Source: Halocatena salina (GTDB lineage: Archaea > Halobacteriota > Halobacteria > Halobacteriales > Haloarculaceae). From it: a stretch of 64,000 bases of DNA. Shown one piece after another: positions 1-64,000 of this stretch (the stretch's first letter is position 1; each line of letters starts with the position of its first letter). The notes beneath the pieces were generated by a model. That model worked only from the letters and a program-made list of their open reading frames with translations, did not search any database and had not been told where the DNA came from. The stretch covers positions 372,001 through 436,000 of the forward strand of contig NZ_CP096020.1 of the NCBI RefSeq assembly GCF_023115355.1, written 5' to 3'. A program made the position numbers and the translations under genes.

Positions 1-835
1 GCTTGTATCCTTGATTGTCGAGCCACTCCGCCGATCGGTTCTGAATGAGACGATGCATGTCCATCGCGTGGCTTATCCAGTTCGGACCGATGACGGACTC
101 CGTCAGAACCCACGATTCGGATGGATAGCCGAACCCCGAGACACCATGCCGGTTCCGATCGTAGAACGACCGGTCACACCACAGGTGACCATTGTACTGT
201 TCGATGCCGTAGCCGTATCCCGCCATGAGGTTGGAGTGAAACGTACAGCGAATGACGTCAGCGTCCGTTTCGACGTTCGTGGCACCCAGCATGATCCCCG
301 CGAGAGTCCATCCCCAGAACTCACAGCCGATCGCCTCGAACGTCCCCGATGTGTCTAGAGACCAGATCCCAGTCGACACTCGATCGTTCAGATCGGTTGG
401 CTCGAAGTATTCGAGATCCGTGTTCGGTCCACGCATCGAGACGCCCCACAGGGTTGGTGGTTCGTCGTTGGAGCGGGAGATGAACGTCGGGTTCTCACTC
501 GTCCCTGAGGTGTTTTCGTAGGTGTCTCGTTCGATGACGGGTCCACGTCCAGAAACAGTCGGATCGCAAAAGCCACCGACTAGTTGAACTCCCGAACCGA
601 CAGGGATCGGCTCCGTCGTCTGCAACGTTATCGTATCATCTATGTAAACTACGGTATCGTCGGTGCCGACAGCCTTTTTCAATTCGCTTGCTGTCGATAC
701 GATGTCCGTTGCATCGTCTCTCGTTGGCATTTCCTTCGGTCGTTGGACTGCTGTACCACCGTGCGTTCCCTCTCCAGCGCTCCCCCCAATATTCCGGGCG
801 TAGCCCTCCAAGGGATCTTCATGTGCTAATGACAT
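1..835 (-). CDS. Right-handed beta-helix (pectate-lyase-like) protein, N-terminal part, runs off left edge
   Basis: Reading the minus strand from ATG at 835 gives about 278 codons without a stop to the window edge. The protein opens MSLAHEDPLEGYARNIGG. It then has a pectate-lyase-like pattern: VVYIDDTITL followed by VGSGVQLVGGF (the N-terminal cap seen in pectate lyase/PL1-like folds), then short strands around GCEFWGWTLAGIMLG, CTFHSNLMAGYGYGIE and SFYDRNRHGVSG, which are typical beta-helix coils listing local lesions. The frame is closed by a stop near 890 with no alternative start codon between, so ATG 835 is the likely start. Oddly there is no Tat or Sec signal, although most such proteins in this window are exported. 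Function on pectin is inferred from fold only; a surface or structural role is also possible. Confidence 0.75.
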   Translation of the reverse strand, partial: MSLAHEDPLEGYARNIGGSAGEGTHGGTAVQRPKEMPTRDDATDIVSTASELKKAVGTDDTVVYIDDTITLQTTEPIPVGSGVQLVGGFCDPTVSGRGPVIERDTYENTSGTSENPTFISRSNDEPPTLWGVSMRGPNTDLEYFEPTDLNDRVSTGIWSLDTSGTFEAIGCEFWGWTLAGIMLGATNVETDADVIRCTFHSNLMAGYGYGIEQYNGHLWCDRSFYDRNRHGVSGFGYPSESWVLTESVIGPNWISHAMDMHRLIQNRSAEWLDNQGYK

Positions 836-1470
836 TCTGATTCGATATGATTGTTTGTTATCATCTAACGATGATCGTTCGTATTCCGATCAAAATCGGA
901 TGGGACTGTTCAGGTCACTCACCGACAGCCGGCATGAATGTGATAATTCTGTCTTTTCCATACACCAAATTATTACCTCATACAAATTAATCTTTCGTTC
1001 TATAAAATAATAAATACATTAATTTTAATATATAAGATAATTATTTGGATGGGGGAGAGGAGTATAGAATCGTATAACCTCTCTATTTGAAGCTGTATAT
1101 CCGTTTTTGGGATAAAGACTCTGTCAATTATGATAAGAAAAATTATAATTAATAATATCGAGCGCGTCTTTGTGTAGAAATATTAGTAATACAGAATTAA
1201 TGCATATCTGTGAATATGCCCTTCACATAATAGTTGGATAGTATACATATCACGAATGAATGATCGACTCATGAGGACTGCAGTTTGGGAGTAATGGTGT
1301 GACTACAACGCTTGACCACAGATAGTACAAAAATATTAATAGTCTATCGGGGGTACAGTTTAGCGTTATTGAGTCAGTACAGCACTATACACCCGAACTC
1401 AATGATAGGTTCCAACCGTACCTATTATTATTCTTATTATTTTTGCCAACTTGAATGATCGTCTTGTGCA
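836..1470. other. AT-rich intergenic region, no gene seen
   Basis: About 635 bases, very AT-rich from roughly 950 to 1450 with many runs of A/T and stops in all frames. It holds the upstream region of the beta-helix gene on the minus strand and the 3' side of the GH97 gene. No convincing ORF, RNA gene or clear TATA box with the right spacing could be picked out because the whole stretch is AT-rich. Confidence 0.6.
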
Positions 1471-4400
1471 TTATGACATCGAGATAAATGGTAATGATGC
1501 CCGTCGATCAGTGGTGTAGGTGAGCGCCTTCTCTTGGGAGGTGTCACCGGGAACTATCACGTCCATGATTCGTGGTGCCATGTCGACTGCGCCAGATGTG
1601 GCACCACCGAAGACGTATTGAGCGTGTTGTTCCTCGACTGGACGAAGTGTTCCTCGATCCTCACATTGTACCATCGGAACGACTTCGAGCTCCGTGGCAT
1701 CGACACCATCGAAGGCGGCCCGGTTGAGGGTCAGGGTGACGGTGCCAGCCGACGTATCGACAGTTTCGTACAGATCGACGGCGTTGCCTTCGTCGTCAGT
1801 CACCGGGGTGCCCGTCGCATCCACGACGCTTTTTGTGAAACCGCTGATCTCCACGCGGTAGTGCCACGATCGTTCGAAGGAGACAGTGGCTTGCAGATCC
1901 TTGAGGCTGTTTCTCGAACCACCGTTTTTGTTGGGATCGCGCACCCAAAGGACGAACATCTGTGGAGAGAACCCGCGGTCGCTTCCGAAAGCGTTGTAGA
2001 GATTCGTGACATCGAACGTGAATTCATAACGACTCGGTGTTTGTTCGACTGTGAACGAGCGCAGATCGAACGCTCCGGGTTCGAACTCGTCGGCAGTCGG
2101 ATAGGTGTAGTTGCCAGGTCCCTCGTCGTCATCCGCCGGATCCGAGAGTGATGCGACGACCTCCGGCGGTTTGACCCGTACGGTTTCCATGGCCAAGGAA
2201 GTCCCGTCAGCCGTTCGTACGGTCACGTCGTACGTACCTGGCGTGTCGATGGTGTAGGAGGACGAATAGGTTCGTTCAGAAGACTGTGGTGGGTAGCGAA
2301 CGTTCGCGCTTGCTTTCCGATCGCCATCAACGACCAACTCGATAGTGGTACCGCCGATGTACGCACCGCTGTTGGACCCTGTTGCCGTGATAAACGGCTC
2401 TTGAACGAACGTTTCGTTGGCGATGGAGACGGTAACGTCTTGGACCGGCCGTTTGTAGGTCGGCAGCTCAACGATTTCCGACCCCCGAGCCGGACGAAGA
2501 CGGATAGCGGTACCGCCCGACTCGATCATCGACGCCACCACCGTCGTACTCGGATCGACGATAGCCGTATCGACACGGACGTCCGAGTGGTTCGTGCCGA
2601 ACGCGGCGTCGATACCGTCGGAGTAGATTTCGGCGACGTATTTTGGACCTGAAGCCGCGTCGTCCGGCTCTCCTGTGCTTTTGGCGGAACCACGCGCACC
2701 GGGAGCGAGGAAATCGAGTGGCACGTCGAGCGCGCGACCGTTTTCATCGGTCATCGCACCGACGTACCACTCATCACCCTTCCGTCGGGCAGTAATCATA
2801 TATTCCCCGATCGAGGAATCGAGCACACGCGTATCGTCCCACCCCGCTGCCGGTACGTCCTCGATGAACTGAAATTCGGGAGCGGTCGGACCGCGGATCG
2901 GATCCTGTGTCGGTTCGGGCATCGGCGCGTCGGTTTCCGTGACAGCGATGGCGTCGAGGTTAAAGCCGCCGGTGTCCTCGTCGGCCACCAGTAAGGTGAT
3001 CTCATTGTCGCCGGACTCCAAGGAAACCGTCGTCGAAACCGTCTCCCAGACGTCCCAGTAGTCGGTAGAGGGAACGCTGATCGTGGTGGTAGTGGATCCG
3101 TTGACCATCACGGTCGCCGTCCGGTCGGTGTCTGCCGGAACGGCGTTGTTCTCCGCGTCACTGGCGTACCGGAGATGAAGCTCGTAATCGCCAGCTCTGT
3201 CGACAGCCGTGACGGTCCAGGAGATCGTCGATCCGGAAGACACGTTCGGATCGATGGGAACGTACGCCTCGCCCTGAGCGTTAGCCCACCGTGCAGCAGT
3301 CGAAAAGCCCTGACGGTCACCGTATTCTGCTTGTGCCACGCTGCCGACGCGCAGGGTGGCCGGCTGGTCGGCTAAGTACGAACTCGGTAGATCGGCGACC
3401 ATTTGGAGGCCGCTGAGGTACGTCGGATACATCGCCAGCTGCTTTGCGCGTGTCGTTTCGATGCCGCCGGATCCCGATTCCATATCGAAGATTCCCGGAG
3501 TAAACTCCACCGGACCTCCGAGCATTCGTGTGAACGGGAACGTTACGTGATGCTCGGGACTGATGGATCCGAAAGAATCGTATTCTTGGCCTTTCACACC
3601 TTCCCGGGTCATGAGGTTGGGATACGTTCGTCGACGACCGGTCGGATGGATCGGCTCGTGAATATCGAGCAGTTGTCGATTCGCCGCCGCCGTCTCGGCG
3701 ACGAGCGTATGATGGTTGACTAACATCTGGTTGTGGTGATTGTGACCCTCACCAGCCAGATCTCCGCTGTCAGCGACGTATCCGTTTTTGATGGTCCGGA
3801 CACCGAGATCGTCGTATAAGCCGAACGCCGCTTCGAGTTGGGACTCGTAGGTCTGAAAGTCTCCGGCTGTCTCGTTGTGCATTGTCATCTGGGTCGGGGG
3901 GTCGAGACTCGGCCCGTAGCTGGTCACCTCCTGGAGATCGAAGTCCGGATACGACGAGGTAAAATCGAACGCGCTTCCGTCACCGGGATAGCTTGACCAG
4001 CCTTGGTTCCACCCTTCGATGAGCACGCCGGAGATACCGTGTTCGCTGGCGAAATCCATGTACTGTTTTGCCCGGCCGGTCTGTGCGCCGTGGGTACCGG
4101 TGTGGGGTCCTTGATACTCCCAGTCGGCGCGATCGGTGATCATCAGCCACCAGATGCCGATGAACTTCTGAGGCTCGATCCAATCGGTTCCCGCCGAAAA
4201 CACGTCGTCGCTGTAATCTTCGTTGAGATTGACGATCAGGTTCGACTCGACGAGGGCTCCCGGCCGAGAGCAGATCTGGATCGTTCGCCACGGTGTCATA
4301 TGTGGCGCGGAAGCAGCTACTTTCGTACCGTCGGGCAGGGGTGCTAACGTGGACTCGAAGTCGGTCCCATCGGTCGGTGTGATAGCGAGCGACGCGTAGT

Positions 4401-5172
4401 CGTCGAGAGCTGCCTCATGGACGCTGACGTAACGGTCCTCGTCCGTCCGCATCGTCATTGGAGTATGTACGCCGTCGAACTCCCCACCCCACTCCGTTTC
4501 GAGCGTCGAAGAAACGTCGCTGAGCGACGTCCGTTCGTACTCCACCTCGAAGTTGTTGTAATCGTTTGGGATCCACCAGGAGGTGTAATCCCCGGCGAAA
4601 TTGTACTCCGTGCGCTCGCTGGTGATGACGAACGGATCTCCGAAGGTGTCGCTAAAGACGAATCGAAACCCGAGCCCATCGTCGAACACCCGCACCGCAA
4701 GCGTTCCGGTCCGTCCCGGCGGCTTGCGTTCCTCGAGTCCCACCCGAAGCTCATGGTACTGCTCGCGAATCTCGTCGTACTGATCCCACACAGGCCTCCA
4801 GGTCGTATTGACTGTCGACCGTTCGCTCCCAGTGACAGTGAGTCCGTCCCGGAACGCGTCCTGGTTTTGGAATTCGAACCCGAGCGCGGAATCCGCGATA
4901 ACCGTGGTTCCGTCGTGGACGACACGGTAGTGCAAACCTCCCTCCGAAGCGTCGATCGTGACTGTTATGTTGCCGTCCGGGGAGGTAACCGTCTGTGTAG
5001 TCGAATCGTCACCATCCGTCACGTGTGCAGCGACGTCGTCCGGAACTGACAGCGAGTACGCCGACGCAGCGAGCGCAGCGACACCTCCAATAAAAGAACG
5101 GCGACTCATCGATGATGTACCCTCTTCGATACATGAATTACCTTCTACGCTGTCTGTCATTCGATCGCTCAT
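1471..5172 (-). CDS. Tat-exported GH97 alpha-glucosidase-type glycoside hydrolase with CBM and glucodextranase-type C-terminal domain
   Basis: 1233 residues, against about 700 for simple GH97 enzymes. The Tat signal is at residues 22-42 (MSRRSFIGG then a hydrophobic stretch). The N-terminal beta-sandwich is at about 55-330 and the catalytic barrel at about 330-610. Glutamates in LIEGWN (E386), MHNETAG (E434), IHEPIHPTG (E506) and GQEYDSFG (E530) match the order and spacing of the calcium-binding and catalytic glutamates of SusB, the inverting GH97 type; the Asp nucleophile of retaining members is not seen (IKNGYV). A CBM6/35-like sandwich (about 615-748) is inserted before the GH97 C-terminal sheet. 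It is followed by an Ig-like segment (905-1000) and a C-terminal domain like that of glucodextranase (1005-1233). The enzyme probably removes alpha-linked glucose outside the cell; the linkage is unknown. Confidence 0.9.
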   Translation of the reverse strand: MSDRMTDSVEGNSCIEEGTSSMSRRSFIGGVAALAASAYSLSVPDDVAAHVTDGDDSTTQTVTSPDGNITVTIDASEGGLHYRVVHDGTTVIADSALGFEFQNQDAFRDGLTVTGSERSTVNTTWRPVWDQYDEIREQYHELRVGLEERKPPGRTGTLAVRVFDDGLGFRFVFSDTFGDPFVITSERTEYNFAGDYTSWWIPNDYNNFEVEYERTSLSDVSSTLETEWGGEFDGVHTPMTMRTDEDRYVSVHEAALDDYASLAITPTDGTDFESTLAPLPDGTKVAASAPHMTPWRTIQICSRPGALVESNLIVNLNEDYSDDVFSAGTDWIEPQKFIGIWWLMITDRADWEYQGPHTGTHGAQTGRAKQYMDFASEHGISGVLIEGWNQGWSSYPGDGSAFDFTSSYPDFDLQEVTSYGPSLDPPTQMTMHNETAGDFQTYESQLEAAFGLYDDLGVRTIKNGYVADSGDLAGEGHNHHNQMLVNHHTLVAETAAANRQLLDIHEPIHPTGRRRTYPNLMTREGVKGQEYDSFGSISPEHHVTFPFTRMLGGPVEFTPGIFDMESGSGGIETTRAKQLAMYPTYLSGLQMVADLPSSYLADQPATLRVGSVAQAEYGDRQGFSTAARWANAQGEAYVPIDPNVSSGSTISWTVTAVDRAGDYELHLRYASDAENNAVPADTDRTATVMVNGSTTTTISVPSTDYWDVWETVSTTVSLESGDNEITLLVADEDTGGFNLDAIAVTETDAPMPEPTQDPIRGPTAPEFQFIEDVPAAGWDDTRVLDSSIGEYMITARRKGDEWYVGAMTDENGRALDVPLDFLAPGARGSAKSTGEPDDAASGPKYVAEIYSDGIDAAFGTNHSDVRVDTAIVDPSTTVVASMIESGGTAIRLRPARGSEIVELPTYKRPVQDVTVSIANETFVQEPFITATGSNSGAYIGGTTIELVVDGDRKASANVRYPPQSSERTYSSSYTIDTPGTYDVTVRTADGTSLAMETVRVKPPEVVASLSDPADDDEGPGNYTYPTADEFEPGAFDLRSFTVEQTPSRYEFTFDVTNLYNAFGSDRGFSPQMFVLWVRDPNKNGGSRNSLKDLQATVSFERSWHYRVEISGFTKSVVDATGTPVTDDEGNAVDLYETVDTSAGTVTLTLNRAAFDGVDATELEVVPMVQCEDRGTLRPVEEQHAQYVFGGATSGAVDMAPRIMDVIVPGDTSQEKALTYTTDRRASLPFISMS

Positions 5173-5183
5173 TTACGATAGAG

Positions 5184-5198
5184 TAACTTAATAATTGT
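5184..5198 (-). promoter_or_regulatory. Probable TATA element of the GH97 gene
   Basis: Read on the minus strand this is CAATTATTAAGTTAC. Its centre lies about 20 bases ahead of ATG 5172 and about 32 ahead of the second ATG at 5160, so the transcript would be leaderless or nearly so. Confidence 0.45.
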
Positions 5199-5231
5199 GG
5201 TGATTGATTCAAATTTTATGAGATAGAATAA

Positions 5232-5265
5232 ATTGATATCAGCCGTAGTAACTCATTGATATCAG
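5232..5265. repeat. Pair of ATTGATATCAG direct repeats upstream of GH97
   Basis: The 11-mer ATTGATATCAG occurs at 5232-5242 and exactly again at 5255-5265, a 23-base step (about two helical turns). Each copy contains the perfect palindrome TGATATCA. The pair lies just upstream of the GH97 TATA element, where an activator or repressor would bind. A single TGATATCA also occurs near 20931, so the core alone may be chance. Confidence 0.45.
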
Positions 5266-5649
5266 ATTTGCTTGACACCGGTACGAGTGTAATGGAGCAA
5301 TCACCTCTGATCTCGTTCCAATATACTAATAGAAGACGTACGCAGCTAAACGCCGGGATATGACTCCGGAGTGTCCACCGGTTTACAGCGGCGTGTCACC
5401 CGGCCGTTTCGAAATTGAATCAGTTACGAACTAATACATCATACATCATTGTTCATTTCTATCGTTTCCACGAACGCACCGACCGGATGACCAAAGACGG
5501 TTCAACGTTCATACCCAAATAGCATGATTTTGGCATCTTTACGGACAGAGCCATCGGAAGGCCGTTTCGGGGTCGACTGGTGAGCGCATTCGACCCGCTA
5601 CCGTCGATGCGTTCGCCATAGCAGCCGCGCGCTCACCGGTTAGTGACGA

Positions 5650-5660
5650 CAAGTTTTTAC
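5650..5660 (+). promoter_or_regulatory. TATA element of tdk
   Basis: AAGTTTTTAC is centred about 27 bases before the tdk ATG at 5683, the spacing of a leaderless haloarchaeal transcript. Confidence 0.6.
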
Positions 5661-5682
5661 TGTCGCCTGCCGCCTGCCCGGT

Positions 5683-6264
5683 ATGAACGCTATCACGAAC
5701 AGCGGTTGGGTGGAGGTGATCACTGGCTGTATGTTTTCAGGAAAAACGGAAGAGCTTCTCCGACGAATACGCCGGGCTGAGATCGCCGATCAGTCGGTCG
5801 CCGTCTTTACGCCAGCTGTCGACGATCGCTACGGTGAGACGACGATCGGTACCCATACGGGCGCGATGTGGACTGCAACGGTAATCGATGAAGATCAGCC
5901 ACAGCAAATCCTTGGCTCACTCGACGGTGAAGAAGTGGTGGCTCTCGACGAAGCGAACTTCTTTTCGTCAGAGCTGGTTTCGGTCTGCAAACGCCTTGCT
6001 GACGACGGTCGCCGGGTCATCGTCAGCGGGACGGATCAGACGTTTCGCGCCGAACCGTTCGAACCGCTCTCACAGCTCATGACGCTCGCAGAGTACGTCG
6101 ATAAACTGCAGGCAATCTGTACGCAGTGTGGTGAACCCGCAACGCGTAATCAGCGACTCATCGACGGTGAACCCGCTCACTACGACGATCCAACGATCAT
6201 GGTTGCCGCGGAGGAATCCTACGAAGCTCGGTGTCGCAACTGCCACGTCATCCGGCGGGAGTGA
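5683..6264 (+). CDS. tdk: Thymidine kinase (type II, zinc-binding)
   Basis: 193 residues, the usual length of type II thymidine kinases, which phosphorylate thymidine to dTMP with ATP in nucleotide salvage. The P-loop GCMFSGKT is at 15-22 and the catalytic acid is in DEANFF (E90; the family more often has Gln after the Ala). The lasso/zinc region has paired cysteines CTQC (146, 149) and CRNC (184, 187). The late GTDQTFRAEPF segment is the thymidine-site loop. The gene stands alone with its own TATA element between two glycosidase genes and has no evident link to them. Confidence 0.96.
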   Translation: MNAITNSGWVEVITGCMFSGKTEELLRRIRRAEIADQSVAVFTPAVDDRYGETTIGTHTGAMWTATVIDEDQPQQILGSLDGEEVVALDEANFFSSELVSVCKRLADDGRRVIVSGTDQTFRAEPFEPLSQLMTLAEYVDKLQAICTQCGEPATRNQRLIDGEPAHYDDPTIMVAAEESYEARCRNCHVIRRE

Positions 6265-6642
6265 TCACAGGATCGTCCGGAGCGTACTCCTTTCGATCGT
6301 CGAGACTGTTCCTGAATCGAGAACGTACTAGTACTGGTCGTGTAACTCGGCTTCCATCCGAACCCGACGCATTCCGGTTCGTCTGAGAGGAACTGCCACG
6401 ATTGACGCCTCGCATGCCAGAAACAACAGCACTGTTTCGTTCTCGTATAATGAACGAATAGAACACGATGCTCGGCCGCTCCTCATCCTGACGTCCGATA
6501 CCGTGAGCTGTCCTATGTGAACCGCGTGTCCTACCAAGAACACAAACAGGCGCTAAACCCAGTATATTTTAGTAATATGGAAAGATATTAATTTCATTGT
6601 ACTGCAATACCATCCGCTAACAGTAACCGTAAGGACATCACA
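6265..6642. other. Intergenic region upstream of the GH2 gene
   Basis: About 378 bases with only short overlapping ORFs that look like chance. An AT-rich stretch at about 6560-6600 (including GTATATTTTAGTAATAT) is a likely promoter for the GH2 gene, which would then have a leader of some 40-60 bases. Confidence 0.5.
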
Positions 6643-9600
6643 ATGAATGAAAACGAGCCATCTACGTCGAAGACGGACAGCTACGCGACGACTCGCCGAC
6701 GGTTTCTTCAGATGACTGGGGGATCCGCTCTCTTAGCGACCGCGTGGACCCCCGAGACGGTCGCCGCAGCGTCGCCATCCGAACCCGCGACGAAGACCGG
6801 TGGTCCCGGCCGGATCACCAACCTCGATGCGTACATCGAAAACCCGTCTGTGTTCGAACAGCACCGCGAACCGACCCACGCTACGGCGACGATACCGTAC
6901 GGTTCCGTCGAGTCGGCCCGCCGATCTGACGAGCGATTCACATCGCTCGGTGATCGGTTCACCGAATCGGAGTACTGTACGCTGTTGAACGGGGAGTGGC
7001 GCTTTTCGTTCTACGAACGACCAGACCAGAGACCGTCGGATCATGCAGCGACCGACTGGGAAACCAGTACGGTTCCACGTCCGTGGCAGATCGACGGCTA
7101 CGACCAGCAGATCTACGCCAACTGGCAAGAGACGTGGGTGCATTATGAGCCACAACTAGAGGGCGACCTAGTTCCAAGCGATGGCAGCGTCGACGTTCCC
7201 GACGTAAACCCTACGGGCACGTATCAGAGAGAGTTTCGCGTTCCTGCCGACTGGGACGACCGACAGGTGTTCGTTCACTTTGCTGGCGTCAAACAGGCGT
7301 ACTTCGTGTGGATAGACGATCAGTACGTCGGCTTCCAGCAAGGATCGATGACGCCGGGTGAATTCGACATCACCGAACACGTCACCCCCGGCAACGAACA
7401 CGAGATCACAGTTCAGGTGTACCGCTTCTCCGACGGAGAGGCGCTCGAAGCGATCGACATGTTCCGGTACGCCGGGATCTACCGGGACGTCTATCTGTTC
7501 TCAACGCCGTCCGTCCACGTTCGGGATTTCGCCGTTCAGTCCGAGCTTGACGACGCATACCGGGACGGGAACCTACGGATCGATGCCGAGTTGACGAACT
7601 ACGCCGGCGCTGAAGGGGACACGTATTCGATCCGCGCTTCGCTCTACGAACCGGACGGTGACGGGACGAAAGCGGAGCTGGTCGGTCAGACGACAGTCGA
7701 CTCCGACGGCGGGGTCGTGAGTATGGAACGCACGATTCGGCGTCCCGAGCAGTGGTCCGCCGAGCAGCCGACCCTGTACACGCTCGTGCTCGAACTGATT
7801 TCCGAACGCGGGCGAACGACGGAAGTGTTGCTCGACAAAGTGGGTTTCAGAACCTACGAAACCAGTCGTGGTGGTCCCGGTGCGCAGGTGTTGGTCAACG
7901 GTCAACCGGTGAATCTACGTGGCACGAACCGCCACGAAACCGACCCGGAGACAGGACGAACGATGCCCCTCGAAACGATGCGAGCCGACATCGAACTGAT
8001 GAAGCGGTTCAACGTCAACGCCGTTCGAACGTCGCATTATCCGAACGATCCGACGTTTCTTCGGCTCGCCGACGAATACGGCATCTACGTGATGGACGAG
8101 GCCTGTTGTGAAACACACTGGTGGGAAGGTGTGCTCGCCGAAACGGATGGTTACCACGAACAGGCCATCTCCCGGTTCCGGCGAATGGTACTTCGGGACC
8201 GCAATCACGCGTCGGTGTTCTCGTGGTCAACGGGCAACGAGGCGGGAACAGCGGCCGAGCACATCGACATGGCTGCTCTGGCGGTTGGACCGGACGATCC
8301 GACGATCCCAGACAGTACCGCCGATGCGACTCGGATCGCCGGAGAACCGTCCGAGGCCTCCGAGGGGACCGTCGAAACGCCCGGACTAGCTCCGGATCGG
8401 CTGTTGTACCACCAACCGAACCACGGCGGATGGGACATCGAATTCGCCGATATGCTCGGACCACGGTACATCGAACTCGACACGTTGTTGGGACTAGCGG
8501 AAGGAGCTGATGTCAGCGACAGTCCCCGGTTCGGCGATCGTTCCAGTGGTGACGGCTCGCCCGGTGCAGGCAACCGACCGGTCGTGATGGGGGAGTACAA
8601 TCACGCCATGGGGAACAGTCTCGGACTCGTTCACCGGATGTGGTCCGAACACATCCAGCCGACAGTCAGGCGCGCCCGCGATAGGTCTGAAAACGATCAC
8701 GACGGCGTTCTCGTCGGGTCGCCGACCGTCGATACCGGACAGACAGGCGGGTGTATCACCGTTCGTGGCGACGATCACGTCGCCGTTGAGGACACGGACG
8801 CACTCGATTTCACCACCCCTGGATTTTCGATCGCGGTTTCGTTCGCCGAGATCCATCCGAAAACGAGCATCGATCTCGTTTCGAACGACGGACAGTACGC
8901 GCTGTCGCTTAAACCCGGTCGTCGGCCAGCGTTCAGCGTGGGTGACCGTTCGGTTGTCGGATCGCCGTTGACAGCGGCGAGCGAAGAGGGATGGCACACG
9001 CTCGTCGGCATCTGTCGGGAAGATCGTCTCCAGTTGTACTTCGACGACGAACTGGTGACCGAAACCGGTCGGTCACCGGAACAGATCGATAACGGAGGGA
9101 CGGTTCGGATCGGAACGTCCGGCCACCGCGGCCGATCCGAACCGCCCGTGACGATCGATTCCGTTCGCGTTTTCGATCGCGCGCTGTCGGTCGACGAGAT
9201 ACGGACTCTCGATCCCGAAGAGACGGTTCTCGACTACTCGTTCGAGACGCTGTTGCGCGATAAAAGCCTCCACGGCGGCTTCATCTGGGACTGGGTAAAC
9301 CAGGATCTCACACGGACGACCACCGACGACGGGGAGCAACGACGCTACCAGTTCTACGATGGGAATCCCTTCTGTCTCAACGGGATGGTCTGGTCCGACC
9401 GCAAACCACAACCCGAACTCTGGCAGCTCAAACACAGCCATCAGCCGGTGAAAGCCGAATCGCTCGATCTATCTGCAGGGGAGCTGTACGTCACCAATCA
9501 CCACCAGTTCACGAACGTGAATGAACTCGACTGTCGGTGGACGCTCGTTGCCGACGAGGTGGTCCAGTCGGGCACGTTGGATCTCGACATCGAACCGGGA

Positions 9601-10710
9601 GAGACACGACCAGTACAGGTGCCGTTCGAGCAACCGACCGATCCTGTGCCCGGAATGGAGTACTGGTTACATCTTTCGTTTCAACAGTCCGACAAGACTG
9701 ACTACGCCGATGCAGGTCACGAGGTCGCCCGTGAACAGTTCGAGATACCGGTCGAGCAGCCGGAACGAACGGCAGTTGGTGCCGGGCAACCGCCACGCGT
9801 GTCCGAAACGGCGACGGCGGTGACAGTCACGGGAACGAACTTCGAATACGAGATCGACAAAATGGCGGGGACCCTCACATCGATGCGCCACGAGGGAACT
9901 GACATTCTCGATCGGGGACCGTTGTTCAACGCATGGCGTGCGCCGCTCATGAACGACGCCCAAGAGTGGAACGGTGAGCAGGTCTCAGACTGGCGGACAG
10001 CCGGACTGGACGCACTCGATCACCACGTCGAGTCCGTGAGCGTCTCACGAACGGACGAGCACGTTCGGGTCGATATCGAGGGCTTCGCCCGCGGGAACGA
10101 AGCAGACGGGGCGTCTCCAGCCGGATTCGAGACGACCTACCAGTATCGGGTCTTCGGCAACGGTGCCATCACGATCACCGTCGACGCAGTGCCGAACGAC
10201 GAACTGAAAGCCATCGTTACGGGATACCTTCCCAAAGTCGGAGTACAACTGGAGCTACCGAGCCGCTTTGGTGACGTCGAGTGGTACGGTCGGGGACCAC
10301 AGGAGACGTATCCGGATCGAAAAACCGGCGTCGACATCGGTCGATACGCCGGAACGGTGGCCGACCAGTACGTACCCTACCTCCCACCGACGGACAACGG
10401 CAACAAGACGGACACCAAGTGGGTGGCGCTCACTGACGAGAAAAGCGGACTACTCGCCCTCGGAGCGGAGCCGATGAACGTGAGTTGCAATCGGTTTTCG
10501 AACCTAGCAGCGGCCGACCACGAGTACGAACTCGAAGACCGGGGATCGGTTGCGGTCAACCTCGATCACCGCGTCTCCGGCGTCGGTGGCACGCCGATCG
10601 CTCCATTCGAGGAACATCAAGTCAAACCGGTCGAAACGTCGTTCGAAGTCAGCCTTCTCCCCTTCGACGCCGAGGCTAAAGATCCCATGACACTCGTGCA
10701 TTCGGATTAA
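6643..10710 (+). CDS. Tat-exported GH2 beta-galactosidase with LamG domain inserted in the catalytic barrel
   Basis: 1355 residues against about 1023 for E. coli LacZ. The Tat motif TTRRRFLQ at 16-23 is followed by a hydrophobic run and AAA. The sugar-binding domain has LNGEWRFSF. In the barrel the acid/base is in TGNEAGT (E533) and the nucleophile in GEYNHAMGNS (E651), both as in LacZ, followed by GGFIWDWVNQ at about 877. Between the nucleophile helix and that last barrel strand sits a LamG/concanavalin-like domain (about 700-867) with IAVSFAEI, GWHTLVGICRED, LQLYFDDE and VRVFDRALSVDEI. LacZ has only a short loop there. The C-terminal LacZ small-chain domain (NAWRAPLMND) is present. The enzyme likely removes beta-galactose outside the cell; other beta-hexoses are possible. 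Confidence 0.93.
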   Translation: MNENEPSTSKTDSYATTRRRFLQMTGGSALLATAWTPETVAAASPSEPATKTGGPGRITNLDAYIENPSVFEQHREPTHATATIPYGSVESARRSDERFTSLGDRFTESEYCTLLNGEWRFSFYERPDQRPSDHAATDWETSTVPRPWQIDGYDQQIYANWQETWVHYEPQLEGDLVPSDGSVDVPDVNPTGTYQREFRVPADWDDRQVFVHFAGVKQAYFVWIDDQYVGFQQGSMTPGEFDITEHVTPGNEHEITVQVYRFSDGEALEAIDMFRYAGIYRDVYLFSTPSVHVRDFAVQSELDDAYRDGNLRIDAELTNYAGAEGDTYSIRASLYEPDGDGTKAELVGQTTVDSDGGVVSMERTIRRPEQWSAEQPTLYTLVLELISERGRTTEVLLDKVGFRTYETSRGGPGAQVLVNGQPVNLRGTNRHETDPETGRTMPLETMRADIELMKRFNVNAVRTSHYPNDPTFLRLADEYGIYVMDEACCETHWWEGVLAETDGYHEQAISRFRRMVLRDRNHASVFSWSTGNEAGTAAEHIDMAALAVGPDDPTIPDSTADATRIAGEPSEASEGTVETPGLAPDRLLYHQPNHGGWDIEFADMLGPRYIELDTLLGLAEGADVSDSPRFGDRSSGDGSPGAGNRPVVMGEYNHAMGNSLGLVHRMWSEHIQPTVRRARDRSENDHDGVLVGSPTVDTGQTGGCITVRGDDHVAVEDTDALDFTTPGFSIAVSFAEIHPKTSIDLVSNDGQYALSLKPGRRPAFSVGDRSVVGSPLTAASEEGWHTLVGICREDRLQLYFDDELVTETGRSPEQIDNGGTVRIGTSGHRGRSEPPVTIDSVRVFDRALSVDEIRTLDPEETVLDYSFETLLRDKSLHGGFIWDWVNQDLTRTTTDDGEQRRYQFYDGNPFCLNGMVWSDRKPQPELWQLKHSHQPVKAESLDLSAGELYVTNHHQFTNVNELDCRWTLVADEVVQSGTLDLDIEPGETRPVQVPFEQPTDPVPGMEYWLHLSFQQSDKTDYADAGHEVAREQFEIPVEQPERTAVGAGQPPRVSETATAVTVTGTNFEYEIDKMAGTLTSMRHEGTDILDRGPLFNAWRAPLMNDAQEWNGEQVSDWRTAGLDALDHHVESVSVSRTDEHVRVDIEGFARGNEADGASPAGFETTYQYRVFGNGAITITVDAVPNDELKAIVTGYLPKVGVQLELPSRFGDVEWYGRGPQETYPDRKTGVDIGRYAGTVADQYVPYLPPTDNGNKTDTKWVALTDEKSGLLALGAEPMNVSCNRFSNLAAADHEYELEDRGSVAVNLDHRVSGVGGTPIAPFEEHQVKPVETSFEVSLLPFDAEAKDPMTLVHSD

Positions 10711-10794
10711 GACCCCGTTTCTCCCCGGTACGTCGCTCACTCAGAGCGACTGACAGCCGTTCTTCGATAAATGTGATGGGATTTTCGAAAGAAA

Positions 10795-10815
10795 ATATTC
10801 TGTAATAAAGAACAA
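10795..10815. repeat. 21-mer repeat, copy 1, operator-like
   Basis: ATATTCTGTAATAAAGAACA plus one A; 19 of 21 positions match the copy at 10972. The core TTCTGTA-A-TAAAGAA is a near-perfect palindrome (six of seven arm positions), as expected for a dimeric regulator site. Confidence 0.45.
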
Positions 10816-10971
10816 CCGAACTGGACCCACAACGAGGTGGAACGACCGTTCCGGACACCGCTCTGCCGTCGGACACGCCGAATCGCTCTGTTTATTACAG
10901 GCGTACACCTGTAATCGCGACCCGCACTTCGGATGATCAGCAGTGTGACAACCGGGAGAATCCACTGTCAT

Positions 10972-10992
10972 ATATTCTGTAAAATAGAACAA
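10972..10992. repeat. 21-mer repeat, copy 2, operator-like
   Basis: ATATTCTGTAAAATAGAACA plus one A; it differs from copy 1 at two positions and lies 177 bases downstream of it, about 45 bases ahead of the GH3 TATA element. It keeps the outer TTCT/AGAA arms. Confidence 0.45.
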
Positions 10993-11035
10993 GGATAGTC
11001 GTACTCCTGCGTCATCAGTAGTTGACATCTGCGGT

Positions 11036-11046
11036 GTATTTTTATT
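11036..11046 (+). promoter_or_regulatory. TATA element of the GH3 gene
   Basis: GTATTTTTATT is centred about 26 bases before ATG 11067, which argues for that ATG as a leaderless start. Confidence 0.55.
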
Positions 11047-11066
11047 CATGCACATGCAGTTGATTG

Positions 11067-14018
11067 ATGGAGTTTCGAAGGATGATGGATACGACTCGCC
11101 GAAACCTACTCGCAATCGTCGGGATCGGGACTGGGATGGCGTTGACCGGTACCGCCGTGAGTGCAGATTCTGAAGAGGATCGCACCGAAGAGCAAGCGCG
11201 TGGCTCAGAGCGCGTGAACGACCACATCGAGGAAGTGATCGATCGTCTCGCTACAGAGGAGAAGGTGTCGTTATTACACCAGTACCAACCGTCGATTCCG
11301 AGCGTAGATCTCGATTCGTTTCGGACTGGGACGGAGGCGTTACACGGCGTTGCGTGGCTCGGGGAAGCGACCGTCTTTCCGCAGGCCATCGGACTGGGTA
11401 GCACGTGGGATCCGGGGTTGATCGAACGAGTCGGCAGTGCCGTGGGTGATGAGGTCCGGGGAAAACACAACGCCAGTTCCGGAACAGTCGGTCTCAACGT
11501 TTGGTCGCCAACGGTCGATCCGCTCCGAGATCCTCGGTGGGGACGGAACGAAGAAGGGTATTCAGAGGATCCCCTGTTGAGTGGTGCGATCGCAACAGCA
11601 TACACGGACGGTCTCACTGGTGACGACCCGAACTATCTCAAAACGGCACCGGTGCTCAAACATTTCATTGGCTACAACAATGAGACCGATCGGACGACCA
11701 CCAACGCCGAGATACCGCCCCGGCTGTTACACGACTATTACCTCCCGTTTTTCCGTCCCCCGATCGAGGCAGGCAACGCTGTCGGAGTGATGGCATCGTA
11801 CAACCTCCTCAACGGGCGGCCGATGACGGTCTCACCGTTTTTGAACCGATACGTCCGCGATTGGGCACCCGACGGTGGATCGGTGCTGAACGTCAGCGAC
11901 GCGTGGGCACCGATGAACCTGACCGAGGCCCAAGATTACTTCGAATCGAAGGAGAAAGCCCGCGCCAGTGCACTGACCGCGGGTTTGGACAGCTTCACCG
12001 AACATGGATCCGACAGTTCAACCACGACCGAGGCACTACTCGGCGCGCTCGATGCGGGGTATCTGGACGAGGCGGATCTCGACGAAGCAGTCGGTCACGT
12101 TCTACGGGTTCGGGCACTGCTCGGAGAGTTTTTGCCGCCGTCGGAAGATCCCTACGCGGATCTCACTGCTGACGTCATCGGACGGCCTGCTCATCGAGAG
12201 CTGGCCCGTGAGACAGCACGCAAACAGACCGTTCTCCTCAAAAACGATCCCGAAGTGCTTCCGATTTCGGAAGACGACAGCGTTGCCGTTCTCGGACCCT
12301 TATCCGACAGGCTGTTCGAGGATTGGTACAGCGGGACGATGCCGTACCGGAACACCCCCGAGGACGGTGTACGCGATCGGATCGGTGCCGAACAGGTTCA
12401 CACCGCCGTCGGCGCCGATCGGATCGCGCTTCGGGAACGGGACTCGGGGAAGTACGTCACAGCCGGTGTCGGCAAAGGCGGCGGCGTCCTCGGACTCAGC
12501 GATACCGACGCTCCTAACGTACAGCTGTTCGAAACGGTACAGTGGACGGAAACCGCATGGACGCTCCGGGCAACGGCGAACGACCGGTACGTGACTGTCG
12601 ATGGCGACCAACTCATCAACTCTTCGGAACGGCCCGCGGGCTGGGAGGTGGTCCAAGAGGCCTTCGAGTTCGTCGATGTCGACGATGGTGTAGTGCTTCG
12701 ACACCCGAGCAGCGATCGCTACGTAGCGATCACGGATGGATCGCTTCACGCTACTGCCGAACAGCGGTCCGACGCCACCAGATTCGTTCGCGACGTACGC
12801 CACGACGGTATCGAGACGGCGATCGAAACCGCGAGCGACGTGGACGTCGCTGTCGTCGTGGTCGGCACACACCCCCTGATGGGTGGCCGTGAAACACGGG
12901 ATCGCGAAACGCTTGCCATTGCTCCGTCCCAACGGGAGTTACTCGCGCGCGTCGCTGACGCCCAGTCACAGACCGTACTGGTTATCGAAAGCAGCTATCC
13001 CGTTCGCGTAGAAGAAGAAAAGCGTCTTCCCTCGATCCTGTGGACGAGCCATGCCGGGCAGGAAACCGGTCGCGCGGTGGCCGACGTGTTGGTCGGCGAC
13101 ATCTCTCCCGGTGGTCGGTTGCCCCAGACGTGGCCGCGATCTGTCGAGCAACTGCCGGACATAACGGAGTACAACATCGCCGAAACGGGAATGACCTATC
13201 GCTACGGACAGGCGAATCCGCTGTACGCATTCGGGCACGGACTCTCATACAGCAGCTTCGAATACGACGATCTCCGTGTGTCCCCACGAGGGCCGCTCGA
13301 ATCGGGTGCCACCGCGACCATCAGCGTCCGAGTGACCAACACCGGATCGATGGCTGCTGACGAAGTCGTCCAGTTCTACACCACACGGCACCAGTCAGGA
13401 ACAACTCACCCCGATCGCGTTCTCCGGGGATTCGATCGGGTGCACCTCGCACCCGGTGAGAGCACGACGGTCGAATGCGCCATCGATCACGAGGCGTTCT
13501 CCGTTTGGGACGTAACACGACGAAAACGGATCGTCGAACGGGCGAGCCATTCGGTGCTCGTCGGTGCTGCCTCCGATGACATCCGGCTACGCGGATCACT
13601 ACGGGTCAACGGTGAACGGATTCCACCGCGCGATCTATCCGAGGAGACGCGGGCAGTCGATGCCGACGACTGGTCGTGGTCGGAGGTCGAGCTACTCGAT
13701 CGGTCACGGATGGACGGAACGGTCGTCGGCATGACCGATGGATCGTGGATCTCGTTCGCCGATGTCGATCTCCGACACAAGCCAACTGAAGCGACCGTTT
13801 CGGTCGCCCGATCGGAGCCCACCTCGACGACGATCGAACTCCGCCATGGCTCTCGATCCGGACGGTTGTTCGGCCGGACCGACGTGCCGTCGACCGGTGA
13901 CGTGTACGAATACACGGAGCTCTCTATCCCCGTGAGCGGGATGACTGGAAACAGACAGGATCTCTGTCTCGTGGTTCGTGGTGGAACCGTCCGCGTAAAC
14001 ACGATCCGACTCGAATGA
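11067..14018 (+). CDS. Tat-exported GH3 beta-glucosidase/beta-xylosidase-type enzyme with beta-trefoil-like insert
   Basis: 983 residues from ATG 11067, chosen by TATA spacing (a TTG lies one codon upstream; ATGs at 11082 and 11085 also fit). Tat motif TTRRNLLAIVG. The GH3 N-terminal barrel has VDPLRDPRWGRNEEGYSEDP, LKHFIGYNNE and the nucleophile segment NVSDAW (D278). The second GH3 domain has ETARKQTVLLKND and later GGRLPQTWP, then FGHGLSYSSFEY and a fibronectin-like domain. Where many GH3 enzymes carry PA14, residues about 446-580 instead form a fascin/beta-trefoil-like repeat (GKYVTAG, DRYVTVDGD, DRYVAITDG). The last 110 residues look like a CBM6-type sandwich. It probably removes terminal beta-linked sugars outside the cell; specificity is unknown. 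Confidence 0.9.
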   Translation: MEFRRMMDTTRRNLLAIVGIGTGMALTGTAVSADSEEDRTEEQARGSERVNDHIEEVIDRLATEEKVSLLHQYQPSIPSVDLDSFRTGTEALHGVAWLGEATVFPQAIGLGSTWDPGLIERVGSAVGDEVRGKHNASSGTVGLNVWSPTVDPLRDPRWGRNEEGYSEDPLLSGAIATAYTDGLTGDDPNYLKTAPVLKHFIGYNNETDRTTTNAEIPPRLLHDYYLPFFRPPIEAGNAVGVMASYNLLNGRPMTVSPFLNRYVRDWAPDGGSVLNVSDAWAPMNLTEAQDYFESKEKARASALTAGLDSFTEHGSDSSTTTEALLGALDAGYLDEADLDEAVGHVLRVRALLGEFLPPSEDPYADLTADVIGRPAHRELARETARKQTVLLKNDPEVLPISEDDSVAVLGPLSDRLFEDWYSGTMPYRNTPEDGVRDRIGAEQVHTAVGADRIALRERDSGKYVTAGVGKGGGVLGLSDTDAPNVQLFETVQWTETAWTLRATANDRYVTVDGDQLINSSERPAGWEVVQEAFEFVDVDDGVVLRHPSSDRYVAITDGSLHATAEQRSDATRFVRDVRHDGIETAIETASDVDVAVVVVGTHPLMGGRETRDRETLAIAPSQRELLARVADAQSQTVLVIESSYPVRVEEEKRLPSILWTSHAGQETGRAVADVLVGDISPGGRLPQTWPRSVEQLPDITEYNIAETGMTYRYGQANPLYAFGHGLSYSSFEYDDLRVSPRGPLESGATATISVRVTNTGSMAADEVVQFYTTRHQSGTTHPDRVLRGFDRVHLAPGESTTVECAIDHEAFSVWDVTRRKRIVERASHSVLVGAASDDIRLRGSLRVNGERIPPRDLSEETRAVDADDWSWSEVELLDRSRMDGTVVGMTDGSWISFADVDLRHKPTEATVSVARSEPTSTTIELRHGSRSGRLFGRTDVPSTGDVYEYTELSIPVSGMTGNRQDLCLVVRGGTVRVNTIRLE

Positions 14019-14049
14019 CGTGTTGCATATAGAACCACCCCAACGACCA

Positions 14050-14061
14050 ACATCTATTTAT
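14050..14061 (+). promoter_or_regulatory. TATA element of the first sugar ABC operon
   Basis: ACATCTATTTAT is centred about 30 bases before the ATG at 14087, close to the usual leaderless spacing. Confidence 0.45.
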
Positions 14062-14073
14062 GATGTAATAGAG

Positions 14074-14086
14074 ACTGTAAAACAGT
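14074..14086. promoter_or_regulatory. Palindrome ACTGT-AAA-ACAGT abutting the ABC operon start codon
   Basis: A perfect five-base inverted repeat with a three-base spacer ends at the base before ATG 14087 and overlaps the expected transcription start. A bound protein here would block initiation, so a repressor site is plausible. Confidence 0.4.
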
Positions 14087-15247
14087 ATGGGATCGCTTCG
14101 TTTAGCAACGGTTACCAAACAGTATGACGACGTCGTCGCGGTCGACGGGATCGACCTTGACATCGCCGATAGCGAGTTCATCTCGCTCGTCGGTCCGTCC
14201 GGCTGTGGAAAATCGACGACGCTCGAGATGATCGGAGGGCTAACGACACCCAGCGACGGAAAGGTGTTCATCGACGATCAAGATGTGACCGACCTTCCGC
14301 CGAAGGATCGTAATCTAGCGATGGTCTTTCAGAACATCGCTCTCTTTCCCCACATGAACGTGTATGATAACATCAGCTATGGACTCCGAATCCGCAACAC
14401 CGATCCGGAGGAGATCGAGCGACGAGTGAACGACGCCGCCGAGACGCTCCAACTCGAAGGGCTGCTTGAGCGCAGTCCGAGCGAGCTATCCGGTGGCCAG
14501 CGCCAACGCGTCGCGATCGGCCGTGCGATCGTTCGCAATCCGTCGGTCTTTCTGATGGACGAGCCGCTCGCCAACTTGGATGCGAAGCTGCGCGTCCACA
14601 TGCGCACGGAACTCCAGCAGCTCCAGCGTGAGCTGGACGTGACGACGATCTACGTCACGCACGATCAAGAGGAGGCGATGACGATGTCGGATCGCGTTGC
14701 GGTGATAAACGACGGGACGCTCCAACAGATCGCTCCGCCACTGACCTGTTACAACGAGCCAGCCAATCGGTTCGTCGCCGGCTTCATCGGCTCTCCCTCG
14801 ATGAACTTCGTCGACGGTTCGATCAAGGGGACACAGTTCGTCGCCGAAAGCCTGCGCATCGATCTCGGTGATATCGATTGCGATGGTGTGTCCGACGTTA
14901 CACTCGGGATCCGTCCCGAACACATCCATTTCCCTGACGCCGACCTGCCGGAGAACACCGAGCCGATCGACGCAACCGTCGACGTACTCGAACCGATCGG
15001 AGAGAAGATCTTCGTCTATCTGGACGCGGGACTGGAAAAAGCCACGAGCGGAGACTGGTCCGATGCCGAAGACGAGACCGTGGGCCGTTCGCAGTTCCTG
15101 ATGAGCGCACCCTCCGACTCGACGATCGAAGAGGGCGAATCCGTCGAGATCGTCTTCGATCGGACGAGCATTCACCTTTTCGAGACCGCAACAGGCGAAG
15201 CGATCGCACACGGCATCGTCTCGGAGCCGACCAAGCCAACACGATGA
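14087..15247 (+). CDS. Sugar ABC transporter ATP-binding protein (MalK/UgpC family)
   Basis: 386 residues, the length of MalK-type ATPases that power sugar uptake at the membrane. Walker A GPSGCGKST starts at residue 36; the Q-loop is in MVFQNIALFPHM, the signature is LSGGQRQRVAIGRA, Walker B FLMDEP, and the H-loop is in YVTHDQEEA. The C-terminal third is the TOBE/MalK regulatory part. It is the first gene of a four-gene operon, and its stop overlaps the start of the binding-protein gene by four bases. Its position after three exported glycosidases suggests it imports the sugars they release. The substrate cannot be read from the sequence. Confidence 0.93.
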   Translation: MGSLRLATVTKQYDDVVAVDGIDLDIADSEFISLVGPSGCGKSTTLEMIGGLTTPSDGKVFIDDQDVTDLPPKDRNLAMVFQNIALFPHMNVYDNISYGLRIRNTDPEEIERRVNDAAETLQLEGLLERSPSELSGGQRQRVAIGRAIVRNPSVFLMDEPLANLDAKLRVHMRTELQQLQRELDVTTIYVTHDQEEAMTMSDRVAVINDGTLQQIAPPLTCYNEPANRFVAGFIGSPSMNFVDGSIKGTQFVAESLRIDLGDIDCDGVSDVTLGIRPEHIHFPDADLPENTEPIDATVDVLEPIGEKIFVYLDAGLEKATSGDWSDAEDETVGRSQFLMSAPSDSTIEEGESVEIVFDRTSIHLFETATGEAIAHGIVSEPTKPTR

Positions 15248-16680
15248 GCGAACGTTCATACCACCAGGTCCGTTCGATCGATCGACGCGACCTCCTCAGG
15301 TCCGTCGGTGCGGGTGGAATCGTCAGTTTGGCCGGCTGTTTGAGCTGGGGAGAGACGTCGAGTGGATCGAACGGAACGACGATTCAGATAACTGCACCCG
15401 ACGAATGGCGCAACGCCGCCTCGGAGGTCACACAAAACCTCTACGATGCGGGCATGTCCGAGGATATCCACATCGAGATGGCGAGTCCGGGCCAGACGAC
15501 GGACGACTCGCTCGCCCAGTATCAGCAGTGGCTCTCAGCGGGACTCTCTACGCCCGACCTGCTGGTCTGTGACGTCGGGTGGATCCGACCGTTCATCGTC
15601 CGAGACCAGCTGTTGAGCTTGGACGACATGCTCCCCGACGAGACGCTCACCCGGATCCGAGAGCAGTACGTCGCCCAGAGCGTCCAGTCGGCGACCGGTG
15701 ACGACGGAAACTTGTATGCCGTACCGCTGTATCCCGACCTGCCAACGATCCAGTACCGACGCGATCTCGTGGAGAACGCCGGGTACGACTGGCAACAACA
15801 CGCGACCGATCCGCTCTCTTGGAAGCGGTTCGCCGCCGAGCTACAGGACGTCTACGAGCAATCCGACGTCGATTACGGATTCAACTGGCAGGCTGCCTCC
15901 GAACTGCAACTCGCGTGCTGTGTGTTCAACGAGTTTCTGAGTTCGTGGGGTGGTGCGTATTTCGGAAATCCAATGGAAAACCTCTACACGATCGGAGATC
16001 GACCGGTAACGGTCACCGAAAAACCCGTGCTCGATTCGCTCCGGATGGCACGGACGTTCATCCATGGAACGGACACACCCGATACGCTGGACGGGTTCAC
16101 CGGGGGGATTACCTCGACGGAGGCCTTTCAGTGGGGACTCTCGCCGTCAATGCGGCCGTTCACGCAGAACAACGCGGTCGCACTGCGCAACTGGCCGTAC
16201 TCGATCAACATCAACGGTGCCAGCGATGCCCTCGGCGAATCGATGGGCGTGATGCCGATGCCCTACGGCGTACCCGAAGGTGATGGGAAATATCCCGGCA
16301 CAGGCGGATCGATCGCGGCGCTCGGTGGATGGAACTACGCGGTGAACCCCGAGACCGAACACCGGGAGGCCTGTGTCGAATTCCTCCAAGCGCTTACCAC
16401 CGAATCGTTCCAGCTCGCAAACTTCTCGCTCATCGGTCATATCCCGCCGATACCTGACGTGCTTGCCAGTGCGACCGACGTTTCGATCATGGGTCGGTAC
16501 GTCGAGACGCTCACCTACGCCAGCGAACACTCGCTTGCCAGACCGGCAACGACGATCTGGCCCGAGCAGTCACAGGTCGTTGCCCAAGAGGCAAACGGAG
16601 TGATGATGGGAGACTACACACCGGAGGAGGGAATGGATCGGCTTGCGAATCGTCTCAAACGGATCGAAGGATCAGTCTGA
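15244..16680 (+). CDS. Sugar ABC transporter substrate-binding lipoprotein (family 1)
   Basis: 478 residues. The N-terminus has a Tat motif (DRRDLLRS, R14-R15) running into a lipobox SLAGC (C32), so the mature protein is a Tat-exported lipoprotein held at the outer face of the membrane. The body has the alternating pattern of family-1 solute-binding proteins: LVCDVGWIRPFI, YAVPLYPDLPTIQYRRDL (hinge region) and GGSIAALGGWNYAVNPETEH. Its start overlaps the ATPase stop by four bases and it is followed by a permease three bases on. The large binding domain suits an oligosaccharide or disaccharide. Confidence 0.9.
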   Translation: MSERSYHQVRSIDRRDLLRSVGAGGIVSLAGCLSWGETSSGSNGTTIQITAPDEWRNAASEVTQNLYDAGMSEDIHIEMASPGQTTDDSLAQYQQWLSAGLSTPDLLVCDVGWIRPFIVRDQLLSLDDMLPDETLTRIREQYVAQSVQSATGDDGNLYAVPLYPDLPTIQYRRDLVENAGYDWQQHATDPLSWKRFAAELQDVYEQSDVDYGFNWQAASELQLACCVFNEFLSSWGGAYFGNPMENLYTIGDRPVTVTEKPVLDSLRMARTFIHGTDTPDTLDGFTGGITSTEAFQWGLSPSMRPFTQNNAVALRNWPYSININGASDALGESMGVMPMPYGVPEGDGKYPGTGGSIAALGGWNYAVNPETEHREACVEFLQALTTESFQLANFSLIGHIPPIPDVLASATDVSIMGRYVETLTYASEHSLARPATTIWPEQSQVVAQEANGVMMGDYTPEEGMDRLANRLKRIEGSV

Positions 16681-16683
16681 GCT

Positions 16684-17679
16684 ATGGCGACGGAAAACAC
16701 ACCATCGACGGACACACGGCGACCGAGCCATCGGCTCGATCTTGCCGTGTTGGATCGTATCGAACGCTTGAGCGAAACCCAGTTCGTTTATCTCATGTTG
16801 ATCCCGGTGTTGCTCTTGTTGGGATCGATGGCGATCTGGCCACTGCTGTACACAGCGAACCTCTCATTGCACGCCGACAACGTACTGAGCCCCGATCTCG
16901 TTGGAGGCTTCGTCGGGCTACAGAACTACGTCGATCTACTGACCGGCAAAGCGAATCCGATTCTCCGACGGCCCTTTTTCGATCTGAGCCGACCCTTTAC
17001 GAGTGCTGTGCCAGTGACGCTCTTGTTTACGCTCGGTGCAGTCGTGATCGAGACGATCTTGGGCTTTGCGATGGCGCTGGTGCTTGATCAACGCTTTCGC
17101 GGGCGGCGCTTTGCGCGTGTCGCCATGATCCTTCCGTGGGCCGTCCCGATCGTGATTCAGGGGATGATCTTCTATCTCATGTTCCAGCCCTCGATCGGTT
17201 TCGCGGTTGGTCCACTGAACGATCTCGGGCTCATTTCCTCCTCGCCGCTTGCGAACAGTCAGGATGCGCTTTTGATCAGCATCCTCGCCGACATCTGGAA
17301 ACAGTCGGCGTTCATGGCATTGCTGATACTCGCTGGACTCCAGAGCATCGATCGGTCGCTGTATGAAGTAGCCAAGGTCGAGGGAGCCTCACGGTTGCAG
17401 CGCTTCCGGACGATCACGTTCCCCTTGGTGTTGCCCGCGCTCCTCGTTGCCCTACTCTTTCGGACGATCGCGGCGCTCAAAGTGTACGGCGTCGTTGAGA
17501 CCGTCGCTAGCTGTAACACGGTGCCGACAGTGAGCTGTCTCGTCGTCACGACGTGGAACGCCCACCGCTACGGCTCAGCAGCGGCGATCGCATTTCTCAT
17601 TGCGATCGCCATCGGGCTGTTGTTACTGATCTATCTCGTCCAATTCCGCGGCGAAGAAGGTGGGGGGCTTGGTATCTGA
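16684..17679 (+). CDS. Sugar ABC transporter permease (MalF/UgpA type)
   Basis: 331 residues with about six membrane spans; the first is around 37-60 (VYLMLIPVLLLLGSMAIWPLLY). The EAA loop that contacts the ATPase reads YEVAKVEGASRLQRFRTITF. The N-terminal cytoplasmic tail is about 30 residues. It lies three bases after the binding-protein stop, and its own stop overlaps the next permease start (TGATG). It forms one half of the membrane channel. Confidence 0.92.
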   Translation: MATENTPSTDTRRPSHRLDLAVLDRIERLSETQFVYLMLIPVLLLLGSMAIWPLLYTANLSLHADNVLSPDLVGGFVGLQNYVDLLTGKANPILRRPFFDLSRPFTSAVPVTLLFTLGAVVIETILGFAMALVLDQRFRGRRFARVAMILPWAVPIVIQGMIFYLMFQPSIGFAVGPLNDLGLISSSPLANSQDALLISILADIWKQSAFMALLILAGLQSIDRSLYEVAKVEGASRLQRFRTITFPLVLPALLVALLFRTIAALKVYGVVETVASCNTVPTVSCLVVTTWNAHRYGSAAAIAFLIAIAIGLLLLIYLVQFRGEEGGGLGI

Positions 17680-18599
17680 TGATGGGAGACCGTGAAGATA
17701 CGGAACGAAACCTAATCCAGCAGTACGCGCGACGGGCCATCGAGCGCCCAGAGTCGGCCTACCGCGTGCTCCTGTACGTCGTGATCGCGTTCTTCCTGCT
17801 CGCGTCTCTGTTTCCGTTTTACTGGCTGCTCGTGATCGCCCTGACACCGAACCGATCGATCGTGGATATGGGGCTGCTTCCGAAGGGCTTTCAGCCGTGG
17901 GTATTCGTCGAAGTGTTCGAGACGATCCCCTTCCACATCTACATGCTGAACAGCGTTATTATCGCCACGCTGACAACGATCGTTGTGCTGTTCGTCGGCA
18001 GCATTGCCGGCTACGTCTTCGGTCGATACGACTTCCCGGGACGCACGCCGTTGTTGCTGGTCGTACTCGTGGTCTCGTATTTCCCCGGTGTGGCGTTTCT
18101 GATTCCGCTTTTCCAACTGTTCACCGCGAACATCGAGTTCCTCGGCGTACAATCGCCGATGCTGTACAACACCCCGTGGAGTATCGTCATGCCGCTCAGT
18201 GCGCTCACGATGCCGCTGATCATCTTTCTGCTGTCGACGTTCTACGCCCAGATCCCGGAGGGGCTCGAAGACGCTGCACGAATCGAAGGCTCGACACGGC
18301 TCGGCGCGCTCGTTCGGATCATCATCCCGCTGTCGGCTCCCGGATTCGCCACCGCAGGAATCCTTTCATTCATCATCGTTTACAACGAGTTCTTCTTCTC
18401 GTATCTGATGGTGAGCGGGACGGCCACTGGAGGGGCACCGATTCTACACGGTATCTTCCAGTTCCAAGGGAGCCAACAGGTGGCCTACGATCTGATGGCG
18501 GCGGCGAGCATCATCGGCGTGATCCCAATGGCAGTACTCGTAATGTTCGCTCAGGACCACATCGTCAGTGGTCTCACACAGGGAGCACTCAAGGAGTAG
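17679..18599 (+). CDS. Sugar ABC transporter permease (MalG/UgpE type)
   Basis: 306 residues from the ATG that overlaps the upstream stop by one base. A longer upstream frame would run back through the preceding permease and encodes an arginine-rich stretch, so it was not used. There are six membrane spans, the first at about 24-47, and the EAA loop is EDAARIEGSTRLGALVRIII. It pairs with the preceding permease as the second channel half. Confidence 0.92.
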   Translation: MMGDREDTERNLIQQYARRAIERPESAYRVLLYVVIAFFLLASLFPFYWLLVIALTPNRSIVDMGLLPKGFQPWVFVEVFETIPFHIYMLNSVIIATLTTIVVLFVGSIAGYVFGRYDFPGRTPLLLVVLVVSYFPGVAFLIPLFQLFTANIEFLGVQSPMLYNTPWSIVMPLSALTMPLIIFLLSTFYAQIPEGLEDAARIEGSTRLGALVRIIIPLSAPGFATAGILSFIIVYNEFFFSYLMVSGTATGGAPILHGIFQFQGSQQVAYDLMAAASIIGVIPMAVLVMFAQDHIVSGLTQGALKE

Positions 18600-18670
18600 T
18601 TCCACCTGCCGCCACATACTTCCGAATCAGTAACAGTTATTGGATATCGCCGTCTCGACCGATCGTAGTC

Positions 18671-19756
18671 ATGACGTATCGAATCATTCAGGTGGGGACT
18701 GGAGGACAGGGTGCACACTGGTGTTCGACGTATCTACCCGAGAACGTCGAGGACGGGCTGATCGACGTCGTTGCCGCGGTCGATGTGGATTCAGAACAAC
18801 ACGAGAACGCGATCGAGCACCTCGGACTGGACCCAGACCAGTGTTACACCGATGTAGCGACCGCTTTCGAGGCAGTCGAGGCCGACGCCTGCACGATCGT
18901 GATCCCTCCGTGGCTCCACGAAGACGTCGTCGACGCGGCCATCGAACACGACCTTCACATCCTGAGCGAGAAACCGATCGCCGACTCGCTCGAGGCGTCC
19001 GTTCGGATCGCTAAGAAAGTGTCTCGAGCCGGGTTGAAGATGGGTGTCACGATGAGCCACCGGTTCGACAGGGATAAAACATCGTTCAGAAGACAACTAC
19101 GGCGCGATACCGCTGGACAGCTCGATTACCTCGTCGGTCGATTCACGTGCAACGCTCGTTCCTACGGAACGTGGGGCGCGTTTCGCCACGAAATGGAGGA
19201 CGTTCTCATGATCGAAGGAGCGGTCCACCAGCTCGATTTTATCGCTGACATGGCCGGCAGCCAGTGTAAAACGGTGTATGCAGACACGTGGTGTCCCGAA
19301 TGGGCTGAATACGAGGGTGACGTCCAAGCACTGGTACAGCTCCGATTCGAGAACGGAACACGAGCGACGTGGGAAGGCGCGAAGGCAAACGCCGTCACAC
19401 TCAACGGATGGAACAGCGATTACCTTCGTGCAGAGTGCCGGAACGAAACCCTCGTTCTCGACGATCGGGAGCTGGTTCGATATCCGTACGATCCTGAACA
19501 AGAGGGTGTCGTCGGTGGACGGACGACGGCGGGCACACCGGTGGCTCTCGACGAACAGGACAAATGGGACAACACGTGGCTCATCGAACAGTTCGTAGAC
19601 TGGCTGGACGGCGGCGAGCCGATGGCAACGAACGTTCGAGACAACCTCCAGTCGATGGCGTTGATAGCAGCCGCGATGAAAAGCAACCGAACCGGAACAC
19701 CGGTCGACGTGCAGTCGTTGCTTGCAGAGACACGTCGATCGATCACGATCGAGTGA
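18671..19756 (+). CDS. Gfo/Idh/MocA-family NAD(P)-dependent oxidoreductase
   Basis: 361 residues from ATG 18671; the frame is open further upstream, but that part lies over the permease and is not protein-like. The N-terminal Rossmann fold has RIIQVGTGGQG, then IPPWLHEDVV and the conserved EKP motif (LSEKPIAD, residues 100-102) that contacts cofactor and substrate. The C-terminal alpha/beta domain has MIEGAVHQLDFIADMAG. Such enzymes oxidise or reduce sugars and sugar derivatives. It sits 71 bases after the ABC operon on the same strand, so it probably acts on an imported sugar. Confidence 0.9.
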   Translation: MTYRIIQVGTGGQGAHWCSTYLPENVEDGLIDVVAAVDVDSEQHENAIEHLGLDPDQCYTDVATAFEAVEADACTIVIPPWLHEDVVDAAIEHDLHILSEKPIADSLEASVRIAKKVSRAGLKMGVTMSHRFDRDKTSFRRQLRRDTAGQLDYLVGRFTCNARSYGTWGAFRHEMEDVLMIEGAVHQLDFIADMAGSQCKTVYADTWCPEWAEYEGDVQALVQLRFENGTRATWEGAKANAVTLNGWNSDYLRAECRNETLVLDDRELVRYPYDPEQEGVVGGRTTAGTPVALDEQDKWDNTWLIEQFVDWLDGGEPMATNVRDNLQSMALIAAAMKSNRTGTPVDVQSLLAETRRSITIE

Positions 19757-19925
19757 ATACGACTGCCGAGTTGAAAGCGACAGGAGTCGATATATTTCGA
19801 TAGAGATCCATCTCACCTTCTCGATTTCAGGCACGGGACGTAAATCGACAGTGGTTTATATCGGTGGTGTCCGGTTCACTTCCGCCGTAACCAGCGGATT
19901 TTCTCCTCGTAGAAAGATAGCGCGC

Positions 19926-20519
19926 TCACCAATCGTCGTCGTGGACGTAAGGGTAGCTCCAGATCGTGACCTGCAACACGACCGATTTGAACCACGCGTG
20001 GTACATCGCATCAACCGCTGCCTCGCCGTGGTCGCCGGTAGCGAGGAAGTCCCGAATCGTCGCCGTGATCGGATAGATGAACGCGATGACGTACCGGAGA
20101 TCGATGTTCGGGACGGAATCGACGTCGTCAGTCCGGTTTTTCCCCGATCGGTGGTGGCGATGGCCAATCTCGAACTGGTAGGCGAGCCACGCCTCGTCGT
20201 ACGGTGTATCACACGTATCCCGGATCCACTGACCGAACCGGCTGCGAACCCGTTCGAGATACTCCTCGTCCGGTTCGCCGGTCGTAGTATCAGTGAAAAA
20301 GTGGAGGAGAAACTCGTGATCACCGATGAACTCATACCAGAGATCGAGAATCTCCTCGATCTGGGGTTCGAGCACCGTACCGGCTTCCCGCAGGTGTTCC
20401 TCGTCGTCCTCGGTGAACATGATGGACTGTTTGAGCCGATCGAACTCCTCCATCCCGATGGGCGGCTCAGGAATCGATTCTTCGCCGAGCGTGTACCCTG
20501 GTATCGATCGATCACTCAT
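19926..20519 (-). CDS. Protoglobin (heme-binding globin)
   Basis: 197 residues. The sequence closely resembles Methanosarcina acetivorans protoglobin along its whole length: IPGYTLGEE at the start, FTEDDEEHLREAG, DLWYEFIG (distal W61/Y62), FEIGHRHHRSGKN with the likely proximal heme ligand H122, SVPNIDLRYVIAFIYPITAT, and WSYPYVHDDDW at the end. Single-domain protoglobins bind O2, CO and NO, and their role in cells is not settled. There is no signalling domain attached, so it is not a globin-coupled sensor. It stands alone on the minus strand with a likely TATA element about 40 bases upstream. Confidence 0.93.
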   Translation of the reverse strand: MSDRSIPGYTLGEESIPEPPIGMEEFDRLKQSIMFTEDDEEHLREAGTVLEPQIEEILDLWYEFIGDHEFLLHFFTDTTTGEPDEEYLERVRSRFGQWIRDTCDTPYDEAWLAYQFEIGHRHHRSGKNRTDDVDSVPNIDLRYVIAFIYPITATIRDFLATGDHGEAAVDAMYHAWFKSVVLQVTIWSYPYVHDDDW

Positions 20520-21039
20520 TCTACAACACCTACCTTGAGCTATGGTGGATCAGAACTATAAAATCAAGTAGCCATTTTGAGATCACTATATACGAACGCC
20601 GAACGAGATACATTCGTTCGAATCGGGCCGCTTACTGTCGTCGATAGTGATCAGATATCTAACTATGATAGAAAAATTATATTTATGGGGATAGTTTCGA
20701 TTGGTAAAACGAAGAGGGCTAGCTGTGAGTAGCCTTCGTGGCAGTAGTTCGATAGCGAAAAGCGAACCGATAATCGACAACACGACCCTCGATAGAGATA
20801 GAAATCGTTATTACCGGCGCGTGAAACATCCCAAAACACATGGAACTGGATCTCGGTCGAAACGTCGTTCAAACCAATAATGTCAGATTAAATTTATTAT
20901 ATGATATATTTTGATAATCAGAACTTATTTGATATCACATGTGTATGTCGGTGTCGATGGTTCGTACCCCTACTGCTCGGGCACTCCGGTTCACAAACGC
21001 TTACCCCGCTCGGACGGCAAGATAACAAATACGATAGCA
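20520..21039. other. Divergent intergenic region between protoglobin and mre11
   Basis: About 520 bases, AT-rich, with no supported gene. An element reading GATTTTATAGTT on the minus strand at about 20555-20566 may serve the protoglobin gene. A 24-codon ORF from 20841 ends in AT-rich DNA and looks like chance. The palindrome TGATATCA occurs near 20931. Confidence 0.5.
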
Positions 21040-22215
21040 ATGACGACCCTCCTTCACGTTAGCGATACTCACCTCGGAAACCGTCAATACGGGAATGAGA
21101 TACGAGCGGATGACATGGCGGCAGCGTTCGAGCAGTCCATCGATATCGCCGTGAACGAAGGCGTCGATGCTGTCATTCACACCGGCGATCTGTTCGACAG
21201 CCGGATGCCATCTCTTCCAGAGGTTACCCGCTGTGTGCAAACGCTTCGGAAACTCGAAGAGGCAAACATCCCCTTCTACGGCATCGTTGGAAACCACGAT
21301 CGGAAGATGGACGAGCAGTGGCTCGATCTCATTCACGAGACGGGGACTGCTCACCGGTTGTCGAGAACCCCGACGATGGTCGATGACGTCGCGCTCTATG
21401 GGATCGACGCCGTTACGAGTCCATCGTGGCACTCCACAGACTTCACTCTGGAGCCACCGGAAGCGTCGGATACGTTCACACTCCTCTGCATGCATCAGCT
21501 CCTCACTCCACCAATTCCGGGGCCCGAGGACGTTATCGCCGACCATCCGACGACAGAAGTGCTCGAACGCGTCGGGATCGATATCGATGCGCTCGCGCTC
21601 GGTGATTACCACAAGCCGGTCGAGACCACCATCGCCGGCGTTCCAGTCTGGTATGCTGGCTCGACCGAGCGGTGTAGTATCGACGAAACGGAACCGCGGA
21701 GCGTCAGTCTCCTAGAGATCCAGGATGGAACGCTCCGCCGGCATAGACACGAACTCGACACCCGTGAATTCGTATCGCTCTCGATCGAGTTCAGCGACGG
21801 TGATGTCCATGGTCGCGTCGCGTCGGCACTCGATCAGTACGATCTCGATAACACCGTCACGCACACTACCCTCCATGGGGTGCGCACCGCTGTGACGTCG
21901 AGCGACGTGTACAGCGCAGTCATGGATCGAGGCGCAGCAGTGTGTAAGGTCAAAGACGACCGGGGACGACGGGAGATCGAACTGAACGAGAAACCGAACG
22001 GAAGCGTCCGAGAGCCGGATGCGATCATCGAGGAACAGCTAGCGGATGAAGAGCTGAGTGACACCGCCCTTGCGATCGACGAGCGGGTTCGGGGGGATCC
22101 ATCGTTGCCGAACGCCAAAAGCGACGTGGCCGACGAGATCGAAGACGACATCGAACGAGCACGAGCGAACGCGTTTGCGGACACCGAACAGACGGAGGGA
22201 TCGAATGAAAATTAA
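21040..22215 (+). CDS. mre11: DNA double-strand break repair nuclease Mre11
   Basis: 391 residues from ATG 21040; the upstream extension of the frame is not conserved-looking. The calcineurin-type phosphoesterase motifs are in order: HVSDTHLG (D9, H11), HTGDLFDS (D50), GNHD (N85-D87), then a late CMHQ and ALGDYHKP. These bind two metal ions for 3'-5' exonuclease and endonuclease action on broken DNA ends. The C-terminal acidic part (about 300-391) should hold the Rad50-binding region. It is the first gene of a four-gene operon and overlaps rad50 by 11 bases. Confidence 0.95.
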   Translation: MTTLLHVSDTHLGNRQYGNEIRADDMAAAFEQSIDIAVNEGVDAVIHTGDLFDSRMPSLPEVTRCVQTLRKLEEANIPFYGIVGNHDRKMDEQWLDLIHETGTAHRLSRTPTMVDDVALYGIDAVTSPSWHSTDFTLEPPEASDTFTLLCMHQLLTPPIPGPEDVIADHPTTEVLERVGIDIDALALGDYHKPVETTIAGVPVWYAGSTERCSIDETEPRSVSLLEIQDGTLRRHRHELDTREFVSLSIEFSDGDVHGRVASALDQYDLDNTVTHTTLHGVRTAVTSSDVYSAVMDRGAAVCKVKDDRGRREIELNEKPNGSVREPDAIIEEQLADEELSDTALAIDERVRGDPSLPNAKSDVADEIEDDIERARANAFADTEQTEGSNEN

Positions 22216-25200
22216 AGAACTGACGCTTCAGAACGTCCGGAGCTACAAGAATCAGACCGTAACGTTTCCAGAGGGAACGATCCTGATTCATGGCGCAAAC
22301 GGCGTCGGAAAGACGTCACTACTGGTTGGTATCTTTGGGGGGTTGTTTCTCTCAGACATCACGACTGCTGGTGAGCAAAGCTTCACCCTTGACGATCTCA
22401 TTCGTCGCGGAGAAGACAAAGCCCACGTCGAGTTGACCTTCGAACTGGACGGAACTGACTACACCGTCGAGTGGACGTTTTACGCCACGAGTACGGGACC
22501 GAGCGCGACGGTAACGTCGCCGGCGTTTGCCGAACCGATCAGTCAGGTTAGTAACGTCAAAGCGAAGATGCGAGAGCTCCTCGGGATGGATGAGGACGAT
22601 TTCTCTGCGAGCGTCTACGTTCGACAGGGTGAGATCAACCGCCTCATCGACGCGGACACACGAACTGAACTCATCGATAGTTTGCTCGATCTTGACGCCA
22701 TCGACGCCTACATCTCGAAGATGGAAGGCGCAAAGCGCGGGGCAAAGCGCGTTCGACGGGCCAACGAAACGGCGCGTGAGAACGCAGAGAAAAAACGCGA
22801 ACGAGAGTACGAGCGAGACGAAGCGCAGTTCGAGGCGGAGATCCAGCAGTTGACCGAGGAGATACAGGAGGTCAAAGCGGACAAAGCGGAGATCAAGGCG
22901 TACATCGAAAAGCTCGAACAGCACCGGACGACCCTCGATGGACAGATCGACGCTTACGAAACGACGCGAAAGAAAATAGAGACGAAAGAAGAGCAGCTCT
23001 CCGAGGCCGCAGCGTCGCGCACCACGACAGAGCGCAAGCGCCACGACGCGCGAGAGGAGATCGAGACCGCACAGGCGGCGATCACAGACATAGAGGCGAA
23101 GATCGCCAGTCTGAACGAATCGGTTGAGCACGACCTGAGCACCGAAAAAGCCGCGCGGCGCGCTGTCGAGGCGGTTCAAGACGATTATACTACGGCACAC
23201 CAGCAACGAACGAAACGCGAGGCAGCGTTACAGAACGCACGAGACGCGCTTGAGGATCTCGAACAACGTCATTCGGAGAAAGAGGATACGGCAGCATCGG
23301 TAGAGACCGCCCTCGAAGAACGACGCGAAGCACTCGAAGCAAAGCGAACAGAGCTAGCCAAAGCCCAAGGGACGCTCAATCAACGCATTGAGGAACGAAA
23401 CCGAAAAGCGGGCGCGTTCCTACCCGATGCGGGCGATGACGAGATCACCGATCGGGATAGGATCGACACCCGTATCGAGCAGCTCGATGAGAAACGCGAG
23501 CAAACGGAAAAGGAACTCACTCGGATTCGGACGAAGCTCGATGGAAAAACGAGCGAGCGAGAACGGATACGGGCCGCTATTGAGGAACAAGAACGCGAGC
23601 TAGAGTCCGCTCACGAGACCCTAGAGGAGCGCCGGAGTGAACTGGAAGCTCTCACGGAGGCTGTCACCACAGCGGAATCGGAGTTCCAGGATCGTGTGCA
23701 CGAACTCGATCAGACCAGCAGAGCGCTCGGCATCGATATTTCACCCGACTCCTTAGCCACGGTCCGTGACGAACGGATCCCTGCCAAACGGTCGACGTTG
23801 ACGAGCGAAATCGAGTCCATCAACGAGGAGATCGCCCGTCTCGACGCCCGAAAGGAACAGATCGAGTCGGAACTCGAAACGCTTCGAACGCTCGACGACC
23901 ACGAGACATGTCCGACGTGTGGACAGCCGATCAAAGACGCACACGTCGACGAGGAGATCGAACGACAACGAGAAGAGCTGGCCACGACAACGGACACGCT
24001 CTCCGAGCGACGCGCGGCTAAGGCCGACCGACAGGACGAACGCGACGACGTGGATGCCCTGTTGAAAGGGGTTCACGACGCGATTGCCTACCGAGCAGAC
24101 GTCCTCACACCGCGTCGGAACGAGCGCGAGGAGAAACGTACGCAGATCGAAGCGGCTCAGGCGGACATCGATTCGCTCTCAACCGAGCTCGGCGAGCGAC
24201 AGAACGCCGTTCGGGAACTCGAAGCCGACATCAAAACACTCGAACGGGACGCAGCCGAACGGGAAGAGCTGATCGAATCCCACCAAGCGGCCATCGAGGA
24301 GGGAAACGTGGTTCGTGCGGCATTCGAAGCGGTCGAACGCCACCGAGAAACCGTAGAAACGCTTCGAGACGCAGTTACGGAGATCGAAACGATGGTCGAA
24401 GAGTACGAGACGGACCTCGAAGAAATCCGGACGGACATCGAAGCGGTAGAATCACAGATCCAGTCCCAACGACAGACGGTTACGGAGTGTAAGAAAGCGG
24501 TGCAAACCGCTGAAAAACAGGTCGAACGGGTCGAAAAGGAGAAATCTGTCGTCGAGCAAGCAGTCGAACGGTACGAGGCGATCGGTGAACACCGCAGCGA
24601 GATCGATCGGCTGAAACAGACGATCGCCCACTGTGAAGAGAAAATCGAGAGCCTAAATCAGCGCCTCAGTACGCTCAAACGGGAAAAAGAGGAGTTCGAG
24701 GTGGAACTCGGCGAAACAGACATCGACACTCTCCGCGAGAACCGCCAGAAGGTGACAGAACGGATCGAGGAGCGAGAAGCGACGGTAACACAGCACGAAT
24801 CGAAGATACAGTCTCTCCGAGAAAAGCGGACCTCCCGTGAGAAAGATCTAGAAAGCCTTCGCGGGCTGAAAGATGATATCGACCGCTACGAGCGCTACCA
24901 CCGGTGGGCGGACGCAACCGTCGGGGAGATCGATACGATGCTGGCCGTCTATCGCCGTTCGAAATCGAAGCTACGCGAGCAGTATCTCAGTTATCTGCGC
25001 GAATACACGAACGACATCTTCGATGAAGTGTACAAAAACAGCAGCTACCAGCAAGTAGTCATCCGGGAGATCGAAACCAGCGGTGGTTTTGAATACGATC
25101 TGAAACTTCTGCGTGATGACCAACAACTGGAGGATCCGAGCAACGCGAGCGGTGGCGAACGGGCGATCGTCAACCTCGCGCTTCGAGCCGGAATTTATCG

Positions 25201-25480
25201 TCTCATTGCGGAGCTGAAAGGAGACGACCGAGGGACGCTTCCGCCGTTCATTCTCGACGAACCGACGACGTTCCTCGATGAGGGGCACGTCAGCCAACTC
25301 GAAGAGATGTTAGACACGATCAAAAGCTGGGACGTTCCCCAAATCATCGTCGTCAGCCACGACAAACGTCTCATCCACGGTGCGGACAACGAATGTCGCA
25401 TCACCATTGATGAGGAAACCAACACCAGCCAGATCGAGATGCGGTCCGCTGGTGATACGACGGCGGTGGGTGATGATTGA
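22205..25480 (+). CDS. rad50: DNA double-strand break repair ATPase Rad50
   Basis: 1091 residues from ATG 22205 (MKIKELTLQNVRSYKNQ); a start further upstream would lie inside mre11. Walker A GANGVGKTS is at 34-42. Two long coiled coils (about 180-560 and 585-900) flank the zinc hook CPTC (C569, C572), through which two Rad50 molecules join. The signature ASGGER is at about 980 and Walker B FILDEP near 1015. The length and the central hook match archaeal Rad50. It acts with Mre11 to tether and process DNA ends. The stop overlaps the nurA start by one base. Confidence 0.97.
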   Translation: MKIKELTLQNVRSYKNQTVTFPEGTILIHGANGVGKTSLLVGIFGGLFLSDITTAGEQSFTLDDLIRRGEDKAHVELTFELDGTDYTVEWTFYATSTGPSATVTSPAFAEPISQVSNVKAKMRELLGMDEDDFSASVYVRQGEINRLIDADTRTELIDSLLDLDAIDAYISKMEGAKRGAKRVRRANETARENAEKKREREYERDEAQFEAEIQQLTEEIQEVKADKAEIKAYIEKLEQHRTTLDGQIDAYETTRKKIETKEEQLSEAAASRTTTERKRHDAREEIETAQAAITDIEAKIASLNESVEHDLSTEKAARRAVEAVQDDYTTAHQQRTKREAALQNARDALEDLEQRHSEKEDTAASVETALEERREALEAKRTELAKAQGTLNQRIEERNRKAGAFLPDAGDDEITDRDRIDTRIEQLDEKREQTEKELTRIRTKLDGKTSERERIRAAIEEQERELESAHETLEERRSELEALTEAVTTAESEFQDRVHELDQTSRALGIDISPDSLATVRDERIPAKRSTLTSEIESINEEIARLDARKEQIESELETLRTLDDHETCPTCGQPIKDAHVDEEIERQREELATTTDTLSERRAAKADRQDERDDVDALLKGVHDAIAYRADVLTPRRNEREEKRTQIEAAQADIDSLSTELGERQNAVRELEADIKTLERDAAEREELIESHQAAIEEGNVVRAAFEAVERHRETVETLRDAVTEIETMVEEYETDLEEIRTDIEAVESQIQSQRQTVTECKKAVQTAEKQVERVEKEKSVVEQAVERYEAIGEHRSEIDRLKQTIAHCEEKIESLNQRLSTLKREKEEFEVELGETDIDTLRENRQKVTERIEEREATVTQHESKIQSLREKRTSREKDLESLRGLKDDIDRYERYHRWADATVGEIDTMLAVYRRSKSKLREQYLSYLREYTNDIFDEVYKNSSYQQVVIREIETSGGFEYDLKLLRDDQQLEDPSNASGGERAIVNLALRAGIYRLIAELKGDDRGTLPPFILDEPTTFLDEGHVSQLEEMLDTIKSWDVPQIIVVSHDKRLIHGADNECRITIDEETNTSQIEMRSAGDTTAVGDD

Positions 25481-26763
25481 TGGATCCGAGGGCTCTGTCG
25501 GTCGTTCGAGATCTGTTCGAGCATATCGACGCGAACGTCCCACGAGAACAGGACGAACAGGCTGAGTACGCACGGGAACTGTTCGACCACCTCGGCCAAC
25601 CGGGAGGGGCCATCGTCCCGTTAGGCGAGCCTCGGTATCAGAAAACCCGTCTCAGAGAGCTGGGGACGTGGAACGAAGACCCGTGGCCACAACCGACCTA
25701 CGGACTCGACGCGAGCACGACGCAGCCGATCGAGTTCAACAACGGATTGATCGTCGATACGGCGTATGCGAAACTCGGTGTCGCCGGTGCTGAAAGCGAT
25801 CGATCGATCGAAGCTGAGGGGACGATCAAAACCGTGGTGTATTTCACCGATAGCGACAGCACGCTTCACAGCACCGCCGTCTCCGACGGAAACGTCGATG
25901 GCGAGGTGATCCGGTTTCGGTTGCCCGATGTCGGACAGCTACGGGATCTCTCGAAAGCGGTCGCAACAGCTGCCCAACACCTCGCCGAAAGCGAACACCT
26001 CATCAGCAACCGGACTCAGATCGATGGCGTTTGTTTCATCGACGGAGCAGTGTATCCGCTCGGTGTCGTGTACTGGCTGCTACTCGAAGACAGTGGTCGA
26101 CCGACACCAGCGGAATCGTCAGAGCTTCCCCGGCGAATTCTTCGGAATTACGTCGACTTCATCGATGCACAGGTGACGGCGAATCTCCCGGTCGTCGGTG
26201 TCGTGAAAACATCGACCATCGACGAAATGTTGTCCGCCCTCGAAGAGAAGATCGCCAGAAACGACCTCACCGACGAGAACGGTGGTCGTCTCGACGTTCC
26301 GTGGACTCGCGACCACCAGTTCATGGGCGAGGTACTGCGAGATGACAGTCTCGATCACCTGACGTACACATCATGGTTCGTACAGGAAAACCTCATCCTC
26401 GAAAACCGGGCGGTCGATCTGCTCACCAGTGTCGACGGCGAGTTGTCACACGGGGATCCACGGGATTACCGTCGGGCCTTTTTCTACGTTCGACTGCCAA
26501 AAACCGGGGACGTGCTCCGCGTCGAATCGCCGTACCTGCTGGTTAGTGACGAGGACCGACGAACCGCGATCCGGTACAAAGTCCTCAAAGAGATCGCTAA
26601 AACACAGGACGTACCGGGTGCTATCGACCGTGCGGATCGCATCGCCACCATTACGAGGGAAAACCGCGAAACGATTCGAAACATGATTCGTTCGAGCGAA
26701 GCGTCCTTTGATCACAACTGGGACGGCCGCTGGAGCGACATCGAAGAGAGCACTAAACGATGA
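25480..26763 (+). CDS. nurA: NurA-family 5'-3' nuclease
   Basis: 427 residues from ATG 25480, which overlaps the rad50 stop (TGATG); a TTG lies one codon upstream. The NurA-domain signatures are YGLDAST (catalytic Asp D77), CFIDGAVYPLG (second Asp D188) and VVGVVKTS. The last 120 residues carry the RNase-H-like C-terminal part ending near FFYVRLP and LEIAK-like helices. NurA works with the HerA translocase to resect DNA ends after Mre11-Rad50. It shares the operon with all three partners and overlaps herA by four bases, which supports the call. Confidence 0.88.
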   Translation: MDPRALSVVRDLFEHIDANVPREQDEQAEYARELFDHLGQPGGAIVPLGEPRYQKTRLRELGTWNEDPWPQPTYGLDASTTQPIEFNNGLIVDTAYAKLGVAGAESDRSIEAEGTIKTVVYFTDSDSTLHSTAVSDGNVDGEVIRFRLPDVGQLRDLSKAVATAAQHLAESEHLISNRTQIDGVCFIDGAVYPLGVVYWLLLEDSGRPTPAESSELPRRILRNYVDFIDAQVTANLPVVGVVKTSTIDEMLSALEEKIARNDLTDENGGRLDVPWTRDHQFMGEVLRDDSLDHLTYTSWFVQENLILENRAVDLLTSVDGELSHGDPRDYRRAFFYVRLPKTGDVLRVESPYLLVSDEDRRTAIRYKVLKEIAKTQDVPGAIDRADRIATITRENRETIRNMIRSSEASFDHNWDGRWSDIEESTKR

Positions 26764-28598
26764 CTGACGAGATAGATGACCTGTTGAACGACGACCCGGC
26801 ACTCGAAGACGACGCGAACGAGACGAGGACCACCCGAACGACTGAGACATCCGATCCCAGCACCAACGGCGTTCCCGAAACGCCAGTGCCCAGTCCATCT
26901 ACCGATCCTGCTGACGGCGAAATCGGGCACGTGCTGGCGAGCGAGGAGATCATGATCGGACGGGACGACGACAACGTCACTGCGTTCATCATGACTGACG
27001 AACGGGAGACGGTTCGGGTCGGAGATTACGTTCAGATCCCCTATCCAGACAGCGACGATGTGCTGTTCGCGGCGACCGATAGGCTTCGGTACGAACCGTA
27101 CACGGATCTCGACGACAAATCTGACACCCACAACCACATCAGCCGTCATCGGGATTTCGACGAGTCCGAGTTCGTTCTACTCGCCGTGCTCGATCCGATA
27201 GCGATCCTCAGTCCGGACGCTTCTACGGACGAACTCGAACTCGATCGTGGTATCGTCAACCGGATTCCAAAGCCGAACACGCCAGTGAGCCTCTCCCGTG
27301 AAGACGAATATCTCAGAACTGGACTTGGGATTCCAGACGACGGCGTGTTTTGTGGCTATCTCTCGGTCGGTGGTACCGAAATGGAAATCGAGAGACAGCC
27401 GTTTCCCTACTACCTGTCGAATCCCGGTATCGATCCGGAGACGACGGAGAAACAGCCCGGAGAACCCGCAGTCTTTCGACACCTTCTCGTAGCCGGATCG
27501 ACCGGGAAAGGGAAAACACATTTCACGAAAAACCTGCTTCGCCAGTTCGTCGACGGTAAGCGCTACCCCATCGAACGCCACGAGACCGGCGAAACGGTAC
27601 ACAGCCGGCTGAACGTCGTCATAATCGACCCGGAGAACGAATACTGGGAGATGGGCGTCGATCCGGACATAGGAGAGAAAGCTGAGCGACGGCTCCGTCG
27701 ACACGGTATCAAGGTCGGTGGTGTCGACGACCTCGAGGTGTTCGTTCCGACCGTCGAAAACGTCTCTCCCCCTGGAACTGGAACCCACCAATCGTTCGGG
27801 ATCCCCTTCGAACTCGTCGAATCGCGGCCACAACTGCTCATGCCCTACCAGCCCCGCGAGACGATCCGCAGCGCACTTGAGCTGGCACTCGATTCGTATT
27901 TCGACGACGGCGTGGAACACGAGCCACCGACGTACGAGGGGTTCAAACGGTACGTCACGAACGACCGAACCCTGCAAGACGACGCCCAGATCGCAAACCA
28001 GACGTGGAGTGCGATGGTCCGACGGATCAACGACACCACGTTCGAGACCGTCTTCGACCACGGGATCTCCTCGCTTCCGGAACTCGCAAGCGACATGTTT
28101 AGAGAGGGGCAGGTAACGGTCATTCCGACGAGTCACCTGCGTGGAACCAACGAACGGCTCGTCGTGCTCTCGATCCTATCGTACATCATCGAAAACAAGA
28201 TCGACGACCACCACGTCGTCGATCCGATCAAAAACACGCCGATGCTCGTGGCTGTCGACGAGGCGCACAACTACTTCTCCGAACCGGACTTGCTCCGCGA
28301 GCAGTACATCGTACGACGAGCACGGGAGGCGGTCAAGCAAGGACGAAAGGACAAGCTTGGACTGTTGATGATCACCCAAAATCCCGAAGACATCGACGAC
28401 GACGTCCTCAAGCAGATCAATACGAACGTCTTCCTTGGACTGCGCGAGGAGATCGTCGAAAAAGTCCCGTCCGTCCCCCGCGAGTTCAAACGGGACATCC
28501 CCAAGTTCGGAAAAGGGCAAGCGGTCGTGAAAGCCCCCGACGTCGAGTCGGTAGAAGTGATGGGGCTTCCGATGTGCGTGACAAAACACGGAAATTAA
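26760..28598 (+). CDS. herA: HerA-type DNA translocase ATPase
   Basis: 612 residues. An acidic, probably disordered N-terminal 60 residues precede a HAS-barrel-like part (about 65-210). The RecA-like domain follows, with Walker A GSTGKGKT (246-253), Walker B VVIIDPENEYWE, and a late Walker-like LVAVDEAHNYF with arginine-finger region GRKDKLGLLMITQNPEDID. HerA forms hexamers that pump DNA through the NurA nuclease during end resection. It is the last gene of the mre11-rad50-nurA-herA operon, followed by an AT-rich gap. Confidence 0.93.
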   Translation: MTDEIDDLLNDDPALEDDANETRTTRTTETSDPSTNGVPETPVPSPSTDPADGEIGHVLASEEIMIGRDDDNVTAFIMTDERETVRVGDYVQIPYPDSDDVLFAATDRLRYEPYTDLDDKSDTHNHISRHRDFDESEFVLLAVLDPIAILSPDASTDELELDRGIVNRIPKPNTPVSLSREDEYLRTGLGIPDDGVFCGYLSVGGTEMEIERQPFPYYLSNPGIDPETTEKQPGEPAVFRHLLVAGSTGKGKTHFTKNLLRQFVDGKRYPIERHETGETVHSRLNVVIIDPENEYWEMGVDPDIGEKAERRLRRHGIKVGGVDDLEVFVPTVENVSPPGTGTHQSFGIPFELVESRPQLLMPYQPRETIRSALELALDSYFDDGVEHEPPTYEGFKRYVTNDRTLQDDAQIANQTWSAMVRRINDTTFETVFDHGISSLPELASDMFREGQVTVIPTSHLRGTNERLVVLSILSYIIENKIDDHHVVDPIKNTPMLVAVDEAHNYFSEPDLLREQYIVRRAREAVKQGRKDKLGLLMITQNPEDIDDDVLKQINTNVFLGLREEIVEKVPSVPREFKRDIPKFGKGQAVVKAPDVESVEVMGLPMCVTKHGN

Positions 28599-29027
28599 CG
28601 GAAAACCGGAGGACACCCGATCACAACGCCTACGTTCGTACAACGATCGTTCTATCTGTGACGATCACTAAATTGATATTAAATTGTAATGTAAGTATTT
28701 TATAAATATAATCAACAACTATATCTAGTATCGACTTAAAGGCCGCAATGTCCCCCTACAAATTCGAATATCCAATACTATAATAATGTATATTTTCTGA
28801 TTTAATTCTTTACATGATAAGTTATTGTAATACAAATCTGTCTAGTGGAAGTGGATTCCGTTCGAACAGTGATGACCGTCCAAACAGTTCTCACGTTTAA
28901 TACTGTATGAACAGTGGACACTTCAAGGTGCAGAGACACGCTCTTACAGTTGAACGACGGCCGGTTTTCCGTGATTGACGAGAAGACTTAACACAGAACG
29001 GTAATGATGTGGAACGTACAGAGACCA
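28599..29027. other. AT-rich intergenic region upstream of acyl-CoA dehydrogenase
   Basis: About 430 bases without a gene. From about 28670 to 28840 it is strongly AT-rich. From 28864 it holds repeated AACAGT elements, and a weak TATA-like GACTTAA lies at about 28985. Confidence 0.55.
28864..28916. repeat. Repeated AACAGT motifs with an inverted repeat
   Basis: AACAGT occurs at 28865, 28883 and 28910, twice as GAACAGTG. The last copy forms the inverted repeat ACTGT-ATGA-ACAGT (28902-28915). It lies about 110-165 bases ahead of the acyl-CoA dehydrogenase start; a regulator site is possible but the motif is short. Confidence 0.3.
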
Positions 29028-30212
29028 ATGAAGCTCAACGAAGAACAACGGATGGTACGTGATTCGGTGCGAGAGTTCCTTGAAAACGAGATCGCACCGG
29101 AGTTGCCAGAGGCCGACCGGACACCCTTGACGAAAGCGGAAGCGATCGAGTACATGCAAACGATGGCCGAGATCGACGTCGGTCCGTACGCTCAAGACAC
29201 CTTCGACGATCCGATCACGAACACGATCGTCCGCGAAGAAGTAGCTCGTGTCTGGCCGAGCCTTCAAGTGACGATGGGGATGTCGATGGTGGTCGAGATG
29301 ATGGACCTCTTTTCGGAGCGAACCCGAGACGCCTACGCCACCGAACTGGAAAACAACGAACTCGTCGGCTGTTTCGCGATCACGGAACCAGATGGCGGTT
29401 CCGACACGAAAGTTCCGAACACGACGGCCGTCAAAGACGGCGATGAGTACGTTCTCAACGGAGAGAAAACGTGGGTTTCGAACGCGCCCATCGCCGATAT
29501 CGCGCTCGTCGTGGCGTGGGACGAGGAACAGGATCGCCGAGATATGTTTCTTATCGATCAGAAAACTGCGCCGTTCGAAACCACGCAACTCGAGAAGCTC
29601 GGCTGGAAGGGGTCTCCAACCGGACAGATGTTTTTAGACGACTGTCGGATTCCGAGGGACAACAAGCTCTCACGAGCAGTGATGAACGCCATGAGTGACG
29701 GTCGGATGGATCCGGACGATTCATTTCTCGGGACGTCAGCCACGAGCGCGAACCCGCTAAACACGATGTTCGCATCGATGCGAAACGGGATGGCGACGAT
29801 CTCCGTGGGGATCATGCAGGCTGCCTACGAGGCAGCAATAAACTACGCGACCGATCGGGAGGTGTTCGACAAACCGATCGCTCAACATCAGCTCATCCAA
29901 GAGAAGCTCTACACCATCCGTGCTGGTCTGGAAACCAGTCGGCTGTTGACCCGTCACGCCGCCGAGCGGATCGCTGCTGGAGACCCGGAGGCCCGGATGC
30001 TGTCGTCGCTCTCGAAAGGGTGGGTGTGTGAGAAATCCGTCGAAGTGACCAACGAAGCACTGCAGATTTACGGTGGCAACGGACTTTCGAAGGACTACCC
30101 GCTCGAACGGTATTACCGCGATGCTCGGACGATGACGATTCCGGACGGCACCACCGAGATCCAGAAGCTCGTCGTCGGCTACGAACTCACCGACATGCAG
30201 GCGTACACATAA
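29028..30212 (+). CDS. Acyl-CoA dehydrogenase
   Basis: 394 residues from ATG 29028 (MKLNEEQRMVRDSV, the usual start of the family); ATGs at 29004 and 29007 would add eight or so atypical residues. It has the three-domain FAD fold: helical N-terminus, FAD-contact motif CFAITEPDGGSD and WVSNAPIADIALV, and the C-terminal helices with GGNGLSKDYPLERYYRDAR. It would introduce the trans-2 double bond into acyl-CoA. The position of the catalytic glutamate near the C-terminus (YEGT in MCAD) reads IPDGTTEIQ, that is Asp at about 373, so substrate type or even activity differs from the classic enzymes. Confidence 0.92.
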   Translation: MKLNEEQRMVRDSVREFLENEIAPELPEADRTPLTKAEAIEYMQTMAEIDVGPYAQDTFDDPITNTIVREEVARVWPSLQVTMGMSMVVEMMDLFSERTRDAYATELENNELVGCFAITEPDGGSDTKVPNTTAVKDGDEYVLNGEKTWVSNAPIADIALVVAWDEEQDRRDMFLIDQKTAPFETTQLEKLGWKGSPTGQMFLDDCRIPRDNKLSRAVMNAMSDGRMDPDDSFLGTSATSANPLNTMFASMRNGMATISVGIMQAAYEAAINYATDREVFDKPIAQHQLIQEKLYTIRAGLETSRLLTRHAAERIAAGDPEARMLSSLSKGWVCEKSVEVTNEALQIYGGNGLSKDYPLERYYRDARTMTIPDGTTEIQKLVVGYELTDMQAYT

Positions 30213-30276
30213 ATGACCAGTCATCGAGAGATCGAGCGGTCGTAACTGTGATAGCCACCCAACGGAATATCGAATC

Positions 30277-31245
30277 ATGCAGGTAGTACGGTTGGGGAAC
30301 GCCGAATTCGAAGGCGAGAACAGCGTGTATCTCCTTCAAGACGACGATGCGGTGGCGCTGATCGACACAGGTGTTGCGACACCCAAAACCGAACGGACGT
30401 TGCGGGAACAGCTCACGACACACGATATCGATTTCGAGCAGATCGACACGGTCGTTCTGACACACTGGCACTCGGACCACGCGGGGCTCGCCGGGACGAT
30501 TCAACGCGAAAGCGGAGCGACCGTCTACGTCCACGAGGACGACGCTCCGTTGGTCCGCCGGGCGGAATCCGCGCTCGAAGCCCTCCGAACTCGACAGCGC
30601 GAACAGTTCGAGGCGTGGGGGATTCCGGCGTCAGACCGCAACGCCCTACTCGATCGTCTGGAGATGAGTGACACGCTCGTAGACGAACCGGAACACGTCG
30701 AGACAGTCACGGACGGCGACAGCATCGATGTCGCTGGACGCCGGTTAAACGTGCGTCACGCACCGGGTCACACTGCTGGCCAGTGCTGTTTCGAATTTCA
30801 CACTGACGACGGTTTGGCGGCCTTCGGCGGTGACGCATTGCTTCCAGTGTACACGCCAAACGTCGGCGGTGCGGATGTTCGCGTCGACCGCCCGCTCGAA
30901 CGCTACCGGGACACCTTACAGACGATCGCAACGCGGGAGTTCGTACGGGTGTGGCCGGGACACCGCGACGTCATCACCGATCCGACCGACCGCGCCCGAT
31001 CGATCGTCGAGCACCACCGCGAGCGCGCAGAGCGGGTTTGTGACGTGGTGGCTGACCACGGTCCAGCGACCGCGTGGGAGACGAGCGCGCACCTGTTCGG
31101 TGATCTCGAAGGCATCCACGTCATGCACGGTCCCGGCGAGGCGTACGCTCACCTCGACCATCTACAACGCCACGGAATCGTTACTGCCACCGAAGACGGG
31201 TACGTGCTTCGTGAATATCCGACCTCCTTCGAGGAATTGATCTGA
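30277..31245 (+). CDS. Metallo-beta-lactamase-fold hydrolase with C-terminal winged helix (LACTB2-like)
   Basis: 322 residues. The metal motif THWHSDHAG gives H63, H65, D67 and H68; later metal ligands are in HAPGHTAGQ, FGGDALL and WPGHRD. The last 90 residues form a winged-helix-like part (ETSAHLFGDL through HGIVTATEDGYVL) as in LACTB2/thioesterase-type members. It lies 64 bases after the acyl-CoA dehydrogenase on the same strand, so it may hydrolyse a thioester or ester in the same pathway. The real substrate is unknown. Confidence 0.82.
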   Translation: MQVVRLGNAEFEGENSVYLLQDDDAVALIDTGVATPKTERTLREQLTTHDIDFEQIDTVVLTHWHSDHAGLAGTIQRESGATVYVHEDDAPLVRRAESALEALRTRQREQFEAWGIPASDRNALLDRLEMSDTLVDEPEHVETVTDGDSIDVAGRRLNVRHAPGHTAGQCCFEFHTDDGLAAFGGDALLPVYTPNVGGADVRVDRPLERYRDTLQTIATREFVRVWPGHRDVITDPTDRARSIVEHHRERAERVCDVVADHGPATAWETSAHLFGDLEGIHVMHGPGEAYAHLDHLQRHGIVTATEDGYVLREYPTSFEELI

Positions 31246-31439
31246 GGAGTCGCCGTATCTGAACCGTTCGATGTGATTGAACATCTCCGTAGCCGATCCC
31301 GAAGTAGCGATGCATAGACATAGTCGATCCAGGAGTTACGAGGGTACTACTGTAACGGACTCGCTCGTTGTGCGGAACAGACGGTTTATTCGTTCACTCT
31401 TATCGAACGCTTCCGAACGATAGCAGCCCACGGACGGTT

Positions 31440-33002
31440 CTACTGGCCGGTGTCTTGTAGTTTGAACTTCTGGATCTTCCCGGAGGTCGTTCGTGGGAGT
31501 TCCTCGACGAACTCGATTTCACGGGGGTGTTTGTACGGAGCCACAGTGTCGAGAACGAACTCCGTAAGCTCCGTGGCTGTGATATCGGCACCGACCTCGA
31601 TATCCGACCGGGGAACGACGAACGCTTTCGGGACCTCGTTTCGTCGCTCGTCAGGAACACCGATCACGGCGCTTTCGGCGACGGCATCGTGCTCGCCGAG
31701 CACCGCTTCAAGCTCGCTTGGGTAGACGTTGTAGCCAGCCGAGACGATCACATGTTTTTTGCGGTCGACGATCTCGTAGTAGTTGTCTTCGTCTCTGCGT
31801 GCGATGTCACCGGTCCGGAAGTAACCGTCGTCGGTGAAGGCGTCCGCGGTGGCGTCGGGCATGTCGTGATACCCCTTCATCACCTGTGGGCCACGGACGA
31901 GCAGCTCGCCCGCCTCACCGGGTGGAACCTCCGTTCCCGCGTCGTCGACGATCTTACAGTCAGTCATGCGCGAGGGTTGACCGACCGTCCCCGGACGAAG
32001 TCCGAACGTCGATCCCGACTGGGTGTGTGTCGCACCATGGGTTTCGGTCAGTCCGTATCCCTCACCCATCTCCACACCGGCGGTCGCTTCGAACTCTCGT
32101 TGGACGGAGACAGACATCTTCGCACCCCCTTCGATGGCTGTTTCGAGGCTCGTCAGATCGTACTCCCCGAACGTGTCGGCAGTGACCATGTCGACGTACA
32201 TCGCTGTGACGCCGATGAAATGGGTAATCCGCTTTTCCCCGATCAGCTCCATACAGGCGGTGGCGTCCCAATTGGCAGCACTTCGCACACAGACGCGCCC
32301 ACCACGGATCAGTGGCTGTAACGCGGCGTGGGTGAAACCAGTGATGTGGTACAACGGGAGCCAAACGAGGCTTCGAACCGCTTCGGCTTCGAGTTCGTGA
32401 GAGCGGGCGAGCACGGCGTTCAGTTGTGCTCGGACGTTCCGGTGGGTGAGCTGGACGCCTTTCGGCGTGCCCGTCGTGCCCGAGGTGTACGGCAACAGTG
32501 CCACGTCGTCGCCCGTCCGTTCGACGAACAGCTCCTCGCCCCGAACGTCTGCGAAGGAATGGACGTGATCGGCACTCCCCCCGACCGCGACAACGACCGG
32601 ATCAGTGTCGAGCGCATCGAACGCTGCGTCGACGTGTTCGAGCAACGCGGTGTGGGTAAGTACGGCCGTTGCTCCCGTGTCTGACAGTTGATGTGTGAGT
32701 TCGCGCTTGCGATACTGGGGATTCACTGGAGAGACGGCGACACCGGCCTTGAACGCGCCGAGCGTGGCGATAAGAGACGCCGGACAGTTCGGCAGATACA
32801 CCAACACGGTGTCACCGGGTTCGACGCCTCGCTCGGCCAGTCCGCCCGCGACCTGCGAACTTTCGGTGTGAAGCTCCTCGTGGGTCAGCGTTCGGTCGTG
32901 GTACTCGATCGCCGGTGCATCGCCGTGGTGACGAGCCGTTTCGTGGTGGAGTCGCGCAACGTTTCCCTTTCTGGCACCGTCGATGACATCTGCTAGATCC
33001 AT
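31440..33002 (-). CDS. AMP-forming acyl-CoA ligase (long- or medium-chain type)
   Basis: 520 residues, full length for the ANL family. The AMP-binding P-loop YTSGTTGTPKG is at 172-182, then GYGLTETHG, YFRTGDIARRD, the hinge DRKKHVIVSAGYNVYPSELE and the C-terminal catalytic lysine in TTSGKIQKFKL. It activates a carboxylic acid through an acyl-adenylate and loads it onto CoA. It follows the MaoC gene on the minus strand with an 80-base gap, probably in one operon. The chain length accepted cannot be told. Confidence 0.92.
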   Translation of the reverse strand: MDLADVIDGARKGNVARLHHETARHHGDAPAIEYHDRTLTHEELHTESSQVAGGLAERGVEPGDTVLVYLPNCPASLIATLGAFKAGVAVSPVNPQYRKRELTHQLSDTGATAVLTHTALLEHVDAAFDALDTDPVVVAVGGSADHVHSFADVRGEELFVERTGDDVALLPYTSGTTGTPKGVQLTHRNVRAQLNAVLARSHELEAEAVRSLVWLPLYHITGFTHAALQPLIRGGRVCVRSAANWDATACMELIGEKRITHFIGVTAMYVDMVTADTFGEYDLTSLETAIEGGAKMSVSVQREFEATAGVEMGEGYGLTETHGATHTQSGSTFGLRPGTVGQPSRMTDCKIVDDAGTEVPPGEAGELLVRGPQVMKGYHDMPDATADAFTDDGYFRTGDIARRDEDNYYEIVDRKKHVIVSAGYNVYPSELEAVLGEHDAVAESAVIGVPDERRNEVPKAFVVPRSDIEVGADITATELTEFVLDTVAPYKHPREIEFVEELPRTTSGKIQKFKLQDTGQ

Positions 33003-33082
33003 AGGCTCGGATGTGATGGTTTGGTATTAAATTTTTCCCAGAAGAGAATCCTGTACAGAACTAAAACACCCACCGGGACCGA

Positions 33083-34063
33083 TCACTCGACGGTGACAGT
33101 CGCCGTGCCGGTGAGTAGCGTTTCCCCGTCGGCGGTAGCTTCCAGTTCGACGGTTGCCTCGACGCCGTTCGATTCGATATCGACGATCTCGCCGGTAGCG
33201 ACGATCGTATCCCCAGGGAACACGCGCGAGCGGAACCGCACACCGAACGACGTGATCCGATCGACCCCAAACCAGTCGGTGAGGACCCGCGACGTGACGC
33301 CTGCAGTGAACATACCCTGTCCGAAGACACGCTCGTTGCCCGCCGCTGTGGCGTATGGTTCGTCGTAGTGAATCGGGTTGAAATCACCGCTTGCGCCCGC
33401 ATACCTCACGAAATCCTGTCGGTGTAGGTCTTCAACGACGACTGTCGGACCGGTGTCACCGACAGCGAGCGCCGCATTCGAATCGACCCGCTCTGCAGGA
33501 ACGGTCTGACGCGGGCGGATCGACCGTGGTTCCATGGTTCGGGTCGGTGGCTGACGATCGGTCGGCGGTGGACCGTCCTCCCCGATCGCACCCGTGGTTT
33601 CGATGCTCGTCGTTCGCTCGGTCAGCACGCGGTCGCCGTCCTGATCAGTGTACGTCGTCTCGAAGACGGCGAACGTCATCGTGCCGCCACGCTCGCCATC
33701 ACGCTGGTAGCAGTCGGCCAGAGTGGTTGTCCCTTCCAGCACGTCACCGACACGAACGGGCCGGACATACTCGTACGACTGCTCGCCGTGGAGCACATGC
33801 TCAGGCCGGAACCCCAGATCGAAACCACGTTCGTCCCCGACAGCATAGCGGGGAAACGTTCCGACACGCGTGAACGTCAGCGGCGCAGGGATCCGGTCGT
33901 GACCGCGATCCCGGGCGGTCTGTGCGTCGAAAAAGACGGCATTCGGATCGGTGATCGCCCGAGCGAACTCCGCCACTTTCCCGGCTTCGATCTCGAATCC
34001 CTCGACAGTGCGATGGGACGTTCCGACCTGTGCTTCGAGCGCGGATAGCGGCTTAGTCGGCAT
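33083..34063 (-). CDS. MaoC-family double-hotdog dehydratase
   Basis: 326 residues with two hotdog domains. The N-terminal half (about 10-150) is of the FAS1-dehydratase-region type (AEFARAITDPNAVFFD, PLTFTRVGTFPRY, LHGEQSYEYVRPVRVGD). The C-terminal half (about 205-326) is a MaoC domain with FVRYAGASGDFNPIHYDEPYA and the GQGMFTAGVTSRVLTDW helix. MaoC proteins hydrate enoyl-CoA or dehydrate 3-hydroxyacyl-CoA. D and H of the DFNPIHYD motif are the expected catalytic pair. It is the upstream partner of the acyl-CoA ligase. Confidence 0.87.
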   Translation of the reverse strand: MPTKPLSALEAQVGTSHRTVEGFEIEAGKVAEFARAITDPNAVFFDAQTARDRGHDRIPAPLTFTRVGTFPRYAVGDERGFDLGFRPEHVLHGEQSYEYVRPVRVGDVLEGTTTLADCYQRDGERGGTMTFAVFETTYTDQDGDRVLTERTTSIETTGAIGEDGPPPTDRQPPTRTMEPRSIRPRQTVPAERVDSNAALAVGDTGPTVVVEDLHRQDFVRYAGASGDFNPIHYDEPYATAAGNERVFGQGMFTAGVTSRVLTDWFGVDRITSFGVRFRSRVFPGDTIVATGEIVDIESNGVEATVELEATADGETLLTGTATVTVE

Positions 34064-34413
34064 CCATCACCACCATCCCGATAGCCGGTCGTTCCGGTGC
34101 CGATCGCTCACGACTGGGCCATTAGTGCGTGTCATATCAGAAACGGTTCTTCGAAGATAATAACTGTGACGACAAACGACAACCGGCACGGACTACCTCC
34201 TCGGTGCGGGTTGAGACGGCCTAGTGCGACACGAGTTCGTCGAACCACCACGTCGTCGGGTGACTGTGGTCAGCGCCACCACCGCGTGGAGAACATGGTG
34301 TGTATCTGAACTGGCCATTTAGAAAATATCAATATAAAAAGTTTGTAAAAATAGCAAAGTTTTATATGATTCCTCTAGACTGCTAGCAATGTGCAAATGA
34401 TGTTCGATCACGC
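34064..34413. other. Divergent intergenic region upstream of the second sugar ABC operon
   Basis: About 350 bases without a supported gene. The right part is AT-rich, and AGTTTTATATG at about 34353-34363 is a fair TATA element some 55 bases ahead of ATG 34414, so that operon would have a short leader. Confidence 0.5.
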
Positions 34414-35829
34414 ATGACAAGAAACACCTTCAATAGACGGGAGATACTCACAGGAGCCGGTGTGGGAATTGCCGCATCGGTAGCGGGCTGTCTGGGTGGG
34501 GGCAGCGATGGTGGTGGTGATGGGGCGGTCCACTTCATCACGGACTACCACACCGACTCCTGGGAGGAACTCTGGGGGGAGTTCAAGTCGGAGTTCGAAT
34601 CGGAAACCGACATCTCCATGAACATCGAAGAGGGCGGGATGTCCGGCACTCAAGAGGGACGGCTCGCCCAGTTGATTCAGGCGGGCGAGCCGCCGGACGC
34701 GAACACCTCCACGTTCGACCAGGTGGCCGACATCTGGGAAAGCGGCCAGCTCGACACCGTTACCGATACCGTAGAGTCGATCGAGGCGGTCAATGGGGAG
34801 ATCAACACCGACGCGTTCCTCGGGGAAGGAGACGAAATCTATCAGATCCCCCACGGGCTGTACGTCTCGAACTTCCAGTATCGGGCGGACATCTACGAGA
34901 AACTCGGCCTGGAGGTGCCCGAAACCTTTCAGGACGTGCTCGACAACGCCCGGGCCATCGACGAGTCCGATGTCGACGCTCGCGGGTACGGGGTGGCTGG
35001 AATGCCGACTGGTAAGAGTCAGGACGAGTTTCTGGTCCTGCTAGCGAGCGCAGGCGTCTCCGGCATCGGCCTCCACTGGAAGGACCCGGACGCGCGCGAG
35101 GAGCTCGAGATACACTTCCCCGAAAAAGAGGTGACGACTGTGTTGCAGTACATGAAAGACCTCGCCGAGTACTCCCCCGACCCGACCAGCATCGGCTGGT
35201 CGGAGTCACTCAGCCAGTGGGTTCAGGGCCAGTACGCCCAGTGTTACCACCTCAACGCTTGGCCAGTGGGCATCGCAGCACAGACGGCCGAAGCCGAGGA
35301 CAGCGACGCCTTGCGCGGGCTGGCCGAGGCGACCCAAATCAGGGCGTACCCGACCTGGTCGGAGATCGACGCGGACGAAAACTGGCTGAGCGCCCCAGCG
35401 CCCGACGGCTACCACATCTTCGCGAGCGGCACGAATCCGGACGGCGCCAAGGAGTGGTTCGAGTGGCTCTATGCCGACAGCATGGAGCGGACCGTGAGCT
35501 TCTACGAGACGGATCCGGGCCGGTTCCTCCCGACCTATGCCGATGTACTGGGGTCCGACGCGTTCCGGAACCAGGACATCTTCGAGGCCCACCCCCACCT
35601 GCTCGAGAAGCTCGAACAGTGCCAGAACGAGATCTGGGGCAACCACTACGGCAGCGTCGACGAAGCCAACATCTCCTCGCCGGAGTCGCTGTACATGCAA
35701 CGCCAGTGGTTCTACGGCGAGATGGTCAACAACGTGGTCACCGACTCGATGAGCGTTCAGGAGACATACGAGTGGGGCCTTAGTCAACTCGAAGACGCCT
35801 TCGCGGACGCCCAAGAGCAGCTCGGCTGA
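34414..35829 (+). CDS. Sugar ABC transporter substrate-binding lipoprotein (family 1)
   Basis: 471 residues. The N-terminus has Tat motif NRREIL (R8-R9) and lipobox SVAGC (C26), then a glycine-rich linker, so it is a membrane-anchored Tat lipoprotein. The body follows the family-1 pattern: AQLIQAGEPPDANTSTFDQV, IYQIPHGLYVSNFQYRADIYEKLG and WLSAPAPDGYHIFASGTNPDGAKEW. It is first in a four-gene transporter operon whose order (binding protein, permeases, ATPase) differs from the first one (ATPase first). The DNA is visibly GC-richer than neighbouring genes; 60 bases from 35281 contain 43 G or C. Confidence 0.92.
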   Translation: MTRNTFNRREILTGAGVGIAASVAGCLGGGSDGGGDGAVHFITDYHTDSWEELWGEFKSEFESETDISMNIEEGGMSGTQEGRLAQLIQAGEPPDANTSTFDQVADIWESGQLDTVTDTVESIEAVNGEINTDAFLGEGDEIYQIPHGLYVSNFQYRADIYEKLGLEVPETFQDVLDNARAIDESDVDARGYGVAGMPTGKSQDEFLVLLASAGVSGIGLHWKDPDAREELEIHFPEKEVTTVLQYMKDLAEYSPDPTSIGWSESLSQWVQGQYAQCYHLNAWPVGIAAQTAEAEDSDALRGLAEATQIRAYPTWSEIDADENWLSAPAPDGYHIFASGTNPDGAKEWFEWLYADSMERTVSFYETDPGRFLPTYADVLGSDAFRNQDIFEAHPHLLEKLEQCQNEIWGNHYGSVDEANISSPESLYMQRQWFYGEMVNNVVTDSMSVQETYEWGLSQLEDAFADAQEQLG

Positions 35830-35930
35830 TCGACCATGGACGTGGCAGCTCCTCGTGTGACCGCGTTCAGCGCGTATCGGAGACGGACGACAATGAGATC
35901 AACACACATGGACACAGAGGCTACCTAGAT

Positions 35931-36884
35931 ATGGCCGGCAAAACCGGAGAATCGACTCGATCTCGGAGGACGTACGTTCCGTGGGACAGCCTGCCCGCGA
36001 GCCGAGAGACGATCGTCGGGATCGGGACCGTTCTCCCCGTCGTCGCACTGTACATGCTCATCGCGGTGGTCCCGATCGCCTTCGCGTTCTGGGCATCGTT
36101 ACACGACATCCACACGCTCAACCCGGAGTGGGAGTGGGTCGGTCTCGAGAACTACTCCGAAGTCATGGAGATCGCCACGTTCTGGGGCTCGCTGTGGCGC
36201 GGGATCGTCTATATGGTCGGCAGCACCCTCATCCAGCTCGCTGTCGGTCTCTGGATGGCGCTCGTGCTCAACCGCATCACTCGCGGTCAGAAGCTCCTCA
36301 CCGCGGTGGTCTTCACAGCGTACCTGATCCCGACGATCATCGTCTCGCTGGTTGCACTCCGGGTGTTCGATCCGGCCGGGGGCGTGTTCCAGGCGCTCGG
36401 TGCCGAGCAGTTCGGCCTGTGGGGTGCCACCGAAGCCCCACTGGGGTCACGAGAGTGGGCCATGCCACTGTTGATCCTCATCGGCAGCTGGAAGTTCTCC
36501 GTCTTCATCACCATCTTCACGCTCGCACAACTGCGTGCGATACCCGACCGATTCTACGAGGCGGCGAAGGTGTGTGGCGCCAATCGGTGGCAGATGTTCC
36601 GTGACATTACGTTACCCCGTCTCACGGGGATCATTCTGGTTGTTGTTCTGCTCCGGTCCATCTTTATGTTCAACAAGTTCGACATCATCTGGCAACTCAC
36701 GCAGGGCGGGCCCGGTGACGCCACGACCACGCTCCCCGTGCTGGCCTACAAAACCGTCTACACCGATCAGGCCTACGGGTTCGCCAACGCGATCGCCGTC
36801 GTCATGTTCCTCTTCTTGCTGGTGTCTGCGATCGCCTACTTCACGCTCTTCAATCCGAGCGAGGAGGTGGAGACAACCACATGA
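35931..36884 (+). CDS. Sugar ABC transporter permease (MalF/UgpA type)
   Basis: 317 residues with about six membrane spans, the first at about 24-47 (IVGIGTVLPVVALYMLIAVVPIAFAF is interrupted here only by small residues). The EAA loop is YEAAKVCGANRWQMFRDITL. The gene starts 101 bases after the binding-protein stop and ends with a four-base overlap into the next permease. It provides one half of the import channel. Confidence 0.92.
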   Translation: MAGKTGESTRSRRTYVPWDSLPASRETIVGIGTVLPVVALYMLIAVVPIAFAFWASLHDIHTLNPEWEWVGLENYSEVMEIATFWGSLWRGIVYMVGSTLIQLAVGLWMALVLNRITRGQKLLTAVVFTAYLIPTIIVSLVALRVFDPAGGVFQALGAEQFGLWGATEAPLGSREWAMPLLILIGSWKFSVFITIFTLAQLRAIPDRFYEAAKVCGANRWQMFRDITLPRLTGIILVVVLLRSIFMFNKFDIIWQLTQGGPGDATTTLPVLAYKTVYTDQAYGFANAIAVVMFLFLLVSAIAYFTLFNPSEEVETTT

Positions 36885-37753
36885 GCCGGAACGAACCACC
36901 GGGAGGCGTGTTTGGTCTCTCCTACAACGACGAAAGCCGGGTGTTCGAGGCGCTGAAGCTCCTCAGCACGGTGATAATCGTTGTCGTCGGCGTCTGGCCG
37001 GTTTACTGGATGGCCCAGCTCGCTGTCACCGAGTACGAAACCGTCGAGGACGCCGTCACGATCGTTCCCACGCCCGAGACAGTCACGCTCGATAACTTCG
37101 CGGTCCTGGCGAACCCGGAGATGTACACCTACATGTTCAACACGGTCGTAGTAGCCATCGGCACCATCGTGACGGTCGTTGTCGTCTCGCTGATCGCCGG
37201 GTACGGTCTCGCGCGGCTGTCTTTCCCCCAAAAGGAGAACTTCGCGCGGATCCTCCTGATCGGGTATCTCTTCAGCCCCATCGTCATCGGGATCCCGCTC
37301 TACCAGATCTGGCAGTCCATCGGGCTGCTGGGCACCCGTATCGGGCTCATCATTGCACTATCGGCCCTCTCGATGCCCTTCGCGGTGTGGCTGATGTGGA
37401 AGTACATCATGACGATTCCGGAGGCCCACGAGGAGGCCGCGTGGGTGGACGGCGCCTCGCGCTGGCGGGGCTTTCGCGACGTCGTCGTTCCGCAGTGTCG
37501 ACCGGCGATCATCGCCGCGGCGCTGTTCGCCTTCGCACTCGCCTGGAACGACTTCACGTTCGCGCAGATACTCCTCCCGTCGACCGAAACCACAACGTTC
37601 GCCCCCGGCGTGCTCCGGGCAATGAGTCAAGCACAGTTCTTGCCGGACGCCCACCTGATGGCGATCTCGCTGGTCATGACGCTGCCGCCGCTGCTTTTCG
37701 CCTATTTCATGCAGAGCTACCTGCTGAAGGGGTTTCAGGTCAGAGCCCTCTGA
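36881..37753 (+). CDS. Sugar ABC transporter permease (MalG/UgpE type)
   Basis: 290 residues and about six membrane spans; the first is around 27-45. The EAA loop is HEEAAWVDGASRWRGFRDVV. It is coupled to the previous permease by a four-base overlap and followed 36 bases later by the ATPase gene, completing the transporter. Confidence 0.92.
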   Translation: MSRNEPPGGVFGLSYNDESRVFEALKLLSTVIIVVVGVWPVYWMAQLAVTEYETVEDAVTIVPTPETVTLDNFAVLANPEMYTYMFNTVVVAIGTIVTVVVVSLIAGYGLARLSFPQKENFARILLIGYLFSPIVIGIPLYQIWQSIGLLGTRIGLIIALSALSMPFAVWLMWKYIMTIPEAHEEAAWVDGASRWRGFRDVVVPQCRPAIIAAALFAFALAWNDFTFAQILLPSTETTTFAPGVLRAMSQAQFLPDAHLMAISLVMTLPPLLFAYFMQSYLLKGFQVRAL

Positions 37754-37789
37754 GAGCCGATCGAACGATAGCTTACACCAAACACAACA

Positions 37790-38869
37790 ATGCCGGACAT
37801 CACGATCGAGAACCTGACGAAAGTGTACGAGGAATCGGGCGATGAAATCGTCGCAGTAGATGACGTAACGCTGACAATCGCCGACGGCGAGTTCGTGACG
37901 CTAGTGGGTCCTTCGGGCTGTGGCAAGACCACGACACTCAGGTGCGTCGCGGGGCTGAACACACCGACGAGCGGCACGATCCGATTTGGCGACCGAGACG
38001 TGACGGAGACACCCGTCCAGGAGCGCAACATCGCGTTGCTCTTTCAGGACATCGCGTTGTACCCGCACATGAGCGTTCAGGAGAACATTGCCTACGGCCT
38101 CAAGATCGCCGGGTTCTCCCGGCAAGAGCGCATCGCCCGCGTCGAGGAGGCCGCAGGGCTACTCCAGATCACCGACCAGCTCGAGAAGATGCCCTCGGAA
38201 CTGTCCGGCGGTCAACAACAGCGCGTCGCGCTCGGTCGGTCGCTCGTGCGCGACCCTGAGGTCTTCCTGTTCGACGAGCCCATGTCGGACCTCGACGCCA
38301 AGCTCAAAGCCGAGCTGCGACCGGTCATCGAGAAGGTGACCAACGAGATCGGCTGTCCGACGCTGTACGTGACACACGATCAGGCAGAGGCGATGACGAT
38401 GTCCGACCGCGTTGCGGTCATCAACGACGGCGAACTGGAACAGGTCGCCCCGCCAAAAGAGATCTACGACGAGCCAGATTCGGAGTTCGTCAGCCGGTTT
38501 ATCGGCCAGCCGTCGACGCAGTTTTTCGACGGGCGGATCAGGGCCGTCAACGGAACAGCGGAGCTGGTGGTTGGCGACTACGAGTACGAGGTCGACGGTC
38601 TCGGAGGGTGGAACGGAGACGAGGTCCGCGTCGGTCTCCGGCCCCAGCACATCACCGTCAGCAACGACGCCGACGTTGGCATCCCGGCGACGCACCTGCT
38701 AGACGAGCCCCTCGGCGATGCGACGCACAGCTTCTTCGAGACAGAGTTCGGCGAGGCGATCGTTGTCACCGGCCCGGACTTCGAGGGCGACGGCGAGGAG
38801 TACGGGCTCGTCTTCCAGTCCGACGCCATCCGTCTGTTCGACACCGACTCCGGCGTCCGGATCGCTTGA
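37790..38869 (+). CDS. Sugar ABC transporter ATP-binding protein (MalK/UgpC family)
   Basis: 359 residues. Walker A GPSGCGKTT, Q-loop LLFQDIALYPHM, signature LSGGQQQRVALGRS, Walker B FLFDEPMSDLDAK and H-loop YVTHDQAEA are all present; the C-terminal domain is TOBE-like (RVGLRPQHITV). It energises the permeases encoded just upstream. It ends 15 bases from the stop of the convergent RDD gene. Confidence 0.93.
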   Translation: MPDITIENLTKVYEESGDEIVAVDDVTLTIADGEFVTLVGPSGCGKTTTLRCVAGLNTPTSGTIRFGDRDVTETPVQERNIALLFQDIALYPHMSVQENIAYGLKIAGFSRQERIARVEEAAGLLQITDQLEKMPSELSGGQQQRVALGRSLVRDPEVFLFDEPMSDLDAKLKAELRPVIEKVTNEIGCPTLYVTHDQAEAMTMSDRVAVINDGELEQVAPPKEIYDEPDSEFVSRFIGQPSTQFFDGRIRAVNGTAELVVGDYEYEVDGLGGWNGDEVRVGLRPQHITVSNDADVGIPATHLLDEPLGDATHSFFETEFGEAIVVTGPDFEGDGEEYGLVFQSDAIRLFDTDSGVRIA

Positions 38870-38884
38870 GTTTGCGCTGGTCCG

Positions 38885-39460
38885 TCAGTTCTCGCGGGAC
38901 TCCGCTGCCCGACCGGCCGCACTCGTGTCCAGATCGGCCGCGACCGCCCCGTCGGGATCCGTCGGAGCCACCGAGCGAACGACGATCGTCTCGGCGGCGA
39001 GATCGCCGATGCGACGACCATCGGTCACAAGGGCCGATAGGAAGCCGATCACGAGCGGCGGGATGCCGAGCAGATCGACGTACAAAAAGAGGTTCCGGAT
39101 GGCGCTGGCGCGGTAGGTGCACGGGCGGCCATCGACCGTGACAACCAGCAGATTGCGATTGACCTTCCCCGGTGTTCGGCCGTAGCGCCACTCGAAGACG
39201 AAGGAGTAGGTGGCGTAAATCGGCAGGAGCACGAGCAGTGACAAGACGACGACGTATCCCTCGAGCGCCTCGTAGGGACCGACGAACGCCACGCTGAAAG
39301 CGTAGATCAACGGAAATTCGATCAGAACGTAGCAGACGAACAGGTCGATCACCGCCGCACCGCCACGGGCGAGCAAAACACCGCGGTCGTCCGCGGTCTC
39401 CAGTGCTGGCGCCGGTTGCCGCCGGGTCGGCAAAAACCCATCTAGCGTCCAGTCAGTCAC
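38885..39460 (-). CDS. RDD-family membrane protein
   Basis: 191 residues. After a 30-residue cytoplasmic start come the RDD motif region LARGGAAVIDLFVCYVLI, a second span VVLSLLVLLPIYATYSFVFEW, the family hallmark YGRTPGKVNRNLLVV, and a third hydrophobic segment ending in DGRRIGDLAAETIVV. RDD proteins are small integral membrane proteins; some are thought to be transporters, but the function here is unknown. It is followed on the same strand upstream by a second small membrane protein. Confidence 0.85.
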   Translation of the reverse strand: MTDWTLDGFLPTRRQPAPALETADDRGVLLARGGAAVIDLFVCYVLIEFPLIYAFSVAFVGPYEALEGYVVVLSLLVLLPIYATYSFVFEWRYGRTPGKVNRNLLVVTVDGRPCTYRASAIRNLFLYVDLLGIPPLVIGFLSALVTDGRRIGDLAAETIVVRSVAPTDPDGAVAADLDTSAAGRAAESREN

Positions 39461-39517
39461 AGTGACACATTCACCGGGGCGGACGAAATACCTTCCCCTC
39501 GGTCGCGGAATCGGCCA

Positions 39518-39799
39518 TCACTCCATGCCCACGTCCGATCGCAGCGTCACGAGGAAGTAGAGCAACAAGAGGAGGGTGATCCCGGCAAACACCTGTGTGT
39601 CGATCGATAGTCCCCCGTCCACGCGGAACAGCAGGACGCTGGTGGCTGCCAGCACGACGATGGCGCCCGCGGTTCGCCACCGTTCTCGAACGTTTCCGAT
39701 GGTGACGGACATCGTGGACTGCTCCACCGAATCCGACGCCTCGTGAATATCTTCCAAACCGGCTCCCTCCGAGGTCCGCTGCGGCGTATCTCCACTCAT
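39518..39799 (-). CDS. Small two-span membrane protein, unknown function
   Basis: 93 residues. A polar, acidic N-terminal 35 residues precede two hydrophobic segments (about 43-60, AGAIVVLAATSVLLF, and 70-86, VFAGITLLLLLYFLVTL). I do not recognise a family. It is encoded 57 bases upstream of the RDD gene on the same strand, so the two may be co-transcribed. The opposite-phase ORF over the same DNA is poorer in hydrophobic runs, which favours this frame. Confidence 0.6.
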   Translation of the reverse strand: MSGDTPQRTSEGAGLEDIHEASDSVEQSTMSVTIGNVRERWRTAGAIVVLAATSVLLFRVDGGLSIDTQVFAGITLLLLLYFLVTLRSDVGME

Positions 39800-39929
39800 A
39801 CGTACCGATTATTCCCGTCTAGGTTCAAATAGCTACGGATGGCCCAAACTCGTCCCAGCAACACGAACGCGATTAGGGGCGGTCGAGAATTTCCGATCGA
39901 ATACGGTCATTCTGAACAGATCCAGTTGC

Positions 39930-41180
39930 TTAGCCGTCGAACTCGTCGATCCACAGCTCCTCGTCGAACTGGGGCGTGTTCGGGATCTCGACCTCCTCGA
40001 CAGCATCGAAGGCGTCGCGGGCGATCGATCGGCGGTGGACTTCGTCGGCACCGTCAACGATTCGAAACGCCCGGACGTGCTCATAGAAATGCGCCAACGG
40101 GAGATCCTTCCCGATGCCAGCCCCACCACAACACTGGACAGCGAGATCAATGATGTCGTTAGTGACGTTCGCGGTGAACAGCTTCGCCATTGCGACCTCG
40201 ATGCGAGCCTCGCTGTGGTCGAGTTCGCGGGCCGCGTGGCGGACCATCGTTCGTGCGGCGTGGAGCCGCGTTTCCGCGTCAGCGATCCGGTGGCGCAACG
40301 CCTGCTTATCAGCGAGTGTAGAGCCAAACGCCTCGCGTTCAGCGAGATACGCCTTGGCGATGTCGAGCGCGCGTTCTGCCATCCCCGAATAGCGCATACA
40401 GTGGGTGAGCCGCCCGCCACCCAAACGCATCTGGGCGATCTGGAACCCCTGATTTTCGGCTCCGAGCGTGTTCTTGAGTGGAACGCGGACGTTCTCGTAT
40501 TTGATCTCCGCGTGGCCGACTGACTGTTCGGTGATGCTGTGATCTCCGAGGTGCGGAATGTCGCGGACGACGGTCACGCCCTCGGTGTCCGCCGGAACGA
40601 GGATGATCGACGTCCCTTCGTAGGGATGGGCGTCGGGATCAGTTCGGGCCATTACCAACAGGATGTCGGCGTTCATGCCGCCAGTGGTCCACCACTTGTG
40701 ACCGTTGAGAACCCACTCGTCACCGTCTTTCTGGGCGGTGGTTTTGAGCATCTTCGGATCCGATCCCCCGCCCTGCATCGGTTCGGTCATCGAAAAGCCC
40801 GAGGAGATCTCGCCGCTTACGAGCGGACGAAGCCACTTTTCTTTCTGTTCAGGGGTGCCGACCATTTCGAGGGTGTGCATGTTCCCTTCGTCCGGTGCGT
40901 TCGCCCGAATCGAACGCGCCCCGATCAGCGAGCGACCGACCTGCTCGAACGACGGCAACATCTCCCGAAAGTCGAGTCCCTGACCACCGTATTCTGTTGG
41001 CACCTGAGGCGCGAACAGATCTCGTTCTTTGGCCTGCTCCCAGAGCGCCTCCATCTCCTCGGTCGTGATTGGTTCACCAGTTGCGAGTGCTTCTCGTTCT
41101 CGGGGAAGCACGACGTCGTCCATGAACGCTCCTACCCGATCTGCCATGTCTTGGGCCGTTTCGGAGTCGTGATACTCCAT
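39930..41180 (-). CDS. Acyl-CoA dehydrogenase (ACAD10/11-like)
   Basis: 416 residues from ATG 41180 (MEYHDSETAQDMADR); the frame is open 66 codons further but that part is cysteine-rich and lies in the divergent promoter. FAD-contact segments are GFSMTEPMQGGGSD and WWTTGGMNADILLVMARTD; the C-terminal part has QCCGGAGIGKDLPLAHFYEHVRAFRIVDGADEVH. The usual catalytic glutamate position reads VDGADE, so it is Asp (about 376), as in ACAD10/11-type proteins. It is divergent from the 3-hydroxyacyl-CoA dehydrogenase gene with 126 bases between, suggesting joint control. Confidence 0.92.
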   Translation of the reverse strand: MEYHDSETAQDMADRVGAFMDDVVLPREREALATGEPITTEEMEALWEQAKERDLFAPQVPTEYGGQGLDFREMLPSFEQVGRSLIGARSIRANAPDEGNMHTLEMVGTPEQKEKWLRPLVSGEISSGFSMTEPMQGGGSDPKMLKTTAQKDGDEWVLNGHKWWTTGGMNADILLVMARTDPDAHPYEGTSIILVPADTEGVTVVRDIPHLGDHSITEQSVGHAEIKYENVRVPLKNTLGAENQGFQIAQMRLGGGRLTHCMRYSGMAERALDIAKAYLAEREAFGSTLADKQALRHRIADAETRLHAARTMVRHAARELDHSEARIEVAMAKLFTANVTNDIIDLAVQCCGGAGIGKDLPLAHFYEHVRAFRIVDGADEVHRRSIARDAFDAVEEVEIPNTPQFDEELWIDEFDG

Positions 41181-41228
41181 GTGAGCTACTTCGTACACAC
41201 CACCGTAAAACCACCCGACACGGGAAAC

Positions 41229-41242
41229 ACGCCGCGAGGCGT
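41229..41242. promoter_or_regulatory. Inverted repeat ACGCC-GCGA-GGCGT in a divergent promoter
   Basis: A perfect five-base inverted repeat lies midway between the divergent acyl-CoA dehydrogenase and 3-hydroxyacyl-CoA dehydrogenase genes. It could be a shared operator, but GC-rich palindromes of this size are also common by chance. Confidence 0.25.
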
Positions 41243-41277
41243 TCATTGGTCGGTCCACACGATCAGGTTGGGAACAG

Positions 41278-41287
41278 CTAAGTTTCC
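41278..41287 (+). promoter_or_regulatory. TATA-like element of the 3-hydroxyacyl-CoA dehydrogenase gene
   Basis: CTAAGTTTCC is centred about 25 bases before ATG 41307, suiting a leaderless transcript. Confidence 0.4.
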
Positions 41288-41306
41288 ACCCCTGTACTGT
41301 CCATCC

Positions 41307-42041
41307 ATGGCACAAGCAGTTGCAGTCATCGGTGGCGGCATCATGGGCAGTGGAATCGCACAGGTACTCGCGCGTCACGGCTATGAGGTCCGCGTCCGTG
41401 AAATCTCTGAAGAGCTAGCCGAGAAAGCCCGCGATCGGCTGGTATCGGGCAGTTTTGGACTCGACGACGCCGTCGATGGCGGCCACCTCACGCCAGACGA
41501 GCGTGATGCGACGCTCGATCGGCTCACGTTCACGACCGATCTCGAAGCCGCAACGCAGGGAACGGAGTTCGTCATCGAAGCCGTCACAGAGAAGCTGGCG
41601 GTCAAAGGGAAGGTGTTTCGAGAACTGGATGCCGTGACGGACGATCAACCGCTGTACTCGAACACCAGCGGCTTTTCGGTGACGGCGATCGCAAACGCCG
41701 TTTCCGATCCCTCACGGGTCGCGGTGACGCACTTTTTCAATCCCGTTCCAGTGATGTCGCTCGTCGAGATCGTTCGCGCGCCCGAGACCGACGACGCAGT
41801 CATCGAACGCGCCACAGAACTAGCCGACGAACTCGACAAGACCGCCGTCGTTATCGACGACGATCCTGGGTCGTACGGCTTCATCGCCAACCGGTGTTAC
41901 GGTGCGATGCGACGAGAAGCCCAGCGGATCGTAGACGAAGGGATCGCTACAGAAGAACAGGTCGATACGGCGCTCGAAGAAGGGTACAACCTTCCAGTCG
42001 GTCCGTTTTCGCTTCGCGGGATCGGCGAAGAGTGGGACTGA
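41307..42041 (+). CDS. 3-hydroxyacyl-CoA dehydrogenase, short C-terminus
   Basis: 244 residues, about 40 fewer than the usual 285. The NAD-binding start is VAVIGGGIMGSG (9-14), then SNTSGFSV, and the catalytic pair sits in THFFNPVPVMSLVE (H142, E154). The C-terminal helical domain begins (DPGSYGFIANRCYGAMRREA) but the protein stops at PVGPFSLRGIGEEWD, where family members continue for two or three helices that help form the dimer and close the active site. The stop is four bases from the stop of the convergent enoyl-CoA hydratase, so there is no room for a tail. It may be a native short form or a truncation. It would oxidise 3-hydroxyacyl-CoA to 3-ketoacyl-CoA. Confidence 0.85.
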   Translation: MAQAVAVIGGGIMGSGIAQVLARHGYEVRVREISEELAEKARDRLVSGSFGLDDAVDGGHLTPDERDATLDRLTFTTDLEAATQGTEFVIEAVTEKLAVKGKVFRELDAVTDDQPLYSNTSGFSVTAIANAVSDPSRVAVTHFFNPVPVMSLVEIVRAPETDDAVIERATELADELDKTAVVIDDDPGSYGFIANRCYGAMRREAQRIVDEGIATEEQVDTALEEGYNLPVGPFSLRGIGEEWD

Positions 42042-42045
42042 CGGA

Positions 42046-42819
42046 TCAGCGACCTTCGAACTCCGGTTCTCGGTCCTCGCTGAACGCCGCCGCGCCCTCC
42101 GCGAAGTCGTCGGTGGTGAGCAGTTCGTTGAACAGCCGTCGATCGTACTGTCGACCCTCCGAACGTCCCGCATCGACGGCCATCCGAGCGGATTTCTTGA
42201 TCGCGCGGATCGCAAGCGGTGCTTGGCCGGCCAGCTGCGCCACGAAATCGTCGACCTCGCTCTCGAACTGGTCCGGGGAGTACACGTGGTTCACGAGACC
42301 CTCTTCGGCGGCCCACTCCGCTGAAACGTGCTCACCGCGCATAGCCAGCTCCATCGCAGTAGCCGGTCCACATAGCTTCGTAACGAACTGGACGCCGCCA
42401 GCACCGGGTAACAGCCCGAGATTCACCTCAGGAAAGCCGAATTCGCTGTCCGCGCTCGCCAGCCGCAAGTCACACGCCAACGCGAGTTCGAAACCGCCAC
42501 CCAAACAGTAGCCGTCGATCTTTGCCACCACCGGTACCGGAAACTCGGAAACGAACGTGTGTACGGGCCGTTCGGAGCGCTCGACCGACGATTCGCTCGA
42601 AAAGCCACCGATGTCCGCCCCCGCACAGAACGCTTTCTCGCCCACACCTTCGATCACAGCAACACGAAGCTCCTCCTCTTCGAGGCGTTGCAGGCCGGTA
42701 ACGATATCCCGTGAGAGCTGATCGTTCAGCGCATTCAGCGATTCGGGGCGGTTCAGCGTGATCGTCCCGACGCCGCTCGTTTCATCGAACTCGATCAGAA
42801 CGGTCTCCAAATCCTCCAT
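42046..42819 (-). CDS. Enoyl-CoA hydratase/isomerase family protein (crotonase fold)
   Basis: 257 residues, the usual length. The oxyanion-hole segments are FCAGADI and AKIDGYCLGGGFELALACD. Both catalytic glutamates of rat mitochondrial hydratase have counterparts, in GGGFE (E111) and FPEVNLGLLPGAGG (E131), so hydration of trans-2-enoyl-CoA is the best call. It is convergent with the 3-hydroxyacyl-CoA dehydrogenase and downstream of an HTH_10 regulator on the same strand (48 bases), which may control it. Confidence 0.93.
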   Translation of the reverse strand: MEDLETVLIEFDETSGVGTITLNRPESLNALNDQLSRDIVTGLQRLEEEELRVAVIEGVGEKAFCAGADIGGFSSESSVERSERPVHTFVSEFPVPVVAKIDGYCLGGGFELALACDLRLASADSEFGFPEVNLGLLPGAGGVQFVTKLCGPATAMELAMRGEHVSAEWAAEEGLVNHVYSPDQFESEVDDFVAQLAGQAPLAIRAIKKSARMAVDAGRSEGRQYDRRLFNELLTTDDFAEGAAAFSEDREPEFEGR

Positions 42820-42867
42820 GCGCTATCGTTGCGTTCGACCCACAAAATACGTCCGTTATCCGTCGGG

Positions 42868-43548
42868 TCACGTCGCTTCCGTAATGGAACTGGCCGGCAG
42901 GATCGAAGCGACGAGTTGGGCCTCGATCCGACGGAGGTGTTGTCCGACGGTGCTCGCACAACAGTCGAGTTCCTCGGCGAGATCCTCGTGTGTGGTTTCT
43001 CGCGGAACGCGGTAGTAGCCGGTTCGAACCGCTGTGCGTAACACTTCTTGCTGACGGTCCGTGAGCTGGGCGAACCACCGGGGCGTACTCGGGTGGTACG
43101 GATGGACGTGCTCAATGTGGATGGACGATAGCTTTCGCGTCTCTCGGATGCGACCGTTGAGTTCCTCTCGTGGTCCCACCTCCACAATTTCGACGCTAGC
43201 GGGATCCTGACGGACGTACCGGATCGGAAACCGAACTGAAACGCCGAACGATCGCTGCACCGAGAGCAGTTGCTTGAGCGTCTCGTCCGGATAGAACCGG
43301 ATCTGAATCACGACCGGATCAGCGTCCCGAGCGACGACGTAGTCGACGACCTTCTCGGGAGCGTCCTCCAAACACCTCCGGAGCGCATCGACCGACCCGT
43401 CGATCTCGTACACGATCACGACCGACCCATCCGAGACGAACTCCATCGAACGAATCGATTCGAGTTGCACGCCCGTCTCCCAAACGATCGTTTCCGCCCT
43501 GTCGAAATACCCCCGGTCCGGGGTCATGACGTACGAAACCTCCCACAT
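42868..43548 (-). CDS. Bacterio-opsin activator-type HTH_10 transcriptional regulator
   Basis: 226 residues. The N-terminal about 150 residues are the effector-type domain common in haloarchaeal Bat-like proteins (WEVSYVMTP at the start). The C-terminal HTH_10 domain (about 170-222) has LTDRQQEVLRTAVRTGYYRVPRETTHEDLAEELDCCASTV in broken form here: LTDRQQEVL, GYYRVPR, and LDCCASTVGQHLRRIE as recognition helix. It lacks PAS or GAF sensors. It precedes the enoyl-CoA hydratase gene, so control of acyl-CoA genes is a reasonable guess. Confidence 0.88.
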   Translation of the reverse strand: MWEVSYVMTPDRGYFDRAETIVWETGVQLESIRSMEFVSDGSVVIVYEIDGSVDALRRCLEDAPEKVVDYVVARDADPVVIQIRFYPDETLKQLLSVQRSFGVSVRFPIRYVRQDPASVEIVEVGPREELNGRIRETRKLSSIHIEHVHPYHPSTPRWFAQLTDRQQEVLRTAVRTGYYRVPRETTHEDLAEELDCCASTVGQHLRRIEAQLVASILPASSITEAT

Positions 43549-43702
43549 AGTTGTCCTCCAACGATGTTTGTACTGATCCTAACTACCGTTCGATCGGATC
43601 GACCTGTCGTTACAGTTCTAAATTAATAACTTCATGGGTGTGTCAAACATTATCCCGTTTGATCATCACACCCCACTTAAAATTGCCCTCATAGACATAA
43701 GA

Positions 43703-43715
43703 AACTTTTATTATA
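43703..43715 (+). promoter_or_regulatory. TATA element of the lipase-like gene
   Basis: AACTTTTATTATA is centred about 30 bases before ATG 43741. Confidence 0.5.
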
Positions 43716-43740
43716 ATAATTCCGATGTCTCATTTGTTCC

Positions 43741-44559
43741 ATGCGAGACAGCACACGTTCGGGACGAGAGGAGAACAACGAGACGACCACCGTCGACAGA
43801 CGGACTGTACTCAAGGGGCTTGGAGCCACTGCGCTCGTCGGCCCCGTCGCCGCCACCGGCAGCACTGTCGCTCAAAGCGTGACGGTTATCGAGGTCGAGG
43901 AAACGCTTCTCGGGGGTTTCGAAGCCGATGGACCGTTGCCGGTCGTCGACGAGCTGTTCGTGTTCGTTCACGGCTGGTTCGGTGACACGACAGTCAGGAG
44001 TCAGGCGAACAACGTGTTGGGCTCCGTCGAAGCGGGCGGATACACACCAGACGCGGCGGTCGCCATCGAGTGGCCTGCGACCAACTTCTGGTATCCCAGC
44101 GCCGAAAGCGACACGGAGGACGTCGGAGCGGAGGTCGCCCGACTCATCGAGGAATACAGCGATAGCGGTGGGGGCAACGTCCGACTGACCGGTCACTCGT
44201 TGGGCGGTCGGATCGTCTACTGGGCGGCGACGTCGATCGGATCCGGCTACACGATCGACACCATTGGTGGAATGGGCACTGCTGCAGATGGGTCGACCGT
44301 CTGTCCGCTCGGGCAGTGGCACTCGGGGATCGCGGACAACGCGGGAACAGTCCGGAACTACCACTCCCAGAACGATACAACCGTCGGCTCAGCTTACGGC
44401 GGCATCGGTGACACGGCGCTCGGAACGGAGGGGGCACCGTGTGATGGTGCGTCGAACTACACGGACGTCGACGTCACCTCGTCGGTCGGTGGCCACCTAG
44501 AATACCTCGGTGACTCACAGGTCGGCAGCGATCTTGCCAGCGTCATCTTGAACGACTGA
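43741..44559 (+). CDS. Tat-exported alpha/beta-hydrolase (lipase/esterase-like)
   Basis: 272 residues. Tat motif DRRTVLKGLGATALVG (R20-R21), with likely processing after the VAAT or VAQS region. The hydrolase core has the oxyanion strand LFVFVHGWFGD and nucleophile elbow RLTGHSLGGR (S153). The aspartate is probably in the segment GAPCDGASNY region and the histidine in SVGGHLEYLG. It resembles haloarchaeal secreted lipase-like proteins. It could release fatty acids outside the cell for the surrounding beta-oxidation genes; the substrate is not known. Confidence 0.85.
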   Translation: MRDSTRSGREENNETTTVDRRTVLKGLGATALVGPVAATGSTVAQSVTVIEVEETLLGGFEADGPLPVVDELFVFVHGWFGDTTVRSQANNVLGSVEAGGYTPDAAVAIEWPATNFWYPSAESDTEDVGAEVARLIEEYSDSGGGNVRLTGHSLGGRIVYWAATSIGSGYTIDTIGGMGTAADGSTVCPLGQWHSGIADNAGTVRNYHSQNDTTVGSAYGGIGDTALGTEGAPCDGASNYTDVDVTSSVGGHLEYLGDSQVGSDLASVILND

Positions 44560-44650
44560 TCGATCCAACAGCGGTAAACCAGTTTATACAACCGGAACAG
44601 ATAGCCGCTACGTCGGAAGCTATGTGTGAGCGCCCTGAGTCGAGATCGTG

Positions 44651-45442
44651 ATGGAGATCACGATCGACCTGATCGACCGCGGTCACATCAGAACCGATCT
44701 GAACCACATTATCGAAGGAATGGCGATGGGAACCGCCGAGAATCCCAATCCCGATACGGTGATGGGCGAGGGACCGGTGTACAACTTGGTGATCGATCAT
44801 CCCGAGGCGACCATCCTCTGGGACACCGGTTCGCATCCGGCAGCGGGAGACGGACACTGGCCCGCACAACTGTACGCGGCATTCGAGCATTACGACGCCC
44901 ATGAACACGTCTTGAGCGACGATCTCGCGGCGGCGGGCTACGCACTGGAGGAGATCGACGCCGTGATCCAATCCCACCTGCATCTTGACCACGCCGGTGG
45001 ATTGCACAACTTCGCGGGCACTGACGTTCCGATCTACGTTCACGAAGCCGAACTCAAACACGCCTACTACAGCGCGAACACCGATTACGGAAGTGATGCG
45101 TACGTCGCAGCGGATTTCGATCACGATCTGAACTGGGAGATCATCCACCGTGAGAGTGAGACCCACTTTTCAGGGATCGAGTTCCTGCACCTGCCCGGAC
45201 ACACGCCGGGGCTGCTCGGACTCCAGATCGAACTGGCAGACGAGACGCTACTCATCGCAGGAGACGAGGCGTATATGCGCCAGAACTACGACGAGGAGCT
45301 ACCGCTCGGTGCTGGGTTGCTCTGGGACAAACGCGCGTGGTTCGAGAGCCTCCGATTGCTCAAAGACCGCGAACGGCGACACGATGCGCTGGTGGTGTGT
45401 GGGCATGACGCTGGCGATGCCGAGCGGCTCCGTAAACTGTGA
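44651..45442 (+). CDS. Metallo-beta-lactamase-fold hydrolase, AHL-lactonase-like
   Basis: 263 residues from ATG 44651 (GTG 44648 also possible). The metal motif SHLHLDHAGG gives H109, H111, D113 and H114; later ligands are in HLPGHTPGLLGL and LIAGDEAYM. The overall layout (VYNLVIDHPEATILWDTG at the start, HEAELKHAYYS in the middle) is that of the N-acyl-homoserine-lactonase subgroup. It could open lactones or hydrolyse related esters, and AHL activity is not established for such archaeal proteins. It lies between the lipase-like gene and a convergent acyl-CoA dehydrogenase. Confidence 0.82.
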   Translation: MEITIDLIDRGHIRTDLNHIIEGMAMGTAENPNPDTVMGEGPVYNLVIDHPEATILWDTGSHPAAGDGHWPAQLYAAFEHYDAHEHVLSDDLAAAGYALEEIDAVIQSHLHLDHAGGLHNFAGTDVPIYVHEAELKHAYYSANTDYGSDAYVAADFDHDLNWEIIHRESETHFSGIEFLHLPGHTPGLLGLQIELADETLLIAGDEAYMRQNYDEELPLGAGLLWDKRAWFESLRLLKDRERRHDALVVCGHDAGDAERLRKL

Positions 45443-46582
45443 TCAGAGGATCGAATCGGAGATGATGTTTTTTTGGATCTCGCTCGTTCCTTCGTAGATC
45501 TTCGTGATCCGGGCATCGCGGTAGAACCGCTCAACGGGATGGTCGGTTACGTAGCCAGCCCCGCCGTGAACCTGGATCGCCTCGTCTGCAACGTCGACTG
45601 CGTGCTCGCTCGCGAACAGCTTCGCCATACTGGCGTACTTCGTCGCCTTCCGCTTCTCACCGTCCATGACGTGGCTCGCAGCGCGGTAGGTGAGCGAACG
45701 GGCGGCTTCGACGTTCGTCGCCATCTCTGCGATCTTGTGTGAGATGGCTTGATACTCTTTGATCGGCTGACCGCCTTGCTCACGCTCGTTTGCGTAGGCG
45801 ATCGACTCATCGAGCGCAGCTTGGGCAGCGCCCAGTGCTTGGGCAGCCACGTTCGTCCGGCCGCCGGCGAAGAAGTCCATCAGCTGGTAAAACCCCTCGT
45901 CGATCTCGCCGATGACGTTGTCCGCCGGTACTCGAACGTTCGTGAGTGTGATCTCAGCGAGATCCGAGGCCCGAATACCGAGTTTGTTGTCGATCTTCGT
46001 CGCCTCGAAGCCATCGGTGTCTGTCGGCACGAGAAACGCCGTGATCCCGCGGTGGCCACTGCCGGGGTCGGTTTTCGCCATCACGACCGCAACGTCAGCA
46101 ACGGTGCCGTTGGTGATCCACATCTTGTTACCGTCGATCACCCATTCGTCACCGTCTTTCTCGGCGCGCGTCTCGATCCCGGCGACGTTCGAACCGTGGG
46201 CCGGTTCTGAGATACACGAACAACTCGCGGACTCACCGGAAGCGATCTTCTCCAGCCACTCCGATTTCATCGCCTCGTCACCGTAGGCCCGAATCATGCT
46301 GCTCCCGAATCCCCGCGAGCCGATAGCGCTCCCGATACCGGGATCGGCGCGCCACAACTCCTCAGTAACGAGCACAGCACTGAGCAGATCCATCCCCGCC
46401 CCACCGTACTCCTCCGGAATAGTGGGTGAGATCAGATCGTACTTGGCCGCTCGTTCGACGAGTTCGTACGGGTAGCTCCCCGACTCGTCGTGGTCTCGTG
46501 CTACCGGTCGGATCTCGTTTTCACCGAACTCCCGGACGACATCACGGACTGCCTGCTGTTCGTCGGACAGATCGAACGCCAT
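45443..46582 (-). CDS. Acyl-CoA dehydrogenase (classic short/medium-chain type)
   Basis: 379 residues, the standard length. The FAD-contact motifs are SCSCISEPAHGSNVAG and WITNGTVADVAVVMAKTD; near the end QVHGGAGYVTDHPVERFYRDARITKIYEGTSEIQ carries, in pieces, the usual catalytic glutamate (IYEGT, about E364). This is the one acyl-CoA dehydrogenase in the window with the canonical base. It follows the acyl-CoA ligase gene on the minus strand with a 69-base gap and probably shares its promoter. Confidence 0.95.
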   Translation of the reverse strand: MAFDLSDEQQAVRDVVREFGENEIRPVARDHDESGSYPYELVERAAKYDLISPTIPEEYGGAGMDLLSAVLVTEELWRADPGIGSAIGSRGFGSSMIRAYGDEAMKSEWLEKIASGESASCSCISEPAHGSNVAGIETRAEKDGDEWVIDGNKMWITNGTVADVAVVMAKTDPGSGHRGITAFLVPTDTDGFEATKIDNKLGIRASDLAEITLTNVRVPADNVIGEIDEGFYQLMDFFAGGRTNVAAQALGAAQAALDESIAYANEREQGGQPIKEYQAISHKIAEMATNVEAARSLTYRAASHVMDGEKRKATKYASMAKLFASEHAVDVADEAIQVHGGAGYVTDHPVERFYRDARITKIYEGTSEIQKNIISDSIL

Positions 46583-46651
46583 ATCTCCGTATCATCGCCC
46601 GGCGTGAAGTATCTTCTCCAACAGCTCGTCGCAACGAAAAACGACGCGACG

Positions 46652-48208
46652 TTACTGATCAGCGCTGTCGCGCAGCTCGAACTTCTGTACCTTTCCGGTA
46701 GTGGTTCGCGGCAGTTCCTCAACGAACTCGACTGTCCGGGGATGTTTGTACTCCGCCAGCGTGTCGAGACAGTACTGTTTGATCTCCTCGGGCGTCACGT
46801 CCCCACCCGGAGCGACGAAGGCCACAACGGTTTCACCCCGGCGCTCGTCAGGAACCCCAACCACGGCGGCATCGGCGACCGCAGGATGTTCGAAGAGGAG
46901 TTCTTCAACCTCCCGTGGATACACGTTGTACCCGGCCGTGTTGATCATGTGTTTCTCCCGATCCACGACGTAGAAAAATCCATCCTCGTCGTAGTATCCG
47001 ATGTCACCCGTGTGGAACCACCGCTTCCCATCACGTTCGGTGAACGCCCCTTCGTTGGCCGCCGGCAGGTCGGCGTACCCTTCCATGACGTTCGGCCCGT
47101 GAACGAGAAGCTCTCCTGTCACGGAATCGAGATCAGCGTCGTCCTCGACGGGACCGCGCTCGACGGGCGGCAGTTTCTCACCCGCACCATCAACGATTTT
47201 CGCCTCCACACCGTCGAGCGGTTGACCGATGCTTCCGGGACGTCTGCTACCGGGCTGGTTCGCGTGAGTAACGGGACTCGTTTCGGTGAGACCGTACCCT
47301 TCGTACAGTTCAGCGTCATACAGCTCCTCGAACCGCTCTAACACCTCGATCGGAAGGCTGCTCCCTCCGGAGTTCACGAATCGCAGGGAGGACAGATCAG
47401 CCTCGGTGGCGTTCTCCTGGTTGATGAGATCGTTGAACATCGCCGGAACGCCGTGCATCACCGTCAGCTGTTGGCGCTCGATCAGCGACAACGCCCGTTG
47501 TGCGTCCCACTCGGGGAGCGGGTAGTACGATCCGCCTTCGAACAGCGTCGAGAGCATCGTGACCGTCATCCCGTAGATGTGAAACAGCGGCAACGCTCCT
47601 AGGAACCGATCGTCGGAACGAACACCGCCATCCATCAGTTCCGAGACCGCGCGCGCGTCCCACGCGAGATTCCGGTGGGTGAGCAACACACCCTTGGGCG
47701 TGCCGGTCGTTCCGCTCGTGTACGGTTGGACTGCCACATCGTCGTCGGCTCGCTCGACGGGAGCCGAAACGTCGTCCGCTGAATCGAGGAACGCAGCAAA
47801 CGACTCCGCCGCGTCGCTGTCGCCGACGCTCACGACGTGTTCGACGTCCGTCTCGTCTTTTACTTGAGTGACGTACGGCACGAGATCAGCGAGCGTGAGG
47901 ACGACCCGCGCCTCGCTGTCAGCCAGCAAGTGCTCGATCTCGCGGGCCTTGTACTGGGGATTCATCGGCACAACGATACCGCCAGCGTGCAGCGTTCCGA
48001 AAAAGCCGACAACGTACTGGGGAAGGTTCGGAAGGTAGATCGCTACCCGATCGCTCGGTTCGATGCCCCGTCCCCTGAGTGCGCCAGCGAATCGACGAAC
48101 CTGCGACCAGAACGCTCGATAACTGATGTCTTGGCCCTCATACCAGAGCGCCGTCTGTTCGGCGTGGGTGTCGACGGTGGAAATCACATCACTGACCAGG
48201 TTTGTCAC
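46652..48208 (-). CDS. AMP-forming acyl-CoA ligase
   Basis: 518 residues, starting with GTG at 48208 (TNLVSDVISTVDTHAEQ). The P-loop is YTSGTTGTPKG, then GYGLTETSP, WFHTGDIGYYDEDG, DREKHMINTAGYNVYPREVE and the C-terminal lysine in TTTGKVQKFEL. An acidic loop of about 15 residues (PVERGPVEDDADLDSV) is inserted before the hinge, as is common in haloarchaeal enzymes. It activates fatty acids for the acyl-CoA dehydrogenase downstream, and is divergent from an IclR regulator with an operator-like palindrome right at its start. Confidence 0.92.
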   Translation of the reverse strand: MTNLVSDVISTVDTHAEQTALWYEGQDISYRAFWSQVRRFAGALRGRGIEPSDRVAIYLPNLPQYVVGFFGTLHAGGIVVPMNPQYKAREIEHLLADSEARVVLTLADLVPYVTQVKDETDVEHVVSVGDSDAAESFAAFLDSADDVSAPVERADDDVAVQPYTSGTTGTPKGVLLTHRNLAWDARAVSELMDGGVRSDDRFLGALPLFHIYGMTVTMLSTLFEGGSYYPLPEWDAQRALSLIERQQLTVMHGVPAMFNDLINQENATEADLSSLRFVNSGGSSLPIEVLERFEELYDAELYEGYGLTETSPVTHANQPGSRRPGSIGQPLDGVEAKIVDGAGEKLPPVERGPVEDDADLDSVTGELLVHGPNVMEGYADLPAANEGAFTERDGKRWFHTGDIGYYDEDGFFYVVDREKHMINTAGYNVYPREVEELLFEHPAVADAAVVGVPDERRGETVVAFVAPGGDVTPEEIKQYCLDTLAEYKHPRTVEFVEELPRTTTGKVQKFELRDSADQ

Positions 48209-48215
48209 GGTTGAT

Positions 48216-48235
48216 CACAGTTATCATGAACTGTG
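48216..48235. promoter_or_regulatory. Operator-like palindrome CACAGTT-N6-AACTGTG
   Basis: Perfect seven-base inverted arms with a six-base spacer (ATCATG) lie 8-27 bases upstream of the acyl-CoA ligase start, at or next to its expected transcription start. A TATA-like run (TTTTTGA on the minus strand, about 48243-48250) lies just beyond. The divergent neighbour is an IclR regulator, the likely binder. Confidence 0.6.
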
Positions 48236-48321
48236 GGTTCTCAAAAACCTTTGCCTATCGATGAGCAACGGGCGATCGGATCGAAAACCGCTGTCCGAAG
48301 CGCGTTCCCCAATATCGAACA

Positions 48322-48330
48322 AGCTTATAC
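48322..48330 (+). promoter_or_regulatory. TATA element of the IclR gene
   Basis: AGCTTATAC is centred about 27 bases before ATG 48354, fixing that ATG as a leaderless start. Confidence 0.55.
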
Positions 48331-48353
48331 TGATTTGGAACGAGAGAACGAAC

Positions 48354-49118
48354 ATGGACACCGACGACACACCGAAAACGCTCACATCCGTCGAAAAGAC
48401 GTTTTCGATCGTCGAAGCGCTGTGGAAACTCGACGGAGCAGGCGTCACTGAACTAGCCGACCATCTGGACTTATCAAAAAGTACGACGCACGCTCATTTG
48501 GCGACGCTGGCGCAAAACGGGTTCGTCGTCTCTGAAGACGGACAGTACGAACTCGGTCTTCGGTTCGTGAACTTCGGCGAGTACGTCAAACGATCGCAAC
48601 CGCTGTACGCGGTGACACGGCCCGTCGTCGAGGAGGTAGCAGAAAAAACTGGGGAACGGGTGTTCTGTATGGTCGAACAACACGGACTTGCGACGGCACT
48701 CTGTATCGCCGCAGGTGACCGTTCGGTACAGACGGACATCAGAGTCGGAACGCACTCCTACATGCACTGTTCGTCGTCAGGGAAGGCGATCCTCGCCCAC
48801 TTACCTCACTCGCGCATCGAGGAGATCCTCGATCGGTGGGGACTAAAGCGGTTCACGGAGAACACGATCACGGATCGAGAACGCCTGTACGACGAGCTTA
48901 GCGACGGTCGTGATCGAGGGTACTTCTTCAATCGAGAGGAGTATCGAACGGGTGTTACTGCGATCGGCGTTCCGATCGTCGACGGCGGAGATGTACGCGG
49001 CGCGATCTCACTGTCGGGTCCGGCGATGCGTCTCGAAGGCGACTGGCATGAGCGAGAACTACCGAATCGACTGCTGTCGGCTGCCAACGCGATCGAAGTC
49101 GATTTATCGTTCCATTAA
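48354..49118 (+). CDS. IclR-family transcriptional regulator
   Basis: 254 residues from ATG 48354, chosen by the TATA spacing; the frame stays open upstream over the divergent gene. The N-terminal winged helix (about 10-70) has SVEKTFSIVEALWKLDGAGV and recognition helix LDLSKSTTHAHLATL. The IclR effector domain (about 80-250) has HCSSSGKAILAHLP and GVTAIGVPIVDGGDVRGAISLSGP in pieces. IclR proteins bind small carboxylates or aromatic/sugar metabolites. It is divergent from acyl-CoA ligase and dehydrogenase genes, so an acyl-CoA-related effector is likely. Confidence 0.93.
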   Translation: MDTDDTPKTLTSVEKTFSIVEALWKLDGAGVTELADHLDLSKSTTHAHLATLAQNGFVVSEDGQYELGLRFVNFGEYVKRSQPLYAVTRPVVEEVAEKTGERVFCMVEQHGLATALCIAAGDRSVQTDIRVGTHSYMHCSSSGKAILAHLPHSRIEEILDRWGLKRFTENTITDRERLYDELSDGRDRGYFFNREEYRTGVTAIGVPIVDGGDVRGAISLSGPAMRLEGDWHERELPNRLLSAANAIEVDLSFH

Positions 49119-49237
49119 GAGGCGCGGTAATGTCACTAATCCCCTAATTCCTTCGAGCGTCCCCACTACAGAACAGAATCCAATCATCGGTAGTAGAGTA
49201 CGAATCGGAGCTCGATGCTGACAATCGATCAAAGTAG

Positions 49238-49247
49238 ATAATTTAAG
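49238..49247 (+). promoter_or_regulatory. TATA element of the HSL-type esterase gene
   Basis: ATAATTTAAG is centred about 25 bases before ATG 49268. Confidence 0.55.
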
Positions 49248-49267
49248 TAGTGGTGTGAGGTATCTGT

Positions 49268-50245
49268 ATGCGCACGATGACGATCGACAATACGCCGGTG
49301 AAAGCCGAGGCGCCGGATCCGGAGATCGAAGCGATCTTGGACGTGATGGACGAACAAGACGTGCCCCCGATTCCGGCTCTCACACCGCGGGCAGCCCGGG
49401 ACCAGTTCGAGGCAATGAACGAGTTCACCGAAAGCGAATCGGTCCATCACACACAGGATATCGAGATCGAGGGACCGGACGAACCGATCACGATCCGACT
49501 GTACAAGCCGACTCCGGCGGACGACCTCCCGGTTTTCGTCTTTCTACACGGTGGGGGATTCGTGTTGGGTGGTCTCGACAGCCACGACAACGTATGTGCC
49601 GCGCTCGCCAACCGAACGGAGGCACTCGTTCTCAGCGTCGACTATCGGCTCGCTCCCGAACACCCGTTTCCGGCGGCCGTAAAGGACAGCTACGCGGCGC
49701 TAGAGTGGGCAGAACGCTACGCCAGTGATCTCGGTGGGGATCCCGAGCGGCTCGCGGTCGGCGGCGATAGCGCTGGGGGGAATCTGACGGCCAGCCTCAC
49801 GCTATTGGCAAACGATCGGGATGGACCGGAGATCGATCGACAGCTCCTCATCTACCCCGCTGTCGGGACGACCCCCGTCGGCTCGCGTCCGGCGAGCTAC
49901 GAGGAAAATGCCGAAGGGTATTTCCTCGAAGCCGACGAGATGGAGTGGTTCCAGCGGAGCTACGTGCAAGATTCCATTCACGCCCGCAACGAGTACGCGG
50001 CCCCGCTGTTGGCGCGGGATCTGTCTGGCCTGCCGCCAGCGTCAGTCATCACCGCCGGATTCGATCCCCTGCGCGACGAAGGGATCGAGTACGCTCGACG
50101 ACTGGCAGAGGACGGCGTCGAAGTCACCCATCGCAACTACGAAACGATGATACACGGGTTTCTCAGCATGACTGGCGTCGTTTCCAAAGCCGACGACTGT
50201 CTCGACGAACTAGCCGACGATCTCGCAGACACGTTCGAACAGTAA
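49268..50245 (+). CDS. Alpha/beta-hydrolase esterase of the hormone-sensitive-lipase (HSL) family
   Basis: 325 residues. The oxyanion motif FLHGGGFVLGG (HGGG 94-97) and nucleophile elbow GGDSAGGN (S168) are those of family IV esterases; the Asp is in AGFDPLRDEG and the His in MIHGFLSM near the end. There is no export signal, so it acts in the cytoplasm, probably on short-chain esters or deacetylation of imported compounds. It sits between the IclR/fatty-acid block and the pectin-type block, so its pathway is open. Confidence 0.92.
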   Translation: MRTMTIDNTPVKAEAPDPEIEAILDVMDEQDVPPIPALTPRAARDQFEAMNEFTESESVHHTQDIEIEGPDEPITIRLYKPTPADDLPVFVFLHGGGFVLGGLDSHDNVCAALANRTEALVLSVDYRLAPEHPFPAAVKDSYAALEWAERYASDLGGDPERLAVGGDSAGGNLTASLTLLANDRDGPEIDRQLLIYPAVGTTPVGSRPASYEENAEGYFLEADEMEWFQRSYVQDSIHARNEYAAPLLARDLSGLPPASVITAGFDPLRDEGIEYARRLAEDGVEVTHRNYETMIHGFLSMTGVVSKADDCLDELADDLADTFEQ

Positions 50246-50840
50246 CCACGCGATCCCGTTCATCGTCGCCTGTGGAGACGATACGCTCGCCGTCAAAACG
50301 CCGTAGATCGTGCTGTGAGCCACCGGTATCTTTCTGGTTGCACTCTATCCCGCTTCTAACACGGTGCAAGTGAACCGTGACTCCAACCGACACTGTTTCG
50401 ATCGATCAATAACCCTTCATAACGAACGTCGATCGGTATCGATTCGGCATCGGAAACGGAACGTTTCCCCTTGGACGAACAGAAGTACAGAATAAATTAC
50501 CCATTATAGAATGGATTCGTATGCGATGACGTGAGATCGCTCCGCGGAGCAACCAGTCGGCGTTTGGACTGTCGATCGGACATAGATCTCATAATCCGTC
50601 ATAGCGGCGTAGTATTACGAATATCGAACGGTTCATACCTTGGTTACTGTCGTATACGGCTTTCGAAGGGGTATCCGGCAGTCCAAGCGTCAACGATCGT
50701 TCGAGGAAGAATCGTCCATCTCCGGATCGTAGCCGCCGGTAGAGTGTGATTATTTTTGATTGATCCGAGTGTGGTGGAATGAGTCGAACGTGGTCGGGGG
50801 CGACAGCTATTAGGTACTGCGGTGCGGTGATCCGAAACGA
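50246..50840. other. Intergenic region, no gene seen
   Basis: About 595 bases. A small ORF in the middle is basic and not protein-like, with poor reading-frame character. I see no RNA gene or repeat. TTATTTTTGATT at about 50750-50761 is AT-rich but too far from the next start (50841) for a leaderless TATA element. Confidence 0.5.
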
Positions 50841-51482
50841 ATGTCAGAGATACAAGCAGTCGTGATCGGCGAGAACCGCTTTCCGTTCCATCGGCTCGAA
50901 CGGATCGGCCCGTCGCTTCGCCGGGCGATCGACGTGGAAGGGATCGCCGTCGACCTGACGACCGACCGGGACGAGCTGTGTGATCTGATCGGATACGACG
51001 TTTTGATCGATTACACGACGGACAGCACATTCACCGACGAGCAACGATCGGGGCTGCTCTCGTTCGTCGAAAACGGTGGGGGCTACGTTGGCGTCCACTG
51101 TGCTGCCGACCTCACGACCGTGGTCGAAGGAGCGCGCGAGGAGCCAGTTCCCGATCTCCGGGCGCTGCTCGGGGGTCACTTTCTGACCCACCCCGAGCAA
51201 GGGACATTCGACGTGAACGTCGTCGACAGCCATCACCCGGTGTCGGCCGGACTCGATGGGTTTACTGTCTGGGACGAGCCGTACGCCGTCGCTCATGACG
51301 ACGTACGGGTTCTCGCTCGGATGGATCATCCGGAAAACGGAGACATGCCGGTTGCGTGGGTGAAACCGTACGGCGACGGACGGGTGTTCTACTGTTCGCT
51401 TGGCCATGGAAAGCCCGCATTCGCCACCGACGGCGTTCGATCACTGCTCGTCCGAGGGATCCGCTGGGCCGGTAACGAGTGA
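50841..51482 (+). CDS. ThuA-like domain protein
   Basis: 213 residues covering one ThuA/class I glutamine-amidotransferase-like fold: VLIDYTTDSTFTDEQ, FVENGGGYVGVHCAAD (the usual GGG-GxH site), ALLGGHFLTHPEQGTFDV, HPVSAGLDGF and GRVFYCSLGHGKPAF. ThuA proteins are found in sugar and trehalose-use operons but their reaction is not known. It lacks a signal peptide. It is the first gene of the same-strand pair with the GH4 enzyme 136 bases downstream. Confidence 0.88.
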   Translation: MSEIQAVVIGENRFPFHRLERIGPSLRRAIDVEGIAVDLTTDRDELCDLIGYDVLIDYTTDSTFTDEQRSGLLSFVENGGGYVGVHCAADLTTVVEGAREEPVPDLRALLGGHFLTHPEQGTFDVNVVDSHHPVSAGLDGFTVWDEPYAVAHDDVRVLARMDHPENGDMPVAWVKPYGDGRVFYCSLGHGKPAFATDGVRSLLVRGIRWAGNE

Positions 51483-51587
51483 AAGCCGTTCCCGGCTCTC
51501 GGAGGCTTCTCGACAGAACTGTTCATCACGTCCCGCCACTACGGTCGCGCTACGGCTCCGGACGGTACCAACGGCAGGTGCCAACAG

Positions 51588-51598
51588 CTATATTTCTT
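51588..51598 (+). promoter_or_regulatory. TATA element of the GH4 gene
   Basis: GCTATATTTCT is centred about 26 bases before ATG 51619, so the GH4 gene has its own promoter despite following the ThuA gene. Confidence 0.55.
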
Positions 51599-51618
51599 TG
51601 TGTTCCAATCACGTGTGT

Positions 51619-53034
51619 ATGCACGAGTTAGGGCTCTACGATGGAGCAGCCTCTGCGTCGGAACTGAAGATCGGCTACGTCGGTGGGGGAAGCCAAGGGT
51701 GGGCACACACGCTCATCAACGATCTAGGCCAGTGTTCGGATCTCAGCGGAGAGGTCGCCCTGTACGACGTCGACTACGAAGCGGCCGAACGAAACGCCGA
51801 ATTCGGCAACCGCGTGATGGAACGGACGGACGCAGTCGGTGACTGGCGATTCGAGGCGTATCGAGAGATGGACGCCGCGCTATCGGATTCGGATTTCGTC
51901 GTCTGCTCGGTCCAGGACCCACCCGAAGAAACGTTCAAACACGATCTCGACGTGCCCCAAGAGTACGGCATCTACCAGACCGTAGGCGATACGGTCGGTC
52001 CCGGTGGAACGATACGGGCGCTGCGAGCCATTCCTCAGTACCGGGAGATCGCTGCCACAGTCCGCGAAGAATGTCCCGATGCGTGGGTGATCAACTACAC
52101 CAATCCGATGACGGTCTGTACCCGCGCGCTGTACGCGGAGTTTCCCGACATCAACGCCATCGGCCTCTGTCATGAGGTTCACCCGTTTCAAGAGCTATTT
52201 GCAGAAATCGCAGAGCGGTACGTCGAGACGGCCGAGGACGTCGACCGCGAGGAGATCGACGTGACCGTCAAGGGTATCAACCATTTCACGTGGATCGACG
52301 CGGCCGATTGGGCCGGTCACGATCTGTACGACTATCTTGACGAGGAACTCGAACGCCGCAAACCACTCCCCGGCTACGAACCCGGCGACATGGCGGGTGA
52401 GTCCTACTGGAGCAACCATTTCCAGATCGCGTTCGACTTGTACGATCGGTTCGGCGTACTCGGTGCGGCGGGCGACCGACACCTCGCGGAGTTCGTTCCG
52501 TGGTATCTCTCTATCGATGCACCCGAAGAGATCCAGCGCTGGGGGATTCGGCTTACACCCAGTTCTGCCCGCGTCGGTGGGGAATCCCCCGACAAGATGA
52601 TGACCACTCGCGTGGACGAATTCGAATTCACCGAGTCGGGTGAAGAAGCCATCGAGATCATGCGCGCGCTGTTGGGCATCGAACCGTTCAAAACCCACCT
52701 TAACTACCCTAACGAAGGACAGATCAGCGATCTTCCGGAAGACGTAGTTGTCGAAACGAACGCCTTGCTCACTGGAAAAGGCGTTACGCCGCTGTGTGCT
52801 GGCGGTCTACCCGACGAGATCCACAGCATGGTCAAGCGCCACGTCACCAACCAAGAGACGCTCATCGAAGCCGGATTCGAGGGTGATCTCGATCGTGCGT
52901 TCCGAGCGTTCCTTAACGATCCACTCGTGACACTCAAACGCGAACACGCAGCAGAGCTGTTCGCTCGGCTCGTCGAGATCGAGCGCGAATATTTCACCGA
53001 CTACGATCTCCGGAACGCGACGGTCGTGGAGTGA
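51619..53034 (+). CDS. GH4 family NAD-dependent glycosidase, probable alpha-galacturonidase
   Basis: 471 residues from ATG 51619, chosen by TATA spacing. The Rossmann start is IGYVGGGSQGW (22-25), followed by VQDPPEETFKHD, the NYTNPM motif, and GLCHEV with C184, H185, E186 and V187. GH4 enzymes use NAD+ and a divalent metal bound by this Cys/His, and the four residues differ by specificity. CHSV marks alpha-glucosidases and alpha-galactosidases, whereas CHEV was described for the alpha-galacturonidase LplD of Bacillus subtilis. GINHFTWI and a late HSMVKRHV further fit the family. No signal peptide, so it acts inside on imported galacturonides, which suits the neighbouring PL11 lyase and rhamnosidase. 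Confidence 0.88.
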   Translation: MHELGLYDGAASASELKIGYVGGGSQGWAHTLINDLGQCSDLSGEVALYDVDYEAAERNAEFGNRVMERTDAVGDWRFEAYREMDAALSDSDFVVCSVQDPPEETFKHDLDVPQEYGIYQTVGDTVGPGGTIRALRAIPQYREIAATVREECPDAWVINYTNPMTVCTRALYAEFPDINAIGLCHEVHPFQELFAEIAERYVETAEDVDREEIDVTVKGINHFTWIDAADWAGHDLYDYLDEELERRKPLPGYEPGDMAGESYWSNHFQIAFDLYDRFGVLGAAGDRHLAEFVPWYLSIDAPEEIQRWGIRLTPSSARVGGESPDKMMTTRVDEFEFTESGEEAIEIMRALLGIEPFKTHLNYPNEGQISDLPEDVVVETNALLTGKGVTPLCAGGLPDEIHSMVKRHVTNQETLIEAGFEGDLDRAFRAFLNDPLVTLKREHAAELFARLVEIEREYFTDYDLRNATVVE

Positions 53035-53044
53035 ACAGTCCCGC

Positions 53045-54133
53045 TTAGGGATCGGGGAAGTCGTCCGGAACGGCCGGCGGTCGTTCGAGCGTACTCGAGA
53101 GCTCGATATACTCGTTTTCCGCCCCCGAATCGCGGATCCCTGTCATGATGTCGAGCACGTGGAGCGCCAACGCCGCGCTGGTTCGGTGGTGCCAGTCAGT
53201 CGTGAGGGCATAGGCAAGATCCAACAACCCGAGACCGCGTTGATGTCTCGACTGGTTGCGGGTCACCGAGATCTCCTGTACCTCGTCTACGCCCTGAACA
53301 CGGACGCGAGGCGTACCATCGAACCGGTTGGGATTGGTGAGTTGAAGAGTACCCTCCGTCCCGTAGATCTCAAAGCCCGTCACCGACGTTTCCCAGACGT
53401 CGAAACTCATCATCACCGTTCCGACGGTCCCGTTTTCGAACGTGACCGTTCCGGTCTCGTGGGTCGGTACCGTCACGTCGATCGTTTCCCCCCATCGGGG
53501 CTCGCTGGTGATCGTCCGTTCGTCAGTCGCTTTGGTCGTGGTGCCTGCGACTGCACGCGCAGGACCGAGGAGCGCGACGAGCGCCGTGAGGTAGTACGGT
53601 CCCATATCGAACAGCGGACCACCACCCTCTTGGTAGTAGAAGTCCGGATCTGGATGCCAGTGTTCGTGACCGGAGGTCGCCCAGGATGCGACAGCACCGA
53701 CCGGATCACCGATCCGGCCCGCTTCGAGCACGTCCCGACACGTCTGTAGCCCGCTTCCGAGGACGGTGTCGGGAGCACTCCCAACGAGGAGGTCCTTTTC
53801 CCGCGCCGTCCGGACGATCTCCCTCCCTTGGGTCATCGAGGTCGCCAACGGCTTCTCAGTGTACGCGTGCGTATCGTTTTCCAGCGCTCGTATGAGGAGA
53901 TCCCCGTGCGTCGAGGGCGGCGTCAGGACTACCGCGACATCGACCTCCGGGTCGGCGAGCAACGCATCGGTCGGGAGAACGCGACACCCATACTGATCCG
54001 CCTTTGCTTCGGCCCGTTCGGTCGCCAAATCGGCACAAGCCACGACTTCGAGACAGTCGAACTCAGTTGCGGTCTCGAAATACACGTCGCTGATCGTTCC
54101 ACACCCGATAATACCGAGGGTAATCCGTTCCAT
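53045..54133 (-). CDS. Gfo/Idh/MocA-family NAD(P)-dependent oxidoreductase
   Basis: 362 residues from ATG 54133 (MERITLGIIGCGTISDVY). The Rossmann glycine motif is IGCGTI, followed by LTPPSTHGDLLIRAL and TEKPLATS (EKP 93-95). The C-terminal domain has GGPLFDMGPYYLTALVALLG, a common substrate-site segment. It ends ten bases from the stop of the convergent GH4 gene and follows the PL11 gene region. It probably oxidises or reduces a sugar from rhamnogalacturonan breakdown; the exact sugar is not known. Confidence 0.9.
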   Translation of the reverse strand: MERITLGIIGCGTISDVYFETATEFDCLEVVACADLATERAEAKADQYGCRVLPTDALLADPEVDVAVVLTPPSTHGDLLIRALENDTHAYTEKPLATSMTQGREIVRTAREKDLLVGSAPDTVLGSGLQTCRDVLEAGRIGDPVGAVASWATSGHEHWHPDPDFYYQEGGGPLFDMGPYYLTALVALLGPARAVAGTTTKATDERTITSEPRWGETIDVTVPTHETGTVTFENGTVGTVMMSFDVWETSVTGFEIYGTEGTLQLTNPNRFDGTPRVRVQGVDEVQEISVTRNQSRHQRGLGLLDLAYALTTDWHHRTSAALALHVLDIMTGIRDSGAENEYIELSSTLERPPAVPDDFPDP

Positions 54134-54234
54134 AATCGACAATGTATGCAAACGAGCAAATAGTTTTCGTCCGAGGGCATCGTTGGCTCGGGGCTAATGG
54201 TTCCCCGTGAGGGAACGAGGCGGAGTACTCCGTA

Positions 54235-56172
54235 CTACCGCTTTGGATCCTCGTCGTGGGCTGGTTCGATGTTCAACGTCGGCAGGTCGTCCATGCCGGT
54301 TCCGATGTAGAAACTCGGATGCGGTGGTTGGTTATACCCTGCGTTCTGCCATGCCACGCTCGTCCGATACTGAGAATCGTGCATCAGAGTGGGTATCCTG
54401 TGTTCGGTCGGGTGTGTCGTCGCATAGATCCGAAGCGCACTGCTGTCTTCGGTCCGCCAGAGCACCTCCTCGCGCCAATCCCCGAGAATGTCGGCCGACA
54501 GACACGGAGTTCCCTTCGTATAATTATTCGAATACGTCCCCTCGAAGGTGAGTAGAGTCTCCAGTTCTTCCGTCTCGTGGTTCCACCGGTCGATCTTGCC
54601 GACCCCGATTTCGGCGTCGTCGTCCCAGTCGTGATCGAGGAGTTCCCGCTGGAGATCGCCCGTCCACCAGATGCCGAAGTTGGCTGATGGGACGGGATCG
54701 GCGATCGACGTTCCATCAACGGTGTGCGTGTCGACACCCCATCCCCACGCTTCGGCTCCCCGGTGGGTCGGATCGATGTCGGCGATCATCCCTCGGCCCG
54801 TGTCTTCGCCGGTGTGTTGTCCCCAGATCAGCTCGCCGGTTTCGGCGTCCCGGAACGACGCACCGTACGGTGCGGTCGTCGGTTCGTGAACCTGAAAAAC
54901 CTCCAGTCCCGGGCGGTCGGGATCGAAATCACCGACGTGGAGCGCATCGCCGTGGCCCCAGCCGGTCGAGTACAGCCCCGTGCCGTCGTGATCGACGACC
55001 ATCGCACCGTAAACGATCTCATCGTGCCCGTCGTCATCGACGTCCGCGACGCTGAGCTGGTGATTGCCTTGTCCGGCGTACGCGCCGTTGCCGGGATCAT
55101 CGCTGTCGAACACCCATCGCTCGGTGAGTTCACCATCCCGGAAGTCGAACGCCGCCAACATGGTTTTTTCGTAGTATCCACGGGTCATGAGGATACTCGG
55201 CCGCTCGCCGTCCAGATACGCGACACCCGCGAGGAACCGATCGACACGGTTGCCGTAGCTGTCACCCCAGTCCGAAACGTTGCCTCGCGCCGGTCGGTAG
55301 TCGACGGTCGCGCGTTCGGCTCCCGTCTCCCCATCGAACACGGTGAGATACTCTGGTCCCGTTAGGATCCGTCCCGTCTCGTTGCGGTAGTCGGCATCCG
55401 GATCACCGATGACCGTGCCAGTGCCGTCAACAGCGGCATCCGACGTTCGTACAGCGATCTCCGCGACGCCGTCGCCATCGAAATCGTAGACGAGATACGG
55501 CGTGTAATGCGCTCCTGCGCGGATGTTCCGCCCGAGATCGATCCGCCACATGAACGTGCCGTCGAGCTGGTAGCCATCGAGATACACGTTCTCGGTGTGT
55601 CCCTCGTGAGCGTTGTCCTTGGCGTTCGACGGCGTCCATTTGAGCACGATGTCGTAGCTTCCATCGCCGGTGAGATCGCCCACGCTGGCGTCGTTGGCGC
55701 TGTAGGTCACCGTTTCCCCGTTGTGGCCGACCGTTTCAGACGGCTTGTTCAGCGGGATCTCCCGGTAGCTCCGATCCCAGACGGTCGTCGTGTGGGTGGA
55801 CTCATCGACGCCGATGGGACGCAACGAGTACGTCGAGGACGTCGTTCCATCGGGATCGAGATAGTTCGTGCGATCGCGGATCGGCGCACGGTTTACCTTC
55901 GTCCCATCGCGAAACAGGTGAAACCCGATCCGATCGGGATCCGTTCCGAGGAGCCGCCAGCGGACCAACACACCTTCATCCGTTGGCACCGCCACCATCC
56001 CCCGATCGAGCGACTCCATCTGCCGGAGTGAATCTTCATTTCGTGGCCCAGTCGCAGCGCCGCTCGTTCCGAGAAAACTTGTAGCTAACACCACTCCCGA
56101 TAGGCTGACGAACGAACGCCGATTAAGGCGACTCCCGAACGCTTGTTCTGCATCCGTCTCTCTGTCATTCAT
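54235..56172 (-). CDS. Tat-exported rhamnogalacturonan lyase, PL11 (YesW/YesX-like)
   Basis: 645 residues from ATG 56172; upstream of it a GGAGG lies at a Shine-Dalgarno-like distance. Tat motif LNRRSFVSLSG (R18-R19) and a hydrophobic stretch to about 40. A short N-terminal sandwich (VRWRLLGTDPDRIGFHLFRDG) precedes an eight-bladed propeller with acidic calcium-type loops: GDLTGDGSYD, YDFDGDGVAE, ADVDDDGHDE and ADIDPTHRG. Conserved PL11 stretches include RDDG-like blades, ARGNVSDWGDSYGNRVDRFL, and LSADILGDWREEVLWRT near the end. Such lyases cut the rhamnogalacturonan-I backbone between rhamnose and galacturonate by beta-elimination, here outside the cell. Confidence 0.94.
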   Translation of the reverse strand: MNDRETDAEQAFGSRLNRRSFVSLSGVVLATSFLGTSGAATGPRNEDSLRQMESLDRGMVAVPTDEGVLVRWRLLGTDPDRIGFHLFRDGTKVNRAPIRDRTNYLDPDGTTSSTYSLRPIGVDESTHTTTVWDRSYREIPLNKPSETVGHNGETVTYSANDASVGDLTGDGSYDIVLKWTPSNAKDNAHEGHTENVYLDGYQLDGTFMWRIDLGRNIRAGAHYTPYLVYDFDGDGVAEIAVRTSDAAVDGTGTVIGDPDADYRNETGRILTGPEYLTVFDGETGAERATVDYRPARGNVSDWGDSYGNRVDRFLAGVAYLDGERPSILMTRGYYEKTMLAAFDFRDGELTERWVFDSDDPGNGAYAGQGNHQLSVADVDDDGHDEIVYGAMVVDHDGTGLYSTGWGHGDALHVGDFDPDRPGLEVFQVHEPTTAPYGASFRDAETGELIWGQHTGEDTGRGMIADIDPTHRGAEAWGWGVDTHTVDGTSIADPVPSANFGIWWTGDLQRELLDHDWDDDAEIGVGKIDRWNHETEELETLLTFEGTYSNNYTKGTPCLSADILGDWREEVLWRTEDSSALRIYATTHPTEHRIPTLMHDSQYRTSVAWQNAGYNQPPHPSFYIGTGMDDLPTLNIEPAHDEDPKR

Positions 56173-56501
56173 TGCTGTCAACGCCTCCAACCTCCGTTGA
56201 AAGTGAATTGTTAAAAACCTTTTGTCGGTCGAACAGATGAAGCCGACGATTTCGTAGCCGGTGATGCCGGATACAGTCACCATCAAAATCCGACGCCAGC
56301 ACTGGCATCAACTACGATCCGTATGCCGTTACACGCGTACGGATGTAACTGCCGATCAGTTGTGACATGGGAGCTGCGGAAAACGTCCGGTGGTATCGGA
56401 CGCTGTGAGCAGAGCGAGATCTGAAAGGAGGCGGTGAGTAATCAGTAGCGCAGTAGTAAGCGATACGAACGGAACCGGAACGATCCGGTAATGGGGGACG
56501 A
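56173..56501. other. Intergenic region upstream of the PL11 gene
   Basis: About 330 bases with no gene. GTTAAAAAC at 56210-56218 (GTTTTTAAC on the minus strand) is a likely TATA element about 41 bases before the PL11 ATG, giving a short leader that contains a GGAGG. The rest shows nothing recognisable. Confidence 0.5.
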
Positions 56502-57536
56502 TTACGCCTCGTCGAAGTTGAATAGAGGTTTGATGGTTTTCGAATCGAGGAACGCCTCGAAGGCAGCCGCCGGTTCGGACACCGAGAAGGACGTATCGAC
56601 GACGTTGTCTGGATCGATCGCGCCGTTTTCCATCAGTCGGAGCGCCTGTTCGAAGTTCGTCCACGTCGATCCGTAGGACGTGTTCACCTCGATTTCACTC
56701 CGAACGATGGGCGTCATAAACAGGGAGCTGGGGTCGCCGGGCAGCCCGACGACGACGACCTGTCCGCCTTTCCGGGTGACGTCGACAGCTGTTTCGATAC
56801 CGCTCCGGTGGCCGGTGGTATCGAAGACGACATCGAACCCGAGTCCATCGGTTCGTTCGTCGACCAGTTCTTCGAGCGACTCCGATTCCACGTCGACCGT
56901 ATCGATATCGATCGAGGCCAACCGAGGCAGCCGGTCCGTGGTGTCCTGCCCGAGACCGGAGACGAGCACGTTCGCACCCATCGAGTCGGCGATACACGCG
57001 ATTAGCGAGCCGATGGGACCGGGTCCCTCGACGAGCACCGTATCGCCGGGCGTCACACTCGACCGATCGAACACCGCTCGAGCGGCAATACTGGTCGGCT
57101 CCGTGATCGCCGCTGTACCGAGGTCGACACCGTCGGGAATCGAATGCAGGTGTTGGGGTTCGACGACCGTGTACTCCGCGTACGCCCCATCCCGGTGCAT
57201 TCCAGTGATTGAGAAGTTCTGACAGACGTTTTCTTGACCGTTGTCACACTGGAAGCAATCGCCACAGTGGTGGATCGGTTCCTCGACGACACGCTGGCCG
57301 GTCGAAACGCTCGTCACCCCATCTCCGACCGCGACGACTTCTCCGGAGTATTCATGACCCATGATCCGCGGAATGGGAATCCATTCGTACCCTCCGTCGT
57401 ATCTGTAAGCGTGGGCGTCACTGCCACACAGTCCAGCTGTGTGAACACGGACCAACACCTCGTTTGGATCGGGCGATGGACGGTTTCCTTGCTGTACCTC
57501 TACGGTTTCTGGACCGGTTTGAACGATCTGTTTCAT
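56502..57536 (-). CDS. Zinc-dependent medium-chain dehydrogenase (MDR family)
   Basis: 344 residues from ATG 57536 (MKQIVQTGPETVEV). Catalytic zinc ligands C37 (GLCGSD) and H61 (GHEYSGEV); structural zinc cysteines 91, 94, 97 and 105 (CGDCFQC and NVC). Rossmann motif EGPGPIGSL at about 170 and VVVVGLPGD later. It belongs with sorbitol/threonine/galactonate-type dehydrogenases, using NAD(P). It is next to PL11 and divergent from the SGNH esterase, so it probably handles a sugar alcohol or aldonate from pectin sugars. Confidence 0.92.
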   Translation of the reverse strand: MKQIVQTGPETVEVQQGNRPSPDPNEVLVRVHTAGLCGSDAHAYRYDGGYEWIPIPRIMGHEYSGEVVAVGDGVTSVSTGQRVVEEPIHHCGDCFQCDNGQENVCQNFSITGMHRDGAYAEYTVVEPQHLHSIPDGVDLGTAAITEPTSIAARAVFDRSSVTPGDTVLVEGPGPIGSLIACIADSMGANVLVSGLGQDTTDRLPRLASIDIDTVDVESESLEELVDERTDGLGFDVVFDTTGHRSGIETAVDVTRKGGQVVVVGLPGDPSSLFMTPIVRSEIEVNTSYGSTWTNFEQALRLMENGAIDPDNVVDTSFSVSEPAAAFEAFLDSKTIKPLFNFDEA

Positions 57537-57576
57537 ACACGAGCAACTCCATGAACCGCTGTACACTGGGGTGCGG

Positions 57577-57589
57577 TCACCAGCTATAA
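57577..57589 (-). promoter_or_regulatory. TATA-like element of the zinc dehydrogenase gene
   Basis: Read on the minus strand CCCCTTTATAGCT lies about 47 bases before ATG 57536, so a leader of about 20 bases is likely. Confidence 0.35.
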
Positions 57590-57625
57590 AGGGGTTTGGG
57601 AGTTCGTTCGAAAACCGCTACGTAC

Positions 57626-57639
57626 GATAAATATTTAAG
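57626..57639 (+). promoter_or_regulatory. TATA element of the SGNH hydrolase gene
   Basis: GATAAATATTTAAG is centred about 27 bases before ATG 57661. Confidence 0.6.
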
Positions 57640-57660
57640 AGGAGCGCACGCCCTGCTGGT

Positions 57661-58668
57661 ATGCGACGCGACAGACTCGAGTTTCACAACGTAGGCGAGT
57701 GCCGGGCGGTCGAAGAGGGAGTGGTCCTCCAGCGCGTTCCCGAACGCGTTCGAACGGCGTTGAACGAAGGAGCACAGACGAGGATGGTTCATCCCGCGGG
57801 CGTCGAACTTCGGTTCGTGCCCGACGACTCTGTCTCGGTAACGCTCTCGACGAACCCAACCGACCGCGCCACGGAGAGCATCGTGCGCGTGTTTTGGGGA
57901 TCGATCCAGAGCACTGAGACGTTCGTGATCGGACCCGAACCGACGACCATCGAGCTGTCCATTCCGGAACCGCTCACGGACATCCGTCCCGAAAAACGGG
58001 AACCGCTCGCGTACGATCCCCACGTCTGCCGGCTCGTACTCCCCGGCGAACACCGGGGAGCCCACGTCTGCTATCACGGTGTCGAGGGAGACAGGCGGCC
58101 ACCCACCGAGGCGGAGCTTCCCGATCAGAGGTATCTGGCGTACGGAACCTCCATCACGGAGGGAGAAGCCGCGGTGGCCGAGCACCTCACCTACGTCAAC
58201 CAGACTGCCCGCCGCCTCGGTGTGGACCCGATCAATCTCGGCTCCTGTGGCACGGCGTACTGCGATCGAGCGATGGCCGACCACATCGCTGCCCGCGACG
58301 ACTGGGACATAGCGACGCTCGCGCTGTCGGTCAACATGGTCGATCGGTTTTCGGTTGAGGAGTTCCGCGAACGCACGACCTACATGATCGACAGGATCGC
58401 TGCTGCCAACCCCGATGCGACGATCGCGTGTATCACCATCTATCCGAACGCACGGGACGTTCGTATGAGTGTCGACGGAGAACGCTGTGAACAGTTCCGG
58501 CAGGCGCTCAGAGACACTGTTGCCGACATCGACAACGTCTCCCTGTTCGAGGGACCGGAGATCTTACCCGACATCGGTGGACTCACGACCGACCTCGTCC
58601 ACCCGGGCGACAACGCGATGATCCGGATGAGCGAAAACCTCGCCGATACACTCGAAGCCGTTCGCTGA
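57661..58668 (+). CDS. SGNH/GDSL hydrolase with N-terminal beta-sandwich (probable carbohydrate esterase)
   Basis: 335 residues without a signal peptide. Residues 1-145 look like a beta-sandwich (VELRFVPDDSVSVTLS, VRVFWGSIQS). The SGNH domain follows: YGTSITEG with nucleophile S164, the block II glycine in LGSCGTAYCD, block III asparagine in ALSVNMVDRF, and the D311-H314 pair in DLVHPGDN. Two-domain proteins of this build are often deacetylases of plant polysaccharides. In this setting it could remove acetyl groups from imported rhamnogalacturonan oligosaccharides; this is inference from neighbours. Confidence 0.85.
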   Translation: MRRDRLEFHNVGECRAVEEGVVLQRVPERVRTALNEGAQTRMVHPAGVELRFVPDDSVSVTLSTNPTDRATESIVRVFWGSIQSTETFVIGPEPTTIELSIPEPLTDIRPEKREPLAYDPHVCRLVLPGEHRGAHVCYHGVEGDRRPPTEAELPDQRYLAYGTSITEGEAAVAEHLTYVNQTARRLGVDPINLGSCGTAYCDRAMADHIAARDDWDIATLALSVNMVDRFSVEEFRERTTYMIDRIAAANPDATIACITIYPNARDVRMSVDGERCEQFRQALRDTVADIDNVSLFEGPEILPDIGGLTTDLVHPGDNAMIRMSENLADTLEAVR

Positions 58669-58727
58669 CACCCCTATGGAGCCAACCGCGGATAGTCCCT
58701 GAATTTATTATCGAAAATATTTAATTA

Positions 58728-58738
58728 ATTTTATAATG
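58728..58738 (+). promoter_or_regulatory. TATA element of the beta-helix gene
   Basis: ATTTTATAATG is centred about 27 bases before ATG 58760, which supports that start over the in-frame ATG at 58736. Confidence 0.5.
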
Positions 58739-58759
58739 TATAAAATATATAGATGTAGT

Positions 58760-59974
58760 ATGGTGGGAGATGACGTACCATCCAGTATCGAGACCGATCA
58801 CACAGCCGCCACCCCGGTTACGCGTCGGCGCGTTCTACTCGGGGGGGCCGGACTCCTCGCCGGGATCGTTGGGACGGCGAGTGCGAGCAGTCACGACGCC
58901 GAAGTGTACCAAACGGGTAGTACGTGGTACGCTACGAACGGCGGGACGGTGTATTCGGGGGGAAGCTACCGGGACGCGATCCAGGCCGCAGTCGACAGTC
59001 TCACCGATGGACGGACGACGAAGGAGAAGGTACTCATCAAAAACTCCGGAACGTTCACCGCCACGGAGTCGCTCAAGTCCGTCAGGCTCGACAGCTACAC
59101 GGTCATCGATCACAGCGGCACGATCTTCGTCGATGACACGGGCGAGGATCTCGTCGTTCCGTTCGAGGCCGAAAACGTCCACTCGGTCGAAATCCAGAAC
59201 CTCCGCGTCGAGGGCAATCCCCGGTATGGGCTCTGGATCAAGAGCTGTTCGGACGTGGCGCTTGGCACCATCGAAATGTCGCTGCATGAGACGACCGACA
59301 TCGGTCTGGGGATCCGCGTCGACGACAGCGGTGGGTCCGGACGGACACGGCAGTTCAGTCTCGAATACGCATCGATCGAGGGTGCTGCTCATCACGCGGT
59401 CGAGACGTACGGCGTTGACGGCGTCGATATCGGCACCGTGGAGACGGTCGATACGGGGGGCTGTGGACTGCTGTTGAACGACACGACCGACGCGACCGTA
59501 GGAACCGTAAACGCCACGCGTGCGGATCAGGGGGGCGGGTACGCCGGCTTCCGGTGTGCCAACGACTGCGGTCCGAACGTCTCTCTCGGAGAGTTACGGG
59601 CCATCGATTGTGGCCGTGGGCTGTTCACCGTTTCAGGCAGCCACGGCATCACCGTCTCGAACGTCTACATCGAGGGCTGTGAATCGGGCGCACTCATTCA
59701 AGACACGCAGAACACGACCGTCGACGGCGGCACCATCACGGGCAACGTGGGCGAAGGGATCCGCATCGACTCGCGCAGTTCCGATGCCCATCCCCACACG
59801 CGCGACGTCACGGTCCGAAATCTCCAGATCGACAACAACGACTACGGCGTCTACGAAACTGGACCGGACACCGAAGAGAACAGGATCCTGAACAACAACT
59901 TCTGTGACAACGCCACGGCCGCCATCGAAACGTACGCCACCACCACCGAAGTCACCGGCAACACGTTCTGTTGA
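58760..59974 (+). CDS. Tat-exported right-handed beta-helix protein (pectate-lyase-like fold)
   Basis: 404 residues from ATG 58760. Tat motif TRRRVLLGGAGLLAGIVG (R22-R24) with a likely cleavage after SAS. The mature part begins EVYQTGSTWYATNGGTVYSGGSY in pieces and then has coil after coil of beta-helix: SVEIQNLRVEGN, YGLWIKSCSDVALG, CGLLLNDTTDATVG, HGITVSNVYIEGCESGALIQD, RNLQIDNNDYGVYETG. This is the fold of pectate lyases, polygalacturonases and epimerases; catalytic residues could not be assigned by eye. It sits between the SGNH esterase and GH78, so action on pectin is likely. Confidence 0.82.
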   Translation: MVGDDVPSSIETDHTAATPVTRRRVLLGGAGLLAGIVGTASASSHDAEVYQTGSTWYATNGGTVYSGGSYRDAIQAAVDSLTDGRTTKEKVLIKNSGTFTATESLKSVRLDSYTVIDHSGTIFVDDTGEDLVVPFEAENVHSVEIQNLRVEGNPRYGLWIKSCSDVALGTIEMSLHETTDIGLGIRVDDSGGSGRTRQFSLEYASIEGAAHHAVETYGVDGVDIGTVETVDTGGCGLLLNDTTDATVGTVNATRADQGGGYAGFRCANDCGPNVSLGELRAIDCGRGLFTVSGSHGITVSNVYIEGCESGALIQDTQNTTVDGGTITGNVGEGIRIDSRSSDAHPHTRDVTVRNLQIDNNDYGVYETGPDTEENRILNNNFCDNATAAIETYATTTEVTGNTFC

Positions 59975-60144
59975 TAGCGACACGGCTGTGGCGATCGACG
60001 GCTCATGAACGGAACAGCTAGATCGTTTATCCGGTATGGGCGGATAAAATCGGCTGTTTCGAGCGGGCAGTTTGAGACCCGAAACGTGCTATGAGTACGC
60101 TACGGGGTCGTAGTACGACGCCGGCGATACCGGACACACGACGG

Positions 60145-62832
60145 TCAGTCAGTGATGATTCGGTAGGTGCCAGTAGTAACGTCGACCGCGACGGCGTCAC
60201 CAGTGTCACGGACGGCATCGATACCGGATAAGTCTGGTGTGCTCGGCTGGTCGACAGCGACGGTCGTGTCATCAATGACGATGCGGTCCGACCGGGATGG
60301 AACCACGACGGTCGCAGTGGTGTTCCACGGGATCGTCACGGTGAGATCGATCCCGTGATCTCGTTCCCAGGAGACACGGACGGCACCGCATTCGGTCGGA
60401 ACGTGGCCGGAAGCGGCGTCGAGTCCGGCGTCGGGCGGACGGATGCGGAGCTGTCGATCGGCGTGGGCCTCGAATCGAACACCGAGTAACACGCGGAAAA
60501 CGTAGGTGAGCACCGTTGCACCCATCGCGTGCGATTCACTCCGGTTTCGACGGGCCTGCTCGGAAAGTGCGTCGACACCACAGTGCCACGATTCCCACGT
60601 GAACGTCCCGCCCTGTTCGAGGATGTTGGCCCAGCCGTCTGCCGTGGAATCGGTGAGCAACTCAACGAACGCTGCTGGTCGGTGGCTGGTCTGAAGCGCT
60701 TCGAGCAGCCACGGCACCATCATCGGTCCCATCTGCATTCCCGAGTTGACGACGTGATCGGTCACGGTCTCGATCGACGACGCGGGAACAGTGCCGGTCG
60801 CAAGCGCGAGCGCGTTGGCGTGCTGGGAGGCGTGGTCGCTGGACGCGTGGGCGTCACAGCCATCAACGAACAGCTCGCCGTCATGGAGGTGCTCGACGAC
60901 GGCCATCTCCAGTTGTCGGCGGCGATCTTGGAAGTACGCTCGTTCGGAACGGGGGCGGTCTAGCGCAACGGCGATGTCTCTCGCCCGCGCCAGAGCATTC
61001 ACACCGAAGAGATTGACCGTCGTCAACGCGGGCCAATCGCGGTCGTAGCCGTACCGCATCTCGGGCGGCCAGTCCACGATACCCGCCTCGTACGGCCCAC
61101 CCTCACCACCGCTGAGAGTCATCACCAATCCGGTGTCGGGATCGATGTGTCGGACGACGTAGTCGGCGACTGCGCGGACAACGGGGTAGGCCGTTTCGAG
61201 CACGCGGCGGTCGTCGGTGACTTGGTAGTAGCGCCACACCCACTCCGGGAACGCCTCGGTGAACTCCGGAATGTCCCGTTTACCGTCGCCGTTCGGATAC
61301 ACGGCGTTAAGCCGGCCGGTCGCTGCCCAATATCGGTAGTGGGACCGAACGAACTCCCGAATAGCGCCTCGGCTCAGCCGTCGTTCGCCGAACGCGAGCG
61401 TCGTCACCCGAGAGATATTGAACGCATCCATCAAGAACTGTCCTTTCTCGCGGGTCGGGGTGTCGACGAACCCTTCCTGACAGCCGTACAGCGCGGAACG
61501 GCGGGCTAACTCGACCACGTCGTCGAGCACTGGGTTCGAGGAGTCGAACGCCGCCGCGTGCCGATCCGGAACCGCGTTGTGCGAGACCGCGATCGACACC
61601 TGCTCACGAGAAAGCGATTCGCCCGGGTCATCGATCTGTAGATAACGAAAGCCAAGGTAGTTGAACGGGCGGAACTCCTGTACACCACCGCGCTGAACGT
61701 AGGCGTACCGCATATCCGTCGCCTGAGTGCCGTCGGTGTCGGACACTGCGCCGTCACGGTGATAGCCGGCGCGCAACTCGACGCGGTGGCCGTCCGTTCC
61801 CGCGTCGAAGCGAACGACCGGCCGACCGGGGTACACGCGTCCAAAGTCGAACACGATCGATCCGGAATCGAGCCGGTCGACCGATTCAGGATGGACCGTC
61901 TCGTGGGTGACCTCGCGGCGTTGGGCCACCAGCCGCTCCCACGGGTCGGTCGGGTGGTCACCGACGACCTCGACCGACTCCCAGTCGACGTCATAGCCCG
62001 GTTCGTCCCAGCCGGGCGAGAGCTGTCGTCCATCGATGATTTCGACCGGCTCGGCGATCTCCTCATTGCGAAGCGGCGCGTCGACCCACGGCCCAGCGGT
62101 CGTTTCCCAGCTGTCATCGGTCACCACGGTCGTCGATCGTCCGTCCTCGAAGTCGATGCGAAGCTGAAGGAGCAGCCCCGGCTCGCTTGCGGGCCGGCCC
62201 TGTCCCGCGCCGTGATAGGCGTGTACGATTCCCAAAACGTTTTCACCGGAACCGAGATGCTCCGTCACGTCGAGGGCTTTGTAGTATTGAAAATCGGGAT
62301 ATGCGAACGCCTGTCCCCGGTCGACCGAGTCGCCGTTGATCGACAGCACATACTGGTGACTGGCAGAGACGTACACCCGGGCACGCTCAACCACACCAGT
62401 TACCGCGACCGACCGCCTGAAACAGGAAAACGGGCTGCTCTGGTCAGTTCCAGCCCGTCGTATCCATGACGCCTCCCAGTCCTCCGCAGAGAGTCCCATC
62501 TCCCACGTTGCTGGCTGGCTCCACTCGCTGGGTCGATCGGCTTCATCCCACACCCGGACGATCCAGTAGTACCGGCAGCCAGCGGCAAGCGGTGGACCGT
62601 CGTACTCGATGGCGGGGCGCTCCGAGCGTCGTTTGCCCGAATCCCAGACGTCTGCTGCTCTGGGGGTGAGCCGGTCGGGAGCGGACGCGACGAGGACGCG
62701 AACAGCCGACTGGCGAGCATCCCGCCGATCGGTTGCCACACGCCACCGGAGAGTCGGGGTCGGTTCGTCGATGCCGATCGGATCCTGTGCGTACTCCGTT
62801 CTGAGGTCGATCGGCCGGTCTCGATCGCTCAT
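60145..62832 (-). CDS. GH78 alpha-L-rhamnosidase
   Basis: 895 residues from ATG 62832, chosen because a TATA element lies 28 bases upstream; the frame is open beyond but overlaps the divergent GH42 gene. N-terminal fibronectin-like and two beta-sandwich domains (RYYWIVRVWDEADRPSEWS, VYVSASHQYVLSING) lead to an alpha/alpha barrel. The GH78 acid motif is VDTPTREKGQFLMD with D457, E462 and D469 at exactly the spacing of the Bacillus RhaB residues; the later glutamate is in FTWESWH (E747). No signal peptide, so it removes alpha-L-rhamnose from imported oligosaccharides. It is divergent from GH42. Confidence 0.94.
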   Translation of the reverse strand: MSDRDRPIDLRTEYAQDPIGIDEPTPTLRWRVATDRRDARQSAVRVLVASAPDRLTPRAADVWDSGKRRSERPAIEYDGPPLAAGCRYYWIVRVWDEADRPSEWSQPATWEMGLSAEDWEASWIRRAGTDQSSPFSCFRRSVAVTGVVERARVYVSASHQYVLSINGDSVDRGQAFAYPDFQYYKALDVTEHLGSGENVLGIVHAYHGAGQGRPASEPGLLLQLRIDFEDGRSTTVVTDDSWETTAGPWVDAPLRNEEIAEPVEIIDGRQLSPGWDEPGYDVDWESVEVVGDHPTDPWERLVAQRREVTHETVHPESVDRLDSGSIVFDFGRVYPGRPVVRFDAGTDGHRVELRAGYHRDGAVSDTDGTQATDMRYAYVQRGGVQEFRPFNYLGFRYLQIDDPGESLSREQVSIAVSHNAVPDRHAAAFDSSNPVLDDVVELARRSALYGCQEGFVDTPTREKGQFLMDAFNISRVTTLAFGERRLSRGAIREFVRSHYRYWAATGRLNAVYPNGDGKRDIPEFTEAFPEWVWRYYQVTDDRRVLETAYPVVRAVADYVVRHIDPDTGLVMTLSGGEGGPYEAGIVDWPPEMRYGYDRDWPALTTVNLFGVNALARARDIAVALDRPRSERAYFQDRRRQLEMAVVEHLHDGELFVDGCDAHASSDHASQHANALALATGTVPASSIETVTDHVVNSGMQMGPMMVPWLLEALQTSHRPAAFVELLTDSTADGWANILEQGGTFTWESWHCGVDALSEQARRNRSESHAMGATVLTYVFRVLLGVRFEAHADRQLRIRPPDAGLDAASGHVPTECGAVRVSWERDHGIDLTVTIPWNTTATVVVPSRSDRIVIDDTTVAVDQPSTPDLSGIDAVRDTGDAVAVDVTTGTYRIITD

Positions 62833-62855
62833 CGGTGTCTCGTTGGATGGGGGGC

Positions 62856-62864
62856 GATAAAACC
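62856..62864 (-). promoter_or_regulatory. TATA element of the GH78 gene
   Basis: On the minus strand GGTTTTATC is centred about 28 bases before ATG 62832. Confidence 0.55.
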
Positions 62865-62903
62865 GTTCTCCGTTGGTGCGAATCGATGACCACACTACGA
62901 CAA

Positions 62904-62912
62904 CGCTTATTG
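62904..62912 (+). promoter_or_regulatory. TATA element of the GH42 gene
   Basis: CGCTTATTG is centred about 27 bases before ATG 62935; together with the GH78 element it makes a compact divergent promoter of about 100 bases. Confidence 0.5.
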
Positions 62913-62934
62913 TTCCCGCAGCGAACACGAAGCC

Positions 62935-64000
62935 ATGTCGATCGGTGTGTGTTACTATCCGGAACATTGGTCCCGGGAGCGATGGGAGACGGACGTTCAG
63001 GAGATGGCCGATGCGGGGTTCGAATACGTCCGGCTGGCCGAGTTTTCGTGGGGACGACTCGAACCCGAGCGCAACGCGTTCGATTTCGAGTGGCTGGACG
63101 AGATCGTTGCACTCGTCGGCGACCACGGGATGAACGTCGTCCTCTGTACGCCGACTGCAGGACCGCCTCGGTGGCTCCTCGAAGAGCATCCCGAAATTCG
63201 ACAGTCAGACCGCGACGGAACGGTCAGAGAGGTCGGAAGCCGTCGAGAGTACTGCGTCAACTCTCCGAGATACCGCTCGGAAACCGAGCGCGTCGTCCGC
63301 GAAATGGCGAGTCGATACGCCGACGTTCCCCACGTCGTGGGCTGGCAGACCGACAACGAATACGGCTGTCATGATACCGCTCGCTGTTACTGTGGGGACT
63401 GCACCGCGGCGTTCCGTGACTGGCTAGCAGAGCGCTACGGCGACGCCGAAGGGCTCAACGACGCGTGGGGAACGACGTTCTGGAGCCAACAGTACGACAG
63501 CATCGAGCAAGCGTCGGTGCCCGCTCCGACGCCGGCACAGGACCACCCATCGATGGTGCTCGACTACCGCCGGTTTTGTTCGGACAGCATCGTCGCGTAC
63601 AACCGACTACAAGCGGAACTGCTCCGTGAGTACGACGACTGGTTCGTCACGCACAATTTCATGGATCGGTTTCCGGCGATCGATCTGTACGACATCGCCG
63701 ATGATCTCGATCTGCTCTCGTGGGACTCCTACCCCACCGGACACGTCCAGGCGACCGAGGGGCAAACCCCGCCGGATCAGCTCAAGGCCGGCGATCCGGA
63801 TCTGATCTCGTTCAACCACGATCTGCACCGGGGCGTTCTGGGACGACCGTTCTGGGTGATGGAACAACAGCCGGGAGACATCAACTGGCCACCACACTCC
63901 GCCCAACCCGCGGAGGGCGCGATGCGGCTGTGGGCACACCATGCCGTCGCTCACGGTGCCGACACCGTCGTCTACTTCCGGTGGCGGCGGTGTCTCGAAG
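62935..64000 (+). CDS. GH42 beta-galactosidase, N-terminal half, runs off right edge
   Basis: 355 codons are open from ATG 62935 to the edge; whole GH42 enzymes have about 660-690 residues. The barrel starts IGVCYYPEHWSRERWE, acid/base is in GWQTDNEYGC (E142) and the nucleophile in FWVMEQQPG (E310). The cysteines that hold the family zinc (C107, C151, C153, C156) are all present. There is no signal peptide, so it removes beta-galactose, as found on rhamnogalacturonan-I side chains, inside the cell. The missing part should hold the trimerisation and C-terminal domains. Confidence 0.95.
   Translation, partial: MSIGVCYYPEHWSRERWETDVQEMADAGFEYVRLAEFSWGRLEPERNAFDFEWLDEIVALVGDHGMNVVLCTPTAGPPRWLLEEHPEIRQSDRDGTVREVGSRREYCVNSPRYRSETERVVREMASRYADVPHVVGWQTDNEYGCHDTARCYCGDCTAAFRDWLAERYGDAEGLNDAWGTTFWSQQYDSIEQASVPAPTPAQDHPSMVLDYRRFCSDSIVAYNRLQAELLREYDDWFVTHNFMDRFPAIDLYDIADDLDLLSWDSYPTGHVQATEGQTPPDQLKAGDPDLISFNHDLHRGVLGRPFWVMEQQPGDINWPPHSAQPAEGAMRLWAHHAVAHGADTVVYFRWRRCLE

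Follow-up and report, generated by a model that had tools for sequence, protein, structure and literature searches.

The window analysed here is a stretch of 64,000 nucleotides from Halocatena salina, and the gene under study is a single ORF encoding a GH2 protein with a LamG module set into its catalytic barrel. The gene, its parts and its neighbours are listed below, with amino-acid (aa) positions referring to the 1355-aa GH2 protein.

1471..5172, minus strand: GH97 gene with CBM6-type and Glucodextran_C domains (best NCBIfam match retaining α-galactosidase, below cut-off)
6643..10710, plus strand: GH2 β-galactosidase-type gene with twin-arginine (RRRFLQ) N-terminus, 1355 aa, single ORF
6985..7509, plus strand: GH2_N jelly-roll domain, aa 115-289 (Pfam)
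7513..7851, plus strand: domain 2, Glyco_hydro_2, aa 291-403 (Pfam)
7885..8643, plus strand: GH2_C, first part of the catalytic barrel, aa 415-667 (Pfam)
8239..8241, plus strand: acid/base E533, LacZ E461 by alignment
8593..8595, plus strand: nucleophile E651 at the end of β7, LacZ E537 by alignment
8620..8655, plus strand: barrel helix α7, aa 660-671 (predicted structure)
8674..9252, plus strand: LamG module, apparently circularly permuted, inserted at site II, aa 678-870
8932..8946, plus strand: aa 764-768, lacking the F-x-Y...W that is conserved in other GH2-LamG modules
9223..9246, plus strand: TVLDYSFE, aa 861-868, the canonical first LamG strand, C-terminal here
9268..9294, plus strand: barrel strand β8 and GGFIWDW, aa 876-884 (W882 is LacZ W568, hand-read from the alignment)
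9487..9750, plus strand: LacZ_4 domain, aa 949-1036 (Pfam)
9829..10653, plus strand: Bgal_small_N domain 5, aa 1063-1337 (Pfam)
11064..14018, plus strand: GH3 gene with a CBM6-type domain
14087..18599, plus strand: sugar ABC transporter (ATPase, binding protein, two permeases)

The LacZ-type set of GH2_N, GH2, GH2_C, LacZ_4 and Bgal_small_N domains is complete and in order, all above their Pfam cut-offs, and by alignment the LacZ active-site residues are kept (H431, R462, H465, E490, H492, E533, Y609, E651, H654, W882, F910 and N913). The nucleophile motif GEYNHAMGN lies at 650-658 and GGFIWDW at 878-884, while the leader, RRRFLQ, reads directly as twin-arginine type. As judged from its sequence, the protein is an exported GH2 enzyme of β-galactosidase type whose activity is predicted; against NCBIfam Bga2A it scores 742 bits, below the cut-off of 999. 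An assembly artefact was ruled out as the source of the insert, since the insert is shared by an 88%-identical orthologue and recurs in more than 20 independent genomes, and so was a misreading of two adjacent genes as one, the frame being single and open without an internal stop.

From the gene context, one can reasonably suppose that the organism grows on pectic side chains. In Haladaptatus halobius a relative adjoins a GH97 gene and the same kind of transporter, and in Haloterrigena turkmenica another lies beside genes for KDG kinase, mannonate dehydratase and KDG-phosphate aldolase. Elsewhere in the window, a thymidine kinase gene (5683-6264) sits between the GH97 and GH2 genes, and positions 54235-63189 hold what looks like a pectin-degradation cluster (a rhamnogalacturonan lyase of RGL11 type, an α-L-rhamnosidase and a β-helix protein). 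Positions 20911-28598 carry a run of Mre11-like, Rad50-like, NurA and HerA genes; these fall far below the NCBIfam cut-offs for housekeeping Rad50 and HerA and have sub-family matches to defence ATPases. The run is possibly a divergent repair or defence cassette.

The initial annotation had noticed LamG features between the nucleophile segment and GGFIWDW, in a domain of about 165 residues lying inside the catalytic barrel rather than at a terminus, and had pointed to a profile search, a structure prediction and a count of proteins sharing the insertion as ways of checking it. The domain and its place in the barrel are borne out: Laminin_G_3 matches aa 709-853, between E651 and GGFIWDW, at 47.1 bits (E 3.6e-12), above the curated Pfam cut-off of 27.6. 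The length is not, as E651 and the first G of GGF are 227 residues apart here versus 27 in GH2 proteins without the insert, which makes the insert about 200 residues long, with the module at 678-870. When aa 673-875 were modelled alone, an all-β domain was obtained (pLDDT 93.5, pTM 0.91), for which VIA-align gave Z scores of 16-18 against jelly rolls of ConA/LamG type, one of them the C-terminal domain of AbnA, a GH43 arabinanase. On this model the insert is a separate ConA-like β-sandwich of LamG type, as had been expected. At the top of a Foldseek list for the LamG stood jelly-roll subdomains from the binding regions of clostridial toxins, which at 9-18% identity we take as fold matches only; the single LamG sequence found one weak match among solved structures, 4qvs (E 0.0035).

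Where the insert sits with respect to the active site is a separate matter. A model of aa 290-1355 (pLDDT 80.7, pTM 0.84), whose GH2 part outside the LamG superposes on LacZ with Z 37 across 732 residues, gives the order β7 (647-651), α7 (660-671), LamG strands, a short helix (868-873) and β8 (876-881). Alignment with relatives that do not have the insert (for example L028, ...GLVERFWEEIEEHDQLQGGFIWDW) likewise places it where helix α7 ends. The α→β loops of a (β/α)8 barrel face opposite to the catalytic β→α loops, and the LamG, being in the α7-β8 loop, would therefore lie on the non-catalytic face. The proposal that the insert stands close to the active-site mouth is thus not supported by barrel topology, which puts the modelled LamG on the back of the barrel, although packing into an oligomer could bring this back face near the active site of a neighbouring subunit. 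Those paralogues that do have a LamG on the catalytic side have it inserted after β8.

The module appears to be permuted as well as displaced. In many ordinary LamGs from ten genomes searched, a W/Y-x-F-D strand precedes the conserved D-x-S-G-N-x-x-x-G by some 15-25 residues, and nothing like that strand was found after the last helix of those LamGs. The GH2-embedded modules have no such front strand and instead carry (A)VLWLDF(D/E) behind the core. We moved the last 15 residues of each module to its front and scored the result against a profile of 19 ordinary LamGs. This rotation raised the score in 67 of 68 GH2 modules, by 9.8 bits on average, and the rotated strand outscored a shuffled strand in 66 of the 68 (modules that are related and not independent). 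The canonical strand order, with the first strand N-terminal, is therefore not that of the GH2 modules, and we class the window's copy as a permuted LamG. Circular permutation, with the usual first strand at the C-terminus, is strongly indicated for the GH2-embedded modules by these sequence comparisons. For the window's module taken alone the indication is modest: its score rises from 55.1 to 60.8 bits on rotation, against 58.9±1.1 for shuffles, 17 of 300 of which reach 60.8, and its terminal strand is degenerate (TVLDYSFE), where that of relatives is clear (TVLWYDFDD).

By deleting the LamG modules and aligning the hosts, we could map the insertions to four sites (LacZ positions are from the alignment):

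Site I: domain 2, window ~360, LacZ ~291
Site II: α7-β8 loop, LacZ ~557-560
Site III: after β8, LacZ ~575-595
Site IV: Bgal_small_N, window 1152-1160, LacZ ~843-849

All 27 bacterial examples that could be placed (23 from genome contigs, plus L174, L175, L179 and L180) have site III, which also occurs in a few haloarchaeal proteins. Site II, the one before β8, was seen in haloarchaea only, in 23 of the 391 genomes sampled in the class. Site I was seen only alongside III and site IV only alongside II, and sites II and III never together in one of the placed proteins. Relatives of the window's protein carry one or two LamGs in Bgal_small_N at about aa 1152-1160. A five-sequence haloarchaeal profile gave no match in 241 genomes of one bacterial phylum, a result that carries no information, as the known GH2-LamG of that phylum was missed too; a bacterial query against 249 genomes of another phylum gave only three matches, all with the LamG after β8. 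These placements strongly indicate that LamG modules of one family occupy four loops of a single scaffold.

Several of the proteins mapped deserve a description of their own. L045 and L046 have two tandem LamG modules in Bgal_small_N that come from different branches of the LamG tree, and in their relatives just one of the two is kept, not always the same, which looks like the loss of a member of an ancestral pair each time. Two GH2 paralogues, one from the Halocatena salina genome itself (L043:11846-17065, contig C3; 1740 aa) and one from L049 (1683 aa), carry LamGs at sites I and III; their nucleophile motifs are altered to GEYAPVEGN and GEYQIMSGN from the usual GEYxHAMGN, and their specificity may have changed. 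The 1740-aa paralogue also has ricin-type lectin repeats, and the site-I LamG of both lies beside the point equivalent to loop 272-288 of LacZ; in LacZ that loop extends into the active site of the adjacent subunit. On the Haladaptatus salinisoli plasmid L176 the GH2 is split into adjacent genes, 1501-4527 and 4574-6205, the first for a 1008-aa protein of domains 1-4 with a LamG after β8 and the second for a 543-aa Bgal_small_N protein, an arrangement that resembles bacterial LacL/LacM. Four other haloarchaeal plasmids have two annotated features under the match, and a genome of the same genus as L176 (G277, L044) has one in-frame TAA near the position of L176's gene boundary.

In a host tree built without the LamG columns, the site-II proteins form one clade (SH-aLRT 95), all 25 members of which retain the LamG, within a larger group whose other members have site III or no LamG. 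In the LamG tree (a quick method, with many weak forks) the site-I copies cluster with those that the same proteins carry at site III, and the site-II modules join some of the site-IV modules (IVa; support 98), the remaining site-IV copies forming a group of their own (support 100). These groupings, of I with III and of II with part of IV, suggest duplication within the gene, and we regard it as strongly indicated that some of the insertions arose in this way. The ancestor of the window's clade may already have had site IV, with a later loss in that clade; two separate gains of site IV are also possible.

The modules at the four sites also differ in a surface signature. KGDxQYALK...LxFFVYD..W is common, with some exceptions, to the GH2-LamGs at sites I, III and IV and to three basal site-II proteins; it spans bacteria and archaea and is mostly absent from ordinary LamGs. 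As the signature persists independently of insertion site, it is probably a ligand surface rather than a host interface. K79, F89, Y91 and W96 are found in half to all of the modules of the other site groups and in none (0%) of the 22 derived site-II modules, counting those that have a residue there, the window's included. A 1387-aa paralogue in the Halocatena salina genome has its signature intact. The derived modules have a hairpin motif of their own, F-S/T-V-G, which could form a new binding surface. From such comparisons we infer an ancestral GH2-LamG with carbohydrate as its ligand and docking of the enzyme to its substrate as its role; a loss of sugar binding at site II would be a second step, presupposing that ancestral binding. 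The insert had been described as a sugar-binding fold, and of this the LamG fold stands, while sugar binding by the window's copy is doubtful, the signature residues of the other sites being gone.

The window's LamG is nevertheless under purifying selection. Compared with L006, its ω is 0.18, against 0.11 for the host. The ω of LamG-II was above that of the host in all seven pairs and above that of LamG-IV in five of five, with values of 0.18-0.43, well below 1, and the site-II LamG was the less conserved copy in 43/43 protein pairs carrying both it and a site-IV LamG (pairs that are not independent). Loss of the signature under purifying selection suggests a folded accessory domain whose ancestral binding surface has been lost.

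Our main reading, to which we give a probability of roughly 0.55, is that the gene encodes an exported GH2 enzyme with a permuted LamG in the α7-β8 loop, off the active-site face, and that this derived copy stays folded with its surface lost. The ancestral LamG would have been a carbohydrate binder docking the enzyme to its substrate; in the derived site-II clade, the window's copy included, the surface would have been lost and the fold retained, and the present role would most likely be that of a structural or remodelled accessory domain that does not line the active-site mouth.

The same data could be read in other ways. The site-II LamG might still be a working carbohydrate-binding module that anchors the enzyme to a polymer from the back of the barrel through a remodelled surface. 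An ω of 0.18 indicates a domain that is maintained, the derived modules share their own hairpin motif, the gene adjoins GH97, GH3 with CBM6 and a sugar transporter, and a LamG gave a 5.8-fold gain on larch arabinogalactan in a bifidobacterial GH146 enzyme (PMC10850190). We nonetheless think it rather unlikely, given that the signature of every other site class, and of bacteria, has been lost and that the copy at site II was the less conserved one in every pair with site IV. Relaxed constraint (ω higher than the host's in 7/7 pairs) and the lost surface would also suit a neutral passenger, tolerated since its ends lie close together and without a function of its own; an ω that stays at 0.18-0.43, a confident fold model and retention in 25/25 proteins of the clade make such a passenger highly improbable. 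A LamG placed beside the active-site mouth, as the initial annotation saw it, and lengthening the substrate cleft would fit the bacterial and some haloarchaeal relatives, in which it lies after β8, just before the segment equivalent to F601/N604. The window's insert precedes β8, in an α→β loop, and the rest of the barrel aligns with LacZ, which leaves this arrangement with very little probability here.

Beyond the folded, surface-lost copy in the window, we tentatively suggest, at slightly worse than even odds, that the permuted LamG is an insertion cassette of one family, whose copies, made by duplication in the gene, were inserted anew at four loops and afterwards divided their roles. One move would then have taken it from the catalytic face (after β8) to the opposite face (before β8), the domain-5 copy would have kept the conserved surface as the barrel copy lost it, and the window's lineage would have shed the intact domain-5 copy. 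Domain insertion is usually studied site by site. Here one small domain, its permuted boundaries fixed, occupies four loops of one scaffold, with relatives that have no insert at each loop serving as controls, so that loop tolerance, permutation as a preparation for insertion and surface decay beside a second copy can all be tested on LamG and GH2.

Compared with LacZ-type β-galactosidases (E. coli LacZ; T. maritima 6s6z/6sd0), the enzyme has the same five-domain layout, catalytic residues and modelled fold, and differs in its 200-residue insert at LacZ ~557-560 and its twin-arginine leader; the alignment has a gap at LacZ residue 999. The isolated LamG has the same fold as the AbnA C-terminal domain (5hp6; Z 16.7 over 175 residues), whereas its strand order appears permuted relative to LamG/ConA-type folds, the last modelled strand (aa 863-865) lying outside the aligned range. 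In CE20 esterases (PMC12313940) an ancillary β-sandwich is likewise spliced into a catalytic domain, the SGNH domain, but it forms part of the active site, where the window's LamG is by topology on the other side. For circularly permuted LamGs or LamGs within GH2 barrels, the open-access papers searched yielded only PMC5145203, a 2016 domain-architecture survey, which lists GH2 proteins with Laminin_G_3 'between GH2C and DUF4981'. Host family and inserted Pfam domain are those of the window, the place on the Pfam map is similar, and the section consulted makes no mention of permutation or of further LamG sites. A LamG in GH2 was thus already known; the before-β8 site, the permutation, the spread over four sites and the loss of the signature were not found in the open-access papers searched. 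Every bacterial GH2-LamG that could be placed has the module after β8, whereas the window's precedes it, and the label 'GH2C-LamG-DUF4981' on a domain map conceals two distinct three-dimensional arrangements.

Follow-up and report, generated by a model that had tools for sequence, protein, structure and literature searches.

The closest described relative of the protein examined here is LplD of B. subtilis (PDB 3fef), a GH4 enzyme which its depositors named alpha-galacturonidase and whose gene has rhamnogalacturonan genes nearby. In GH4 enzymes a Cys and a His serve as metal ligands. The motif found in LplD, CHEV, was reportedly described by Thompson et al. in 2013 (FEBS Lett). In the alpha-galactosidase MelA of E. 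coli the motif reads GLCHSV; the first-pass annotation of the locus had assigned CHSV to glucosidases and galactosidases alike, which stands for MelA but not for the glucosidases, since GlvA has CDMP and the alignment gives CHGH for AglA (1obb), the alpha-glucosidase of T. maritima. A further GH4 enzyme with a uronide substrate, going by its depositors' name, is the alpha-glucuronidase TM0752 of T. maritima (6kcx, 7brf).

We analysed a window of 64,000 nucleotides from the 4.0-Mb genome of Halocatena salina (G000:C2:372001-436000, where G000 denotes this genome). Translation of its positions 51619-53034 on the plus strand gives a 471-residue open reading frame free of internal stops, whose closest named relative is from Halocatena pleomorpha (92%). 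The protein matches both GH4 Pfam domains, PF02056 with E 3e-51 (174 bits, cut-off 23.2) and PF11975 with E 2.1e-45 (155.8 bits, cut-off 24.1), and the proposed tetrad is indeed present as C184-H185-E186-V187 within GLCHEV (residues 182-187). Further motifs are GINHFTW, which contains H222, and GDTVGPGG, which contains D124; the Rossmann nucleotide motif GGGS (22-25), C184 and H222 are conserved over the CHEV rows of the alignment. Inspection of the sequence revealed no evident signal peptide. The protein is acidic, with a pI of 4.4 and 19.5% Asp+Glu, compared with 5.4 and 12.7% for the 3fef segment.

Besides the window gene, the genome holds two GH4 genes. We named three kinds: type A is that of the window gene, type B is a second CHEV kind, and type C is the CHSI/MelA type. 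The two additional genes are:

G000:C2:334425-335822, outside the window: type B (locus L002), motif GLCHEVMGTR, 44% identity to the window protein by search
G000:C4:322984-324240: type C, motif CHSI, MelA type, 33% identity by search

Across 26 type-A rows (which take in two second copies from Haladaptatus), 15 type-B rows and 34 bacterial rows, the first three residues of the tetrad (C, H and E) never vary, so the motif is not a chance match.

Sequence and predicted fold agree on the nearest relative. LplD was the best PDB sequence match of the window protein (E 9.5e-111, 373.8 bits), followed by AglA with 93 bits, and the TM0752-type alpha-glucuronidase 1vjt scored 73.8 bits; the NCBIfam model for AglA-type alpha-glucosidases, NF041089, gave 109.6 bits and did not reach its cut-off of 650. 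Identity over aligned columns is 45.3% to LplD (428 columns), 28.0% to MelA and 21% to GlvA. A structure model was built from 44 aligned sequences (mean pLDDT 93), and for this predicted structure both Foldseek and VIA-align placed 3fef at the top, with Z 51.7 and an rmsd of 1.7 over 425 residues, followed by the next GH4 fold match at Z 39.6, with TM0752 at Z 33.9-34.4. In addition to fold and CHEV, the window protein and LplD have GDTVGPGG, GINHFTW and GDRHLAEF in common; they differ in that the window protein is more acidic, belongs to a separate haloarchaeal lineage, has DP instead of PG at residues 100-101, and is encoded convergently with a lyase gene and not in a common operon with it. 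MelA shares the GH4 family, the Asp in the D124 column and the metal ligands, but has CHSV, and TESSEH where the window protein has AAGDRH. TM0752 shares the GH4 fold, but at a Z of about 34 and 21% identity.

In a careful tree of 40 rows, including MelA and CHS rows, all CHEV proteins formed one clade against the MelA and CHS rows (100/100). Type B formed a clade of its own (100/100), with the Haladaptatus second copies as its sister (98/100 for the two together), and the bacterial CHEV rows, LplD among them, formed a group that excluded the haloarchaeal rows, moderately supported at 93/69. The haloarchaeal CHEV rows were also one clade in two wider quick trees, with quick-tree support of 99 and 100, the latter in a tree without an outside root; the former placed L002 and two Haladaptatus second copies with type B. 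Placement outside the LplD clade, which the first-pass annotation had named as refuting its reading, thus applies by half: the window protein belongs to the CHEV clade, yet it neighbours the bacterial clade that holds LplD and is not within it, as one member of a haloarchaeal lineage that is separated with moderate support.

The genes around the window GH4 are as follows:

50841..51482, plus strand: ThuA-domain protein (PF06283, E 1.1e-37), 136 bp upstream of the GH4 gene
51619..53034, plus strand: GH4 protein with CHEV, type A, predicted alpha-galacturonidase (from motif, Pfam, tree and fold)
53045..54151, minus strand: Gfo/Idh/MocA-family oxidoreductase (PF01408, E 1.9e-21; no NCBIfam cut-off reached), convergent with GH4, start codon uncertain
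54235..56286, minus strand: rhamnogalacturonan lyase PL11 (PF21348, E 1.6e-247), Tat-like N-terminus, start codon uncertain
56502..57566, minus strand: zinc-dependent sugar or polyol dehydrogenase-like protein (PF08240, PF00107; NCBIfam matches all below cut-off)
58736..59974, plus strand: right-handed beta-helix protein, possibly pectin-active (PF13229, E 3e-16; GH28 19.8 bits, below the cut-off of 22.9), Tat-like N-terminus
60145..63189, minus strand: GH78 alpha-L-rhamnosidase (PF17389, E 6.5e-34), 5' end over-extended so that it overlaps GH42
62935..63999, plus strand: GH42 beta-galactosidase (PF02449, E 6.5e-138), continuing past the window end, with its GH42M domain downstream at L084:144-923

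GH4 and PL11 do not form one operon, because they are convergent. The ThuA gene is kept beside GH4 in L004 and L005, the two nearest relatives; the exact order ThuA-GH4-Gfo-PL11 occurs only in these two, and an argument from synteny was therefore dropped.

Downstream of the window the cluster continues with PL22, an oligosaccharide- or peptide-type ABC importer, an IclR regulator, a uronate-dehydrogenase-like gene, a PelZ-like pectate lyase, GH28 and another Gfo gene; the uronate-dehydrogenase-like, PelZ-like and GH28 genes lie, together with an enolase-superfamily gene, 23-30 kb downstream of GH4. Genes that might serve the later steps of galacturonate use score below every NCBIfam cut-off and carry family-level labels only:

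G000:C2:455068: enolase-superfamily gene
G000:C2:473107: KdgD-like gene, about 48 kb downstream of GH4
G000:C2:152924-155590: pair of a KdgD-like and an aldehyde dehydrogenase gene

The uronate-dehydrogenase label is not firm: a PDB search favours uronate dehydrogenases, and the best NCBIfam model is that of the G6P dehydrogenase Azf, with 194.7 bits against a cut-off of 400. The PL22 oligogalacturonate lyase gene (L084:954-2131; G000:C2 about 436,954-438,131) is open in two frames and looks as if frameshifted, and may be a pseudogene or a sequencing error. Elsewhere in the genome, a second PL11 gene at G000:C3:246793-248220 is found 12 kb away from a weak GH88/GH105 match (G000:C3:234536-235198). 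With 50.6 bits and a place on contig C3, this single match in the genome led us to set GH88/GH105 aside as a pectin marker. Upstream, the pectin cluster directly adjoins a fatty-acid oxidation block at window positions 39930-48208, comprising acyl-CoA dehydrogenases, an enoyl-CoA hydratase, a 3-hydroxyacyl-CoA dehydrogenase and an AMP ligase; further upstream, at 20000-28600, there is a strong AT skew (0.21-0.22) over long same-strand open reading frames, among them ones of 1140 and 612 residues.

We then compared this setting with that of type A in other haloarchaea. Type A is found in 13 of the 195 genomes of the order, an N-terminal GH4 fragment in G150 being left out of the count; an archaeal version, which the first-pass annotation had expected to be unusual, is thus uncommon but recurrent, not exceptional. 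At least one of PL11, PL22, GH28, GH78 and GH105 was matched within about 10 kb of 17/25 type-A loci, 0/16 type-B loci and 0/10 MelA-type loci, by locus profiles that were built from type-A neighbours and hence lean towards type A. (A profile of the enolase superfamily, MR_MLE, was discarded, as frames antisense to GH4 had been drawn into it and it matched nearly every locus.) Whole-genome Pfam searches and two Pfam censuses provide a check free of this bias. In the former, GH28 occurs in 8/13 type-A genomes and 1/182 others, GH78 in 10/13 and 3/182, and PL11 in 2/13 and 1/182, although the Fisher tests on such counts assume independence and the genomes are not independent, with near copies including L006/L007, L009/L010, L125/L132 and L128/L129. 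Two of the 13 (G108 and G166) hold none of GH28, GH78 and PL11. Among 83 proteins from 12 type-A loci, GH78, PL11, GH28 and PL22 are in the top 25 of 66 families. The galacturonide sense that had been read from the neighbouring PL11 and GH78 is supported by pectin clusters across haloarchaea; the PL11 link on its own is a weak argument, as only 3/195 genomes have PL11, two of them with type A.

Individual replicons give a similar picture. On plasmid pHTUR01 of Haloterrigena turkmenica, the neighbours of type A include two rhamnogalacturonan lyases, GH78, a GDSL esterase and an oligogalacturonate lyase; on pHTUR02 a second type-A copy adjoins a pectate lyase, with GH28 nearby. On a Halarchaeum plasmid the type-A copy instead adjoins genes of sugar-acid metabolism (DHDPS family, dgoD), and the genes listed for that stretch include no pectinase. 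Searches of 63 bacterial CHEV loci with haloarchaeal GH10, UxaC, UxuA, PL11, GH28, GH78, PL22 and GH105 queries matched pectin families at 6/63 and GH10 at 0/63, the sensitivity across domains being too low for these figures to be read further. Two other gene families were seen near type A: luciferase-like monooxygenase genes at 6/25 loci (including L084:10534-11520, L006:19660-20700, L123, L125 and L132), and, at five loci (L121:5407-7779, L008:3590-5695, L011, L124 and L127), a family of varying length (median 701 residues), two members of which were scanned and had no Pfam match.

The second CHEV paralogue is found in a different context. The type-B gene of H. salina, 41% identical to the window protein over aligned columns, shares with it the haloarchaeal clade and nearly all residues invariant in the CHEV clade, but lies 94 bp from a GH10 xylanase gene and close to a GH11 gene; the UxaC (glucuronate isomerase) gene of the genome is on a different contig. 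Type B was assigned by 43-49% identity together with locus arrangement, and 12 of the 18 genomes that carry it (18/195 of the order) were placed by the quick tree that lacked an outside root; the second copies of G108, G166 and G194 (49-51%, beside type A) were taken as Haladaptatus-type and left out. GH10 is present in 17/18 type-B genomes and 10/177 others, and UxaC in 16/18 and 5/177. Among 98 proteins from 12 type-B loci, the Pfam census counted GH10 11 times, UxaC and UxuA 6 times each, GH3 4 times, and GH11 and GH67 once each, with no pectin family among the best 25 of 65. GH4, endo-xylanase, mannonate dehydratase and uxaC genes lie together on plasmids of Halorussus vallis and Halarchaeum sp., and within about 12 kb in Halosolutus gelatinilyticus.

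We regard type B as a probable alpha-glucuronidase in which CHEV was retained. Our literature search recognised no report of a haloarchaeal GH4 alpha-glucuronidase among the matches listed. In Halorhabdus utahensis, according to the available part of PMC3102087, a GH67 alpha-glucuronidase occupies a type-B-like position next to UxaC and UxuA; type B does not stand in for GH67 everywhere, because one type-B neighbourhood holds a GH67 gene as well. The argument from the tetrad by itself, which the first-pass annotation took to track substrate in GH4, thus fails: haloarchaea with type A also hold a CHEV paralogue group whose neighbours are xylanases and glucuronate isomerase, and the galacturonide claim needs more than the tetrad to stand on.

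Residues outside the tetrad were compared next. The columns in which CHEV proteins differ from MelA include W28, N59, E186, T224, D286, R287, Q368 and N381, all of them conserved in type A and, apart from isolated exceptions, in the type-B and bacterial rows too. A comparison of 22 type-A, 17 type-B and 34 bacterial rows identified columns that split type B from type A and bacteria, including Q120G, D124A, M164V, T165H, C167V, Q191R and F292Y, of which the first five also separate the type-B protein of H. salina from the window protein. D124 lies 60 residues before the motif Cys in the window protein, LplD and MelA, and in this column all type-A rows, all examined bacterial CHEV rows and MelA of E. 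coli have Asp; at the same offset GlvA has Glu (QETCGPGG) and the H. salina type-B protein has Ala. If, as we assume, the motif Cys of GlvA is Cys171, the counterpart of D124 would be Glu111, which we take to be an active-site residue, and this analogy is a lead. Descent confounds the use of D124 as a marker of substrate, type B being a single clade. The divergent second CHEV copies of Haladaptatus (L013:14890-16395 and L015:14903-16408), about 3.5 kb from the type-A copy, have Ala at D124, yet share a locus with type A, with no GH10 seen. Altogether, we lean, somewhat cautiously, towards two haloarchaeal CHEV paralogues, type A acting on alpha-galacturonides in pectin clusters and type B on alpha-glucuronides in glucuronoxylan clusters, the switch having occurred inside the CHEV clade with the tetrad unchanged and with loss of D124.

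It is unlikely that the window GH4 itself cuts another alpha-uronide, be it xylan alpha-glucuronides or hexuronides broadly, with CHEV marking the carboxylate and not the galacto configuration. This reading can point to the CHEV of type B, which tracks GH10 and UxaC, to the type-A genes of G075 and G143, which lie 120 bp from a UxaC gene, and to a GH115-family gene near the type-A copy of L006. However, UxaC-type enzymes are generally known to isomerise galacturonate as well, GH78 lies 5 kb from type A in the same two genomes, and genomes with type A but without type B have GH10 in only 1/6 and UxaC in 1/6. In addition, type A matches LplD in D124, Q120, M164 and C167, positions at which type B carries A, G, V and V.

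From the observed family, nearest relative, conserved motif, fold prediction and gene context, we infer substrate and cofactor use: the window gene probably encodes a cytoplasmic, NAD+- and Mn2+-dependent GH4 alpha-galacturonidase for imported pectin oligosaccharides. The alpha-galacturonidase activity proposed in the first pass remains the best reading, with LplD nearest and pectin clusters around it, although it is a predicted activity, the tetrad offered for it is insufficient by itself and the protein lies outside the bacterial LplD clade. Tat-like N-termini occur in PL11, in the beta-helix protein and in the PelZ-like lyase but not in GH4, from which we read that the enzymes cutting the polymer are secreted and that GH4 stays in the cytoplasm. 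The secreted lyases and hydrolases, with PL11 inside the window and GH28 and the PelZ-like pectate lyase just downstream, would cut pectin outside the cell, and the oligosaccharides would be imported via the ABC importers of the cluster. GH4 would then release an alpha-linked galacturonic acid from the non-reducing end of fragments derived from rhamnogalacturonan or galacturonan, and rhamnose would be taken off by GH78. By analogy with the redox-elimination chemistry of GH4 described in the available portions of PMC4650693 and PMC10628242, bound NAD+ would oxidise the C3 hydroxyl and the C2 proton would be removed with metal help from C184 and H222, after which the aglycone would be eliminated, water added and C3 re-reduced. 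The freed galacturonate would probably pass through a dehydrogenase, an enolase-superfamily dehydratase and KdgD-like steps to 2-oxoglutarate. A literature search found no assayed archaeal alpha-galacturonidase among the matches listed.

Galacturonic acid can also occur in haloarchaeal glycoproteins, and a galacturonidase of this kind could in principle recycle galacturonate-bearing archaeal or microbial glycans (cell-surface glycoproteins, exopolysaccharides) and have no part in pectin use, which we regard as very unlikely. Growth data also speak for it. N. mannanivorans AArc-m2/3/4 (L006) and strain HArc-gm2 (L014) did not grow on pectin, polygalacturonate or rhamnogalacturonan, going by the available text of PMC9726719, and both carry type A in pectin-type clusters; the accessible part of PMC12343721 describes natronoarchaeal strain A-rgal3 as growing at best marginally in liquid culture with polymers of this kind, and what is available of these two papers reports that enrichment yielded no pectin-using haloarchaea. 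For N. mannanivorans, a natronoarchaeon, the portion of PMC10963439 at hand had already placed GH4 among the rhamnogalacturonan families, and growth was not seen. Against glycan recycling, the gene lies among families that act on plant pectin, several of which carry Tat-like signals for secretion (PL11, PelZ-like), and type A, in 13 of 195 genomes, is too patchy for a housekeeping gene. Under the preferred reading of an alpha-galacturonidase for pectin fragments, the type-A gene may serve oligosaccharides only or need induction; alternatively, it may serve another galacturonate-bearing glycan. That the window GH4 is an ordinary MelA-type alpha-galactosidase, as the automatic family name from its best NCBIfam model (PRK15076) suggests, is hardly credible, as its 269.6 bits are far below the cut-off of 486, the motif is CHEV instead of CHSV, the CHEV and CHS clades split at 100/100, and the genome holds a separate CHSI copy.

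The window gene is an archaeal member of the CHEV/LplD kind and is most likely, by prediction, an alpha-galacturonidase for pectin fragments. As such it offers an archaeal example, adapted to salt, on which a rare GH4 activity can be tested, within a predicted gene set for pectin use that is nearly complete, in a group whose growth on pectin has been sought and mostly not found, as far as the available parts of PMC9726719 and PMC12343721 report. The pair of CHEV paralogues in one genome amounts to a controlled natural experiment, with one tetrad, two contexts and few fixed differences, and makes it testable whether the tetrad suffices to tell galacturonide from glucuronide. If the proposed division between types A and B is true, CHEV would be a uronide motif, D124 would become a candidate for marking the galacto configuration, and alpha-glucuronidases would have evolved at least twice within GH4. 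The comparison suggests that a short naming motif does not by itself reveal which acidic sugar is cut.
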